Source of the DNA: a virus | Virus record (IMG/VR): IMGVR_UViG_3300031565_011202 | Location: 1 to 44,872 of that record | Direction: 5' to 3' (one strand) | Length of the DNA: 44,872 nucleotides | Shown here: positions 1 to 44,872 of the stretch, piece by piece | Layout of the letters: each line of letters starts with the position of its first letter | How positions within the stretch are numbered: the stretch's first letter is position 1 | Program-made: the position numbers and the translations under genes | The notes under the pieces: model-generated | Told to the model about the DNA's origin: nothing | What the model saw: only the letters and a program-made list of their open reading frames with translations | Database searches by the model: none

Positions 1-136
1 CCAGAATATAACAATGGTCATCGATTACAATGTGCGATACACCGCCATATTCATCCTTAAGTGTAGCAACCGGTGTGCAGATACTCCCGTTCATCAACTC
101 TACTGATTCATCGGGTTTAGGTTGCCGTTGGTACAT
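1..136 (-). CDS. Hypothetical protein, partial (N-terminus only)
   Basis: Only the first 45 codons lie in the window; the gene runs off the left edge. The ATG at 136 is preceded by a good ribosome binding site (GAAAGGAACCGACG then ATG) and the frame is open to the window edge. It overlaps the end of the GDP-mannose dehydratase gene by 20 bases, the same tight packing seen in the rest of the operon. The visible peptide begins [11 protein letters not shown] and has no recognisable motif. Function unknown. Confidence 0.6.
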
Positions 137-1127
137 CGTCGGTTCCTTTCTTTGATTCTGACTCGTAGTCTGCTTGAACCATCATCCTAACCAAATCAAT
201 GAAATCGTGCTCAGGCTTCCATCCAAGTACTTCCTTGGCTTTAGTGGCATCTCCGCAAAGAGCATCCACCTCTGCTGGCCGCAGATACCGCTCATCAAAG
301 CATACATGATCCTGACTTTTAAGGCCAACCGCCTTAAATGCCTTTTCGACAAAATCCCGTACTGAATGGGTTTCACCGGTGGCAATAACATAATCATCTG
401 GCTTGTCGTGTTGTAGCATGCCCCAAATAGCTTTTACATAATCTCCTGAATAGCCCCAATCGCGCTTGGCATCAAGATTGCCGAGATACAGCTTATCCTG
501 CCTACCTAGCGCAATCCTAGCCACGGCCTTGGTAATCTTACGGGTAACGAAAGTCTCGCCACGACGCGGACTTTCGTTATTAAACATTATCCCATTACAA
601 GCAAATAAACCATATGCTTCCCGATAAAACACAGTAGCATGATAACCTGCAACCTTGGCAATTGCATATGGGCTACGTGGATGAAATGTGGTTTTCTCAT
701 TCTGTGGCGGCGGTGAAGATCCGAACATTTCGCTTGAACTTGATTGATAAAACTTAACAGGCTTGCTCATTCGCCGGATTGCCTCTAGTATCCTAAAGAC
801 ACCAGTACCAACCACATCGAAGGTATACTCTGGGATATCAAATGAGACACGGACTTGGCTCTGGGCTGCCAATCCATACACTTCATCCGGCTGTACCTTG
901 CCCAAAATATTATTGAGACTATCACTATCTGACATATCGCCAAAATGAAGAAATAATTTGACGTCCGGATCATGGGGGTCCTGATAAAGATGATCTATAC
1001 GATCTGTGTTAAAGGTAGAACACCGCCTAACGATACCGTGAACAACATACCCCTTGTCAAGCAATAATTCAGTTAGGTAACTCCCTACTTGTCCCGTTAT
1101 TCCTGTGATTAATGCTACTTTGCTCAT
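117..1127 (-). CDS. gmd: GDP-mannose 4,6-dehydratase
   Basis: Converts GDP-D-mannose to GDP-4-keto-6-deoxy-mannose, the precursor of GDP-fucose, GDP-rhamnose and related deoxysugars. It is a short-chain dehydrogenase/reductase with the N-terminal NAD(P)-binding motif [11 protein letters not shown], the catalytic YxxxK in [12 protein letters not shown], and the Gmd-typical segments [16 protein letters not shown] and [10 protein letters not shown]. About 336 residues is close to the family length, so it looks intact. I take the ATG at 1127 (MSKVALITG); a GTG two codons upstream at 1133 is possible. The start overlaps the upstream gene by about 59 bases. Neighbouring glycosyltransferases imply it supplies a deoxysugar donor for phage-directed glycosylation; that role is inference. 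Confidence 0.95.
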
Positions 1128-2115
1128 GTCCACCTCGTGCTCTTGTAATAAAGAGTTTCACCTGAGCGCGCAGCGACCAGCCAGTTCTATAATCCTGCAT
1201 CGACTGTTTCGCCAAGCATTCCCATGTCGCCCGGTCATATATACTATCGAGGTCAGACCATTGGTCTACAAACAAACAATTATGCCTATCCTCTAGTAGT
1301 GGATAATAAGTAGACGGCCAATGCTGGCAAATAAGAGTTCTCCCCAGCATGGCTGCCTCAGTAAAGCGCAAACTCTTGTCGCCATTCCCCCTCATATCAA
1401 TACAACCGCGGTAATGCATCATCCACCGGATAAATTCACGCGATGGGGTACCCCGTTCCCACTGGAACTCGGCCCACTCCGGAAACTGATCTATTGTCTC
1501 GATTCTGGTATGGGATGGTGCTTTGTTACCCATGAAACCAGCAATGCCGGTTTCTTCTTCCCGAAACACTTCAATCAACTCATCCAACTCATCGCGGAGA
1601 TAGTGATGATACACTCCCTCGCGCATAAATAACTCATACATTCTTGGATCAATGGGATGCGAGGTAGGGATCACCTTATCACCATGAGTCTTAAGAAGCT
1701 GCGGGGTATGGTTCACCGGCATATAAAGATCGGCCCGATCTTGCACCGGATGCCCGCGGTGGCTCCTAAATGGCTTCGAACTCTCCCTGAAACATCGATC
1801 TGAGTTGCAGAAACAGACCTTGAACCCGGGTAATCGTGATACTTCTGCCCAGTTATCATCGCGATAGAAAGCATCGGCTTTGGCAACATAAATCTCAATA
1901 TCGTTCGGAATCATCGCACGTCCAGAGGCAATGCGCGGTGTCCAAAGTCGCCTAGCTCGCTTCATAAACGAATGCTGCTCGAGATGTTCCTGGCTAACTA
2001 TGCATACTACTTCCTCACCAAGGTCCTCAGCAATCAAGGCCATGTGAAGAAGCTGATAAGAGCATCGTTTAAGCCGGTATGGCTTCGTAAGGCGAGAGAA
2101 ATCGAATACTATCAT
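1069..2115 (-). CDS. Putative glycosyltransferase (GT-B-like)
   Basis: A 348-residue protein whose C-terminal half has the arrangement seen in GT-B transferases and CgeB-like proteins: a segment [15 protein letters not shown] followed by [12 protein letters not shown]. This resembles the nucleotide-sugar site region where a glutamate follows a change-of-fortune or favouritism phrase. No family can be named with certainty. The start codon overlaps the stop of the upstream hydrolase by four bases (ATGA), so translation is probably coupled. The 3' end runs about 59 bases into gmd. Placement between gmd and an alkaline-phosphatase-superfamily enzyme supports a role in glycan synthesis. Confidence 0.6.
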
Positions 2116-2942
2116 TTAAAACCACAGACCTTCAAGTTCTCTTCAGTTATCGGATAAGACCGGCCATGTGGCATAAATACCGTCCAACCAAGCGGAACCG
2201 CCATAACATTGGGATGTGCAAAACCATGGCCATAACAATTATCCTCACCCATACAATCACCATGATCTGCACAAAAGCAAACTACAGTCCGCAACTTACT
2301 AGACCCAAGCCAATTAAATAATCTGCCCAGCAATTCATCAGTATATTCCAGACATTTAATCTGCTTATTCCTAAGTTTTTTATTAAATGTCGAACGATAG
2401 TTATTACCAGATCGGGGACTTCTTATATTCGCCAAATCTGAAGACATGCCCGGAACTCGATAGGGACGATGTGTGGTGCCAAAATTGAGCAAACCGTAGA
2501 AGGGCTCCCTATCAAGACGACGGATAAACTCCGCCACTGCTACGACCCCATCAGACTCATAGACAAAATCCTCAAAACCGAGTCCCATGGGTGTACGCTG
2601 TTTGAACCACCCAACACCACCCGCTGCAACAGTCCGATAACCCCTATTGCGCAATACTTTGGGAATTGACCCATTACCACACAATTCACTTAAACACGGC
2701 CGCCGAGACTTATAGAACCACCGGTATACAGACTTCTCGAACCGGTTATAGATCGGCCGATCTCCAGCAGTAGTGGGGAAGAAGCCTTGAAACATCGCCG
2801 CATGAGCCGGATACGTAAATGTAGCCATCGCACCAGCTTCGACAACTTCAAAGTGTGCATCAATATTCTTCGTTACTGCTAATTGAAAAGTATCCCAACG
2901 ACAGCTATCAACCACTATTGTTAGAAAATTGAAAGCTATCAT
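2112..2942 (-). CDS. Alkaline phosphatase superfamily hydrolase (sulfatase/NPP-like fold)
   Basis: A compact 276-residue member of the sulfatase/phosphodiesterase superfamily. It shows the N-terminal metal ligand Asp12 in VVDSCRWD, the nucleophile segment TYPAHAAMFQG, and the C-terminal metal-binding ADHGDCMGED (Asp226, His227) with further histidines at 239 and 243. At the position where sulfatases have the formylglycine Cys or Ser (CxPxR) this protein has Thr43 and His47 (T-Y-P-A-H). That pattern is known from nucleotide pyrophosphatase or phosphotransferase relatives, so I do not call it a sulfatase. It could trim or transfer a phosphate-linked group on glycans. The ATG at 2942 follows a weak purine-rich leader (GGATGGATAA). 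Confidence 0.8.
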   Translation of the reverse strand: MIAFNFLTIVVDSCRWDTFQLAVTKNIDAHFEVVEAGAMATFTYPAHAAMFQGFFPTTAGDRPIYNRFEKSVYRWFYKSRRPCLSELCGNGSIPKVLRNRGYRTVAAGGVGWFKQRTPMGLGFEDFVYESDGVVAVAEFIRRLDREPFYGLLNFGTTHRPYRVPGMSSDLANIRSPRSGNNYRSTFNKKLRNKQIKCLEYTDELLGRLFNWLGSSKLRTVVCFCADHGDCMGEDNCYGHGFAHPNVMAVPLGWTVFMPHGRSYPITEENLKVCGFK

Positions 2943-2949
2943 TTATCCA

Positions 2950-2958
2950 TCCATTAAA
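2950..2958. repeat. 9-base direct repeat, left of tnpB
   Basis: TCCATTAAA occurs here and again at 4160-4168, so that the two copies bracket the tnpB gene with about 33 bases before its start and 16 after its stop. IS200/IS605 elements are not known to duplicate their target, so this may be coincidence or mark an ancestral junction. Confidence 0.3.
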
Positions 2959-2991
2959 TAAAGTGAACCATATTTTAGTTAAATATAATAC

Positions 2992-4143
2992 ATGCAAATA
3001 TATAAGGCCGTAAAACTCCGAGCACATCCTAGTAGAACGCAAACAGCACTGCTGAATAACCATTTTGGATGTGCTAGATTCATCTATAATTATTTCCTTG
3101 CTTACAAGACACAACAATATAAACTCACAGGAAAATCTACCAGCTTCTTACAGATGAGTAGGGAACTTACAAAGCTTAAAAGGGCCGAAGAGTACTCTTG
3201 GCTTGCCAATGTCAGCAGACAATCATTGGGTCATTCTCTGGCTAATCTAGACAAAGCCTTCAATAGTTTCTTCAGGAAACAAGCTGATTATCCAAAATTC
3301 AAATCTAAGAATCACAGCAAACAATCGTTTATTATTGGCTTTCCATTTTGCCGGGTGAAAGCTGCCGGCATCCATTTACCACTTATTGGAACTATCAAAT
3401 GTGATGTATCTTTGCTGCCAGATGACCACAAATTACTCTCGGCTACAGTTTCAAAGAGTGCCAGCGGCAAAATCTTTATATCATTGAATATTCAAACAGA
3501 TATACTCGATCCTATTACTGATATTTCAAAACCAGTAATTGGTATTGATTTTGGAATTAAGACATTTATCACTACCTCAGACGGTGATAAGTATGATCAC
3601 CCGAAACCATTTAGAAAGTATCAACTCAAGCTAGTCAGACAGCAACGAATCTTGGCCCGGAGAAAGAATGGTAGCAAAAGAAGAACAAAGCAAAAACACA
3701 GGGTGGCAACTGTTTATGAGAAGATCTCTAACATTAGGAAAGATTTTCTGCATAAGTTGAGTAGGAAGCTCGTCGGCGAAAACCAAGCCATTTATGTAGA
3801 AGATCTAAACTTAGAGCAGATGAAGAAGAGGTTCGGAACATCTATCAACGATCTTGGCTGGGCCGAATTCCTTAGGCAGTTGAGCTATAAGGGACAGTGG
3901 TATGGCTGCGAGATAGAGAAGATTGATAGATTCTTTCCCTCCAGTAAAACATGTTCTAAATGCGGGTGGGTTAAACAGGATTTGTCTCTGAGGGATAGAG
4001 TATGGGAGTGTCCTGTTTGTCTGACTGAGCATGATCGGGATGTTAATGCTGCCAGAAATGTTTTGGAATACGGTCGGGTCGGCCGAAATTCACGCACAGG
4101 GAGAGCGCCTTGCTCTGTGAACTGTGAAGCTCAATGTGAGTAG
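2992..4143 (+). CDS. tnpB: TnpB, IS200/IS605-family OrfB RNA-guided nuclease
   Basis: A 383-residue TnpB with every hallmark of an active enzyme: the N-terminal helix-turn-helix/OrfB region (MQIYKAVKLRAHPS), RuvC-I Asp186 in GIDFGIKTF, RuvC-II Glu270 in VEDLNL, a four-cysteine zinc finger (CSKCG at 321-324 and CPVC at 340-343), and RuvC-III Asp350 in HDRDVNAARN. Such proteins cut DNA guided by an omega RNA made from the element's right end and help the element persist. No tnpA transposase is present, so this is a solitary tnpB. It is the only intact gene on the plus strand in the first 20 kb, between two minus-strand genes, which fits insertion between cargo genes. Confidence 0.95.
   Translation: MQIYKAVKLRAHPSRTQTALLNNHFGCARFIYNYFLAYKTQQYKLTGKSTSFLQMSRELTKLKRAEEYSWLANVSRQSLGHSLANLDKAFNSFFRKQADYPKFKSKNHSKQSFIIGFPFCRVKAAGIHLPLIGTIKCDVSLLPDDHKLLSATVSKSASGKIFISLNIQTDILDPITDISKPVIGIDFGIKTFITTSDGDKYDHPKPFRKYQLKLVRQQRILARRKNGSKRRTKQKHRVATVYEKISNIRKDFLHKLSRKLVGENQAIYVEDLNLEQMKKRFGTSINDLGWAEFLRQLSYKGQWYGCEIEKIDRFFPSSKTCSKCGWVKQDLSLRDRVWECPVCLTEHDRDVNAARNVLEYGRVGRNSRTGRAPCSVNCEAQCE
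4089..4121 (+). ncRNA. Hairpin at the tnpB 3' end, candidate omega-RNA / right-end structure
   Basis: TTCAC and AGAGC on the left pair with GCTCT and GTGAA on the right around a GCCTT loop, leaving an eight-base bulge on the 5' side. It lies in the last 20 codons of tnpB, where IS200/IS605 right-end hairpins and omega-RNA scaffolds are normally found. The RNA boundaries cannot be defined by eye. Confidence 0.4.
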
Positions 4144-4159
4144 GCCATTGAAAAGATCG

Positions 4160-4168
4160 TCCATTAAA
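4160..4168. repeat. 9-base direct repeat, right of tnpB
   Basis: Second copy of TCCATTAAA (first copy 2950-2958). It overlaps the stop codon of the adjacent minus-strand glycosyltransferase gene. Confidence 0.3.
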
Positions 4169-5144
4169 AATCCACCTTAAGAAGCTTCAAACTCTGTAAT
4201 ATAGCCCGTGATTCATTATTAAATCCCAGAAACTTGAACAAACCGGCCAATCGATGATGGTAAGTATGAGCCCCAAAAACCTCATTGTATTGCTTCCTCG
4301 CCTTAGTGGTGACCTCTGGTGTTTCTGCGGCCAGAGACTTTACCTTCTCGTGATAGGCAGACGGTGATGTAGCTACCGGCACACTCTCAAGAACTTCGTG
4401 AAAATTAGCAACTGGATCATGAACAGCAATTGTCCCACTCAGAGCAATTTTGAAAACACGCTCCGGCACATCAATACCATGACGAATAGTGTGGGACTCT
4501 GCAATGCACGGTCCAATCTTCGCTGATGCTAAGATCCCCGGAACCTGTGAATCAGCAGCCCGGCTGACTATCAGATCAGAGGGCCAATTGCCCCAGCCAT
4601 ATATCACACAAGATAGACCACGATCCCTGAGTACAGGCAGGAGATACGGGTCAATACTCTTAGCCTTGTAATCCCAGCGCCCGCCCAAATAGACAATATC
4701 CTTCTCATGACTCCCGTTATGGGGATTGAACTGAGTAGCATCACCCGCACAGGCCATCGGAATCCAGGGTATCCCGCCGCGATCCCACCATGACCAGTAA
4801 GAACGATCTTTCTCTAGTCCATAACCGTAGACAACATCTGGTTCTTGATCCTTGACCCATTTGATGGCTTCTGGTTGCTCGTTTATGTTGGGTTGTACCT
4901 TGGTCGGGCAATAGGGGTTGGCGTGTATGGCGATTTTACAGCCACCCCTTTGGCCCTTCCCTGGAATGAGCTGGCGATGTCCGCTAGCTCCGCAATATAG
5001 ATCTGGCTTGAAGTTATCCCACGATCCTTGTTTGCCGTCCCAGCGCCGGACCTGAATTTCTGGAACCATTGACAATGCGTTAATCCAAGAATCCGTGATA
5101 AATCCAAAGGCCCCACCTGGACGATGGCAAATGAGAACTCTCAT
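4164..5144 (-). CDS. Glycosyltransferase, CgeB-like (GT-B fold)
   Basis: About 326 residues from the chosen start MRVLICHRPGGAFGF. The C-terminal half carries the Glyco_trans_1_2/CgeB-type pattern: GIDVPERVFKIALSGTIAVHDPV followed by YHEKV and a terminal helix region (TYHHRLAGLFKF). This is how these enzymes present the nucleotide-sugar ligand Glu. The middle section has SHEKDIVYLGGRWDYK, a common start of the second Rossmann domain. An in-frame ATG exists 14 codons upstream (5186), but it gives an atypical hydrophobic N-terminus; the ATG at 5144 has a modest AAAGGG ribosome binding site. Sugar and acceptor are unknown. It faces the sulfatase remnant across a short intergenic stretch. Confidence 0.8.
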   Translation of the reverse strand: MRVLICHRPGGAFGFITDSWINALSMVPEIQVRRWDGKQGSWDNFKPDLYCGASGHRQLIPGKGQRGGCKIAIHANPYCPTKVQPNINEQPEAIKWVKDQEPDVVYGYGLEKDRSYWSWWDRGGIPWIPMACAGDATQFNPHNGSHEKDIVYLGGRWDYKAKSIDPYLLPVLRDRGLSCVIYGWGNWPSDLIVSRAADSQVPGILASAKIGPCIAESHTIRHGIDVPERVFKIALSGTIAVHDPVANFHEVLESVPVATSPSAYHEKVKSLAAETPEVTTKARKQYNEVFGAHTYHHRLAGLFKFLGFNNESRAILQSLKLLKVDF

Positions 5145-5224
5145 TAATACAACCCTTTGGTAAAAGTTAAACCAGAAATAGATCAATGTCTATGCCATTG
5201 TTATCTTATATACCTGCCCAGCCT

Positions 5225-5828
5225 GTGAAAACGGATAGAAAATTGAATCTATTATTTATCATGACCGATCAGCAGACGTGCCAGTCACCATTGGGTGACT
5301 AAGCTAATGCTTTATGAAGAATCGGTTACCGTACCAATGATTATCTGTTGGAAAGACGTTATACAAGCAGACGTTGTGGACAAAACTCATTTGGTTTCTG
5401 GGCTTGATATATTCCCCACAGTGTGCGATTATGCGGATTTAGAGGTACCAAAAGACATACGAGGAATCAGTCTGCGACCATTGATTGAGAATCCTCACCT
5501 AAATGGTCGCGATTTCCTCGTAGCCGAACTTCAGGCTTTTAAGAATCAGCCCGAACGGGCGGGACGTATGGTGCGTAGTCAGCGGTATAAATATATTGTT
5601 TTTTCTTATGGCGAAAATCCCGAGATGCTTTTTGATCTTGAGGCTGACCCCGGCGAAACCCAGAATTTAGTCCATTACTCAACAATGCAGAGTGAATTAA
5701 TTCGTCATCGCCATTTGCTAAATAAATGGATTATAGAGACAAAAGATGATTTTAAAAAATGCTGTTCGTCCCCGGAACAGCACTACAATCAAGAACGGGA
5801 AAAGCATGATCCACAAAGTACGCCATAA
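5225..5828 (+). pseudogene. Sulfatase remnant (internal deletion plus frameshift)
   Basis: Two pieces of a bacterial-type sulfatase lie next to each other in different frames. From the GTG at 5225 the frame reads KTDRKLNLLFIMTDQQT, the classic sulfatase N-terminus with its metal-binding Asp, and stops at 5300-5302. From about 5286 a second frame reads HHWVTKLMLYEESVTVPMII and continues with the usual C-terminal elements (SGLDIFPTVCDYADLEVP, RGISLRPL, a region like LFDLEADPGETQNL). That second frame runs to 5828. The roughly 250-300 residues that should lie between, including the formylglycine CxPxR nucleophile, are gone. It sits on the plus strand among minus-strand genes, as expected for acquired and decaying host-type cargo. 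Confidence 0.85.
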
Positions 5829-5922
5829 ATCCACATATGGGCTCCCCCGATAACGACAATAACGCACCGCAAAATATTGAAGTACTCATCTCATCAAGCC
5901 ACCTAGGATCGAGTTGAACCAC
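5752..5922 (-). CDS. Possible small membrane protein (56 aa)
   Basis: A GTG at 5922 is preceded by a strong ribosome binding site (AAAGGAG, six bases before the start) directly downstream of the glycosyltransferase stop codon. The frame is open for 56 codons, with a central run of mostly hydrophobic residues (SIFCGALLSLSG, then ICGFMAYFV). No family is recognised. Its 3' part overlaps the end of the plus-strand sulfatase remnant, which is not under selection. Given the small size and the overlap it may also be a chance frame behind a real ribosome binding site. Confidence 0.4.
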   Translation of the reverse strand: MVQLDPRWLDEMSTSIFCGALLSLSGEPICGFMAYFVDHAFPVLDCSAVPGTNSIF

Positions 5923-5940
5923 GATTTGCTCCTTTCGTGA

Positions 5941-8394
5941 TTACTGCCTCGCTAAAGCTTGACTTACAAATTTGGCGTATGATGTATTCTTCAAATACTT
6001 GTGCTGCTTCAAGATTTGATCCTCAACACTAAACCCGGCAAGTTGCTTCTCAAACACCTTATTCGCATCATGATATTTCATCCACCCACTGGTGCGTATG
6101 TGCCACAAATGAACAAGATCTATAATCCTGTTTTCATGCCAACGACTACCCTTAGATAGGCGGAAATAGAAATTGCAATCTTCGCAATTGTGGACCGCTA
6201 AACCATTAACAACATATGAATGGTCGCCAGACACCTCGAAATTATAAACCATCCCAGTATGCTGATTTGAATCAATTTTGGTGACGGTGCCGAATTTAGA
6301 CCGATTGTGTGATCTATCTGACCTAGTCACCAACTCGATATCATATGGTGGTAATAATTCGGACATGAAATCTGTATCCAATAACTCATCGCCCTCCTTG
6401 ATATTATTGGCTATTTTCCATACAAACTCTTCACCATCACGCACTAGAAATGGATGTTCTGGCGTCACTCCCTTAATTCCTAATCTCCCAGCAACAAAAA
6501 TATTCAGTATCTCTCCTTTGTAAAAACGCTTTCTCGTTGTGGCTGGACGAAATCGCCCTTCGTGTGTGTAGAGATATTCTCCATCAACCACATCTGCGAT
6601 GTCTTTATAACCATTGGCAGTAAGAACATAATTATCTTGTGCAAAACAGCCATAGCCCCAATAGTCCTCAACGAATCCACCAACTTTCCAGAAAGTATCA
6701 GTAAGACAGGCAATACTCCCTCCTTCGAAATAGGTGACAATCTTTTCGGCAGTAACGGTCTTATCTACCCGATTGTGTGTATTGATACTGTCTGTCGACG
6801 TCTTATCCGCGTAAATTACCCTAGCCCCGAGATGACAAGAGTCAGCACGATCTAAAGTATCAAAGACCAATTGTGTGTAATGAGCTGGCACCAGGGTATC
6901 GGCATCATGAAGCAGCAATTTATCATGGCTAGCACGGGAAACACCTGCATTAAAAGCCATGCTTTTGTTAAATGGTTTTCCGGGTGTAGCCACAAGCAAA
7001 TGAGTTAAGCAGCACAACTCATCTGGTTTGAAACAACTTTGATCATCTTGCTCGGCGGCAATCATCTCGATACAAGGAAATCGCTGAGCCCTGATATTAT
7101 TTATTGCAGTCATAATAGATTGGTGCCGTCCAATATCCTTGAACGGGATTATACACGATATCGACGGAACTTTCGACTTGCCAGACGCCGCAATCTTAAC
7201 AGGCCGATCACCCATAGCGGTGTATTTTGATCGAGCAATCTGTAGATGTTTTATGCGGTCCGGGACAGCCGAACGATCGGAATGGATTCTGAAATACTTG
7301 GTTGCCCCGTCAACGTCCCAGTAACCCGGTGGCTGCAGTTTAGCAGCGGCTACTCTTGTCGACCAATCAACATGCTCCATACCGTAATAACCAAAAGCCT
7401 CATTGAAATATCCAACTTTGGCAAACGCCCGATCATCCAAAGCCATCACAGCCCCATGTGGGCGAACGTCAACCCGGATGAGTAGCTTATCCCTCATTGG
7501 CTGTTTGACACCTTCAGACGCACCATAAACGCCCGGCTGGTTCAAACAGAAATGGTGCAGCCCTGTATTGTACATTGTATTAAAGTAGAAATGTTCCCAT
7601 CCTTTCGCTAAGACCTCAACATCATCATTGAGGAGCAACTTACTCGGAAAACGCTGTAAGCAACGCAATAGGCGGTTAGAATTCCCAGCGATCCCCAAGC
7701 GAGTCCTATTTCTGAGAATGACAAAGTTGTTCGTCTTCTCGAGCTTGGTAAAATAGCGATGCAACTCAACATCGGTACTACCATCGTCGCTTATGAAAAC
7801 AGTAGTCTTCTGTAAATCGGTCGTCCCAACAATAGAGTTCACCAGTCGCCGAAGCGATTTCGGACGATTAAATGATAATATTCCAACCCCGACACCATTG
7901 CTGATCGGGTAGAACATTGTGGATAATGTTTTGTGCAATGCCTCTGTGGCACCTCGCTTGAATCCCCTGCCAACTATCTGAGCTTGGAGGCGCTGCCTAG
8001 CCCGACTTTCATTAATTTGCCTAGCCCGACTTTTGTTGATCCGATGCAAAGTATGTTTAGTTTTCGACGAGACGATACGGTTAGAAGCTGGCTGCTTTTC
8101 AGCGTTTTTGGCTTGAGTTAATGCAGAGGCAGCACCCTGCTCGGCCATAACCAGTGACCTCTTCTTAGCAATTCCAAGTGCCTGGCTGCGTGAAGGATGG
8201 TATTTCTTCGGCTGAACAGTTTCCGTCACGGTTGGCCGTTGAGACGTGCGCAGATGCTTCAGAAACCCTCGTTTGACATAACGGTCAAAGAATGATGGAA
8301 GACATATGCTTTTCCCGCGACGTATGATAACCTTCTTACCATCAGGACCAACAAGATGTAGATCATAGTCGTGGGAATTTACATAGTCGGGCAC
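5941..8394 (-). CDS. Two-domain GT2 glycosyltransferase interrupted by a mini-intein
   Basis: The 817-codon precursor has a basic N-terminal region (1-160) and a first GT2 domain (about 164-395: GVGILSFNRPKS, FISDDGSTD, and LLNDDVEV as the DXD-like site). The second GT2/GT7C-type domain spans 409-817 (CIIPFKDIGRHQS, LLLHDADT, GGFVEDYWGYG, then CEDCNFYFRL and HLWH). An intein of 154 residues (583-736) splits the conserved W-G-Y-G/E-D motif. Removing it leaves WGYG-CEDCNF, the expected motif, and a protein of about 663 residues. The GTG start at 8394 has GGAG seven bases upstream, and the gene overlaps the P-loop kinase by 16 bases. Donor and acceptor are unknown; Gal or HexNAc transfer is suggested only by the GT7C-like motif. 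Confidence 0.9.
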   Translation of the reverse strand: MPDYVNSHDYDLHLVGPDGKKVIIRRGKSICLPSFFDRYVKRGFLKHLRTSQRPTVTETVQPKKYHPSRSQALGIAKKRSLVMAEQGAASALTQAKNAEKQPASNRIVSSKTKHTLHRINKSRARQINESRARQRLQAQIVGRGFKRGATEALHKTLSTMFYPISNGVGVGILSFNRPKSLRRLVNSIVGTTDLQKTTVFISDDGSTDVELHRYFTKLEKTNNFVILRNRTRLGIAGNSNRLLRCLQRFPSKLLLNDDVEVLAKGWEHFYFNTMYNTGLHHFCLNQPGVYGASEGVKQPMRDKLLIRVDVRPHGAVMALDDRAFAKVGYFNEAFGYYGMEHVDWSTRVAAAKLQPPGYWDVDGATKYFRIHSDRSAVPDRIKHLQIARSKYTAMGDRPVKIAASGKSKVPSISCIIPFKDIGRHQSIMTAINNIRAQRFPCIEMIAAEQDDQSCFKPDELCCLTHLLVATPGKPFNKSMAFNAGVSRASHDKLLLHDADTLVPAHYTQLVFDTLDRADSCHLGARVIYADKTSTDSINTHNRVDKTVTAEKIVTYFEGGSIACLTDTFWKVGGFVEDYWGYGCFAQDNYVLTANGYKDIADVVDGEYLYTHEGRFRPATTRKRFYKGEILNIFVAGRLGIKGVTPEHPFLVRDGEEFVWKIANNIKEGDELLDTDFMSELLPPYDIELVTRSDRSHNRSKFGTVTKIDSNQHTGMVYNFEVSGDHSYVVNGLAVHNCEDCNFYFRLSKGSRWHENRIIDLVHLWHIRTSGWMKYHDANKVFEKQLAGFSVEDQILKQHKYLKNTSYAKFVSQALARQ
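6187..6648 (-). other. Mini-intein inside the GT2 glycosyltransferase
   Basis: A self-splicing protein element of 154 residues. It begins at Cys583 (block A: CFAQDNYVLTANGYKDI). It has block B with the usual Thr-x-x-His (GVTPEHPFLV) and a hydrophobic block F (MVYNFEVSGDHSYVVNG), and it ends with VHN followed by Cys737 as the first extein residue. Cys1, the terminal His-Asn and Cys+1 are all present, so class 1 splicing is expected. The middle is too short for a LAGLIDADG or HNH homing endonuclease, so the element cannot home by itself. Confidence 0.95.
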
Positions 8395-8915
8395 AATTTA
8401 CTCCAAGCGACAAGAGCATTTTGCTCAAGCGCGGCGAGAGTGTCAGTGTTCTCAACAATAATTATCCGATCGCACTTACTTTTAAATTTTGGCAAGGAAT
8501 TTCGGATACTCTCGACATAAGTTTGAACTACCTGCGCACCCACCCACTTATCACCGGCCCTGGCCTCACACTGTGCGGGTCTCGAATTCACATATAACAC
8601 TGCCAACTTGTGCCCATTGCGTTTAGCCCTCCGAAGTAAACTCTCAAGTGGCCTAAACTTAGAATTAGCACAATCTAAGACTATCAATTCGGACGAATTA
8701 CACTCCTCGACTGCTTTCTCTGCCATTGATATGGCAAATTTCCAAGATTCAATCCGATAATTCTTTTCGGCTTCGGCTCCGAGGCTATTAATATTGTCCG
8801 GTAACCAATCCTCGGGTCGGATAACCCGGACGGGTGGTCCCATTGTCTTTTGTATTATGATGTCGATGGTTACTGATTTACCACAGGATGGTAGACCACA
8901 CATTAATATAAACAT
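8379..8915 (-). CDS. P-loop kinase-like NTPase
   Basis: A 178-residue protein starting MFILMCGLPSCGKSVT, a Walker A motif (GLPSCGKS) at the very N-terminus, as in small nucleoside, polynucleotide and zeta-toxin-like kinases. LIVLDCANSK could be the Walker B or substrate strand, and the arginine-rich segment near 105-125 (RPAQCEARAGDKW) could be the lid. A polynucleotide or nucleotide kinase is the simplest reading; the substrate is not evident. AAGG lies seven bases before the ATG. The 3' end overlaps the start of the intein-bearing glycosyltransferase. Confidence 0.75.
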   Translation of the reverse strand: MFILMCGLPSCGKSVTIDIIIQKTMGPPVRVIRPEDWLPDNINSLGAEAEKNYRIESWKFAISMAEKAVEECNSSELIVLDCANSKFRPLESLLRRAKRNGHKLAVLYVNSRPAQCEARAGDKWVGAQVVQTYVESIRNSLPKFKSKCDRIIIVENTDTLAALEQNALVAWSKLCPTM

Positions 8916-8919
8916 TATT

Positions 8920-9525
8920 TTACCTTATCACCTCTACATAAAGCGGGATAGGATCATCCCCCAAGGTAGCAAATCGAAAACGACTTGGTTTCAATATAAT
9001 ACTTGGTGAAAACCGATCCCGCCCGACCAAAATAGAATCCATAATTGCATCGTTTAACGTTTCGATACAGATCACCCGCTGCGTCTCGAGCACTTTCCCA
9101 AAAACATCCTGAAGCATACCAGGACCGACAAATTTATTTAGGCTAATCCTCACATCAGTTAGAATAAACTTTTCGCCAGATATTACAAAATACAGGATTG
9201 CCTGCTCAACTTTGATATGTTTAAGAACCTGATATGCCATAATGGCCACAGAATTCAAACAAGCATGGGCAACTTCCCACAATGGGTCTTTAGGATCATC
9301 TAGTGGGATGGCATTACCATTCCAATCACCCACAAGAAATTGAACGTTCTCACCATCACGGCATATCAACAGAGACACACCAGTCTGCCCATAGTGTTCT
9401 ATAATATAACAAAACATCCCCCGAATTCCCATAAACTCATCGATAGGGATAGGTGGGGGCAATGGCAGCAGGGTGGGTAACTCAGATATACCAGACGTTT
9501 TGATTGTCATTGGTCTTTTGGACAT
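8920..9525 (-). CDS. Hypothetical protein (201 aa)
   Basis: Unrecognised soluble protein. After a proline-rich start (LPTLLPLPPPIP) it has an alternating strand pattern (MFCYIIEHYG, VSLLICRDG, VQFLVGDW) and no Cys/His clusters or nucleotide motifs. The ATG at 9525 is preceded by AAGAGG at suitable spacing. It ends four bases before the P-loop kinase start and overlaps the upstream gene by 44 bases, so it belongs to the same transcript. Confidence 0.75.
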   Translation of the reverse strand: MSKRPMTIKTSGISELPTLLPLPPPIPIDEFMGIRGMFCYIIEHYGQTGVSLLICRDGENVQFLVGDWNGNAIPLDDPKDPLWEVAHACLNSVAIMAYQVLKHIKVEQAILYFVISGEKFILTDVRISLNKFVGPGMLQDVFGKVLETQRVICIETLNDAIMDSILVGRDRFSPSIILKPSRFRFATLGDDPIPLYVEVIR

Positions 9526-9790
9526 ACCAGCGTCCTCTTTTCCTTTTCCTGATATCCGGTAAGCTTAGTATTACTAGGCTATTGCGAATCTCATCCTCGT
9601 GCATTGTAAACAGCAGTCGAGGAGTATTTTCGAAAGCCACTGCTACTTGCTGCTTATCGGCATCGAAATCGACCACCACGCCATACCACGTCCTAAACCA
9701 ACGCGTCCAGATTACAAAATCCGCGTAAGTCGGTATGTAATCAGCAATACTCCTATACACCGCCAGTGGCGGGACTTGTATCTCCGGCAT
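9482..9790 (-). CDS. Hypothetical protein (102 aa)
   Basis: Small basic protein with several Trp and Tyr residues (WTRWFRTWYGVVVDFD). The strands VVVDFDADKQQVAVAF look like a short beta barrel such as an SH3-like or Tudor-like fold, but no family is recognised. I use ATG 9790; a GTG directly before it (9793) would add one residue. It overlaps its upstream neighbour by about 38 bases. Confidence 0.7.
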   Translation of the reverse strand: MPEIQVPPLAVYRSIADYIPTYADFVIWTRWFRTWYGVVVDFDADKQQVAVAFENTPRLLFTMHEDEIRNSLVILSLPDIRKRKRGRWYVQKTNDNQNVWYI

Positions 9791-10316
9791 CACGCAATAC
9801 CCTAATCAATCTGTGTTGAAAGATCTCATAACGATAAGTATAACCGTCAGACAAATCCCAACAAATGAATTGCCCTTCCCGATGCGCACCGAGCAGACGC
9901 TCGATAATTGCATCTATGGCGTGCCGACCTTCCGTATTCACAGCAGCCGGGGGTGTCATCGGTCTACCATTAACCTCAACAGCACGAATTGTCTCTTCTT
10001 TCGCCAGCTTTTCGGCAGTCTCTAGTCTCTGCTTTATCACCCGGAATCCCTCAAGCAAAATCTGCCGGTGTGACTTTGAGGACGTAATTGTCTGAACTTG
10101 GAAATTAGTAGACTTCCTACCATCAGAACCAATAAGATCCGTTGTTAACTTAATATCCTCCTGCGATTGGTTTAGTCGTATAGATGGATCAAGCTCGTGA
10201 AGCACGCGTTTAATATCATTGACTGTGTTAATGATTGGTGCATCAAAAGCCTCGGCCTGTTGTTGGACCGACTTTTGCCTATTCATCGCTCTCTGGATAT
10301 TCTCCATCCCCGCCAT
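9753..10316 (-). CDS. Hypothetical protein (187 aa)
   Basis: Unrecognised protein. Its N-terminal two thirds is mostly helical and charged (QRAMNRQKSVQQQAEAF, HRQILLEGFRVIKQRLETAEKLAKEE). The C-terminal end has ICWDLSDGYTYRYEIFQHRLIRVL, which looks like a small beta-strand unit. The 5' end overlaps the membrane-protein gene by 38 bases and the 3' end overlaps the next gene by 38 bases. Nothing indicates a function. Confidence 0.75.
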   Translation of the reverse strand: MAGMENIQRAMNRQKSVQQQAEAFDAPIINTVNDIKRVLHELDPSIRLNQSQEDIKLTTDLIGSDGRKSTNFQVQTITSSKSHRQILLEGFRVIKQRLETAEKLAKEETIRAVEVNGRPMTPPAAVNTEGRHAIDAIIERLLGAHREGQFICWDLSDGYTYRYEIFQHRLIRVLRDAGDTSPATGGV

Positions 10317-10773
10317 CCCCTATAATAATACCGAGTTCTGACATTTCATCCTCGTCGGAATCACTCCCAACCATCTTAAGTGTGTGCTTGACCTCTATAA
10401 TACCATTATATACACCCAAAGTCATCGCCCTCTGAAAAATCCTATGCCAGAGATTGGTCATACCCACCAGCGCCAACCATTTAACAAGAATATTATGGGC
10501 TGCCGCCACACAGAAATACTCACCCGGCAGAAACCAACAAAATAACATCGAAACCCATACACTCAAACACCACGCACAGGAAATAATATTGTGTAAAAAA
10601 ATAAACAGCAACTTAGATGCGGTGCGTGTAGCATCCTCTGATAGGGCACGCCGAGCCAACCAATTACGAAGGGGAAAGAAGAACTTCGAATCACTGATTA
10701 TCTCAATCGTACGCTCGACGGCTAGAATTATAAGTATCCAGCTACCAATAATTATGTATATGTTTTCTGACAT
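10279..10773 (-). CDS. Membrane protein, DUF1360-like
   Basis: About 164 residues with three probable membrane segments: IYIIIGSWILIILAV, a second around LLFIFLHNIISCAWCLSVWV, and a third near YFCVAAAHNILVKWLALVG. The order of a first helix, a PLR segment (FFPLRNWLARR) and then the C-x-x-C within the second helix (CAWCLSVWV) is reminiscent of DUF1360 (YjcA-like) proteins found in phages and firmicutes. The tail is very acidic (DSDEDEMSELG). ATG 10773 has AGGTG six bases upstream; ATG 10782 is less well placed. The role in phages is unknown. Confidence 0.75.
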   Translation of the reverse strand: MSENIYIIIGSWILIILAVERTIEIISDSKFFFPLRNWLARRALSEDATRTASKLLFIFLHNIISCAWCLSVWVSMLFCWFLPGEYFCVAAAHNILVKWLALVGMTNLWHRIFQRAMTLGVYNGIIEVKHTLKMVGSDSDEDEMSELGIIIGDGGDGEYPESDE

Positions 10774-11063
10774 CGGATGCACCTAAATCGTTTGCGACGA
10801 GTTCTCCCTGTTATTTCAATACTCAGAGAAGCACCACAAACGGGGCACAACCGTATATCACGTGCACGACTTCTAGCCACTTTAACCAATTCTAGAGGTC
10901 GTACTTTTATTTGTGTCCGTGGCTTGAGGGGAGAAGCCATTCTCTGTATCGGTTTGGGGCGCAGCTCCTTCTGAACACTAGGCGATGTCCTATTGGGAAT
11001 TGTCGTAGTCAACCTTTTAGGTGCGATTTTTACATCGCCCCCGCCGCAGCCGCCGCAGGGCAT
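10752..11063 (-). CDS. Small zinc-ribbon protein
   Basis: A 103-residue basic protein. The C-terminal half has a zinc ribbon (CPVCGASL then CIRCQKTY), and the N-terminus has a second cysteine motif, MPCGGCGGG. The linker is rich in Lys, Arg and Pro, suggesting nucleic-acid binding. GGAG lies six bases before the ATG. It overlaps the membrane-protein gene by 22 bases and lies two bases after the short CGGC protein gene, with which it shares the unusual N-terminal CGGCG signature. Confidence 0.8.
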   Translation of the reverse strand: MPCGGCGGGDVKIAPKRLTTTIPNRTSPSVQKELRPKPIQRMASPLKPRTQIKVRPLELVKVARSRARDIRLCPVCGASLSIEITGRTRRKRFRCIRCQKTYT

Positions 11064-11065
11064 AA

Positions 11066-11254
11066 TTATCTCCCACTTCGCACAACACGGACACCACCAG
11101 TCGGTGTGCTGGGTTTGAAACGTTTAACTTTAGATTTCTTACCCGCTTCGTGCCGCACGACAATAACTCTATTGGTCATTGTCTTGAGCTTGTTCTTGGG
11201 AACATTCCGAGCTACCCGGACGGCCGTGCTCTTTCTTCCGCATCCCCCACACAT
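11066..11254 (-). CDS. Small CGGC-motif basic protein (62 aa)
   Basis: Very short, strongly basic protein starting MCGGCGRKSTAVRVARN. The N-terminal Cys-Gly-Gly-Cys may bind a metal or be redox active; the remainder looks disordered. A GGGGGCC stretch precedes the ATG at 11254. It overlaps the PD-(D/E)XK nuclease gene by 43 bases and is directly followed by another gene with a CGGC start. Confidence 0.65.
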   Translation of the reverse strand: MCGGCGRKSTAVRVARNVPKNKLKTMTNRVIVVRHEAGKKSKVKRFKPSTPTGGVRVVRSGR

Positions 11255-11916
11255 TTATCGGCCCCCATCAAGAATGACTCCGGATCTACATTCGCAGCAA
11301 AATCTCTCCACCGGCAAATGAAACACGGCCCAAGTTTTAAAGACACCATTATCTTATTTTTAGCTTTCCTGGTGTGGACAACATTGTGCGAGATCTCACC
11401 ACACCGATCGTACTGATCGTAAACAAAATGAGGAAACCAGAGATGTCCCCTGGGACAAGTAGCTGCCGCAATTATACTTCTCTCACCAAGCGGCTTAAGA
11501 AATTCTAAAGCCGCGGTATCAACAGCTACCCAATCCCAATTGGGAACAGGCTTGAAGAAAAGGAGAGGTAGGAATTTCAGCTTGTGCTGCTCAGAACATA
11601 ACTTCGCGTCAAAAGAGGACTGGTGGTACCACTTTGCAAATTGGCAGCCTTTGACGTTAGACAACATAGCATCAAGACTAAAATTCTCCCCCTTCTTACA
11701 CTCAATATTGAAATGACAAAAACGATCGATAGGGATCACATCGCCAGTAAGATCCCTAGCAATAGTATCCGCCATCCGGCCCTCCACACGGCGCCGGCGG
11801 AATTCTACACCAGACCAATCAGAAAGAAGATGAGCTATGCGACGTTCATGGGCCTTAGAGGTCTGAACGTTAGATCTACCCACCTGGCTAGCGGTACGCT
11901 GGGGTTTCTTGCTCAT
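11212..11916 (-). CDS. PD-(D/E)XK nuclease, Holliday-junction-resolvase-like
   Basis: A 234-residue protein whose first 100 residues carry the restriction-endonuclease fold pattern: a helix with Glu24 (KAHERRIAHLL), Asp59 in TGDVIPI, then FNIECKKGENF with Glu72 and Lys74 as the E-x-K. Phage proteins with this start are usually treated as RusA/Hjc-like resolvases or recombination nucleases. The C-terminal half has cysteine pairs (CPRGH, CFICRW) that may form a zinc site. A role in branch resolution or packaging clean-up is inference from the context of exonuclease, ssDNA-binding and RecA genes. The ATG lacks a clear ribosome binding site; a TATATAGAGT stretch sits just upstream. Confidence 0.75.
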   Translation of the reverse strand: MSKKPQRTASQVGRSNVQTSKAHERRIAHLLSDWSGVEFRRRRVEGRMADTIARDLTGDVIPIDRFCHFNIECKKGENFSLDAMLSNVKGCQFAKWYHQSSFDAKLCSEQHKLKFLPLLFFKPVPNWDWVAVDTAALEFLKPLGERSIIAAATCPRGHLWFPHFVYDQYDRCGEISHNVVHTRKAKNKIMVSLKLGPCFICRWRDFAANVDPESFLMGADKCVGDAEERARPSG

Positions 11917-11926
11917 ACTCTATATA

Positions 11927-12211
11927 CTAGGGTAATGGCCCCGCGTCATGCTCATAGGTAACAACAGTATTCTGATCCATATAATGCAAGACATAATTAT
12001 CATCAGCCTCAAGCTCAAGATAGGCAGAGACCCGAGGGTAATTGGCAGAATTCGGAATAGCTGGATTTAGCATTATCCTATGCTCATTACTAAAATTTGT
12101 CATCTCACCGATGGTAGCAGGAGTGGAAGTTTCGGCATTCTTATCTAAGAATTGTCCTGCCAAATCTACAGCAACAAAGTTAACTCGCGCGACGTGAATA
12201 CCAATAGCCAT
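11927..12211 (-). CDS. Hypothetical protein (94 aa)
   Basis: Small soluble protein starting MAIGIHVARVNFVAVDL, with alternating short strands and an acidic C-terminal half. A strong AGGAG lies seven bases before the ATG, so translation is well supported. No motif or family is recognised. It lies between the exonuclease side and the nuclease in the replication block. Confidence 0.7.
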   Translation of the reverse strand: MAIGIHVARVNFVAVDLAGQFLDKNAETSTPATIGEMTNFSNEHRIMLNPAIPNSANYPRVSAYLELEADDNYVLHYMDQNTVVTYEHDAGPLP

Positions 12212-12220
12212 GATCGTCTC

Positions 12221-12415
12221 CTAGAGAACTTTATTATATCTTTTCTGAGTCATCCGCAGATTCGTGGGTTCTCGGCTCTCCGCGAAGCTCATCGGAGCAG
12301 ACCATAGAACCAATAGTAGGGATGTGGCCGTCGCGATACCCGCCACATACCCAAAGACGATCGATATCCTAGATGGCAGCCTCTGCCCGCTCAAGAAGAA
12401 GCTTGAACGGCACAA
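12221..12415 (-). CDS. Possible small membrane protein
   Basis: A frame of up to 64 codons that fills the space between the exonuclease stop and the next gene. It contains one convincing membrane or signal segment (VFGYVAGIATATSLLLVLW, followed by SAPMSFA). The start is unclear: a TTG at 12415 lies inside the exonuclease gene, and a GTG near the segment's beginning is an alternative. No ribosome binding site stands out. Confidence 0.35.
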   Translation of the reverse strand: MCRSSFFLSGQRLPSRISIVFGYVAGIATATSLLLVLWSAPMSFAESREPTNLRMTQKRYNKVL

Positions 12416-13310
12416 TCACCCGATCATACTCCCCAACAAGGCCAGCGATTTTGTGCTTTTTGGCCATTGCCTTGATCTGAGCTTTATTGAATTTTGGCCT
12501 GTTTACCAGCACTCGTTGGACATACAAATCATTCTTCAACAGTTCCGGATTAAGGGACAAGTCAATCAACAGAAGATTCCTGATGAACACCTTGCGGCCG
12601 AGCCCACCGCAAACAGTACAGACAGGTTTCTGTTGCGGTAAACAGCCATCATGATTCCGCAGAAATTCTTCCCTCTCCCGGAGATTCCTCGCCATCTTGG
12701 CACTCTTCACAGGACCGATACCAGAGTATCCAGGAACCTTATCTGATTTATCGCCGGCTAGGGCTTTGGCAACCGCCGGATCGTGGTCGGTAGCTCCAAT
12801 GAACTTACCCCTGCCAGAATCAACCATAGGATTCCACAATCGAACGTTCTGCATCCGAAAAATAACTTGCTCATAATCCTTATCGGTGGAAACAATAATT
12901 AATTCCCGCGGTGATAACGTTCGACAGGCAGAGTAAATCAGATCATCAGCCTCCATATGATCCTTACTAAACTGCCAAACACCCATCTCGGCGAACATAG
13001 CTTTAGCAGACACCTGCGTGTAGATTAAATCGTCCTTGATATCTTCGAAGAGCTCGTTTTCGTTCCGGACCTTGTAATCTGCAAGTATCTTCTTGCGCCA
13101 AATGGTGTTCTTTTTGGCATCCCAGAAGACGCAAACACCAGAAGGTTTGAATTTATCCAACCACCCCCACATAAATCGAACCATAACGGTAAAGTGATGT
13201 AATCGGGCACCAGACTTCTGCTCTTTCCTATTGGCGAAGATAGCCCGATACATCAGATTGCGCGCGTCAACCAACAGTATCGGTGCAGAACTCACAGATT
13301 TACCCCTCAT
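12369..13310 (-). CDS. 5'-3' exonuclease / flap endonuclease (PolI N-terminal type)
   Basis: A 313-residue structure-specific 5' nuclease that removes RNA primers and flaps. Visible elements are the first metal ligand in ILLVDARNLMYRA, the WDAKKN and ADYK segments with the basic clamp residues, the acidic pair in MEADDLIY, the STDKDYEQ motif, and the helix-three-turn-helix LAGDKSDKVPGYSGIGPVKSA. After this comes an unusual cysteine insertion (CTVCGGLGRK), perhaps a small zinc-binding addition. It replaces the nuclease domain missing from the PolA-like protein encoded nearby. A hairpin lies right before its ATG, and there is no obvious ribosome binding site. Confidence 0.9.
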   Translation of the reverse strand: MRGKSVSSAPILLVDARNLMYRAIFANRKEQKSGARLHHFTVMVRFMWGWLDKFKPSGVCVFWDAKKNTIWRKKILADYKVRNENELFEDIKDDLIYTQVSAKAMFAEMGVWQFSKDHMEADDLIYSACRTLSPRELIIVSTDKDYEQVIFRMQNVRLWNPMVDSGRGKFIGATDHDPAVAKALAGDKSDKVPGYSGIGPVKSAKMARNLREREEFLRNHDGCLPQQKPVCTVCGGLGRKVFIRNLLLIDLSLNPELLKNDLYVQRVLVNRPKFNKAQIKAMAKKHKIAGLVGEYDRVIVPFKLLLERAEAAI

Positions 13311-13311
13311 G

Positions 13312-13364
13312 GGACTGGACCCGGGGCTACTATGTGTATAAGCCCTGGGGTCCAGCTCCAGTCC
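13312..13364 (-). terminator. Strong hairpin between ssDNA-binding protein and exonuclease genes
   Basis: On the transcript the left arm GGACTGGAGCTGGACCCCAGGGCT pairs, with small bulges, with AGCCCCGGGTCCAGTCC around a 12-base loop. It occupies most of the 68-base gap between the gp32-like gene and the exonuclease ATG. No U-run follows, so a simple intrinsic terminator is doubtful. A block on read-through, an RNA-processing site or a translational control structure for the exonuclease are alternatives. Confidence 0.55.
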
Positions 13365-13378
13365 TCAAGCCCTAGAGA

Positions 13379-14491
13379 TCAGTCATCACCTAGTTGGTCA
13401 AGAAGTGCGTCGACATCATCGTCATCGCCATCATTTTCTCGGGCCTCTGGTTCTGCTTCCTTTTCATTAAATGGAGGTTCCTCGTCGGCTGGCACCTCGC
13501 CGACAACCGGTTCCTTTACGGGCTCTTCATCCAGACCAGCAAGGTCGTCTACATCATCTACTGGTTTAACCTTGGTTTTGGTAGAGGCCGAGGATTCGGA
13601 GACAGCCGGTTTGAGACCACTCTTCTTCTTAGTCTTTCGTTCCTTTACGACCTTCTTGTCCTGCGTCTCATCGGCATCGAAACCGCTACTACTATCATCG
13701 CCATCGCCAGTGAGGTTGCGTGCAACTCCCTCGATGTCAGCCGCAGACACGTCGGGTACCTTGTCAAAGAGATCGTGCCGTTTCGATAGGATCTCGATGA
13801 TCTTCTTATGGTCCGGGTGGCCGGCTTTGCCACCGATCGGGACAGCTTGGAGACTCTCGGTAAGAAAAAATTTGGACTTGGTATAGCTATTCGCCTGGCC
13901 CTGCTTGACAACCTCAAGTCGGAAAAGGTAAGCTTCCTCTTCATCGTAGAAGACACCAAAAGGCAACGGTTCTTGGGGGTCCCCGCCGTCATCATCACGG
14001 TAGAGACAATCTTCCCATATATCAAACACAGTCTTCGGGCAATTGTACCACCGGACTTGCCCGCGCAATTCCTCGGGGTTCTTGTCGATGTTCGGGAAGT
14101 AGATGTTAACCATATAATAGGTGCCAGGTAGCAAACGCTTGGCAATGTCTCGTCTCTGGTCCTTGACCTCGGTCTCTTTCATAAGATCGAAACCATGTTG
14201 GCAGATGGGGCATTCATCATCATTAATGACCCGGGGGCAACCTAACCGCTTGTTGTCAAGGTAGTGGGAGCCATTCCGAATAAAGAATTCTTCCATGCCT
14301 TGTGTGGCCGGACCGGTCGCCAACTCGTCGCCCTCCGCGAATGGTGGGAGGACAAAAAAACGGAACTGGATGGCGGGCTGGCCATCTTCGGCCTTGGGAG
14401 GCCTGAACTCGGTCGGGTCCTTCTTCTTACCTACCTTCTCCCTGACTTGGTTTCGGATTTTGTGGATGTCATATTTGCCGCTGCGTGACAT
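13379..14491 (-). CDS. Single-stranded DNA-binding protein, T4 gp32-like
   Basis: A 370-residue protein built like phage T4 gp32: a basic N-terminus for cooperative binding (SGKYDIHKIRNQVREKVGKKK), a core with a zinc site, and a long acidic tail for protein contacts. The ligands His76, Cys85, Cys94 and Cys97 have nearly the same H-x-C-x-C-x2-C spacing as gp32. The tail from about residue 265 is very rich in Asp, Glu, Ser and Lys and ends DDDDVDALLDQLGDD. AAAGGAG lies six bases before the ATG. It should coat single strands and coordinate the helicase, polymerase and RecA encoded downstream and upstream. Confidence 0.9.
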   Translation of the reverse strand: MSRSGKYDIHKIRNQVREKVGKKKDPTEFRPPKAEDGQPAIQFRFFVLPPFAEGDELATGPATQGMEEFFIRNGSHYLDNKRLGCPRVINDDECPICQHGFDLMKETEVKDQRRDIAKRLLPGTYYMVNIYFPNIDKNPEELRGQVRWYNCPKTVFDIWEDCLYRDDDGGDPQEPLPFGVFYDEEEAYLFRLEVVKQGQANSYTKSKFFLTESLQAVPIGGKAGHPDHKKIIEILSKRHDLFDKVPDVSAADIEGVARNLTGDGDDSSSGFDADETQDKKVVKERKTKKKSGLKPAVSESSASTKTKVKPVDDVDDLAGLDEEPVKEPVVGEVPADEEPPFNEKEAEPEARENDGDDDDVDALLDQLGDD

Positions 14492-14505
14492 GAGAATCTC
14501 CTTTA

Positions 14506-15021
14506 CTAGGTCTGTTGACTCGATTGCTCTTTATCCTGACGTTTAAATCCCGCCAATGATCTACAGTGCTCAGATCTCAGGCGAATCGCTTCAACCATGT
14601 GATAGACCTTACCGGTCTTTTTTTGGGCCGAGGCTAATTCTACCTGAAGTGTTGCCAATTTATTATCTATAGTAACAAGATTCACCAGCTGCTTGTCAGT
14701 AAGCTTTATGGCTTTGGCTTTGAAATCCTCTAGGATCTGTTTTGTCAATGTTGCTCTTCGACGATCAACCTTCATTTCAGCGATCGCCACCATACTCTTA
14801 AGCTCGCTGTAAATGGCCGCCCAAAACATATATTGCGCCGGTATCTCCTCTAAATGACTCTCAAGAATATCGTAATCAATATCGATATCACTTAATAGAT
14901 CAATCTCTTCCTCGTGGCTATTCGGAAACTTTACCTTGAATCTGAAAACCTGGCTAGTGGCCATAGTCTCAGAGGTATTCGATTTAATCCACTTCGGAAT
15001 AGTATGTTTTTTCCTTCCCAT
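14506..15021 (-). CDS. Helical protein, possible UvsY-like recombination mediator
   Basis: About 171 residues, largely helical. After a short beta-like N-terminal part (VFRFKVKFPNSHEEEID) it has a long run of amphipathic helices (FWAAIYSELKSMVAIAEMKVDRRRATLT through AIRLRSEHC). The shape and arrangement resemble UvsY, which loads the T4 recombinase on gp32-coated DNA, and it lies directly upstream of the gp32-like gene. This is analogy from context and architecture, not clear homology. The start could be ATG 15021, ATG 14964 or a GTG at 15042. Confidence 0.6.
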   Translation of the reverse strand: MGRKKHTIPKWIKSNTSETMATSQVFRFKVKFPNSHEEEIDLLSDIDIDYDILESHLEEIPAQYMFWAAIYSELKSMVAIAEMKVDRRRATLTKQILEDFKAKAIKLTDKQLVNLVTIDNKLATLQVELASAQKKTGKVYHMVEAIRLRSEHCRSLAGFKRQDKEQSSQQT

Positions 15022-15063
15022 AACTACTAAAATACACTTCACACTTAAGTTAGTGATAGATAA

Positions 15064-16206
15064 TTACGGATATACGCGGAGCCCCTTCCAACCCTTCCAT
15101 GAGTTGCCAATGCTAACCCTCACAGGAAATATTGGATTATTGTCAAGGACACCCTCAAACGGATAACACATGATCTCCGCAATCCGCTTCACGGTAGCCT
15201 TAACAATAGCGCTACTGCGTGGGCAAGTCACCACTATAGAATCATGAATCTCAGCCACCAAATCAAGACCAAACTCCTCCCAAACCCGACGCACAACAAG
15301 CTGCATGGCGTGAGCAATCGTTCCCTGCATAGTCGCGTTGAAAACACTCAAAGTCTTACGGCCATCCTCCATCACATACTTTCTACCAAGAATACTATAA
15401 AGAGGCTCACCAACAGACAGCTTCTCCTTACACTCCAATACCCACTGCCTCAGACTAGGAAAAGCATCAAAAATATAAGCGCTAGTATCCATAGCATTGA
15501 TAGACATCAACAATGCCAGCTTACACTCATCGCGGCTCAAGTAATCAGTCCCAGGCACATCTCTGTGCCCCTTATTTAAGAAATCGGCCACGTACTGATA
15601 TGGGTCAGAATGTTCGCATGCTTCTAATAATCTCTCATCCCCACTCAACAAAGCAGCCACTCTAATATCAGCAGCTCTCCAATCAAAATGTAGAAAATAA
15701 TCATCGTGCTTTCCAACGGGATTTCTGACCTGTACATCATTAGAAGCACCCTGGATATTATATATCAAGGTCTTGGTGCGCCCACTGTAGGTGCGCTGAG
15801 ACCACCGAGGATAAACAGGGCTATCAAAAACCATCAATCCTCGATCCTCAATAGCAGCATAAACTACAGCAGCATCGGCAGTTGCCCTCTGCCACTGCTT
15901 GAGCTTAATCGACGCCATGGCGGGCAACAATTTCAATAATCTACCCTCCGCCGTATCAAGCGAGGTGGGGATTTGTAGCTCGGGCAATAGGAGATCATAA
16001 ACATTCAGCCGTTCGGTATAGAATGGAATATCAAAGGCTTCAATAAATAATTTGAAGTCTGAGGTAATTATCCTTCCACCCTCGGTCATCTGCTTAATGA
16101 TAAATCTCTTGATCTTCTTCTTGTTTTGTTCGATATCATATATCTTAATATGTGTACTAGGCATATATAATGGAATAACTTGTTTCTTGCCATTATCGCA
16201 ATTCAA
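15064..16206 (-). CDS. Divergent family-A DNA polymerase
   Basis: The C-terminal 250 residues follow the PolA palm and fingers: a GRTKTLIYNIQ segment, motif A around FDWRAADIRVAALLSGD (catalytic Asp), motif B starting RDECKLALLMSIN, the FNATMQGTIAHAM helix and motif C EIHDSIVV. Motif B keeps Arg and Lys but lacks the usual Phe and Tyr-Gly, and motif C has HDS where most have HDE, so catalysis or fidelity may be unusual. The first 130 residues look like a 3'-5' exonuclease fold without its carboxylates. The first usable standard codon is TTG 16206 or ATG 16164, but coding-like sequence continues in frame to 16282 and an AUU at 16266 has GGAG before it. Confidence 0.85.
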   Translation of the reverse strand: MNCDNGKKQVIPLYMPSTHIKIYDIEQNKKKIKRFIIKQMTEGGRIITSDFKLFIEAFDIPFYTERLNVYDLLLPELQIPTSLDTAEGRLLKLLPAMASIKLKQWQRATADAAVVYAAIEDRGLMVFDSPVYPRWSQRTYSGRTKTLIYNIQGASNDVQVRNPVGKHDDYFLHFDWRAADIRVAALLSGDERLLEACEHSDPYQYVADFLNKGHRDVPGTDYLSRDECKLALLMSINAMDTSAYIFDAFPSLRQWVLECKEKLSVGEPLYSILGRKYVMEDGRKTLSVFNATMQGTIAHAMQLVVRRVWEEFGLDLVAEIHDSIVVTCPRSSAIVKATVKRIAEIMCYPFEGVLDNNPIFPVRVSIGNSWKGWKGLRVYP

Positions 16207-16290
16207 GATACCACAAACACATGGCTTGCCTTCGCGGCCATAATAGGTATAGATGCAAGTGTTAATAAAACCGGTCTCCGACTAGATGCA

Positions 16291-16704
16291 CTAGGAAGTA
16301 CCGGTGAAATACTGCGGTTTGGGCTTTTGGATAGTACTCGACTTCAGCTTATCGGCGAGTTCGTCCTTATCATCCCCCGATCGCATATACCCATACGGAT
16401 CATCTGTCTTTAGCTGATGGAGGGCCATATCACGACGCATGGCCGCCTTATTTTCCCTCTTGAATTCTTCCCAATTATGACCGCGGATAAAGGCCGATTG
16501 TCCACTAACATCAATCACGATCTGCACATCCGTACCATCACAATCTGGGCACTTGGCAGCTTCTGCGAGTTCCTCGGCAGAAGGGGATATGGAGTGTCTG
16601 GTTTCAAATAGACACTCCTCCAGCTCCTCATCCGTTAAATCTCTACCAAGTTTCTCAGCGGTCCGAATAACACAGGACTTGCATAGATAATTGTATCTGG
16701 GCAT
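16291..16704 (-). CDS. FmdB-like zinc-ribbon protein
   Basis: A 137-residue protein beginning MPRYNYLCKSC, the typical start of FmdB-type zinc ribbons, with the second cysteine pair in KCPDCDGTDVQ. The rest is charged and helical (HNWEEFKRENKAAMRRDMALHQL). In phages such proteins are common between replication genes and are taken to be regulatory or clamp-like DNA-binding factors without proof. It is placed between the GroES-like gene and the PolA-like gene in the same transcript. Confidence 0.8.
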   Translation of the reverse strand: MPRYNYLCKSCVIRTAEKLGRDLTDEELEECLFETRHSISPSAEELAEAAKCPDCDGTDVQIVIDVSGQSAFIRGHNWEEFKRENKAAMRRDMALHQLKTDDPYGYMRSGDDKDELADKLKSSTIQKPKPQYFTGTS

Positions 16705-16710
16705 TTGGAC

Positions 16711-17127
16711 CTACATTTGCCGAGCATCAACTGGGGGGAGAACAGCAACCACGCTAGCTACTTTGTAAATAGCAATCTCTGCTTTGCCATAATCGGGAAA
16801 TTCACCAGTCAAATCAGCAGCCTTATGCTTGGGGATAAACTTTACGTGCTGACCTAGTGTGAGTAGCTGACCTGGGTTTTCACCCAGGCCCACAATAAGG
16901 CCGGTGTCTGGTCGCTCACCCACTGGCACCACAATACCACCCCCCGTCACTTCATTGCGTGGGAACGGAGCTATCGCCACATAATCGCCGACACACTGGA
17001 TGGGACGGATTTTATAGTATCCATCATCGGGCCGTATGAACTTATCAGCATCCACACCAAGAGCTGGTACTAGAGCTGGTTTTTCTTTGGCTTCTTCTTC
17101 GGCGAGCAACTTAGATTGTTTCATCAT
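16711..17127 (-). CDS. GroES-like co-chaperonin
   Basis: A 138-residue protein whose core from about residue 40 follows the Cpn10 beta barrel: IRPIQCVGDYVAIAPFPR, then a glycine-rich mobile-loop region (TGGGIVVPVG), GLIVGLG, LGQHVKFIPKHKA and a final strand pair ending VASVVAVLP. It should cap the host GroEL to fold phage proteins, as T4 gp31 does for its capsid protein; no GroEL gene is seen here. The first 38 residues are an extra, charged extension. The ATG overlaps the helicase stop by four bases (ATGA). Confidence 0.85.
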   Translation of the reverse strand: MMKQSKLLAEEEAKEKPALVPALGVDADKFIRPDDGYYKIRPIQCVGDYVAIAPFPRNEVTGGGIVVPVGERPDTGLIVGLGENPGQLLTLGQHVKFIPKHKAADLTGEFPDYGKAEIAIYKVASVVAVLPPVDARQM

Positions 17128-18485
17128 TGAACCTCCGAGATCCTCATGTTACTATAATTCACGGTGGCATGGATAGCCCTAAATTTCGGCCCATTCCTAT
17201 TCTTAGCAATCCAAAGCCTAATTTCTCCGGCTGTGTATTCGGCTTCGGTTTGATTCATGCTAATGACATAATCCACCGGCATGTTCTTGCCAAAACTTTC
17301 TGCAGATTTATTTACGTCGATCAGCTGTGCACTGTCTGTAATGGCTGTTCTATTGGTCTGGTTGGCAGTATAAACCAGAACATTTTCGTTTTTGGCAAGA
17401 CCTCGGACTTCAGTTGCTACTGCCTTCTGCCTGGTATAATCTCCCTCTCGATTATTATAACTGCGCCGGCTCAACATCAATTCAAGATAATCTAAAACTA
17501 CTACTTTGGGCTGCCAGCCACGCAAACGGCGATTTGTGTCGATAATACCATAAATATCATCAACACTACACTCATCGGGAGGTAATTCATAGATAACTAG
17601 TTCACCACGTTTGCCCTTTTTGCCAAACTTAGATCGAATTTTTAGTTGCTTCCGGACCTCATTTTGTGAATCTCGCAATTTAATAAGATCATTCCCTGTC
17701 ATATCTTTCACATTGGCATTATAGAAATCATTCATATTAACATTAGTCATACCAGCCGCTATGCGCAGTGCTGTTTTTAATGTTGATAGCTCAAAAGTAA
17801 CAAATAAAACATCATGACCATCTAGCACAGCCTGCCTGGCATTATATGCCAGCAGGAGTGATTTCCCCACCCCGGTGGGGGCTAGCCATACCACCATCTC
17901 CTGGGGTGATGGACCTCCTTCATTCAAAAATTTGTCTAGGCTGGCAAATCCAGTATGAATATGCTCAATAGCATTATCAGCTAATATCTCCTCATACTGC
18001 TCGAAAAACCAAAACCCAGTATCTGCTGAAAGCACAACGCGATTGGCATCGTTGAAGATCTTATCGAGATACTCATAATCTCCCCGAGCATGAGCATCTA
18101 ATGCATCCTCACTATAGAGCAAGGCCAGCGTTTGGTGCTGCACCCAATTTTTAATATTATCTCTTATCCGGACGAGATCACGAGGATCGCCCTTTTTCTC
18201 GATCAAGTCTAAAATCTCTTGATAGGGATCATCTGCATCGAGAGTGCGGGCTACCTTGTCTCGGAACATAGGTCTAGTAGGAATACTACCATACTTATCA
18301 TACTCTTGTTTCAGCATGGTAATAACATACTTCGCAGACATTCCCTTAAATAGGTCCGCAGTGATGAATCTCGCCATTGGAACGAATGTTTCCGGATGCT
18401 CTAAGATGAGGGAGATTATAGCTTCCTCTTCCGCCGGGCCAAACATCGCCTCCTGTATATCGTCGAATTTACTCAAATCAACCAT
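17124..18485 (-). CDS. Replicative DNA helicase, DnaB-like
   Basis: A 453-residue hexameric helicase. The N-terminal 150 residues are the DnaB-N-like helical region. The RecA-fold ATPase has Walker A LAPTGVGKS at about 201-209, FVTFELS as the next conserved strand, Walker B VVVLDYLELM, and the later NQTNRTA and PVDYVISMNQ segments typical of the family. AGGAGG lies upstream of the ATG. It would unwind at the phage fork together with the DnaE polymerase; no primase gene was found in the window. The length is typical and there is no intein, although DnaB is a frequent intein host. Confidence 0.92.
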   Translation of the reverse strand: MVDLSKFDDIQEAMFGPAEEEAIISLILEHPETFVPMARFITADLFKGMSAKYVITMLKQEYDKYGSIPTRPMFRDKVARTLDADDPYQEILDLIEKKGDPRDLVRIRDNIKNWVQHQTLALLYSEDALDAHARGDYEYLDKIFNDANRVVLSADTGFWFFEQYEEILADNAIEHIHTGFASLDKFLNEGGPSPQEMVVWLAPTGVGKSLLLAYNARQAVLDGHDVLFVTFELSTLKTALRIAAGMTNVNMNDFYNANVKDMTGNDLIKLRDSQNEVRKQLKIRSKFGKKGKRGELVIYELPPDECSVDDIYGIIDTNRRLRGWQPKVVVLDYLELMLSRRSYNNREGDYTRQKAVATEVRGLAKNENVLVYTANQTNRTAITDSAQLIDVNKSAESFGKNMPVDYVISMNQTEAEYTAGEIRLWIAKNRNGPKFRAIHATVNYSNMRISEVQ

Positions 18486-18542
18486 ATAGATCCTCCTGGG
18501 TCTCAGATACGTCGAGTAGATTCAGTAAGGATTACTTAAATC

Positions 18543-18887
18543 CTAACCAGTACCTTCAGTTCCTTCGCCACACCCAGAGATTGCATATTGAGCCTGAAGT
18601 GCAGCCAACTGTTTCTCGGTATTATCAATCGCGAGCACCAAAGCCTCGCAATATGAGATGAGATCGGTCTCGAGGAACGTAAGCTGGCGCAAGACACGGC
18701 CAGTATTCCTATCCCCCATCGTCATATTGACAGCGGGAGGTTTCAAATGAGTAGCCAAATAATACTGGATAACCCCATCTGGACGGTGGACAATGGATTG
18801 GACAATATAAGCTTCTAGAAACCCCAACGCAGCAGAATCTCGCAGATAAACCGTATCACCTTGACTGTAGATGGGAGCTTGAGCCAT
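18543..18887 (-). CDS. Hypothetical protein (114 aa)
   Basis: Unrecognised. The first 50 residues look like a small beta barrel (GDTVYLRDSAALGFLEAYIVQSIV, then IQYYLAT). A helical stretch follows (FLETDLISYCEALVLAIDNTEKQLAALQAQY), and the tail is Gly- and Glu-rich. The barrel-plus-coiled-coil layout suggests an oligomeric accessory protein. It lies two bases after the recA stop and is followed by a 57-base gap before the helicase. Confidence 0.7.
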   Translation of the reverse strand: MAQAPIYSQGDTVYLRDSAALGFLEAYIVQSIVHRPDGVIQYYLATHLKPPAVNMTMGDRNTGRVLRQLTFLETDLISYCEALVLAIDNTEKQLAALQAQYAISGCGEGTEGTG

Positions 18888-18889
18888 AT

Positions 18890-19969
18890 CTAATCGTCCA
18901 ATCCTAACTCATCCTCATCAATTTCATTATCTTTGGACACATCGGGTTTCGAGACTTCATAAATAGCCCGGGTTATCCGATCGCGTAGCTCAGCCTCTTC
19001 AACCAGCATTCCAATCAATTTCTCCCTACCATTCGCCAGACTTTTAGTCTCATCCCCAAAATAATAAAAACTACCACTCACACGCAACACACCAGCACTC
19101 ATAGCACCACCAACTAGGGCCGCCTCCTTGAAAATACCTTTGCGCGGGAAAGGTTCTTGGAATGGCTGACCAAAATGAATTTCGAAGTCAGCTTTCTGAA
19201 ATGGTGGGGCCACCTTATTCTTGACAATCTTAACCCCAGATATCATCCCATAAGCCTTAGTCTTGTGTATAGTCAAAGTCGTTTTGCGTCTGACCTCAAT
19301 GCGCATAGAAGAATAGAATTTCAACGCACGGCCACCGGGTGTTTGCTCGGGATTCCCAAATTGTACACCAATTTTCTCCCGTAATTGGTTGACAAATACT
19401 ATGGCGGCGTTCGACTTCTTGGCCTTCCCAACCAACTTACGCATGGCCTGAGATAATAATCGAGCTTGGGCACCTATATGAGAGGCCCCAACGTCCCCAT
19501 CAAGTTCTGCTTGAGGCACCAAGGCCGCCACAGAATCAATAACAACAAGGTCGACGGCCTTTAGATTGACAAGGGTCTCAACAATATTCAAAGCCTCATC
19601 GCCACTATCTGGCTGAGAAATCAACAATTTGTCCATATCAACGCCATTAGCTTCAGCCCAATCTGGGTCAAAGGCATGCTCGGCATCAATAAATGCTGCT
19701 ATGCCGCCATGCGCCTGACAACTGGCTATGGCTTGTAAACAGAGTGTAGTCTTGCCGCTAGATTCATTCCCATATATTTCTACGATTCTGCCGCGTGGGA
19801 GTCCAAGACAGCCGGTCGCAACGTCAATGTTCGCAACGCCTATGGGTATTGCTTCGACTGAAACGAATGTGCCGCGGCCCTGTTGCAAGGCACCATCTCC
19901 ATATTTCTTAGAAATTTCAACAATAGCCTCATCGACTGGTGTCAGGGGTTCGTTTTTCTTTTTGACCAC
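18890..19969 (-). CDS. recA: Recombinase RecA
   Basis: A 359-residue RecA of bacterial type: Walker A GNESSGKTT at 67-75 (the usual Pro replaced by Asn), IDAEHAFDPDWAEANGVDMD, LVVIDSVAALVPQAELDGD as Walker B region, the L1/L2 area with NQLREKIGVQFGNPEQTPGG, and the core ending ALKFYSSMRIEVRR. The C-terminal tail is acidic (EIDEDELGLDD), as in host RecA. It forms filaments on ssDNA for strand exchange, probably with the gp32-like and UvsY-like proteins. The start is GTG 19969 with GAGG upstream, and the first 41 bases overlap the preceding gene. Confidence 0.97.
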   Translation of the reverse strand: MVKKKNEPLTPVDEAIVEISKKYGDGALQQGRGTFVSVEAIPIGVANIDVATGCLGLPRGRIVEIYGNESSGKTTLCLQAIASCQAHGGIAAFIDAEHAFDPDWAEANGVDMDKLLISQPDSGDEALNIVETLVNLKAVDLVVIDSVAALVPQAELDGDVGASHIGAQARLLSQAMRKLVGKAKKSNAAIVFVNQLREKIGVQFGNPEQTPGGRALKFYSSMRIEVRRKTTLTIHKTKAYGMISGVKIVKNKVAPPFQKADFEIHFGQPFQEPFPRKGIFKEAALVGGAMSAGVLRVSGSFYYFGDETKSLANGREKLIGMLVEEAELRDRITRAIYEVSKPDVSKDNEIDEDELGLDD

Positions 19970-20231
19970 TTCGTTGCCTCTTGAGGAAACTCTTTACACT
20001 GGTAATGACAGTATCCTTATCGTACTCTCCAACCTTGCGGATGTCTTTTATTGGAATACGTACAAGAGCAGTTCCCTTAGCAATTAAAGCCTCCTTAGAG
20101 ACGAACCCCACTACACTCCAAAAACCCTGTGGATCGGGGATCTGACCACGCAGATCTGACATGTACTTAACATTCCTCGTGGTAAGTATTTGTACCCGGT
20201 CAAGCTGTCTGATTTCCTTAGAATTACCCAT
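19929..20231 (-). CDS. Hypothetical protein (100 aa)
   Basis: Taken from the ATG giving MGNSKEIRQLDRVQ. The body shows a beta-rich pattern (RVQILTTRNVKYMSDLRG, FWSVVGFVSKEAL, TALVRIPIKDIRKVG) like a small SH3-type or barrel domain, followed by a basic tail (SFLKRQRSGQKEKR). Longer starts exist up to 20291, but they overlap the divergent plus-strand gene. No clear ribosome binding site is visible. It overlaps recA by 41 bases. Confidence 0.65.
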   Translation of the reverse strand: MGNSKEIRQLDRVQILTTRNVKYMSDLRGQIPDPQGFWSVVGFVSKEALIAKGTALVRIPIKDIRKVGEYDKDTVITSVKSFLKRQRSGQKEKRTPDTSR

Positions 20232-20267
20232 AGTCAAATCAAACATTAAGTTAAAGGAGACTACATT

Positions 20268-20726
20268 ATGGCCCTGAAAAAGCCCGAACAAATCGCGTGC
20301 GAAGCAATCGACACCATGCTACGACACAAAGTCGCACTCGGATTACAAGACCTTCCAAACGACATACAAAAAGAAGAAGAACACTCATTTCAGTATTTGC
20401 ACGAACAAATCAACGAAATGTTCGCCATCAAAGCCGCCGGATTAACCCATCATGACGGCATCTGCGCAGCCTTCCGAAAAATCCACAATTATAAATACAT
20501 CACTGATCCAACCTTCCGCCGATCGGTCAACGAGGAGATGCGGGGTCAGGGCATCCCCACCGAAGAACGCACCAAAGTCCTTGATTATATACCAGCCATC
20601 ATCAACGAGATCAAGAAGGAAACCGACTGGTGCGAGCGAGACGCCGGCTGGCACCCCAACCTCAATGAAATCCTCAAAGCAGGACGGGGCGTCAGCGAAA
20701 GTATAATCAAAGAAGAGATGACCTAA
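20268..20726 (+). CDS. Hypothetical protein (152 aa)
   Basis: First of the plus-strand genes in the mixed patch. It is helical and charged, with several His and Tyr residues and no known motif; the second half reads like a small globular domain (TDPTFRRSVNEEMRGQGIP, VLDYIPAIINEIKKE). AAAGGAG seven to eight bases before the ATG gives a strong start. It is divergent from the gene at 20231 across 36 bases. Confidence 0.7.
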   Translation: MALKKPEQIACEAIDTMLRHKVALGLQDLPNDIQKEEEHSFQYLHEQINEMFAIKAAGLTHHDGICAAFRKIHNYKYITDPTFRRSVNEEMRGQGIPTEERTKVLDYIPAIINEIKKETDWCERDAGWHPNLNEILKAGRGVSESIIKEEMT

Positions 20727-20762
20727 TGAATGACACCGACCAATCCACAAGGGATCAGAATC

Positions 20763-21032
20763 ATGGGAATGGATGACGCCAACCAATTCATGACCGCCAT
20801 CGGTCGATCGGTAGGAAGACCCTATGGGATCCGACCAAGGACCCGCGAGATACCTGCCCATATTCCACAAATGTTATCTGTCCGACCAGAACTACACACC
20901 CTATCATCAACAACAACTCCAGGATTCGATGCCGGAGCAAGAGCAGCCGGGAACACCTTCCTGCCAAGCGGTACACCACGAAGATACGGCAAATATTTCG
21001 GTATCAAGCCACCAGGCTCATCTAGCTATTGA
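20763..21032 (+). CDS. Hypothetical protein (89 aa)
   Basis: Short protein from ATG 20763 (MGMDDANQFMTAIGRS), chosen because AAGGGA lies eight bases upstream. An in-frame ATG at 20730 would add eleven residues. It is low in hydrophobics and rich in Gly, Pro, Arg and Thr, so probably mostly disordered. Its end overlaps the convergent minus-strand gene by about ten bases. Function unknown. Confidence 0.5.
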   Translation: MGMDDANQFMTAIGRSVGRPYGIRPRTREIPAHIPQMLSVRPELHTLSSTTTPGFDAGARAAGNTFLPSGTPRRYGKYFGIKPPGSSSY

Positions 21033-21813
21033 GCAGGCCACTTCCTTTGCATTTAGGACAAGTATCAAGCTTACCACGTTGTTTGATCGTCCCATCACCC
21101 TTACAAATAGGGCAATTATGCACATCATACCCAGACGCGGCAAAGGAATGTTTATTGGCACCATCCGCACCCATCGATCCAGCCAGCTCCTTGAACCGGC
21201 GCTGTAAGGCACCATCGTCCATATCCTGCCGGACACGCACCGTAGTAGTACCAGTCTGATCTACTCTAACTGCGGGAATAGCTATTGGTTGTCCACCCCT
21301 ACCCTCAGCCGCCCCCATCTTAACCTTGCCTTCCAGCAAGATAGGATCGAGCTTGTCCGCGCCCGAGCCCGGAACATAGGCTGCATGGGCCTCTACGCCA
21401 GATTCCCCGCCAACAACACTCTGAATGCGCTGGGATACACCATCGACAACTCTCGTAGATAGTACACCTTCTTCTTTGGTCCCCCGGACAGCATCTGCAA
21501 TCGCCGAGTCTAATGCTGGCATTGTAGGATCAACCCTGGTGGCCACTGGCTCTGGTTTCTTATAAACCGTTGCTATAACATCAGGAGCATCCGGCAAATT
21601 GACCTCCAGACCAAGGGCTTTCGCTCTGGCAATTATTTCCTCAATTTCTAATTTCTTGCTTAAATAATGTCCCTTAACCAGCTTGGGAGTGGCTGTGTCT
21701 GCATCGGCATCGCAAATTTTTACAGTAACCTTCTCACCATCTACATCAATAGTCATCGACGTATTCAAACTTTCAGGGGAGCCGCAAATTACACAGGCAT
21801 CGAGATTTATCAT
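21022..21813 (-). CDS. Zinc-binding protein with DnaJ-type CxxCxGxG motifs
   Basis: From ATG 21813 (MINLDACVICGSPES) the protein has 263 residues. The N-terminus has a CVICG pair. Next comes a region like a small zinc-binding helical domain (YLSKKLEIEEIIARAKALG), then a long low-complexity middle part. At the C-terminus are two clear CxxCxGxG repeats (CPICKGDGT, CPKCKGSG) as in the DnaJ zinc finger. No J domain is present. Only a weak GGGTGG precedes the ATG. The start is 12 bases from the divergent plus-strand gene. Confidence 0.7.
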   Translation of the reverse strand: MINLDACVICGSPESLNTSMTIDVDGEKVTVKICDADADTATPKLVKGHYLSKKLEIEEIIARAKALGLEVNLPDAPDVIATVYKKPEPVATRVDPTMPALDSAIADAVRGTKEEGVLSTRVVDGVSQRIQSVVGGESGVEAHAAYVPGSGADKLDPILLEGKVKMGAAEGRGGQPIAIPAVRVDQTGTTTVRVRQDMDDGALQRRFKELAGSMGADGANKHSFAASGYDVHNCPICKGDGTIKQRGKLDTCPKCKGSGLLNS

Positions 21814-21825
21814 AGGAGACCACCC

Positions 21826-22245
21826 ATGGCAAAGATGATTGTTATAGACGTTGATCTCGGACAGGATATCAATGACATTATAAATAATGACATAGAAGAA
21901 ATGACCGAACAAACCCGGCAAGCCGTGGATGAGGCAATCGCCCAAAAGAAGACAGTAGAGACAGAACGCATAGTACAGGCACAACAAAGGTCGCGCAAGG
22001 AGGAAGATGTGCGGCTAGCGCTTGATGGGATATACCAGCATCTACTAGAGCAGACAGAAATGGGTTCTTGTTTGAGCCTCGAGCAAATGATGGAAATTGC
22101 CGCACCCACCATCACCAATAGTTCAGCTCTAATTCTACAGTTAAAGACGTTCATCAGGAAAGAGAAGGGGAATGCCTGGGTTTTGAAACGGCACACAAGA
22201 AGCAAAAAGCCGGTTTATGTACTCCTACCCTTCAACGCCGAATAG
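21826..22245 (+). CDS. Hypothetical helical protein (139 aa)
   Basis: Starts MAKMIVIDVDLGQD after an AGGAG ribosome binding site. Residues 15-75 form a long charged helix or coiled coil (IEEMTEQTRQAVDEAIAQKK, RIVQAQQRSRKEEDVR). The C-terminal half looks like a winged-helix-sized domain (ALDGIYQHLLEQTEMGSC through AWVLKRHTRSKKPVYVLL) and could bind DNA. A hairpin overlapping the stop codon may terminate its transcript. Confidence 0.65.
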   Translation: MAKMIVIDVDLGQDINDIINNDIEEMTEQTRQAVDEAIAQKKTVETERIVQAQQRSRKEEDVRLALDGIYQHLLEQTEMGSCLSLEQMMEIAAPTITNSSALILQLKTFIRKEKGNAWVLKRHTRSKKPVYVLLPFNAE

Positions 22246-22258
22246 TTATGGCGTAGGG
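22228..22258 (+). terminator. Possible terminator hairpin after the 139-aa protein gene
   Basis: CCCT (22228-22231) and ACGCC (22235-22239) pair with GGCGT (22250-22254) and AGGG (22255-22258), leaving three bulged bases, and CTTGTTT follows. It spans the stop codon and lies between two convergent genes. Confidence 0.4.
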
Positions 22259-22265
22259 CTTGTTT

Positions 22266-22691
22266 CTAAATACACAAGATCACTTGAATAATTGTCCAGA
22301 TAGCCAGACCCGTCCAAGTCAGGATGACAGGACTATTCTGCAAGACAATTTTCCAAAATCGCTCCGATTTTTTAACCCGTGTCTCATTCTCTTTGATATG
22401 CCCCTCACACAGATCTTTGAGTCCCTGTTCTAACTTCATTAATCGGATTTCAAGCGACTCATGGCCATTCCCGGAATATATCTTGCGCAACTCTGCAACT
22501 GCCCCACATAAGTGCTCAATATCCTTCTTAAACTCTATCCGGGCTCCAGTATTTAATATAGATTCATTTTGAAGAGATTGGGATAAACTCTTCGTGAGAT
22601 TCGTGGCATCCCTGAGCTGTTGAATTAAGTTGTCAATCTGGCTAGTCATTGCTTCTTGGGATTGGGCTGGTTCGGATTTGCTCGATGGCAT
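22266..22691 (-). CDS. Coiled-coil protein with C-terminal membrane anchor
   Basis: From ATG 22691 (MPSSKSEPAQSQ) it has 141 residues. Residues about 15-110 form a long coiled coil (TSQIDNLIQQLRDATNLT, LEIRLMKLEQGLKDLCEG), followed by a basic stretch and a C-terminal membrane segment (SPVILTWTGLAIWTIIQV). The architecture matches XhlA-like or other phage membrane-associated proteins used around lysis, but nothing in the sequence fixes that role. Confidence 0.65.
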   Translation of the reverse strand: MPSSKSEPAQSQEAMTSQIDNLIQQLRDATNLTKSLSQSLQNESILNTGARIEFKKDIEHLCGAVAELRKIYSGNGHESLEIRLMKLEQGLKDLCEGHIKENETRVKKSERFWKIVLQNSPVILTWTGLAIWTIIQVILCI

Positions 22692-22848
22692 CTCTACAAT
22701 CCTTACTGCAATTTCTAATACCCTCAGATGGCCGCACTTCATCCAAAACAACCAAACAATTACGCACCGATGCAGTATACTGGATAATCCCACACATTAT
22801 TAACTCACCCTCCGAGCCAATGAAGTCTTCGGTTAATTTTAAAACCAT
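22642..22848 (-). CDS. Hypothetical protein (68 aa)
   Basis: Small cysteine-containing protein starting MVLKLTEDFIGSEGE. It fills the space between the uracil-DNA glycosylase stop and the coiled-coil protein start and overlaps the latter by 50 bases. No ribosome binding site or family is evident. It is included because the frame fills an otherwise empty gap in a packed operon. Confidence 0.5.
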   Translation of the reverse strand: MVLKLTEDFIGSEGELIMCGIIQYTASVRNCLVVLDEVRPSEGIRNCSKDCRDAIEQIRTSPIPRSND

Positions 22849-22861
22849 GTAATATATTTGG

Positions 22862-23578
22862 TCATGATATCTTCCGAATGACACCGCCAAGCAATCTAAT
22901 TTGTCTATTGAACACTTTTCTCCGTTTCGGATCATTAATGTTCAAAGGTGAAGGGTGGTAAATCGCGTAGATCTTACCATATATCGAAGAAGTAAATCGT
23001 TGCACACACTCTGAGAATTTATGATCGGGGCATAATGTCTGGAAAGCCACAGCACCAAGTGCCACAATAATCTTGGGCTGCAGTAATTTCACCTCCATGC
23101 GTAGAAATGGTTCACAAGCTTCAATATGGCGAGCCATCGGTTTACTATTCCCCTTGATCCAGCATTTCACAATATTTGTAATATAAAAATCTGACCGGGA
23201 TAGACCATTTTTAATAATTTCTGTGTCGAAGTTAGCGCCAGAAGCCCCCACAAATGGTTCTCGCTTCTCCAGCTCATCCCAACCCGGCCCTTGGCCGCAC
23301 ACCATAACTCTACTCGGATTCATATTACTAAAGACGTGCGGATCCCTGCAAGTCATGTTCTTCTGCGCATCCTGACGCCCAAGCTCACACATTGTACAAG
23401 CCTGACACGCCAAATTAAGCTGACGAAGCATGCGTAATCGGCGTTCATTAAGAGTCTCTGACTTACCTGTGTTCATCATAATATACCTCACATCACCAAG
23501 AGTAATTGGGTCGTCTCTCTTGAATGCCGGAGTCATTGGCCGGCGCTCAAACCAATCAAAAGAATTCACATTATCCAT
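22862..23578 (-). CDS. Uracil-DNA glycosylase, family 4-type (4Fe-4S)
   Basis: A DNA-repair glycosylase removing uracil. It shows the Fe-S cysteines (CQACTMCELGRQ, and later VKCWIKGNSKP and EACEPFL), the catalytic-motif region GQGPGWDELEKREPFVGASG, the strand PKIIVALGAVAF and the terminal YHPSPLN. Family 4 enzymes normally have GEAPG; GQGPG is a modest change. I use the ATG at 23578 (MDNVNSFDWF), giving 238 residues; starts further upstream would run into the divergent gene at 23608. Phages with such enzymes may be guarding against cytosine deamination. Confidence 0.88.
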   Translation of the reverse strand: MDNVNSFDWFERRPMTPAFKRDDPITLGDVRYIMMNTGKSETLNERRLRMLRQLNLACQACTMCELGRQDAQKNMTCRDPHVFSNMNPSRVMVCGQGPGWDELEKREPFVGASGANFDTEIIKNGLSRSDFYITNIVKCWIKGNSKPMARHIEACEPFLRMEVKLLQPKIIVALGAVAFQTLCPDHKFSECVQRFTSSIYGKIYAIYHPSPLNINDPKRRKVFNRQIRLLGGVIRKIS

Positions 23579-23607
23579 GTAGTACATAATACGAAAGCAG
23601 AATCTAT

Positions 23608-24168
23608 ATGCTACTAGCAACCCACGATGGAGTCAGATGCGACCGGTGCGGAGGTACAGAACGCCGGGACTTCACATATTACTCCTACGACTTCAGAGAG
23701 CTCATTATTAAAAATAGTATACTCCCCAAACCAAACCTCCGACAACCAGCCACATTCTCCCTCGACATCTGCCCCAAATGCATGGATGAGATAGGAGAAT
23801 TAGTTAAAAAGAAATATAAACCATTCCCCCTAATGCCCGACAGGCGATGCCCCAAAGGAATCTACTGTGATCTAACTGGGACTAAAATTGTTGGAACAGG
23901 GATTATCTACCACTGCCACATCATTAAAATTGATGTGCACACATCCGGGATGGCCACTACCTGCGAAAAATGCGCCACACCAACCAAAAACCCCAAAAAG
24001 CCGTGCTCTAGCTGTGGATATAACTCTTTCAGCCAATCGGCCAATACAAATATTGATGAGCAATGGTTAGAACTGTACATCGACGAACAGTCCTATGAAC
24101 ATTTCAAGAAACGCGCAATCGAATTGCGATCATCGGAGGCCGCACAATGGTCCGCATCGAGCGAATAA
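23608..24168 (+). CDS. Zinc-finger protein (186 aa)
   Basis: At least four Cys-x2-Cys pairs are visible: CDRCGG near the N-terminus, CPKC, CEKC and CSSCG. That implies two or more zinc sites spread over a small beta-rich protein. The C-terminal part is helical (YEHFKKRAIELRSSE). It starts the plus-strand group 23608-25593, and its end overlaps the next gene by 22 bases. Family unknown; a nucleic-acid or protein-binding role is likely but unproven. Confidence 0.7.
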   Translation: MLLATHDGVRCDRCGGTERRDFTYYSYDFRELIIKNSILPKPNLRQPATFSLDICPKCMDEIGELVKKKYKPFPLMPDRRCPKGIYCDLTGTKIVGTGIIYHCHIIKIDVHTSGMATTCEKCATPTKNPKKPCSSCGYNSFSQSANTNIDEQWLELYIDEQSYEHFKKRAIELRSSEAAQWSASSE

Positions 24169-24692
24169 GCCGCAACGTTCCCAAGCCAGAGATCGACCCA
24201 ACAGGCAAAAGATTCCAACTAATCGAAGTCTACGTCCAGGAACCCACCACAAAACCCGATGACACACTAAAAGTATCAGCTCGACCCTATGAGTTTGAAG
24301 ACGAACTACCCAGCAAATACGCCACCACCTGCCCACAATGCGGCCAAGGAATTTGGTTTGAACGCTGTGATATACACACCACCGTAGATAAATTCTTTAT
24401 AACCTGTCCAGAATGCAACCAGGGTTTCACCACACCCATCCCACCGATGGTCGATCCATTCGTCAACCCAGTCTCCGAAAAAATCTCCGAGACAGTCCTC
24501 GACCCCGATCTAAGCAAAGCACAAGATCCTATCGAACCAGGCCAAAGAACCGTCCAAGAGAAACTCGCCAGCGCTGGCGTAGAAACAAATGGCCACAGCC
24601 CCGACGAAAACGAACTGGACGAGATCGAAATACCAGACAGAGATAAATCCGAGATTGAACAACTACTCGAAGAGTTAGAAAGAAATGAATAA
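24147..24692 (+). CDS. Zinc-ribbon protein with acidic tail (181 aa)
   Basis: After a charged N-terminal third it has one zinc ribbon (CPQCGQGIWF and CPECNQGF). A long acidic, Pro-rich tail follows, ending in a helix (SEIEQLLEELERNE). It overlaps the genes on both sides by 22 and 8 bases, so the three plus-strand genes form a coupled unit. No family is recognised. Confidence 0.7.
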   Translation: MVRIERISRNVPKPEIDPTGKRFQLIEVYVQEPTTKPDDTLKVSARPYEFEDELPSKYATTCPQCGQGIWFERCDIHTTVDKFFITCPECNQGFTTPIPPMVDPFVNPVSEKISETVLDPDLSKAQDPIEPGQRTVQEKLASAGVETNGHSPDENELDEIEIPDRDKSEIEQLLEELERNE

Positions 24693-25593
24693 AGTCATCT
24701 TCGGTAGCGGCATAATTGGTCTTCTAGCCAAGGAGATCCTGGGCAATAACTGGACAATTATACCTTTCTCACGATCCCGATTCTTCAGTTTCTCACCATC
24801 ACTCGACGACAACTACATAGTCCATGACGAAAAAATAGCCGATTTCATGGACCACCTAAACGCCAAACCCAACCATATGTACAAAGTATCCTACTCCGTA
24901 TTAGGACAACTAGAAACTCACAATCCACAACTCTGCAGCGCCTGGCTTGGCAAAATCTTCGGTGATAACGCCCCGCCCCACGCCGCGGCCTATATGCGAT
25001 CTCGAACTGGATACTTCGTCTATGACCTTCGAATAAACAAACTCTATGAGGCCCTACAAAATAAATGCAAAGCTGAGCTAGAACAAAACGCCAAAATCAG
25101 CATTACCAAGATTGGCGACCACTATTACGAAGCAGATGGGCAACGATTCGACTTTGAAGCCGCTATCAGTACAATACCTCTCAACACACTAAGCAAACTA
25201 TGTGGTGCCAATACACAATTAGAAACCAAACAAGTCTGGTATTACCACATTAAAACACCAGACCTTGACTTCGAAGGTGCCAACCAAGTCCTGGTTGTCG
25301 ACCCAGAATTCGTCTTTTATAAAGTCAACAACGTAGCTCCCGGTCGCTATATATTCCACTGCCTACAAGACGTCCCAATCCCCGGACCATACTTCATGCA
25401 ATTCATATCTAGGTTCGACATCTTAGACGGCACCACAATCGAAGATGTCATACCAGTTGGTCCCAAGCCCGATGTCAAATATTTAGAGAAGTTAGGCATC
25501 CACTGTGTCGGAGCACATGCCGAACACGATTGGTGTGCCGACGTCGGATCGAATATTATGACTCTTCTACGAATAAAGAGTCAACTTGGCTAG
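24685..25593 (+). CDS. FAD/NAD(P)-binding oxidoreductase-like protein
   Basis: A 302-residue protein with an N-terminal dinucleotide-binding motif, MNKVIFGSGIIGLLAKEIL (GxGxxG). It also has the ISTIPLNTLSKL segment that recurs in UDP-galactopyranose-mutase-like and amine-oxidase-like flavoproteins. It is shorter than UDP-galactopyranose mutase and lacks the clear C-terminal FAD motif, so the reaction is unknown. A nucleotide-sugar or redox role would fit the glycosylation genes elsewhere in the window. It ends five bases before the convergent sulfotransferase gene. Confidence 0.65.
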   Translation: MNKVIFGSGIIGLLAKEILGNNWTIIPFSRSRFFSFSPSLDDNYIVHDEKIADFMDHLNAKPNHMYKVSYSVLGQLETHNPQLCSAWLGKIFGDNAPPHAAAYMRSRTGYFVYDLRINKLYEALQNKCKAELEQNAKISITKIGDHYYEADGQRFDFEAAISTIPLNTLSKLCGANTQLETKQVWYYHIKTPDLDFEGANQVLVVDPEFVFYKVNNVAPGRYIFHCLQDVPIPGPYFMQFISRFDILDGTTIEDVIPVGPKPDVKYLEKLGIHCVGAHAEHDWCADVGSNIMTLLRIKSQLG

Positions 25594-25598
25594 GAAAA

Positions 25599-26249
25599 TC
25601 AATCGTCAGCTCTTGTCTTCCCTGCGAGGCTCAAATCCATCTGGCCATCATGGTAGCCTCTGTGCCACTCCGCGGATTCATTCGTTTGATGGTGCATACC
25701 ATGTGTCGCCGCATGATATCCTCGCTGGTATTCAGCCCGTTCCACCTCGGCCTTCACTGGACCGCAATAATCAAGCTCTGAACAACTCAAGAAATTTATC
25801 AAACGAGTATTATAAATATTCGCTATGCGTATGCCCCTTTCTATTGGAAATCCATCCCGACGCTGAAGAGACTTCGCCACCTCTAACGGATTCCTGAAGA
25901 TACTGATAAAATGCGGATTCTCCAGATGCGGCAGATAAAGTCGAATAGTCAATGTCGTGCGTGGATCCTTCCAACCCCATAGCTCTCTAGCTCCTCTGTC
26001 AGACTCAATAGTCTCTATAATTCGCTCACGGAAATGGTCATACTGGTTTAGAATAGCCTGTTCTGGCGGTGGATCATGCCAACTACCCCCAGCACGCCTA
26101 AGTATGGCCCGATTTAGGACTCCGAATGGTCTACTCTCAAAAACATTCCCACCAGGGGTGGGACCCATATAGATCTCATTTAACAGAGCCTTAGATACTA
26201 AACTGGTAGCACTCCTATGCATACCCAAAACCACAAACACTTTGCTCAT
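25599..26249 (-). CDS. Sulfotransferase (PAPS-dependent)
   Basis: A 216-residue sulfotransferase. The N-terminal FVVLGMHRSATSLVSKAL is the 5'-phosphosulfate loop, and FISIFRNPLEVAKSLQRR is the 3'-phosphate-binding segment with the usual Arg and Ser. WGWKDPRTTL is also typical of this family. It moves sulfate from PAPS to a hydroxyl or amino group, often on a sugar, so it may decorate the phage glycan; the acceptor is not visible. Its ATG overlaps the DnaE stop by four bases (ATGA). Confidence 0.88.
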   Translation of the reverse strand: MSKVFVVLGMHRSATSLVSKALLNEIYMGPTPGGNVFESRPFGVLNRAILRRAGGSWHDPPPEQAILNQYDHFRERIIETIESDRGARELWGWKDPRTTLTIRLYLPHLENPHFISIFRNPLEVAKSLQRRDGFPIERGIRIANIYNTRLINFLSCSELDYCGPVKAEVERAEYQRGYHAATHGMHHQTNESAEWHRGYHDGQMDLSLAGKTRADD

Positions 26250-29200
26250 GCAGTATCCCCATCTGGCAGCTCACCCTCTTGATACTCGTTCCATCCACGC
26301 TTACTCCAAAGTGATTTAATAGTAGACCCACGCGCCAAAGCAAAGCCATTCCGATCCCGGTCATACTCAACCTTCAACCGAATCCCAATATCTTTCTCAA
26401 AAAGCCCTTGATCCTGTGTCCCAATATCACCCTCCCAAATAAGAACAAGAGCATTCTGCACCCCATCATTCACAATTAGACGAATGAAAGGCCGGTTCTT
26501 AGCCTTGGTCCTGGCCATCTGTTTCTCAACAACGACCGCCTCCATGTTCCCAGTCAGCTTCGCATGCTCAACAGTGGCCCCACCATCCGTATGATAGAGA
26601 TCAATCGGCGAATGCCAATAATAGCCCAAGAACTCTTCCTCAAATCTTAGAATCTCCCTGAGATCATAATCTTCCGAATAAAAGGACATGATTCTTTCCC
26701 GACTCTCGTCCGCGGTCGGCGAAAAAGCAGACACCTTCTTCGGAATCTTCTTCCTATTAGGAAAATTGTCCTTGAACTCCCGCAACAATCGATCCCGCTC
26801 GGCTAAAACACACTCCTCAGTCCACCCATCCATCTCTAGGCTTCTATCACGATGGTACTGCTTTAACTGAGCAACAGTAATCGGACTATAGACCTTCTCC
26901 TCTATTTTTCGGCCCCTAACTGTACGGCTCACAATCTTGAATTTTTCAGGATCAGAAACTAACCCATGATACTCCACAAACGATGAATCCTTCCACATCG
27001 TTTCCCAAGGAACCTTAACCTCCCCAGTACAGTACTTATGCACATACCACATCCAGGTAGCTTTAACGTTCGGATGCAAATGCTGAAATGAACCCAGCTT
27101 AATCAATCGTTCAAAGAGAACCTTATGTTTACCCTTCTCTTCGATAAATGTATCAATGTCGGAAAAATCGCGCGGATCATCGCCGATCCCATCGGCAAAT
27201 TGCGACGCTAACTTGTCGCCAACCTTCTTCAAACTAATAAGCCCAAGGGCTACGGCCGGTCCCCCCTCCTTAGCCATCTGCCCGGCATGGGCCGTCATAT
27301 TCACTGTCATATGATTAATATCAATCTCACCGAATCTAACTCCTTCGGCTCTCGAGGCCGACATATATCGCGGTAATTTCTTCTGATTGCACCGACTCAT
27401 CACGCAAGCCCACCACTCCTCTGGAAAATAAGCCTTAAGCCAAAGACATTTATATGCCCATAGGCAGTAACTAATCGCGTGGGACAAGTTAAATGCATAA
27501 CGACCAAACGACACCATCCGTTCGTCAAACCACTCAGTCGCCAAACCCTCTCCGAGGTGTTTCTTTGCCCCGTCGATCCACTTTTGCCGCACTGGCTTAA
27601 GTTTATCCTTCCACTTCTTGGCGACAGCCTTACGGGCATCCTGAGCCTCGGGACCGGTAAAACCAGCGATACGTTGCCACATAGCAGTAAGTTCTTCTTG
27701 GTAGCACAATATACCCAATGTGCTCTCGAGTATCTCGACCACCATTGGATGTTCATTGGTTCGCCAAGATTGAGTATTATCATCCCGACGTCTAACATAC
27801 TCAGGTATCATGGCCATCGGTCCGGGATGGCCAAGTCCAAGGAAGATCAATAAATCCTTAAAACTGCGAACCCCATTCATCAAAGTTTGCTGGGCCAATA
27901 CCGTGTCGAACTGGAAAATCGCATCAGTCTTTGATTCATTCGCCAACCCAAGAGCCTTCGGATCATTCAATGTGATCTTAACTTCTTTGCCATCAGCATC
28001 CCAATAAACACCAGCCTGATCTATCTCAGGATCAATATACCGTAGCAGACCATCCATTGCTGACCCACCATCGGGCGGGCGAAAGGTAATGCCATGATTC
28101 CGCTCTACCATCTTACAACATGTATAAATATATTCAAGATTTTTCAGACCAAGGATGTCCCATTTATTATAGCCAAACTTCGAGAGTTGAGTATTGCGAC
28201 CCTCAGTCCAAAGACTAACCCACTGATTAGTCTTCTGATCAAGCTGCATTGGAACATTGCCAAACAGATCCCTATCGGCAATAATAATAGCACCAGCATG
28301 TTTACCCGCATGCTTGATGCGCCCCACCAACCGCACAGCCATATCTATAACATGCGGTTTGTCACGAATAAAATCCATGAAAGAAGACTTAGTACCCCTT
28401 GGCACCAAAGAACCATACTCAGCTAGAATACTGCCAAGCGTAGGCGTCTCAGTATCACCCGATCCACAAACCGGGCACTTAAGTTGTAACCATTTCTCTG
28501 AAGGTACTCCCTCATCCTGCATGCTACAAATAGAAACCCCATTCAGCCCATTATATGTATACCCACAGTCTCGTTCCTCACCAGTTTCGGCATCCCGTAC
28601 CTTCCCACGGCAAACACCAAAACCACCATCCAGCATTTCATTGATATCATCGGGTAACTCCCTAGTCAGTGCAACCGCTGGACTCCTAGCAACATCGAGA
28701 GACTCAGGCCCTCTACGTGCTGTCTGGTCATTCTCCCCGCCATCATCCTCGCTGTCTCGCCCATAGTAGGCAAAATATGCATCGCCGAGTGCCTGCTTCA
28801 ATAGATAAGTCTGCCAGGTACCAACACTAGCAACATTATTGATACCATACCGCTCAGCCGCATACTCTTTGATCTTATCACGAGCCTCTGGAAGACAATC
28901 GATATCGATATCTGGTTTGTCATTGTCCTGAATCACATCAAAGGGTAGATGACCACACTGTTCGATCAGCTCGGTGATATAGGAATGCCGCGTGCTTAGT
29001 ACTAGAGGATCACTACGACAAGCAATAGGATCACAATCAGCATCGCCAGTAAGACGCTTGAGCAACCATGGCAATAAGAGCCCGTGCTTGTTTTGATCGA
29101 ATTTTTTGCGTTCATTGACAATGTCTTCCCAGTAGCGATTGGCACCTTGCTTGTCGACTTCCTCTAACTCAAATTCCAATCGCTTAAGATAGATGCCATT

Positions 29201-29275
29201 CAGCCCCTTATTCTCTAGGGCTTGTAGAGCCATCTTCTTAATTGTGTCCCATTTAATCTCTTTGGTCTTAGCCAT
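26246..29275 (-). CDS. dnaE: DNA polymerase III alpha, catalytic half (split DnaE)
   Basis: A 1009-residue C-family polymerase piece. It carries the palm with DKPDIDID (two catalytic aspartates), the third Asp in KWDILGLKNLEYI, the HAGAIIIA segment, FQFDT, CYQEELTAMWQRIAGF and the fingers motif FNLSHAISYCLWAYKCLWLKA. The C-terminal part includes an OB-like segment (FIRLIVNDGVQNALVLIWE). A cysteine insertion lies near residue 250. It lacks the PHP domain and the GPRG/SAGGSLV loop, which are encoded at 32518-34416. Its first 85 residues look like a degraded copy of the junction region. The ATG overlaps the RNase H-like stop as TAATG. Confidence 0.93.
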   Translation of the reverse strand: MAKTKEIKWDTIKKMALQALENKGLNGIYLKRLEFELEEVDKQGANRYWEDIVNERKKFDQNKHGLLLPWLLKRLTGDADCDPIACRSDPLVLSTRHSYITELIEQCGHLPFDVIQDNDKPDIDIDCLPEARDKIKEYAAERYGINNVASVGTWQTYLLKQALGDAYFAYYGRDSEDDGGENDQTARRGPESLDVARSPAVALTRELPDDINEMLDGGFGVCRGKVRDAETGEERDCGYTYNGLNGVSICSMQDEGVPSEKWLQLKCPVCGSGDTETPTLGSILAEYGSLVPRGTKSSFMDFIRDKPHVIDMAVRLVGRIKHAGKHAGAIIIADRDLFGNVPMQLDQKTNQWVSLWTEGRNTQLSKFGYNKWDILGLKNLEYIYTCCKMVERNHGITFRPPDGGSAMDGLLRYIDPEIDQAGVYWDADGKEVKITLNDPKALGLANESKTDAIFQFDTVLAQQTLMNGVRSFKDLLIFLGLGHPGPMAMIPEYVRRRDDNTQSWRTNEHPMVVEILESTLGILCYQEELTAMWQRIAGFTGPEAQDARKAVAKKWKDKLKPVRQKWIDGAKKHLGEGLATEWFDERMVSFGRYAFNLSHAISYCLWAYKCLWLKAYFPEEWWACVMSRCNQKKLPRYMSASRAEGVRFGEIDINHMTVNMTAHAGQMAKEGGPAVALGLISLKKVGDKLASQFADGIGDDPRDFSDIDTFIEEKGKHKVLFERLIKLGSFQHLHPNVKATWMWYVHKYCTGEVKVPWETMWKDSSFVEYHGLVSDPEKFKIVSRTVRGRKIEEKVYSPITVAQLKQYHRDRSLEMDGWTEECVLAERDRLLREFKDNFPNRKKIPKKVSAFSPTADESRERIMSFYSEDYDLREILRFEEEFLGYYWHSPIDLYHTDGGATVEHAKLTGNMEAVVVEKQMARTKAKNRPFIRLIVNDGVQNALVLIWEGDIGTQDQGLFEKDIGIRLKVEYDRDRNGFALARGSTIKSLWSKRGWNEYQEGELPDGDTA

Positions 29276-29742
29276 TATGCCGCCATAGTACCAGTATCCG
29301 AACCCGATTGAGACTCCGCACATTCCTCGGCCTCGTTGAAACCAGGAATATCCTCAGCCGCAGACAACGCAAATTGTAGCTTATTATAGAAAGTGGTCCA
29401 CTTCCTGACCTTGCTTACGATGTCGCGGTCATATACTTGAGACTCCAAATAATCTGTGTCAGACTTATCCAGAATAGCTTTAACATGCCCAGGACAGACA
29501 AGCACAACATTTGCAGTACGCCGCATCGGCCGAACGACCGCAGCCAGCGCTAGATGCGCAGCCTGCAAATGGGCACGATTGACCGACGCATTGCCAATAG
29601 GATGACTAATCACACGCCTAGATTTTCTACCGTGCTCATCCTCAAATTCTAAAGTAATACAGCATCCAGCCTTCTGTACCAGCTTACCCTCACTGATAGA
29701 AGCACCAACACCATACAAAGTGATGCTAGGATCTAAGGACAT
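29275..29742 (-). CDS. RNase H-fold protein lacking catalytic residues
   Basis: From ATG 29742 (MSLDPSITLYGVGAS) the 155-residue protein follows the RNase HI layout: the first strand with GxGAS, a segment HPIGNASVNRAHLQAAHLAL matching the NNRMELMAA helix, and NVVLVCPGHVKAIL matching the TDSQYV strand. The three key acids are replaced (Asp to Val, Glu to His, Asp to Pro), so it should not cut RNA. It is translationally coupled to the DnaE catalytic half (TAATG) and overlaps the upstream gene by 17 bases, suggesting a structural role near the polymerase. The fold assignment is by pattern only. Confidence 0.6.
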   Translation of the reverse strand: MSLDPSITLYGVGASISEGKLVQKAGCCITLEFEDEHGRKSRRVISHPIGNASVNRAHLQAAHLALAAVVRPMRRTANVVLVCPGHVKAILDKSDTDYLESQVYDRDIVSKVRKWTTFYNKLQFALSAAEDIPGFNEAEECAESQSGSDTGTMAA

Positions 29743-30190
29743 CGACGAGCTCTCCCAGTTTTTGTAGCATGGCTGCATGGCCCGTTTTGGTGGCCATGCT
29801 AAGATCGGTTAAAGTAGACTTCAAGAACTCCACATGCGGCAATAGCTCGGTTCTCGACTCTATACTCTTTTGTGTTATCTGCCAGACAGGAGATAGTGGA
29901 TTATCAAGCCCCTCCATTCTCTCAATCACAGACAGATAAATAGTCTTGGTAAGTAATACAGAAATAGCATTCAACCTTGTCGACGCCTCGGCAAGGTTAT
30001 CATCACACATGTCTGATAAAACATCTATCAAAGAAAGAGTGATACCACCAATATGATCAATAAATCCATTGGTAGCCATCAAATAAATCTTGATAACCTC
30101 TTGTAAGTGCTTGATTTTACGTTTGACCGTTTCCACATTGACCCTTTCTAAATCTAAGAGTTTTTGCCACTCACGCTTGATCGTTTCCAT
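29726..30190 (-). CDS. Hypothetical helical protein (154 aa)
   Basis: Fully helical-looking protein of unknown function. The start METIKREWQKLLDLERVNVETVKRK contains the product of a duplicated 54-base segment, so it has two possible initiation sites: ATG 30190 with AAAGGGG upstream, and a GTG at about 30136 with AAAGGG upstream. It overlaps the RNase H-like gene by 17 bases. Confidence 0.65.
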   Translation of the reverse strand: METIKREWQKLLDLERVNVETVKRKIKHLQEVIKIYLMATNGFIDHIGGITLSLIDVLSDMCDDNLAEASTRLNAISVLLTKTIYLSVIERMEGLDNPLSPVWQITQKSIESRTELLPHVEFLKSTLTDLSMATKTGHAAMLQKLGELVDVLRS

Positions 30191-30235
30191 ACTGACCCCT
30201 TTCTAGATCTAAGAGTTTTTGCCACTCACGATCGT
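30128..30235 (-). repeat. Tandem 54-base duplication of a translation start region
   Basis: Two adjacent copies, 30128-30181 and 30182-30235, each contain the ribosome binding site, a start codon and the following codons (GAAAGGG..., start, GAAACGGTCAAACG in one and GAAACGATCAAGCG in the other). They share the long stretch CTAAGAGTTTTTGCCACTCACG on the plus strand, with a few substitutions elsewhere. Confidence 0.85.
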
Positions 30236-30528
30236 CAATCGATATCCCAATTCTTCGATTTACACTGGGGACATCGCCAATCCTTTTTCACCTTCTGCCA
30301 TTCCCCATCGGTTGGTACAACCATTGTCGTTATCCTGGCGATGATACGCCTCAACTCCATCACTACAAACTCTGCGCCGGTTATAGTTTCTCGCCCCAAT
30401 CTGATTTCATCCTTGAATAGATCACGGCGCAGTTCAGCTATAGAACTTTCACAGAGCGGATTGTACTCATCAAGACTCCAGAAATCATCCTGGGACCAAT
30501 CACAATCATGGCAATGAAGGTACGCCAT
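30235..30528 (-). CDS. Zinc-ribbon protein (97 aa)
   Basis: Small protein from ATG 30528 (MAYLHCHDCDWSQDD). It has one cysteine pair at the N-terminus (CHDC) and another at the C-terminus (CPQCKSKNWD), with a helical charged segment in between (AELRRDLFKDEIRLG). The two pairs could form one zinc site in the folded protein. GAGAGG lies about eight bases before the start. It lies between the homing-endonuclease-like gene and the duplicated start region. Confidence 0.7.
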   Translation of the reverse strand: MAYLHCHDCDWSQDDFWSLDEYNPLCESSIAELRRDLFKDEIRLGRETITGAEFVVMELRRIIARITTMVVPTDGEWQKVKKDWRCPQCKSKNWDID

Positions 30529-30595
30529 CAACTCAACCTCTCTATAAGTACCAAGGAACTACGAAACCTTTACCGCGAAGTATGAATATGGCCAC

Positions 30596-32485
30596 CTATT
30601 TAATAAGTACAAACTTCTTTTTGGGTAGTCCCCACACTTTTAAATAATTAAATACCATTGCATATTCACTTTCCAACATAGACATCTTAGATGCCCGATT
30701 CCACAATGTCTTCTTGTGCATTATCCACCCATCATTACTAACATACCAGTAGTCCTTATTGGTATCTCCAACATATGCCCAGCCACTCGCCAAATATATC
30801 ATACCAGTATGATTAAAATTGGGATCCGCAAATGTGAATAATGAACCAAAATGTGTCAATGCATCTTTGCAAGCCCTCGATAACAACCAAGATCCCAGAT
30901 TTTTAATGTGATAATTTGGATGAATAATAAACCGAGTTAATTCTCCGCCAGGAACATTTCTAGTTGGAGATGAAATAACACAGGCAGCTATTAAAGTATG
31001 ACCTATTCTAACACCATAAATATGCCCACCTCTGCCAATACTGCCTTTATAGTGGTAATTATCAAGCAATATTTTGGCATCTGCAAATGGCACAATACTG
31101 TCAAATTCAACGTCAGATAATGTATAATAGACCGATGGAGTGGGTACAAAATGAATATTGATAAATTGATATATTTTTTCTAACTGGTAAAATTCATGCT
31201 CCCAAACATATAAACGAGTAAAATTGGGGTGCTTCTCCTCTGTGTATTTTGCCTTTTTTTGGTCCCGTATTATTGTATCTGGCAATGTGTGCCAATAATC
31301 GCCTTGAATATCTACAAGTTTATCCCCTATCTTAAAATCCCATCTATATGGTCCAGCATGAAATTGTGTATCATAACTTATATCAAGATCATTTAACATA
31401 CATGCAAATTGACGTTCTAAAGATGATGGGACACCAGCCATCAACTTCATTTTTCTTATATAATCTGGATTCTCCCATAATTTCTGCGTCCTAATACTGG
31501 CGGCTTGCCTGCGTTCATCTGTCCAAGAGTCTCTAACGGCTTGCCTGCGTTCATCTGTCCAAGAGTCTCTAGCGGCTTGCCTGCGTTCATCTGTCCAAGA
31601 GTCTCTAAAAGCCGCAACCATCATCTGACGATATTCCACGTCGCCCCACTTTATTATCATCTCTGCGGACACTTCAGCACGTAGTTCATCATCCCACCAT
31701 GTTTTGCATATATCAGACATCCATTTACATTTCTCGACCGTCCAATGGCTTTCTATCTTCTGTCGATATTTTGGGTCCGCCCAGTTGTGGCTTGACCTAT
31801 GCGACCATACTGCCATATCATCACTAGACAAACCATCTAAAAAATTAAGAAAACCACAAGTCCAGTTGGCACGATATTGAGTATCTTTCCACCGTATCCG
31901 AGCTTGCTCGGCGCTCCTCGCCAAAATAGCATCATTATTATAAAAAGATTTCAAGCCAGAGATAACTTTATTTCTATATTCACTATCCTGCCATAGCGCA
32001 GCGGACTGTTGAGACATGCTCTGTCTGTAAGAGTCATCTTGCCATAATTTCTTAAGCTTCTTAGAACACGCTTTGATAGCAGAAGGACGTGCGGATTTTA
32101 ATGATTCCCTGGCTTTATCTGGATCGAAACCGTTTTTAAATTTGGCTATATACTCGGGATCTTTCCATAATTCAATAGCTCTCTTTTGGGCAGACTCTTT
32201 CAATTCTTTGGTATGTCTGCGTTGCTTCTGTTTTTGTGCATATTTTGGGTTTTCCCATTTCTTTTTGATGGCCAAAGAGGTGGCCTTGGATCTGGATTCT
32301 GATTTATTGCTACAAGGAACACACCTATAAAAACCATCTTTGCGAGAAACTCTATAGTGATAGTGTTTTGTGGCAAACTTCTGTTTGCCACAAACATCAC
32401 AAGCAATAACAACTTTTTGGGTATTCGGAAATCTATCAGATTCACGTAATCCAAATACTTCAAATGTAGCTTCCCAATCGATCAT
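30596..32485 (-). CDS. Homing-endonuclease-like protein: Trp-Asp repeats, Vsr-like nuclease, Mom-like acetyltransferase
   Basis: A 629-residue multidomain protein. Residues 29-58 form a four-cysteine zinc motif (CDVC, CVPC). Residues about 70-345 contain roughly a dozen short repeats of the form W-x-D/N-x-x-Y/R (KKWENPKY, ELWKDPEY, KLWQDDSY, DSWTDERR), probably a DNA-reading array. Residues 354-435 look like a Vsr/EDxHD nuclease: SSLERQFACML, WDFKIGDKLVDIQGDYWH and LYVWEHEF. Residues about 455-600 resemble the Mom-like GNAT fold (YHYKGSIGRGGHIYGV, GELTRFIIHP, FADPNFNHTGMIY). It lies 32 bases after the DnaE N-terminal half, as free-standing homing genes often do beside split genes. Nuclease specificity is unknown. 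Confidence 0.75.
   Translation of the reverse strand: MIDWEATFEVFGLRESDRFPNTQKVVIACDVCGKQKFATKHYHYRVSRKDGFYRCVPCSNKSESRSKATSLAIKKKWENPKYAQKQKQRRHTKELKESAQKRAIELWKDPEYIAKFKNGFDPDKARESLKSARPSAIKACSKKLKKLWQDDSYRQSMSQQSAALWQDSEYRNKVISGLKSFYNNDAILARSAEQARIRWKDTQYRANWTCGFLNFLDGLSSDDMAVWSHRSSHNWADPKYRQKIESHWTVEKCKWMSDICKTWWDDELRAEVSAEMIIKWGDVEYRQMMVAAFRDSWTDERRQAARDSWTDERRQAVRDSWTDERRQAASIRTQKLWENPDYIRKMKLMAGVPSSLERQFACMLNDLDISYDTQFHAGPYRWDFKIGDKLVDIQGDYWHTLPDTIIRDQKKAKYTEEKHPNFTRLYVWEHEFYQLEKIYQFINIHFVPTPSVYYTLSDVEFDSIVPFADAKILLDNYHYKGSIGRGGHIYGVRIGHTLIAACVISSPTRNVPGGELTRFIIHPNYHIKNLGSWLLSRACKDALTHFGSLFTFADPNFNHTGMIYLASGWAYVGDTNKDYWYVSNDGWIMHKKTLWNRASKMSMLESEYAMVFNYLKVWGLPKKKFVLIK
31501..31608 (-). 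repeat. Three tandem copies of a 36-base unit
   Basis: Units at 31501-31536, 31537-31572 and 31573-31608 differ only in the last base. They encode RDSWTDERRQAA repeats in the DNA-reading region of the homing-endonuclease-like protein. Near identity at DNA level shows recent expansion. Confidence 0.95.
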
Positions 32486-32517
32486 ATAATATTTTTGCTC
32501 GAATACACGACTTGGAC

Positions 32518-34416
32518 CTAAAGTTTGATATTGAGCATATAGCCTCCGCGTGAGGAGGCCATAAATCGGTCAAAACTTAACCCCCATTTTAGGGGGTTGA
32601 TCGCGTGTATGTCAAGTAGAAAACATACCAATGACCCACCCGCCGAATTAGAGCTAAAAGTTCCGTTCAGCCTATATGTATTTGTAATGCTAACCTGCAA
32701 ATCGTATACCTTGCCAACATAATACCTTCTTGATATCTTTTTGATTCCTAATCTCTGTACGGAACCTGCTAAAACCAACTTCTGTAATTCGCTGACATTT
32801 TGGATCTGCGAAGACAACAAGACACCTTTATTGTTCTGGACATCGGTATCTATCCGGTCCGGCAGATTGCCAATGATCTCGTCGGTATCTATAATCTCGG
32901 ATGCTGGAAGAGGCACAACCAAATCGTTTCTGATAATATATAGTTTATGATCCCCGGTTATCTCTATGGTACAATCGTCCAACTCGAAAATATATAGTTC
33001 CTCCGATACATCATAGGCGAATTTGTTTTCAACAATTTGATCATTTCCAAATCCGTCTTTAATCTCATCGCCTATCTGTACATCCTTAATCATTTTCGGC
33101 CCAGAATCGCAAACATCGATCAACGCCTCGGGGATTGTGCACCCCCGAGGTCCAAAAGGCCAACCTTGTCTATGACCATACTGCAATAAATCCTGCGTAA
33201 TTAAAAAATAACTGGCAAAACCCTTGTCGATAAACCGATCTAATTCAATCTTGGTCTGCTCAACATAACTAACTTCACGACCATCAATAATATACTTCTT
33301 ATCATTCTTGTGTAGACCACGCCGGACTAACGCCGCTGCAACAATCTTGCGCAACTTCTTGTCGGCATCAACTCCTGGCTCAACCTGGGTCCATTCAGGA
33401 ATTTTCGGATTCGTATCTAGTTCAAGCGGCTCGCATCGTTCCGCAATCAATAAGGTATTATCACACATCTCCTCAAACTGGCTATCGCTGACAGCCTTCG
33501 AATACTTGTTGTTCTTGAATGTCGCCCAGAGCTCTGCCCTACTCTTCATAAACTGCTCATCACTGTTCACATGGAACAACTCGGGATCGTCCACAGTTCT
33601 ACCCTGCGAGACAGCCATCATAACCTTCTGAACCTCGAAATCCTTTCTGGTCATATAATGAGCGTCATTCGTCAGCACCACCTTAATCCCATATCTATCG
33701 CCATACTCAGTGAGCATGCGAAATACAGCATAATCATATAACTCTGGTAAACACGGCATCTGCACTTCTAGGAAGAAATCCTCACCAAATTCTTCCTGAA
33801 ACATCTTGATATATTGCACTGCTGTGTGATCGCGCCCCTCAAGCCGTGGTGCTCTCTTCCCAGTCTCCTGCAAATACTGAGCATCAAGCCTAAGTTCATA
33901 TGCAACCGGACCATTAATACATCCAGATAAAATAATTAATCCCTCTTTATATTCGCGCAGTTTATCAAACCAAATTCGCGGAGCATAATAAAACCCAAAC
34001 TCATGGGCAAGAGTAGTCAACTTAATTAGATTATGAAGTCCAGTCTCGTTCTTACACAGTATAGTCATATGTCTGTTCCGGCGAAATCTCTGACTCAAAA
34101 GATCGTCATCTTCGCCTAGCTGTTTGAGCTTGCCACCATCTTGCACAAACTGTCTACGTATAGGTTCATAGTTGTTGAAATAGATCTCACAGGCTGCGAT
34201 GTATTTCACTCCATGCTTTCGGGACGCGAAATACATATCGGGAACAGAAGCCATGTGTCCATGCTCAGTAATCGCTATGGCGGGATACCCGCGCTTCCCA
34301 CACTCCTCGGCATACTGATGGGGGGAAACGCACCCATCCAAAGTACTAAAAATCGTATGAGAATGGCAGTGGACAAACTCTGAAGGCCCTGTATAATCTT
34401 CTGGTTTTGCCGTCAT
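32518..34416 (-). CDS. dnaE: DNA polymerase III alpha, PHP half, with mini-intein (split DnaE)
   Basis: A 632-codon precursor encoding the N-terminal half of DnaE. The PHP domain keeps its metal ligands (VHCHSHTIFSTLDG, AITEHGHM, CEIYF, TNDAHYMT), so it may still be an exonuclease or a structural metal centre. The ELDRFIDKGFASYFLITQDLL segment and GPRG/SAGGSLV loop follow, with the intein (426-590) between G and S. After RFMASSRGGYMLNIKL the frame stops, just where DnaE would continue to the catalytic PDIDID, which lies in the gene at 26246-29275. Without the intein the product has 467 residues. The ATG overlaps the upstream stop by four bases (ATGA). Confidence 0.92.
   Translation of the reverse strand: MTAKPEDYTGPSEFVHCHSHTIFSTLDGCVSPHQYAEECGKRGYPAIAITEHGHMASVPDMYFASRKHGVKYIAACEIYFNNYEPIRRQFVQDGGKLKQLGEDDDLLSQRFRRNRHMTILCKNETGLHNLIKLTTLAHEFGFYYAPRIWFDKLREYKEGLIILSGCINGPVAYELRLDAQYLQETGKRAPRLEGRDHTAVQYIKMFQEEFGEDFFLEVQMPCLPELYDYAVFRMLTEYGDRYGIKVVLTNDAHYMTRKDFEVQKVMMAVSQGRTVDDPELFHVNSDEQFMKSRAELWATFKNNKYSKAVSDSQFEEMCDNTLLIAERCEPLELDTNPKIPEWTQVEPGVDADKKLRKIVAAALVRRGLHKNDKKYIIDGREVSYVEQTKIELDRFIDKGFASYFLITQDLLQYGHRQGWPFGPRGCTIPEALIDVCDSGPKMIKDVQIGDEIKDGFGNDQIVENKFAYDVSEELYIFELDDCTIEITGDHKLYIIRNDLVVPLPASEIIDTDEIIGNLPDRIDTDVQNNKGVLLSSQIQNVSELQKLVLAGSVQRLGIKKISRRYYVGKVYDLQVSITNTYRLNGTFSSNSAGGSLVCFLLDIHAINPLKWGLSFDRFMASSRGGYMLNIKL
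32647..33141 (-). other. Mini-intein inside the DnaE N-terminal half
   Basis: A 165-residue intein. It starts at Cys426 (CTIPEALIDVCDSG, MIKDVQIGDEI), has block B TGDHKLYI, a VYDLQVSITNTYRLNG block F, and ends SSN before Ser591. The residue before the terminal Asn is Ser instead of the usual His, while Cys1, the Thr-x-x-His and Ser+1 are present. It is too short to carry its own homing endonuclease. Removal restores GPRG-SAGGSLV, the conserved DnaE loop. Confidence 0.93.
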
Positions 34417-35078
34417 TGAATCTCTCGCAATGGATGTTGCCCCTGGATATTCAGGATCGTTTCCATATAGACTTTATCTTTAGTAAACGACAATGCCACT
34501 AGACGTTTAATACTGCGCAATATTATATCATCTACTAATGGAGCCCACACCATATTGACAACAGCCTCTTCGATTGGCTCTTCTAAATACCGAGCCCAAC
34601 TCTCAGCAAGATCAAACCAACCATTCTTCTGACACACTCGCATAAACCTTTTGACCCGATCTTGAGACACCTGGATATGAGAGGCACGGCTAACTCTATG
34701 TCTGATTTCATCTAACGACATGCACTCGATATCACAGACCGCAGCATACCTACCAGCCAGACCATCCTTGAACAACATGGTTTGAACATGCTTGAATACC
34801 ATTTCTGCGCAATTCTCTAAATCAGTCTGATCATAGGAGGATTCCCGACCAACAATAAAGGCATTGGCCAAATCGTGTAATAATTCTAGATTGTACCTAG
34901 CCCGAGTCTTCAAACCAAGCCATTCATTGATATTGTTGGTCTTCTGTTTTAGTCCACCAATCTCAGTGATAGTATATGGTGTGCGAGGGGTATCCTCATT
35001 ATGTTCTAGGATAAAAGTCGCATTGCCCAAAGAAAAGACAATTAGGTCTGGCGGAACCGCGTATCTGATGGTTATCAT
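34413..35078 (-). CDS. Hypothetical protein (221 aa)
   Basis: Unrecognised protein, mainly helical in its second half (EIRHRVSRASHIQVSQDRVKRFMRV, where a winged-helix-like unit is possible). It is translationally coupled to the DnaE N-terminal half by an ATGA overlap. There is no clear ribosome binding site before ATG 35078. It is the first gene after the actin-operon terminator, so a promoter is expected in 35079-35112, but none can be pointed to. Confidence 0.7.
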   Translation of the reverse strand: MITIRYAVPPDLIVFSLGNATFILEHNEDTPRTPYTITEIGGLKQKTNNINEWLGLKTRARYNLELLHDLANAFIVGRESSYDQTDLENCAEMVFKHVQTMLFKDGLAGRYAAVCDIECMSLDEIRHRVSRASHIQVSQDRVKRFMRVCQKNGWFDLAESWARYLEEPIEEAVVNMVWAPLVDDIILRSIKRLVALSFTKDKVYMETILNIQGQHPLREIQ

Positions 35079-35112
35079 GCAACAGCAACACTTTGCTTAG
35101 TTAACACATAAT

Positions 35113-35138
35113 ACCCCGCATCCTATCAATACTGGGGT
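35113..35138 (-). terminator. Terminator-like hairpin after the actin-like gene
   Basis: On the transcript ACCCC and GTAT pair with ATGC and GGGGT around a short loop (one bulged A), followed by ATTATGTGTT. It begins five bases after the stop of the actin-like gene and would end the long glycosylation operon. Confidence 0.6.
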
Positions 35139-35142
35139 TTAA

Positions 35143-36213
35143 TTAAAAGCACGTCGCTGCCAATAAGCACCCTTCGGCAACTGCAAAAATTGGATTATCG
35201 CATCTCTTGACACTGGCAATCTCAAATGGTAGTTCTTCTTCATCAAACAACAATTGCACTAACTCTTTGAATCCATTTGGACAGGCTGTCCCACCCGCCA
35301 TATATACGTTAATGGGCTTGTCAATTCTCGCCTTGTTCTCATTCTCCACAAATCCCTGAACTATTCCATGAACCACATTCTGGATAAGGATTTTGTAATG
35401 GAGACTAATATCAATATCTAACCGGCTCACCGGTTCTACCGCCAAGTCAATCCGCTCCTTCGCCCTACAAACCGTCGTCGGCGTTTCTTTAGAGCGCAAC
35501 CTAGACTGCTCAGGATCGTACCCGTGCCGACGAGCCACTTCCGTATCTATCCAATCACCAGCACCAACCCAACAAAACGAATAGATTTCCTGACCCCAAA
35601 GCACATAACTCACAGTGACAGTACCAGCACCCCACGAAATACCAATACCAGTACCGTCGGGGCTATCCTTCAGCACAATAGCATGGGATTCCCCGATCGA
35701 ATCCGTAAGCAATTCTGCATCAGAATCATAACCATCAATGATAAGGTTGATAACCTGCTTGTGATAATCAATATTAGAGTCCCTGTTAATAGCCCGCGCA
35801 GTCGTACAATAGCAGATCTTAACCTGATTGGTAAACTTCCCAATCTCGTTCTCGGCCATGTCTAGAAGCCCTTGGACAATGGCCGCCAGAACCATCATGG
35901 CATCCTCTTCCTGGGCAATCCCACCGTGCGCCATTGGCCGTAGAAGAGTGTCATTATGGGCATAGGCGAGTTCCTCAGCGTCTTTGCCTAGAACATAAAT
36001 ACTGTCGTTGCCCTCAAATTTGATCCAGCGAGCTGCCCGCTTACTACCATCGGATCTGATTTTGTTTTTATCGTCGAGCATGTTTTCGACGAACTTGGAG
36101 GGGTTGGGATAGACGTAGAAGCCGTTGACTTCTTGAAGGAATGCGACACCCTTGTCTGTCTTATAGGCCATGACGACATTTTTGGTGCCAATATCGATTC
36201 CTAAAGCGCTCAT
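35143..36213 (-). CDS. Actin/Hsp70-like ATPase
   Basis: From ATG 36213 (MSALGIDIGTKNVVMAY) a 356-residue protein with the nucleotide-binding signatures of the actin/Hsp70/sugar-kinase superfamily: the phosphate-1 loop GIDIGTKN, phosphate-2 region GIGISWGAGTVTVSYV and adenosine motif NVYMAGGTACPNGF. GGGAG precedes the ATG. It may polymerise to place or segregate phage DNA, as ParM-like proteins do, or act as a chaperone; the sequence does not decide. The same frame stays open for 159 codons upstream, overlapping the membrane-protein gene in another frame. It is the last gene of the operon. Confidence 0.85.
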   Translation of the reverse strand: MSALGIDIGTKNVVMAYKTDKGVAFLQEVNGFYVYPNPSKFVENMLDDKNKIRSDGSKRAARWIKFEGNDSIYVLGKDAEELAYAHNDTLLRPMAHGGIAQEEDAMMVLAAIVQGLLDMAENEIGKFTNQVKICYCTTARAINRDSNIDYHKQVINLIIDGYDSDAELLTDSIGESHAIVLKDSPDGTGIGISWGAGTVTVSYVLWGQEIYSFCWVGAGDWIDTEVARRHGYDPEQSRLRSKETPTTVCRAKERIDLAVEPVSRLDIDISLHYKILIQNVVHGIVQGFVENENKARIDKPINVYMAGGTACPNGFKELVQLLFDEEELPFEIASVKRCDNPIFAVAEGCLLAATCF

Positions 36214-36334
36214 ATTAATTCTTCTCCCTGCATATGCGACCCCCAGGCCGTGGACTTCTAGACCGTCTTGTTCTATCTCCTCTTGGTATAATACACACTT
36301 CTGTGGTGGAGAAGTGGTATTACTTTGCGGTTTC

Positions 36335-36772
36335 TTAGGGGACTTTTGGGGGGGTTTTTTCTTCCTGGCCAGTGCTGCCTTCGGTGGAGGGATTATCTCC
36401 GTCTTGCTCTTCTCGACTGGTTTGATCGTCTGACGGAAGTTGTGGAGCATTCGCTTGCGAACCGAAGCCACCTTTAATGCGTGGCGGATTTTTGAGCCCC
36501 GGTGCAATAGCCGTTGGCGGAGTTTCAGGTACTGAGCGAAATCGACCGGAAACGGACTGCTCGCGGGGGAAAGCAGGTCCCGTAATTCTTGATCTGTCTC
36601 TGGTTGACGTTCCGGAGGTACCTTCCGAGGTCGGTCCTTCCAGCCCGCCTCGTCTGGTAGACTCATACACTTGTACTCTCGCCCTGACATCCACCACCAG
36701 GACTATAGCACCGGCCGCCAGTACTATAGCAATGATTGAAAATATCAAAGCCAAAACGGGTAGACTTACCAT
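36335..36772 (-). CDS. Membrane-anchored protein with disordered tail
   Basis: From ATG 36772 (MVSLPVLALIFSIIAIVLAAG) a 145-residue protein: one N-terminal membrane segment, then a polar, Ser-, Gly-, Pro- and Glu-rich tail that is surely disordered (ending EEKTPPKVP). The ATG overlaps the glycosyltransferase stop as TGATG, so expression is coupled. The end has an A6-C7-A4 run (36344-36360 region) where a +1 slip would lead into the frame of the actin-like ATPase. Function unknown; it might be the membrane partner of the ATPase. Confidence 0.75.
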   Translation of the reverse strand: MVSLPVLALIFSIIAIVLAAGAIVLVVDVRARVQVYESTRRGGLEGPTSEGTSGTSTRDRSRITGPAFPREQSVSGRFRSVPETPPTAIAPGLKNPPRIKGGFGSQANAPQLPSDDQTSREEQDGDNPSTEGSTGQEEKTPPKVP

Positions 36773-38325
36773 CAGAGGTAATCTGTCCTGAGAAACGCAA
36801 TGTTCCAAGCCTGGAGTCTAGTGCGCAACATGTCATAACCACGCTGAATTCTTGCCAAGTACTTCTCACTATCTTTGTTCTGCGGCCAGTATTTCCCCCC
36901 ACGATACTGCTTGACAAGCTTAGTATGACTCCTCCCATCAGGCGCAAACTTCGTATCACATCCAAATAACATAATTCTATTCGCCCCGAGAAACGCAGCG
37001 AAATGCACGGCGGTGTGCACAGTAGTAGCGTGATGAAAAAACGGCGGCCACTTATTCTTCAAAGCACTGTCCATATCCTGCGGCCCAAGTTGATACGTAG
37101 TCCAATCGGGATTAACACTATCTGCTATATCCACAAAACGACCCCGACCATCCTTCAACTTCTCAGGCACCAACAACTGCTCTGGCCCATACTTCCCACT
37201 AGCCAACACATCCTTCGCCGGGTTAATATCATGGAATACCACAAAATCACAATCAAGGACCAACGCATTCCAGTTAACCCCAATCACCACATCAAAACAC
37301 TTCAACATATCTGCATTCACATGATCGAGGGATGGACCAGCTCCCAACACAGCAATATTGCTATTGGGCCACTTATTTCGCCACTTCAACACTCCACCAA
37401 GACCAGGATCAAGGTTATCAATATACCACTGAAATGGACGAACCTGGAGACGCTGCTTGATATCCATCATCTTAGAGAGATCACCACATACAATAGAACC
37501 TGGCTTCTTCCTAAGAGTCTGATAAAACACATCCTTGTACTCATCCAACCAAACCTCAGCAATCCTAGTCTTATTTCGCAAAAGCGATCGACCATCCATG
37601 GGATAATTCACAAACCCCGTCTTAAACCAGTGAGCAGTAGCCGAATCACGAATAACCTCAACCGAACCACCACACAGCCAAGTCCGCAGCGAAAACTCAA
37701 TATTCTCACCACCCCATTTCTCCATCCCCTCATCCAGCCCACCACTCTCCTCAAACCATTGCTTCGTAAAAGCAAAGCAATGCCCAGCCATAGCTGGCGT
37801 CAGATCCGTTTTGTCATCCCTCGCCCAATAAAAATCAAGATCCCAACGCCACGCCGTCTTCGCGTCCTTACTCGGAGACTCCTCCCACTTTTGAGCATTC
37901 AATCCCCTGGTCAAGGGAACACCAACACACTTGTAATTCGCCCCAAGCCTCTCTACAATCGGCGGCAACCAATTTGGATCAACCTTAACGTGCGGATCCA
38001 TCGAAATAATAATGTCCGCGGTCGCAACTCGAGCACCAATATTTCTAGACCGGATAAGGCCCTGCCGCTCCTGATTGCGCACACAAATAATCTTAGGCAT
38101 ATGATATATGAGTCCATCCTCAGTATGGCGCACATCCCGATTTAACCATGAACTAGAATCTATAGCATTCGCACCATAGGTCGAAATATCAACAGGCACA
38201 TCACTACAATCATCGATAATAATTATCTCATTAAGATGCTCTGAGGATCTATCCAAAAGAGTGGCTATGGTCTGCTCAATATATTCCTCATTAAGAGCAG
38301 ACATTATGACAGCTACAGTAGTCAT
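36772..38325 (-). CDS. Polypeptide GalNAc-transferase-like (GT27) enzyme fused to Maf/GT42-like domain
   Basis: A 517-residue fusion. Residues 1-305 follow animal polypeptide N-acetylgalactosaminyltransferases closely: the start VAVIMSALNEE, IIIIDDCSD, RQGLIRSRNIGA, the metal-binding Asp110-x-His112, MAGHCFAFTKQWFEE, WGGENIEFSLRTWLCGG, and the later stretches RIAEVWLDEYKDVFY and GDLSKMMDIKQRL followed by PFQWYI. These enzymes start mucin-type O-glycosylation on Thr/Ser. Residues about 320-517 are a second domain (IAVLGAGPSLDH, VIGVNWNALVLDCDFVVFHD, RIMLFGCDTKF) like MptE/Maf (DUF115) or GT42 enzymes that add sialic-type sugars. There is no N-terminal membrane anchor or ricin-type lectin tail, unlike animal enzymes. 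It is coupled to genes on both sides by short overlaps. Confidence 0.9.
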   Translation of the reverse strand: MTTVAVIMSALNEEYIEQTIATLLDRSSEHLNEIIIIDDCSDVPVDISTYGANAIDSSSWLNRDVRHTEDGLIYHMPKIICVRNQERQGLIRSRNIGARVATADIIISMDPHVKVDPNWLPPIVERLGANYKCVGVPLTRGLNAQKWEESPSKDAKTAWRWDLDFYWARDDKTDLTPAMAGHCFAFTKQWFEESGGLDEGMEKWGGENIEFSLRTWLCGGSVEVIRDSATAHWFKTGFVNYPMDGRSLLRNKTRIAEVWLDEYKDVFYQTLRKKPGSIVCGDLSKMMDIKQRLQVRPFQWYIDNLDPGLGGVLKWRNKWPNSNIAVLGAGPSLDHVNADMLKCFDVVIGVNWNALVLDCDFVVFHDINPAKDVLASGKYGPEQLLVPEKLKDGRGRFVDIADSVNPDWTTYQLGPQDMDSALKNKWPPFFHHATTVHTAVHFAAFLGANRIMLFGCDTKFAPDGRSHTKLVKQYRGGKYWPQNKDSEKYLARIQRGYDMLRTRLQAWNIAFLRTDYL

Positions 38326-38990
38326 TTATACTGCCTATCAAACTGAGTCAACCGAGATGGCCCGAACATACTTACTCTAACACCACGATCCCTGACTTCT
38401 TTCAATAGTTTATCCATTACCTCACACTGAGAAGGACGAACCCGACCCACCTGCCCCGGTCCAGCATTATAAAAATAATGAGATCGTCGACTATGGTGGA
38501 AGTCGCACCCATATAACTCAACTTCCTTGGCACCCATAATATAGGCCAATTGCACAGCACAACATGAAATCGTACCGCCAAACATTAAAAAATCCATATC
38601 CTCAGCCAACCGACCTTCCGCATACCACTTATATGAATAAATCAAGTGCGGTGGGATTGGTTCAGGAACGTGCCGAACCTTGCGCTGCTCGTGTTGTGGA
38701 ACAGCCAACCGTTCTAAATTAGGAAACTTCTTCTCGGGGTATAAAATTATATCCATGCTTGCCACCAGCCTAGCAATCACACGAACATAAGAGCATTCTA
38801 CCGTGAACCAATCCTTGGTGTAGGAATTCTTGTCGCCACATAGAAAATAATCAAATTTATGATCTAAAAAGGCGGCACCATTGACCCCAATTGTGATATC
38901 AGCACCCTTCTTAAACAAATCCGCAGATGGTCCAGATGCCGCAACCGAGACAATATCACCCGAATGCTTTTTCCGCAGTCTGTCCAACAT
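38322..38990 (-). CDS. Maf/DUF115-like or GT42-like glycosyltransferase
   Basis: A 222-residue protein with the same layout as the second domain of the following GT27 fusion: VSVAASGPSADLF, ITIGVNGAAFLDHKFDYFLCGD, a middle GGTISCCAVQLAYIMGAKEVELYGCDF and a C-terminal DRGVRVSMFGPSRL. This matches the single-Rossmann fold of sialyltransferase GT42 and the Maf/MptE group, including the Asn after the first strand and the His-rich segment (DFHHSRRSHYFY). A nonulosonic-acid or related transfer to the growing glycan is plausible. It overlaps both neighbours (4 and 35 bases). Confidence 0.75.
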   Translation of the reverse strand: MLDRLRKKHSGDIVSVAASGPSADLFKKGADITIGVNGAAFLDHKFDYFLCGDKNSYTKDWFTVECSYVRVIARLVASMDIILYPEKKFPNLERLAVPQHEQRKVRHVPEPIPPHLIYSYKWYAEGRLAEDMDFLMFGGTISCCAVQLAYIMGAKEVELYGCDFHHSRRSHYFYNAGPGQVGRVRPSQCEVMDKLLKEVRDRGVRVSMFGPSRLTQFDRQYK

Positions 38991-40515
38991 CTTTCACCAA
39001 CTTGACATAATCTTGAGCCCAGAATGGCTCTGGCATAAAAATACACCCCTCAATCGCCAACACACCAACCTTCTCATACTTATCCTTATGAGCGCTAATA
39101 TGATGATAACTACCAGTGCTCTTAAAACGATAGAGATAGGCACACTCCGCTCTAGAAAGTACCTCCCGCTTCACATCTGTCGCGGCAGCCAGCATCCTAT
39201 TCTGAAGATCGCGGTCGATACGAAAACTGGCTGCACCAAAACCACCAACCTCATCAAACAATTCATGGGTAAAAATGCCCTTGGCCGGCAACTGTCCCGG
39301 CCGATCAATATAGTGTAATGCACCATCGTCCAGAGCCCAATGAGCATCCGGCTGCCAAAAACGTTTGGTGCCCAACCTCTCTACCGCCTGAGACAGGCGC
39401 CAGGGCAGACAAATATCGTCATCATCCCAGATACAAAGTAAATCGGCCTTGGTCAAAGATGCCGCAAAATCAAATTTCTCACCAAGCGTCTCAAACCGAC
39501 GAGATATATTAACCACCATTACATCCGGATGATCATAACTAATAATCTGACCCGGACAATCATTAACAATGATCAACTCCTTCTTCTCGTAAGTCTGCTG
39601 ATGAAATGAATAAATGGCCTCATTCAGTAGCCGCGATGCCGATGGCAAACGATTATAAGTCATCATAAGACAGGCAACAGACGGGCCGGTAGCTATCTGC
39701 TTATCAACAAGCAACACAATCTCCTTCATCGTATTCTCCTTCAGAGCATCCTTAAAATGGGTAAGTAATGGATCAAAATCTAGATTAAGTTCCCTAAATC
39801 CAACTACATAATTACGAAATTTATCAGTCGCTGACACCCGATATTTAATACCGGCCGGGCGGCCAAATCTATGCATCCACCGCAAAAACGGCAAACAGCG
39901 AGTAATCCGTCCCGCCTTGCGATATTTTTCATGGATATAACCGGCTTGCCCACCGAATCCACGGAACAAATCATTAAACCCCAGCCAGGAATCTTTGCGA
40001 CACGCTAACAAACCAGTACCCTGCATCTCGATCTCAAACGGTGGAGCATCAGGATCCTTGCCACGCTCATCAGTGGCCCAAATACCCCACATCTGCCCGC
40101 GCCACACATCTGCAAAATGAGTCGATACACTGAAATTGTTATTAAGAAGCGGACCCTGTAATAAATCCCTACAATTCTTATCATGTTCAAAATACTCCAA
40201 CAACCTAGCCAATGCCCCGGGCACAATAAGCACATGATCATCAATACAAACCACATAAGGTGCACTAGCGTGCCGAAAGACAAGATCCTTACCAACCGAA
40301 GTGCTTGTCCACTTATCAAACGGAACATATCCACCACCCACACTCTCAATAAACTTCTTTGTCATCGCCGCATGCGGACCGTCCGGGTGATTATCAACCA
40401 CTAGAAACTCAAGATCATCCAAAATCTCAGAATGGTATAAACGAATCGCATTGATAGAAAAATAAACACCATCAAAATCATCATATGTAGGCATGCCCAC
40501 AGTTAACTTATACAT
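38956..40515 (-). CDS. Double GT2 glycosyltransferase
   Basis: A 519-residue protein with two GT2 domains. Domain 1 (1-240) has VGMPTYDDFDGVYF, FLVVDNHPDG, VVCIDDHVLIVPGAL and the family-specific LLACRKDSWLGFNDLFRGFGG. Domain 2 (about 290-519) has VACLMMTYNRLPSA, IIVNDCPGQ and CIWDDDDICLPWRLS, the DXD metal site. The protein is a paralog of the larger gene at 41284-43446. Overlap with the upstream gene is 13 bases. Donor sugars are unknown. Confidence 0.88.
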   Translation of the reverse strand: MYKLTVGMPTYDDFDGVYFSINAIRLYHSEILDDLEFLVVDNHPDGPHAAMTKKFIESVGGGYVPFDKWTSTSVGKDLVFRHASAPYVVCIDDHVLIVPGALARLLEYFEHDKNCRDLLQGPLLNNNFSVSTHFADVWRGQMWGIWATDERGKDPDAPPFEIEMQGTGLLACRKDSWLGFNDLFRGFGGQAGYIHEKYRKAGRITRCLPFLRWMHRFGRPAGIKYRVSATDKFRNYVVGFRELNLDFDPLLTHFKDALKENTMKEIVLLVDKQIATGPSVACLMMTYNRLPSASRLLNEAIYSFHQQTYEKKELIIVNDCPGQIISYDHPDVMVVNISRRFETLGEKFDFAASLTKADLLCIWDDDDICLPWRLSQAVERLGTKRFWQPDAHWALDDGALHYIDRPGQLPAKGIFTHELFDEVGGFGAASFRIDRDLQNRMLAAATDVKREVLSRAECAYLYRFKSTGSYHHISAHKDKYEKVGVLAIEGCIFMPEPFWAQDYVKLVKDVGQTAEKAFG

Positions 40516-41297
40516 GACAAAGACTCCATTACACGATAAAGTACCGCAGACCGATTCACCTCCCCCAACCGTCTCTTAGCCATTAAATTATGAGTCACCT
40601 TCACATAATCTATCGCCCACTTATATGGCTCAAGTTTCTCAATGAACACATCCCGTGGTATAAGTGTATGGTATTGATCCTGAGACATATAAGAGATATG
40701 AAACGATGAACCAGATCGATTAAAGACAAAATATGGGTCAAATCCAAACTCCATAGGATCCGCACACTTAACCTTGCCATCAACAAACTTTTGTGCTAAA
40801 TCTTTATCCTCACCAGAGACAATATCCCCATAACCACCAGCAGATCTAAACATATCCAGTCTAAAAGCCCAAGCCGCATGAAAAATATATTGATCACAAG
40901 CTTCGCAAATTTTCAGATCCTCGTGTTGTTGATCAACCACCAAACTAGGGCGCGACCAATCTGCTTCAGCTAAGACCGCTGCGTGGGCTTGTAAAGTCCA
41001 TGGCAGATAAACATCATCATCATCCCAGATAACGATTGCATCCGTATCCCTAGACACCATACTAATGGCAGCATTGCGCTTAGCACCAATAGAAGAAAAA
41101 CGACGAGAAACCGAAATCAGCTCCCAAGGCTTACCCACACTATTAGACTGACACCTATATTGGCCAGCATCATCTAAGATCAAAAGCTCTATACGATCGT
41201 CGGGATAATCCTGTTCAAGATAAGAATATAGAGCATACGGCAGAAACTCTGGCCGGTCAAACGTCAAACACACACAAGTAAACTTAGGTAGCTTCAC
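40503..41297 (-). CDS. GT2 glycosyltransferase
   Basis: A 264-residue single-domain GT2: VCLTFDRPEFLPYALYSYLEQ, LLILDDAG, SSIGAKRNAAIS and the metal site IVIWDDDDVYLPWTLQ, then AWAFRLDMFRSAGGYGD and GEDKDLAQKF, the likely catalytic-base region. It is closest in style to the second domains of its neighbours, suggesting duplication within the operon. It overlaps the upstream gene by 14 bases and the downstream gene by 13 bases. Confidence 0.88.
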   Translation of the reverse strand: MKLPKFTCVCLTFDRPEFLPYALYSYLEQDYPDDRIELLILDDAGQYRCQSNSVGKPWELISVSRRFSSIGAKRNAAISMVSRDTDAIVIWDDDDVYLPWTLQAHAAVLAEADWSRPSLVVDQQHEDLKICEACDQYIFHAAWAFRLDMFRSAGGYGDIVSGEDKDLAQKFVDGKVKCADPMEFGFDPYFVFNRSGSSFHISYMSQDQYHTLIPRDVFIEKLEPYKWAIDYVKVTHNLMAKRRLGEVNRSAVLYRVMESLSCIS

Positions 41298-43446
41298 TAA
41301 CTGCCTCCATATACTCTACAAACAAATCATTGGCAGAATGTTCAAGGTAATATAAAACATCCTCTGGTAATGATCCTCGGTCTTCAAGATCAAGATACCA
41401 CGGTCGATACTTCACAACATATGGTGGACACAAACGACGATGCGGAGTGTGCCAGCCTTCAACTCTCTCAGAAAGCCTATCAGCCCGCCCGGCAATAACC
41501 GCAAAACCCGCTTCTGTCTCATAATAATCACCACTCTGTATTTCCCAATGCTTTTTCTCCTTTTCTACAATATCTGCCCGGCAGGGATTGTGCTCCGGAA
41601 GATCGTCAACAACAACGCCGACCCCACATCTGCTAATACCGAGAGTATCAAGTGCACCATACAACACTTCAACCACATTGGTCGGAAGCCCAGATAAATC
41701 AAAGAATGAGTGCGCCGCAACAAACAAACCATCCACACTTCTATGAACACCACCAGACCAGATCTGGTCCTGCTCCAATCGTTTCTCGAGCTTGATAACC
41801 TCATAAAGACAACTATTCAAAAATTCGATCATAGCTGGATTTGTCGACACATTATCAACAAGGATGATCTCAAGACCATCAATCCTATTAAGATCTTCAA
41901 TCGCTGCTTTAGCCCAAGGAACAATATCACATACAGCAAGAAACGTCGGTATCAGATGATCGTGATCACCCTTATTAGCCACAACCACTGCCGTACTCGA
42001 GGCCAATCTCGCATAGTTCATCCTCCAGCCAGTCTCGATAACAATTGGATCCTCATGACCAGCATACTCAACATCTCTACTTATCGTCGACATCTTACTA
42101 CATTCTAAATATTCAATTGGTATTGCATCACTCAAGGAATTTTCCGCCAGCCAGCTACGCCGCAACACACAATTTGATATAGCAAATACCTCATGATTAG
42201 ATAACTTGAGAATCATCCCATCAGCTTCACCTCTCCAGAAATTGGCAGGCTTCCAAAAGTCATAACCCCTCTCAATCATCTCTACATCAATACTAATCCG
42301 CCAAGGCAACTCAATACTATGACTATCCCAGAGACAAATAATATCACCATTACAAGCTGGTAGAGCGGTCCTCACACACTCATCTAATGATGACAAACCC
42401 TCTGGATAATTAATGATCTTAACCAGTGGGTGATCACAACAGAGAATATTAGGTCCATCATTAAAAATAACCAATTCTCGAGCTTGATAATACTGCCGAT
42501 GAAATGACTCAACTGCCTCATTTAAGTGCATTTGAGATGCATTATTCACAATCATCAAACAAGTGACAACTGGAATCTCAGGAGCTGAATTAACCAAACG
42601 AAGTGGCTGAAGTAATAAATCTTTCTTAGCCAGCTCGTGGAGTTGCCCCAGCCTCTCGGGGCCAGTATTCTCGTTAAAATGCTCAAAGATCGGAGCAACA
42701 TCAGCACCCAGCTCAAGATGCCCGACAAAATAATTATAAATACGATCATCAAGATGTAAGGGATACTTAGCACCACTCGGGCGCCTAAACCGATGAGTCC
42801 ACCTCAGAAATGGAAGGCAAAGAGTTTTCTTGCCGGCCTGTTTAAACTTCTGATGGATATACCATTCTTCCCCACCAAAGCCTCTAAATAACCTATTGAA
42901 GCCAAGCCATCCATCCTTTCTACAGGCAAACGACCCCAAACCCTGCATGGGTATCTCAAATGGTGAGCCATTCGAATCAGCACCCCGCGGATCACAGCCC
43001 CAAACACCAAGCATATTCGACTGCCATTTATGATCAAAATGGGTAGCGAAAGTATCGAAAGAATCATAAAACATCGGCCCTTGAAGTAAATCACCACAAT
43101 AAACATTTTGCTTATAAAACCCAATTAACTCAACAATCGCACCAGGAAAGAATAAAACATGGGAATCTGCACAAAGAACATAATCCGATTGTGCTTCACT
43201 AAAAAGCACATCGCGAACAGCTGTGCTTTTCCAGTGTGGATACGGAAAATACCGCGCATTCGTAATGTGCTGAAGAAAATCAGCTACCGCTTTACCATGA
43301 TCGCTCTCCGGGTTATTATCCAACACCAATATCTCAATCCTGTCCCTAACTTCAGGATGATAAGCATTAATTGCCTGCACCGTAAAATATAAACCATCAA
43401 AATCATCATAAACAGCCATACCAATAGTAAGATCCGGTTTATTCAT
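41284..43446 (-). CDS. Triple GT2-like glycosyltransferase
   Basis: A 720-residue protein. Domain 1 (1-245) parallels that of the 38956-40515 gene (GMAVYDDFDGLYF, ILVLDNNPE, VLCADSHVLFFPGAI, FACRKDGWLGFNRLFRGFGG). Domain 2 (about 290-460) aligns with GT2 domains, but the DDDD metal site is replaced by LWDSHSIELPWRIS, so it is probably inactive. Domain 3 (about 480-720) has STAVVVANKGDHDHLIPTF, LEIILVDNVSTNPAM and GGVHRSVDGLFVAA, another GT2-like fold. It overlaps the GT4 gene by 8 bases. It may build a glycan in several steps or have lost some sites. Confidence 0.85.
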   Translation of the reverse strand: MNKPDLTIGMAVYDDFDGLYFTVQAINAYHPEVRDRIEILVLDNNPESDHGKAVADFLQHITNARYFPYPHWKSTAVRDVLFSEAQSDYVLCADSHVLFFPGAIVELIGFYKQNVYCGDLLQGPMFYDSFDTFATHFDHKWQSNMLGVWGCDPRGADSNGSPFEIPMQGLGSFACRKDGWLGFNRLFRGFGGEEWYIHQKFKQAGKKTLCLPFLRWTHRFRRPSGAKYPLHLDDRIYNYFVGHLELGADVAPIFEHFNENTGPERLGQLHELAKKDLLLQPLRLVNSAPEIPVVTCLMIVNNASQMHLNEAVESFHRQYYQARELVIFNDGPNILCCDHPLVKIINYPEGLSSLDECVRTALPACNGDIICLWDSHSIELPWRISIDVEMIERGYDFWKPANFWRGEADGMILKLSNHEVFAISNCVLRRSWLAENSLSDAIPIEYLECSKMSTISRDVEYAGHEDPIVIETGWRMNYARLASSTAVVVANKGDHDHLIPTFLAVCDIVPWAKAAIEDLNRIDGLEIILVDNVSTNPAMIEFLNSCLYEVIKLEKRLEQDQIWSGGVHRSVDGLFVAAHSFFDLSGLPTNVVEVLYGALDTLGISRCGVGVVVDDLPEHNPCRADIVEKEKKHWEIQSGDYYETEAGFAVIAGRADRLSERVEGWHTPHRRLCPPYVVKYRPWYLDLEDRGSLPEDVLYYLEHSANDLFVEYMEAVSEAT

Positions 43447-44479
43447 TCTCTAAACTCTCAAATAATGTCTTCCAACCAGCCCAAATCTCATTAGGATTGG
43501 CAATCACCGCCAATTCTTCCCTGGCCGTCTCTATAATCTTAAACCGCTGGACTTCATCATTAGCTAGAATGGCCGTGTAATAATCTATCTCGACAGGATC
43601 ATTACAGAGAAAACCATTATGCCCATGCCGAATAAGTTCTTTCCAGCCACCCTCATTAGGGGCAACAACGGGAACACCACAAGCCATAGCTTCCAAGCAA
43701 CTGCGTGGACGATTCTCCTTGGTTTGTCCAATCTGCACCATACAATGTAAACTAGCCATAAAATCGACGACACTTTCTGCTCCCTTCGGAAGACACTCTG
43801 CCCAGACGGGTGGACGACCCATCATCTTCTCTAACTCTGAATCCCAAGCCATCACCCTAGCCCGGATGTTAGTCCTGACATTCCCATAGATCTCCCAAAG
43901 ATTACTAACATACTTTGTTGGATCGGGACGGCTGATGCGCCCAATACAAAAAGGCTCACTAGACTCATGTGAAAGAGGTTTATACGGATACTCATCAATA
44001 GATATCGGGCTAGGTATCCTTATCATCTTGTGCTTGTTATATCCATAATGTTCAAGCTGTTCTGTCAAAGACTGTTGTTGGAAATGACTCTGAAAAATAT
44101 AACGACTAAACGGACCCCAACGTTTATAATGTGTGATTTCCGCATCGTGCAACCAATTCATACAACCGAGCCATAACGTTTTGCAGCCCAAAACACACAA
44201 TTGTGGAGCAATCTCTAGAAAACCCCCATTACAGAAAGCAATAGTGATACCGCCGGGCAGTCCCTCAACGTTTCGGATCTGATTCACACCATTGCCGATC
44301 AGATGATAATCAATTTCACATCCAATCGATAACAACTTCTCCTGCCAAATGGGCTCAACAGGACTAATCGGCACAAAATGGACATTTACACCAAAATCTC
44401 TCCACAAACGAGCCGTATGCCAACAATGTGGACCAGCTCCTCCAACATCATGAGGACAACCTATAACGAAAATACGCAT
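43439..44479 (-). CDS. GT4-family glycosyltransferase (GT-B)
   Basis: A 346-residue GT-B enzyme: an N-terminal MRIFVIGCPHDVGGAGPH acceptor-side loop, a middle HKMIRIPSPISIDEYPYKP segment and CIGRISRPDPTKY at the domain junction. The C-terminal signature ENRPRSCLEAMACGVPVVAPNEGGWKELI with GHNGFLC contains the donor-binding Glu-x7-Glu. It follows the mucin-like gene with AAGGAA eight bases before its ATG, and is the first transferase of the operon. Confidence 0.93.
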   Translation of the reverse strand: MRIFVIGCPHDVGGAGPHCWHTARLWRDFGVNVHFVPISPVEPIWQEKLLSIGCEIDYHLIGNGVNQIRNVEGLPGGITIAFCNGGFLEIAPQLCVLGCKTLWLGCMNWLHDAEITHYKRWGPFSRYIFQSHFQQQSLTEQLEHYGYNKHKMIRIPSPISIDEYPYKPLSHESSEPFCIGRISRPDPTKYVSNLWEIYGNVRTNIRARVMAWDSELEKMMGRPPVWAECLPKGAESVVDFMASLHCMVQIGQTKENRPRSCLEAMACGVPVVAPNEGGWKELIRHGHNGFLCNDPVEIDYYTAILANDEVQRFKIIETAREELAVIANPNEIWAGWKTLFESLENE

Positions 44480-44517
44480 CTAAAAAATTCCTTAGGGTTC
44501 TTCGCCATATCTACAAC

Positions 44518-44872
44518 TTAATCGATAGACCAGCCACTGAAATCCCAACCAGTGTCTCGGCTATTACGGCTCATGAGATCTTCTATAATAATACGTCTCT
44601 CAAGTCCCATGCCCGAGTAGCCAGAAGTACCAGTGCCGGTGGTACCAGTACCAGTAGTACCAGATGTACCAGTTGTGCTGGGAGTTGTGCTGGGAGTCGT
44701 CCAAGGAGTCGTCCAAGGAGTCGTCCAAAAAGGAGTTGTGAAAGGAGGAGTTGTAAAAGGAGTGGTGCCCGTGGTGCCCGTGGTCCCAGTAGTACCCGTA
44801 GTACCAGTAGTCCCAGTAGTCCCAGTAGTCCCAGTACCTGTAGTACCTGTAGTACCAGTAGTACCAGTAGTA
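44518..44872 (-). CDS. Mucin-like Thr-rich repeat protein, C-terminal part (partial)
   Basis: The 3' end of a gene that enters from the right; 117 codons are visible, ending in TAA at 44518-44520. Its N-terminal part is almost only Thr, Gly and Pro: about a dozen GTT units, then several TTPF/TTPW/TTPS units, then more TTG and TGTG. A short non-repetitive C-terminus follows (GLERRIIIEDLMSRNS, then WDFSGWSID). Such a Thr-dense, unstructured stretch is the kind of acceptor used in mucin-type O-glycosylation, and the GT27-like enzyme is encoded in the same operon. Most likely a surface fibre or decoration protein, but no fold is visible. Collagen-like GXY is possible but less likely. Confidence 0.8.
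   Translation of the reverse strand, partial: TTGTTGTTGTTGTGTTGTTGTTGTTGTTGTTGTTGTTPFTTPPFTTPFWTTPWTTPWTTPSTTPSTTGTSGTTGTGTTGTGTSGYSGMGLERRIIIEDLMSRNSRDTGWDFSGWSID
44620..44872 (-). repeat. GTT / TTP low-complexity coding repeats
   Basis: Imperfect 9-base repeats (ACTACTGGT-type) encode Thr-Thr-Gly, switching to ACGACTCCT-type (Thr-Thr-Pro plus Trp, Phe or Ser) in the middle and back again. Codons for Thr vary (ACT, ACA, ACG, ACC), so the peptide pattern is older than the DNA repeat or is kept by selection. It continues beyond the right edge. Confidence 0.95.

What the first reader, a model, noticed from the sequence alone, without database searches (positions are those of the whole stretch)
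26246..34416. DnaE polymerase split into PHP and catalytic halves with other genes between
The gene at 32518-34416 ends with RFMASSRGGYMLNIKL, just before the place where DnaE would read PDIDID; that motif is in the separate gene at 26246-29275. The 3.2 kb in between holds a homing-endonuclease-like gene and three small genes. The catalytic half begins with about 85 residues that look like a decayed copy of the junction region (an ELEEVDKQG segment resembling ELDRFIDKG, then DCDPI). This suggests duplication or insertion followed by division. It echoes T4-like phages where homing genes split nrdA or gene 43.
Basis: partly seen in the sequence, partly recalled or inferred. Interest (0 to 1): 0.8.

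Follow-up and report, generated by a model that had tools for sequence, protein, structure and literature searches.

The report
Phage DNA polymerase made in halves
A group of large phages encodes its DnaE-type DNA-copying enzyme as two separate proteins cut through the middle of the active site, so the halves most likely have to assemble to copy DNA; the cut is an old, inherited trait, and the homing gene now sitting at it arrived later.

Summary
DnaE is encoded as a PHP half (32518-34416) and a catalytic half (26246-29275). The cut falls in the palm, between the GS motif that holds the dNTP triphosphate and the metal-binding PDIDID motif.

About 17 lineages of related IMG/VR contigs carry the same cut, with no intact close relative. 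Most lack the homing endonuclease gene. In one 157-kb contig the halves lie 56 kb apart on opposite strands. So the split is old, does not depend on the endonuclease, and cannot be repaired by cis-splicing. The junction shows no intein and no Rfam intron.

PHP ligands, GS residues and catalytic aspartates are invariant, and the two halves co-evolve (r=0.95). It lacks GPGRGS and is under strong purifying selection. This points to duplication with complementary loss, giving an obligate two-chain polymerase with a shared active site. Assembly and activity are inferred, not shown.

Precedent: a PHP-less minimal split Pol III in group 2.2 jumbo phages (PMC7824862). This one keeps PHP, fingers and OB domains, and its relatives lack PolB.

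The parts
32518..34416 (-). N-half of DnaE (632 aa before splicing, 467 aa after)
   Evidence: PHP PF02811 1.3e-35; phmmer to M. tuberculosis DnaE1 chain positions 2-410
33436..34383 (-). PHP domain; nine metal-ligand positions H16 H18 D27 H52 E77 H116 C166 D251 H253 all conserved
   Evidence: ligand set compared with PMC3919608
33142..33435 (-). start of palm up to ...WPFGPRG
32647..33141 (-). contiguous mini-intein, 165 aa (C1 ... GDHKLY ... VYDLQVSITNTYRLNGTFSSN | S)
   Evidence: Pfam Intein_splicing 1e-5; aligned with contiguous L003 and split L033/L039 inteins; dN/dS about 0.10, near dS saturation
32521..32646 (-). SAGGS dNTP-binding (GS) motif and FDRF helix; last DnaE residues before the cut
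   Evidence: R424 G425 S426 A427 G429 S430 R452 R458, intein-free numbering, invariant
30596..32485 (-). stand-alone homing-endonuclease-like gene: zinc-finger-like N-terminus, DUF559/Vsr-like nuclease motif, Mom/GNAT-like C-terminus
   Evidence: between the halves only in the window and L003
30235..30531 (-). small gene with CxxC motifs, between the halves
29726..30190 (-). small gene between the halves; similar-sized genes at this place in relatives
29275..29778 (-). small gene between the halves, found in about half of the relatives; its stop overlaps the C-half start (TAATG)
26246..29275 (-). C-half of DnaE (1009 aa): palm catalytic strands, thumb, fingers, HhH, OB
28916..29275 (-). N-terminal extension of the C-half: second, altered copy of the palm start without GPGRGS
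   Evidence: profile homology; purifying selection; modelled with high confidence
28898..28915 (-). PDIDID catalytic aspartates D122, D124, D126
28157..28159 (-). third catalytic Asp, D373 (KWDILGL)

Best explanation
This is a C-family replicative DNA polymerase that has become an obligate two-chain enzyme. The N-chain carries an apparently intact PHP nuclease, the palm's triphosphate-binding GS motif and the conserved FDRF and SRGG arginines. Its mini-intein must first splice itself out to restore GPRG-SAGGS. The C-chain carries the three metal-binding aspartates, thumb, fingers, HhH and OB domains. The two fold together without a covalent link into one palm with a shared active site. The most likely origin is duplication of dnaE in an ancestor, followed by complementary loss: one copy kept PHP to GS, the other kept an altered palm start plus everything from PDIDID on and lost its own GPGRGS. 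Shown here: the split, its age and generality, the conserved residues, co-evolution of the halves, profile homology of the duplicated palm start, and selection on it. Inferred: physical assembly, polymerase activity, intein splicing, and the duplication as the mechanism of origin.
For: Same cut in about 17 lineages. Halves 56 kb apart on opposite strands in one contig. PHP ligands, GS residues and all catalytic Asp invariant in 12 taxa. Mirror-tree r=0.95, 0 of 5000 permutations. Duplicated palm start: hhalign prob 94.9, E 4e-8 against intact DnaE and 61.9, 7.6e-5 against N-halves, with shuffled controls. Most relatives' N-half tails keep a truncated start of the catalytic motif (MPD/MPE/MPS), so both halves contain this segment. 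dN/dS of the extension 0.06-0.11 where dS is measurable. The only C-family polymerase found in 7 of 9 related contigs, and no PolB in any. In the C-half model alone the strands around the active site have the lowest confidence (337-377 below 50), as expected if the partner is missing.
Against: No experiment; no complex could be modelled. AlphaFold gave low confidence for the palm and intein of the N-half, so complementarity of the interface is untested. Both chains contain a version of the palm start, and how the two copies are accommodated is unknown. Low model confidence can also come from the shallow alignment. A family-A polymerase in the same phage could carry part of replication. dS is near or beyond saturation in several comparisons.
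Confidence: 0.72

Rival explanations
1. The halves are joined after or during expression: by a split intein at the palm junction, or by intron splicing across 29275-32518, restoring one polypeptide.
For: The gene family is full of inteins and split inteins at other sites. Bacillus phage G is interrupted at almost the same spot, P|DIDID, with a GIY-YIG gene in the gap. Cyanobacterial DnaE trans-splices (own knowledge).
Against: The N-half ends within about 5-16 residues of its last DnaE-like residue. The C-half has no intein block F/G and no Asn followed by Ser/Thr/Cys before PDIDID. No Rfam intron in the window or relatives. Halves are 56 kb apart on opposite strands in one contig. The C-half's 115-aa extension is protein-coding and constrained.
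Confidence: 0.08
2. The halves work apart: the C-half is the polymerase, using its altered palm start, and the N-half is a stand-alone PHP proofreading nuclease or a regulator.
For: PHP nuclease sites are complete. The C-half extension is modelled with high confidence. In one contig the genes are far apart. A PHP-less C-family enzyme can be a single chain with its own GS motif, for example L013.
Against: The C-half lacks GPGRGS and the FDRF and SRGG arginines, which contact the incoming dNTP in known C-family structures (own knowledge). The N-half keeps exactly these, invariant; a free PHP nuclease would have no use for them.
Confidence: 0.13
3. The split was caused by insertion of a homing endonuclease (as with T4-like split nrdA or gene 43), without duplication; the C-half extension is a later addition.
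For: An endonuclease gene sits at the break in the window and L003. Mobile endonuclease cassettes do invade this gene: L033/L032 form an occupied/empty pair with a 1,382-bp cassette and 98.6-99.3% identical flanks.
Against: About 15 lineages have the split without that gene. Window and L003 are sisters (100/99 support), so the endonuclease looks like a single late arrival. The extension matches the palm start of DnaE.
Confidence: 0.12
4. Degenerate pieces of a dead polymerase; the family-A polymerase at 15064-16206 replicates the genome.
For: A family-A polymerase-like gene is present in the window and 8 of 9 relatives.
Against: All DnaE catalytic, GS and PHP residues are invariant and the halves co-evolve. 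The family-A protein is a short core whose helix-O motif departs from consensus, and it is not detected in contig G001.
Confidence: 0.04

Closest known systems
Minimal split DNA polymerase III alpha of group 2.2 jumbo phages (Iyer et al. 2021, PMC7824862)
   Same: C-family polymerase in two separately encoded proteins, cut between the NTP-binding and the Mg2+/template-binding parts; genes can lie far apart.
   Different: That version is minimal (no PHP or other domains) and accompanies a family-B replicase. Here PHP, fingers, HhH and OB domains are kept, no family-B polymerase was found in 9 contigs, both halves keep a version of the palm start, and inteins are present.
Bacterial DnaE1 (M. tuberculosis 7pu7/5lew, Taq 2hpi, E. 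coli 2hnh)
   Same: Domain order, PHP ligands, GS motif, PDIDID, third Asp, fingers.
   Different: One chain there, two here; the copy of the palm start in the C-half has no counterpart.
Cyanobacterial split DnaE with trans-splicing intein
   Same: dnaE encoded in two separate genes.
   Different: There the break carries an intein that rejoins the chains. Here the break has no intein, and the one intein is contiguous and lies elsewhere.
'Fractured genes' with split inteins and inserted endonucleases (Dassa et al. 2009; own knowledge, paper not held)
   Same: Relatives of this dnaE carry exactly that arrangement at GPRG|SAGGS, FGRYAFN|S and GHPGPM sites.
   Different: The permanent palm break is not of that type.
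Bacillus phage G gp329/gp331/gp339 and Corynebacterium phage P1201 gp59/gp58
   Same: Phage dnaE in pieces; phage G also has a mini-intein at GPGRG|SAAGS and an endonuclease gene after the N-piece.
   Different: Phage G breaks at P|DIDID with no overlap and a further break before the third Asp. P1201 breaks after the third Asp with overlapping ORFs.

Membership tests
C-family DNA polymerase (DnaE) | PHP domain with metal ligands | tested here: met
   PF02811 1.3e-35; nine ligand positions invariant
C-family DNA polymerase (DnaE) | GS motif plus three catalytic Asp | tested here: met
   GS in the N-half, D122/D124/D126/D373 in the C-half, invariant
C-family DNA polymerase (DnaE) | fingers domain | tested here: met
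   PF17657 8e-29
C-family DNA polymerase (DnaE) | single polypeptide | tested here: not met
   two genes in every relative where both halves were found
C-family DNA polymerase (DnaE) | DNA synthesis activity | not testable with these tools
   needs biochemistry
Minimal split Pol III (PMC7824862) | split between NTP-binding and Mg2+-binding parts | tested here: met
Minimal split Pol III (PMC7824862) | no PHP or other Pol III domains | tested here: not met
   PHP, fingers, HhH present
Minimal split Pol III (PMC7824862) | accompanied by a family-B polymerase | tested here: not met
   PF00136 absent from 9 of 9 related contigs
Trans-splicing split-intein DnaE | intein halves flanking the break | tested here: not met
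   no HINT match and no Asn+Ser/Thr/Cys at the palm break
Intein (GPRG|SAGGS, in the N-half) | HINT blocks A, B, F, G with Cys1, block-B His, terminal Asn, +1 Ser | tested here: met
   alignment; PF14890 1e-5, below its curated cut-off; penultimate residue is Ser, not His
Intein (GPRG|SAGGS, in the N-half) | splicing | not testable with these tools
   needs expression assay
T4-like gene split by homing endonuclease | endonuclease at the break across the lineages that share the split | tested here: not met
   present only in window and L003
Intron-interrupted gene | recognisable group I/II intron at the break | tested here: not met
   no Rfam match

The most novel reading that the evidence does not exclude
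A full-size PHP-DnaE replicase that is an obligate heterodimer whose single active site is assembled from two chains: triphosphate-binding residues on one, catalytic metals on the other. It arose by duplication with complementary loss inside one domain, and it acts as the main replicase of a clade of phages with a T4-type capsid that lost or never had a family-B polymerase.
Probability: 0.55. Interest if true: 0.75.

Novelty: new variant of a known kind. Interest (0 to 1): 0.62.

Why it matters
Replicative polymerases are normally single chains in which the GS and catalytic Asp motifs lie about 45 residues apart in one fold. A natural cut between them, with an overlapping second copy of the palm start, is a clean case for studying how one active site can be divided between two genes, and for separating dNTP binding from metal catalysis and from PHP proofreading. 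It also shows that a split usually blamed on homing elements can be far older than the element found at the break.

Tried and rejected
Cis-spliced intron across the gap: no Rfam match in the window or relatives, even at permissive threshold for 29000-34500, and halves on opposite strands in one contig. Split intein at the palm break: no motif. Assembly artefact or frameshift: recurs in independent assemblies. Endonuclease as cause: absent in most relatives. First test of the 'decayed copy' with 4 sequences per side was weak (hhalign P 0.011); it became significant with about 16 C-half and 12 intact sequences. One shuffled control scored 132 and proved to be a 5-column artefact. N-half structure model: palm and intein below useful confidence, so no interface argument was built on it. 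Foldseek of the C-half gives DnaE, but global TM-scores are low and alignment coordinates are not reported, so it does not prove the fold of the extension. The single-sequence N-half query found no relatives in IMG/VR and needed an alignment query. No cellular relatives of the C-half were found in genome contigs. The tree of C-halves has open forks, so the order of intein gains is not resolved.

Full report
WHAT IS THERE. The window is a 44.9-kb IMG/VR virus fragment. On the minus strand the DnaE N-half (34416-32518) is followed by an endonuclease-like gene (32485-30596), three small genes and the DnaE C-half (29275-26246). The N-half matches bacterial DnaE from its first residues to the helix after the GS motif (M. 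tuberculosis DnaE1 chain positions 2-410). The C-half matches from PDIDID on (Taq residue 461 onward). The cut therefore lies between the palm element that holds the dNTP triphosphate and the strand that carries the catalytic metals.

Residues 426-590 of the N-half are a mini-intein between GPRG and SAGGS. It has Cys at position 1, a GDHKLY block B, a VYDLQVSITNTYRLNG block F/G, a terminal Asn and a Ser at +1 (Pfam Intein_splicing 1e-5, below its curated cut-off; alignment). In relatives L033 and L039 the same intein is itself split, with a different endonuclease-like gene between its halves. L032 and L033 differ by exactly such a 1,382-bp cassette, with 98.6-99.3% identical flanks, so the site is an active target. 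The contiguous L003 intein keeps the sequence MKQL where the split C-intein of L039 begins with its start codon. This suggests re-fusion of a split form, though the direction is not proven.

AGE OF THE SPLIT. Alignment-based scans found about 17 distinct lineages on contigs up to 408 kb, all with the same division and none with an intact close relative. The distance between the halves is usually 1.0-3.2 kb. In 3300045738_002037 it is 56 kb, on opposite strands. The window-type endonuclease lies between the halves only in the window and L003, which are sisters (100/99). Inteins, by contrast, are scattered over six sites in the two halves (PHP near residues 76 and 250, GS, GHPGPM, YGHVC|YQE, FGRYAFN|S), some contiguous and some split with endonucleases, so that the polymerase is encoded in up to four ORFs. 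The permanent palm break is thus older than, and different from, the mobile elements.

THE OVERLAP. The C-half begins with about 115 residues present in every relative with a complete C-half start. Profiles of this segment, with PDIDID left out, match the palm start of intact DnaE (prob 94.9, E 4e-8) and, more weakly, the N-halves (61.9, 7.6e-5). Of 300 column-shuffled controls, 299 score below 23 against 49 for the real pair; the exception is a 5-column artefact. The copy lacks GPGRGS. It is not junk: dN/dS is 0.06-0.11 in the pairs where dS could be estimated above 1, and 0.02 in a very close pair with only one amino-acid change, and AlphaFold models it with pLDDT mostly above 80. Conversely, most relatives' N-half tails keep the start of the catalytic motif (MPDPIS, MPDPVN, MPEPIN and so on). 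Both genes therefore contain a stretch that occurs once in an intact enzyme. This is expected from duplication and complementary loss, not from simple breakage.

FUNCTION. In 12 taxa the nine PHP metal positions, the GS motif, R452 and R458 of the N-half (intein-free numbering) and D122/D124/D126/D373 of the C-half are invariant. The distance matrices of the halves correlate at r=0.95, and none of 5000 permutations reaches this; part of that correlation is shared phage ancestry, so it shows vertical co-inheritance rather than contact. Seven of nine related contigs have no other C-family polymerase; G001 and G008 carry an extra one of about 560-590 aa. None has a family-B polymerase, 8 of 9 have a T4-type gp23 capsid gene, and 8 of 9 have a short family-A polymerase-like gene. 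The best reading is that the two chains assemble non-covalently into the phage replicase, with dNTP-triphosphate contacts from one chain and metal catalysis from the other. Assembly and activity were not tested.

KNOWN OR NEW. Iyer and colleagues described a minimal split Pol III alpha in group 2.2 jumbo phages, divided into NTP-binding and Mg2+-binding proteins, without PHP and beside a family-B replicase (PMC7824862). The present enzyme shares the position of the cut but fails two of that type's stated features: it keeps PHP and the other domains, and no family-B polymerase accompanies it. Bacillus phage G (break at P|DIDID, with an endonuclease gene) and P1201 (break after the third Asp) show that phage dnaE is broken repeatedly and at different points. 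I found no description of this clade in the held papers; most subscription journals were not searched. Hence: new variant of a known kind.

Noticed in passing
window 5941-8394 (-): Glycosyltransferase carrying a canonical-looking mini-intein (GYG|CFAQDNYVLT...VHN|CED); Pfam Intein_splicing 1.6e-7. An unusual host protein for an intein.
   Followed up: partly
window 15064-16206 (-): Short family-A DNA polymerase-like protein (380 aa, PF00476 3e-10) without exonuclease domain; the helix-O region departs from consensus. Present as a 370-450 aa frame in 8 of 9 related contigs.
   Followed up: partly
L033:7807-9040 and L032: Natural occupied/empty pair for a split-intein plus endonuclease cassette (1,382 bp) at the dnaE GS site; the few mismatches near the site cluster just downstream of it.
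   Followed up: yes
L039 (contig 3300014208_000001): Polymerase in four ORFs: split intein at GPRG|SAGGS, permanent palm break, and a second split intein at GHPGPM in the fingers with several other genes between its halves.
   Followed up: partly
L003:1028-11958: Three endonuclease-like genes around one dnaE: antisense upstream of the N-half, after the N-half, and inside a split intein at FGRYAFN|S; the first and third are closely related.
   Followed up: partly
L013:55-1806 (contig 3300010885_055964, 878-2626): Additional PHP-less 583-aa DnaE-like polymerase with its own GS and PDIDID motifs; 38.6% identical over 98% to a gene in a 484-kb uncultured phage record, LR756508.
   Followed up: partly
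window 28451-28624 (-): Insertion in the C-half with four invariant cysteines (C222, C237, C267, C270), probably a zinc ribbon; it lies in a stretch not aligned to bacterial DnaE.
   Followed up: no
window 26246-29275 (-), residue H483: The RPGP motif of the DnaE fingers reads GHPGPM here, invariant in the clade: an arginine of bacterial DnaE replaced by histidine.
   Followed up: no
window 35143-36690 (-): Volactin (actin-like, PF25216 5e-45) gene upstream of the DnaE N-half; it neighbours the N-half in most relatives.
   Followed up: no
window 2992-4143 (+): IS605 OrfB/TnpB-like gene with Cas12f1-like TNB domain.
   Followed up: no
window 25599-26249 (-): Sulfotransferase-like domain followed by a stretch resembling ribosome modulation factor.
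   Followed up: no
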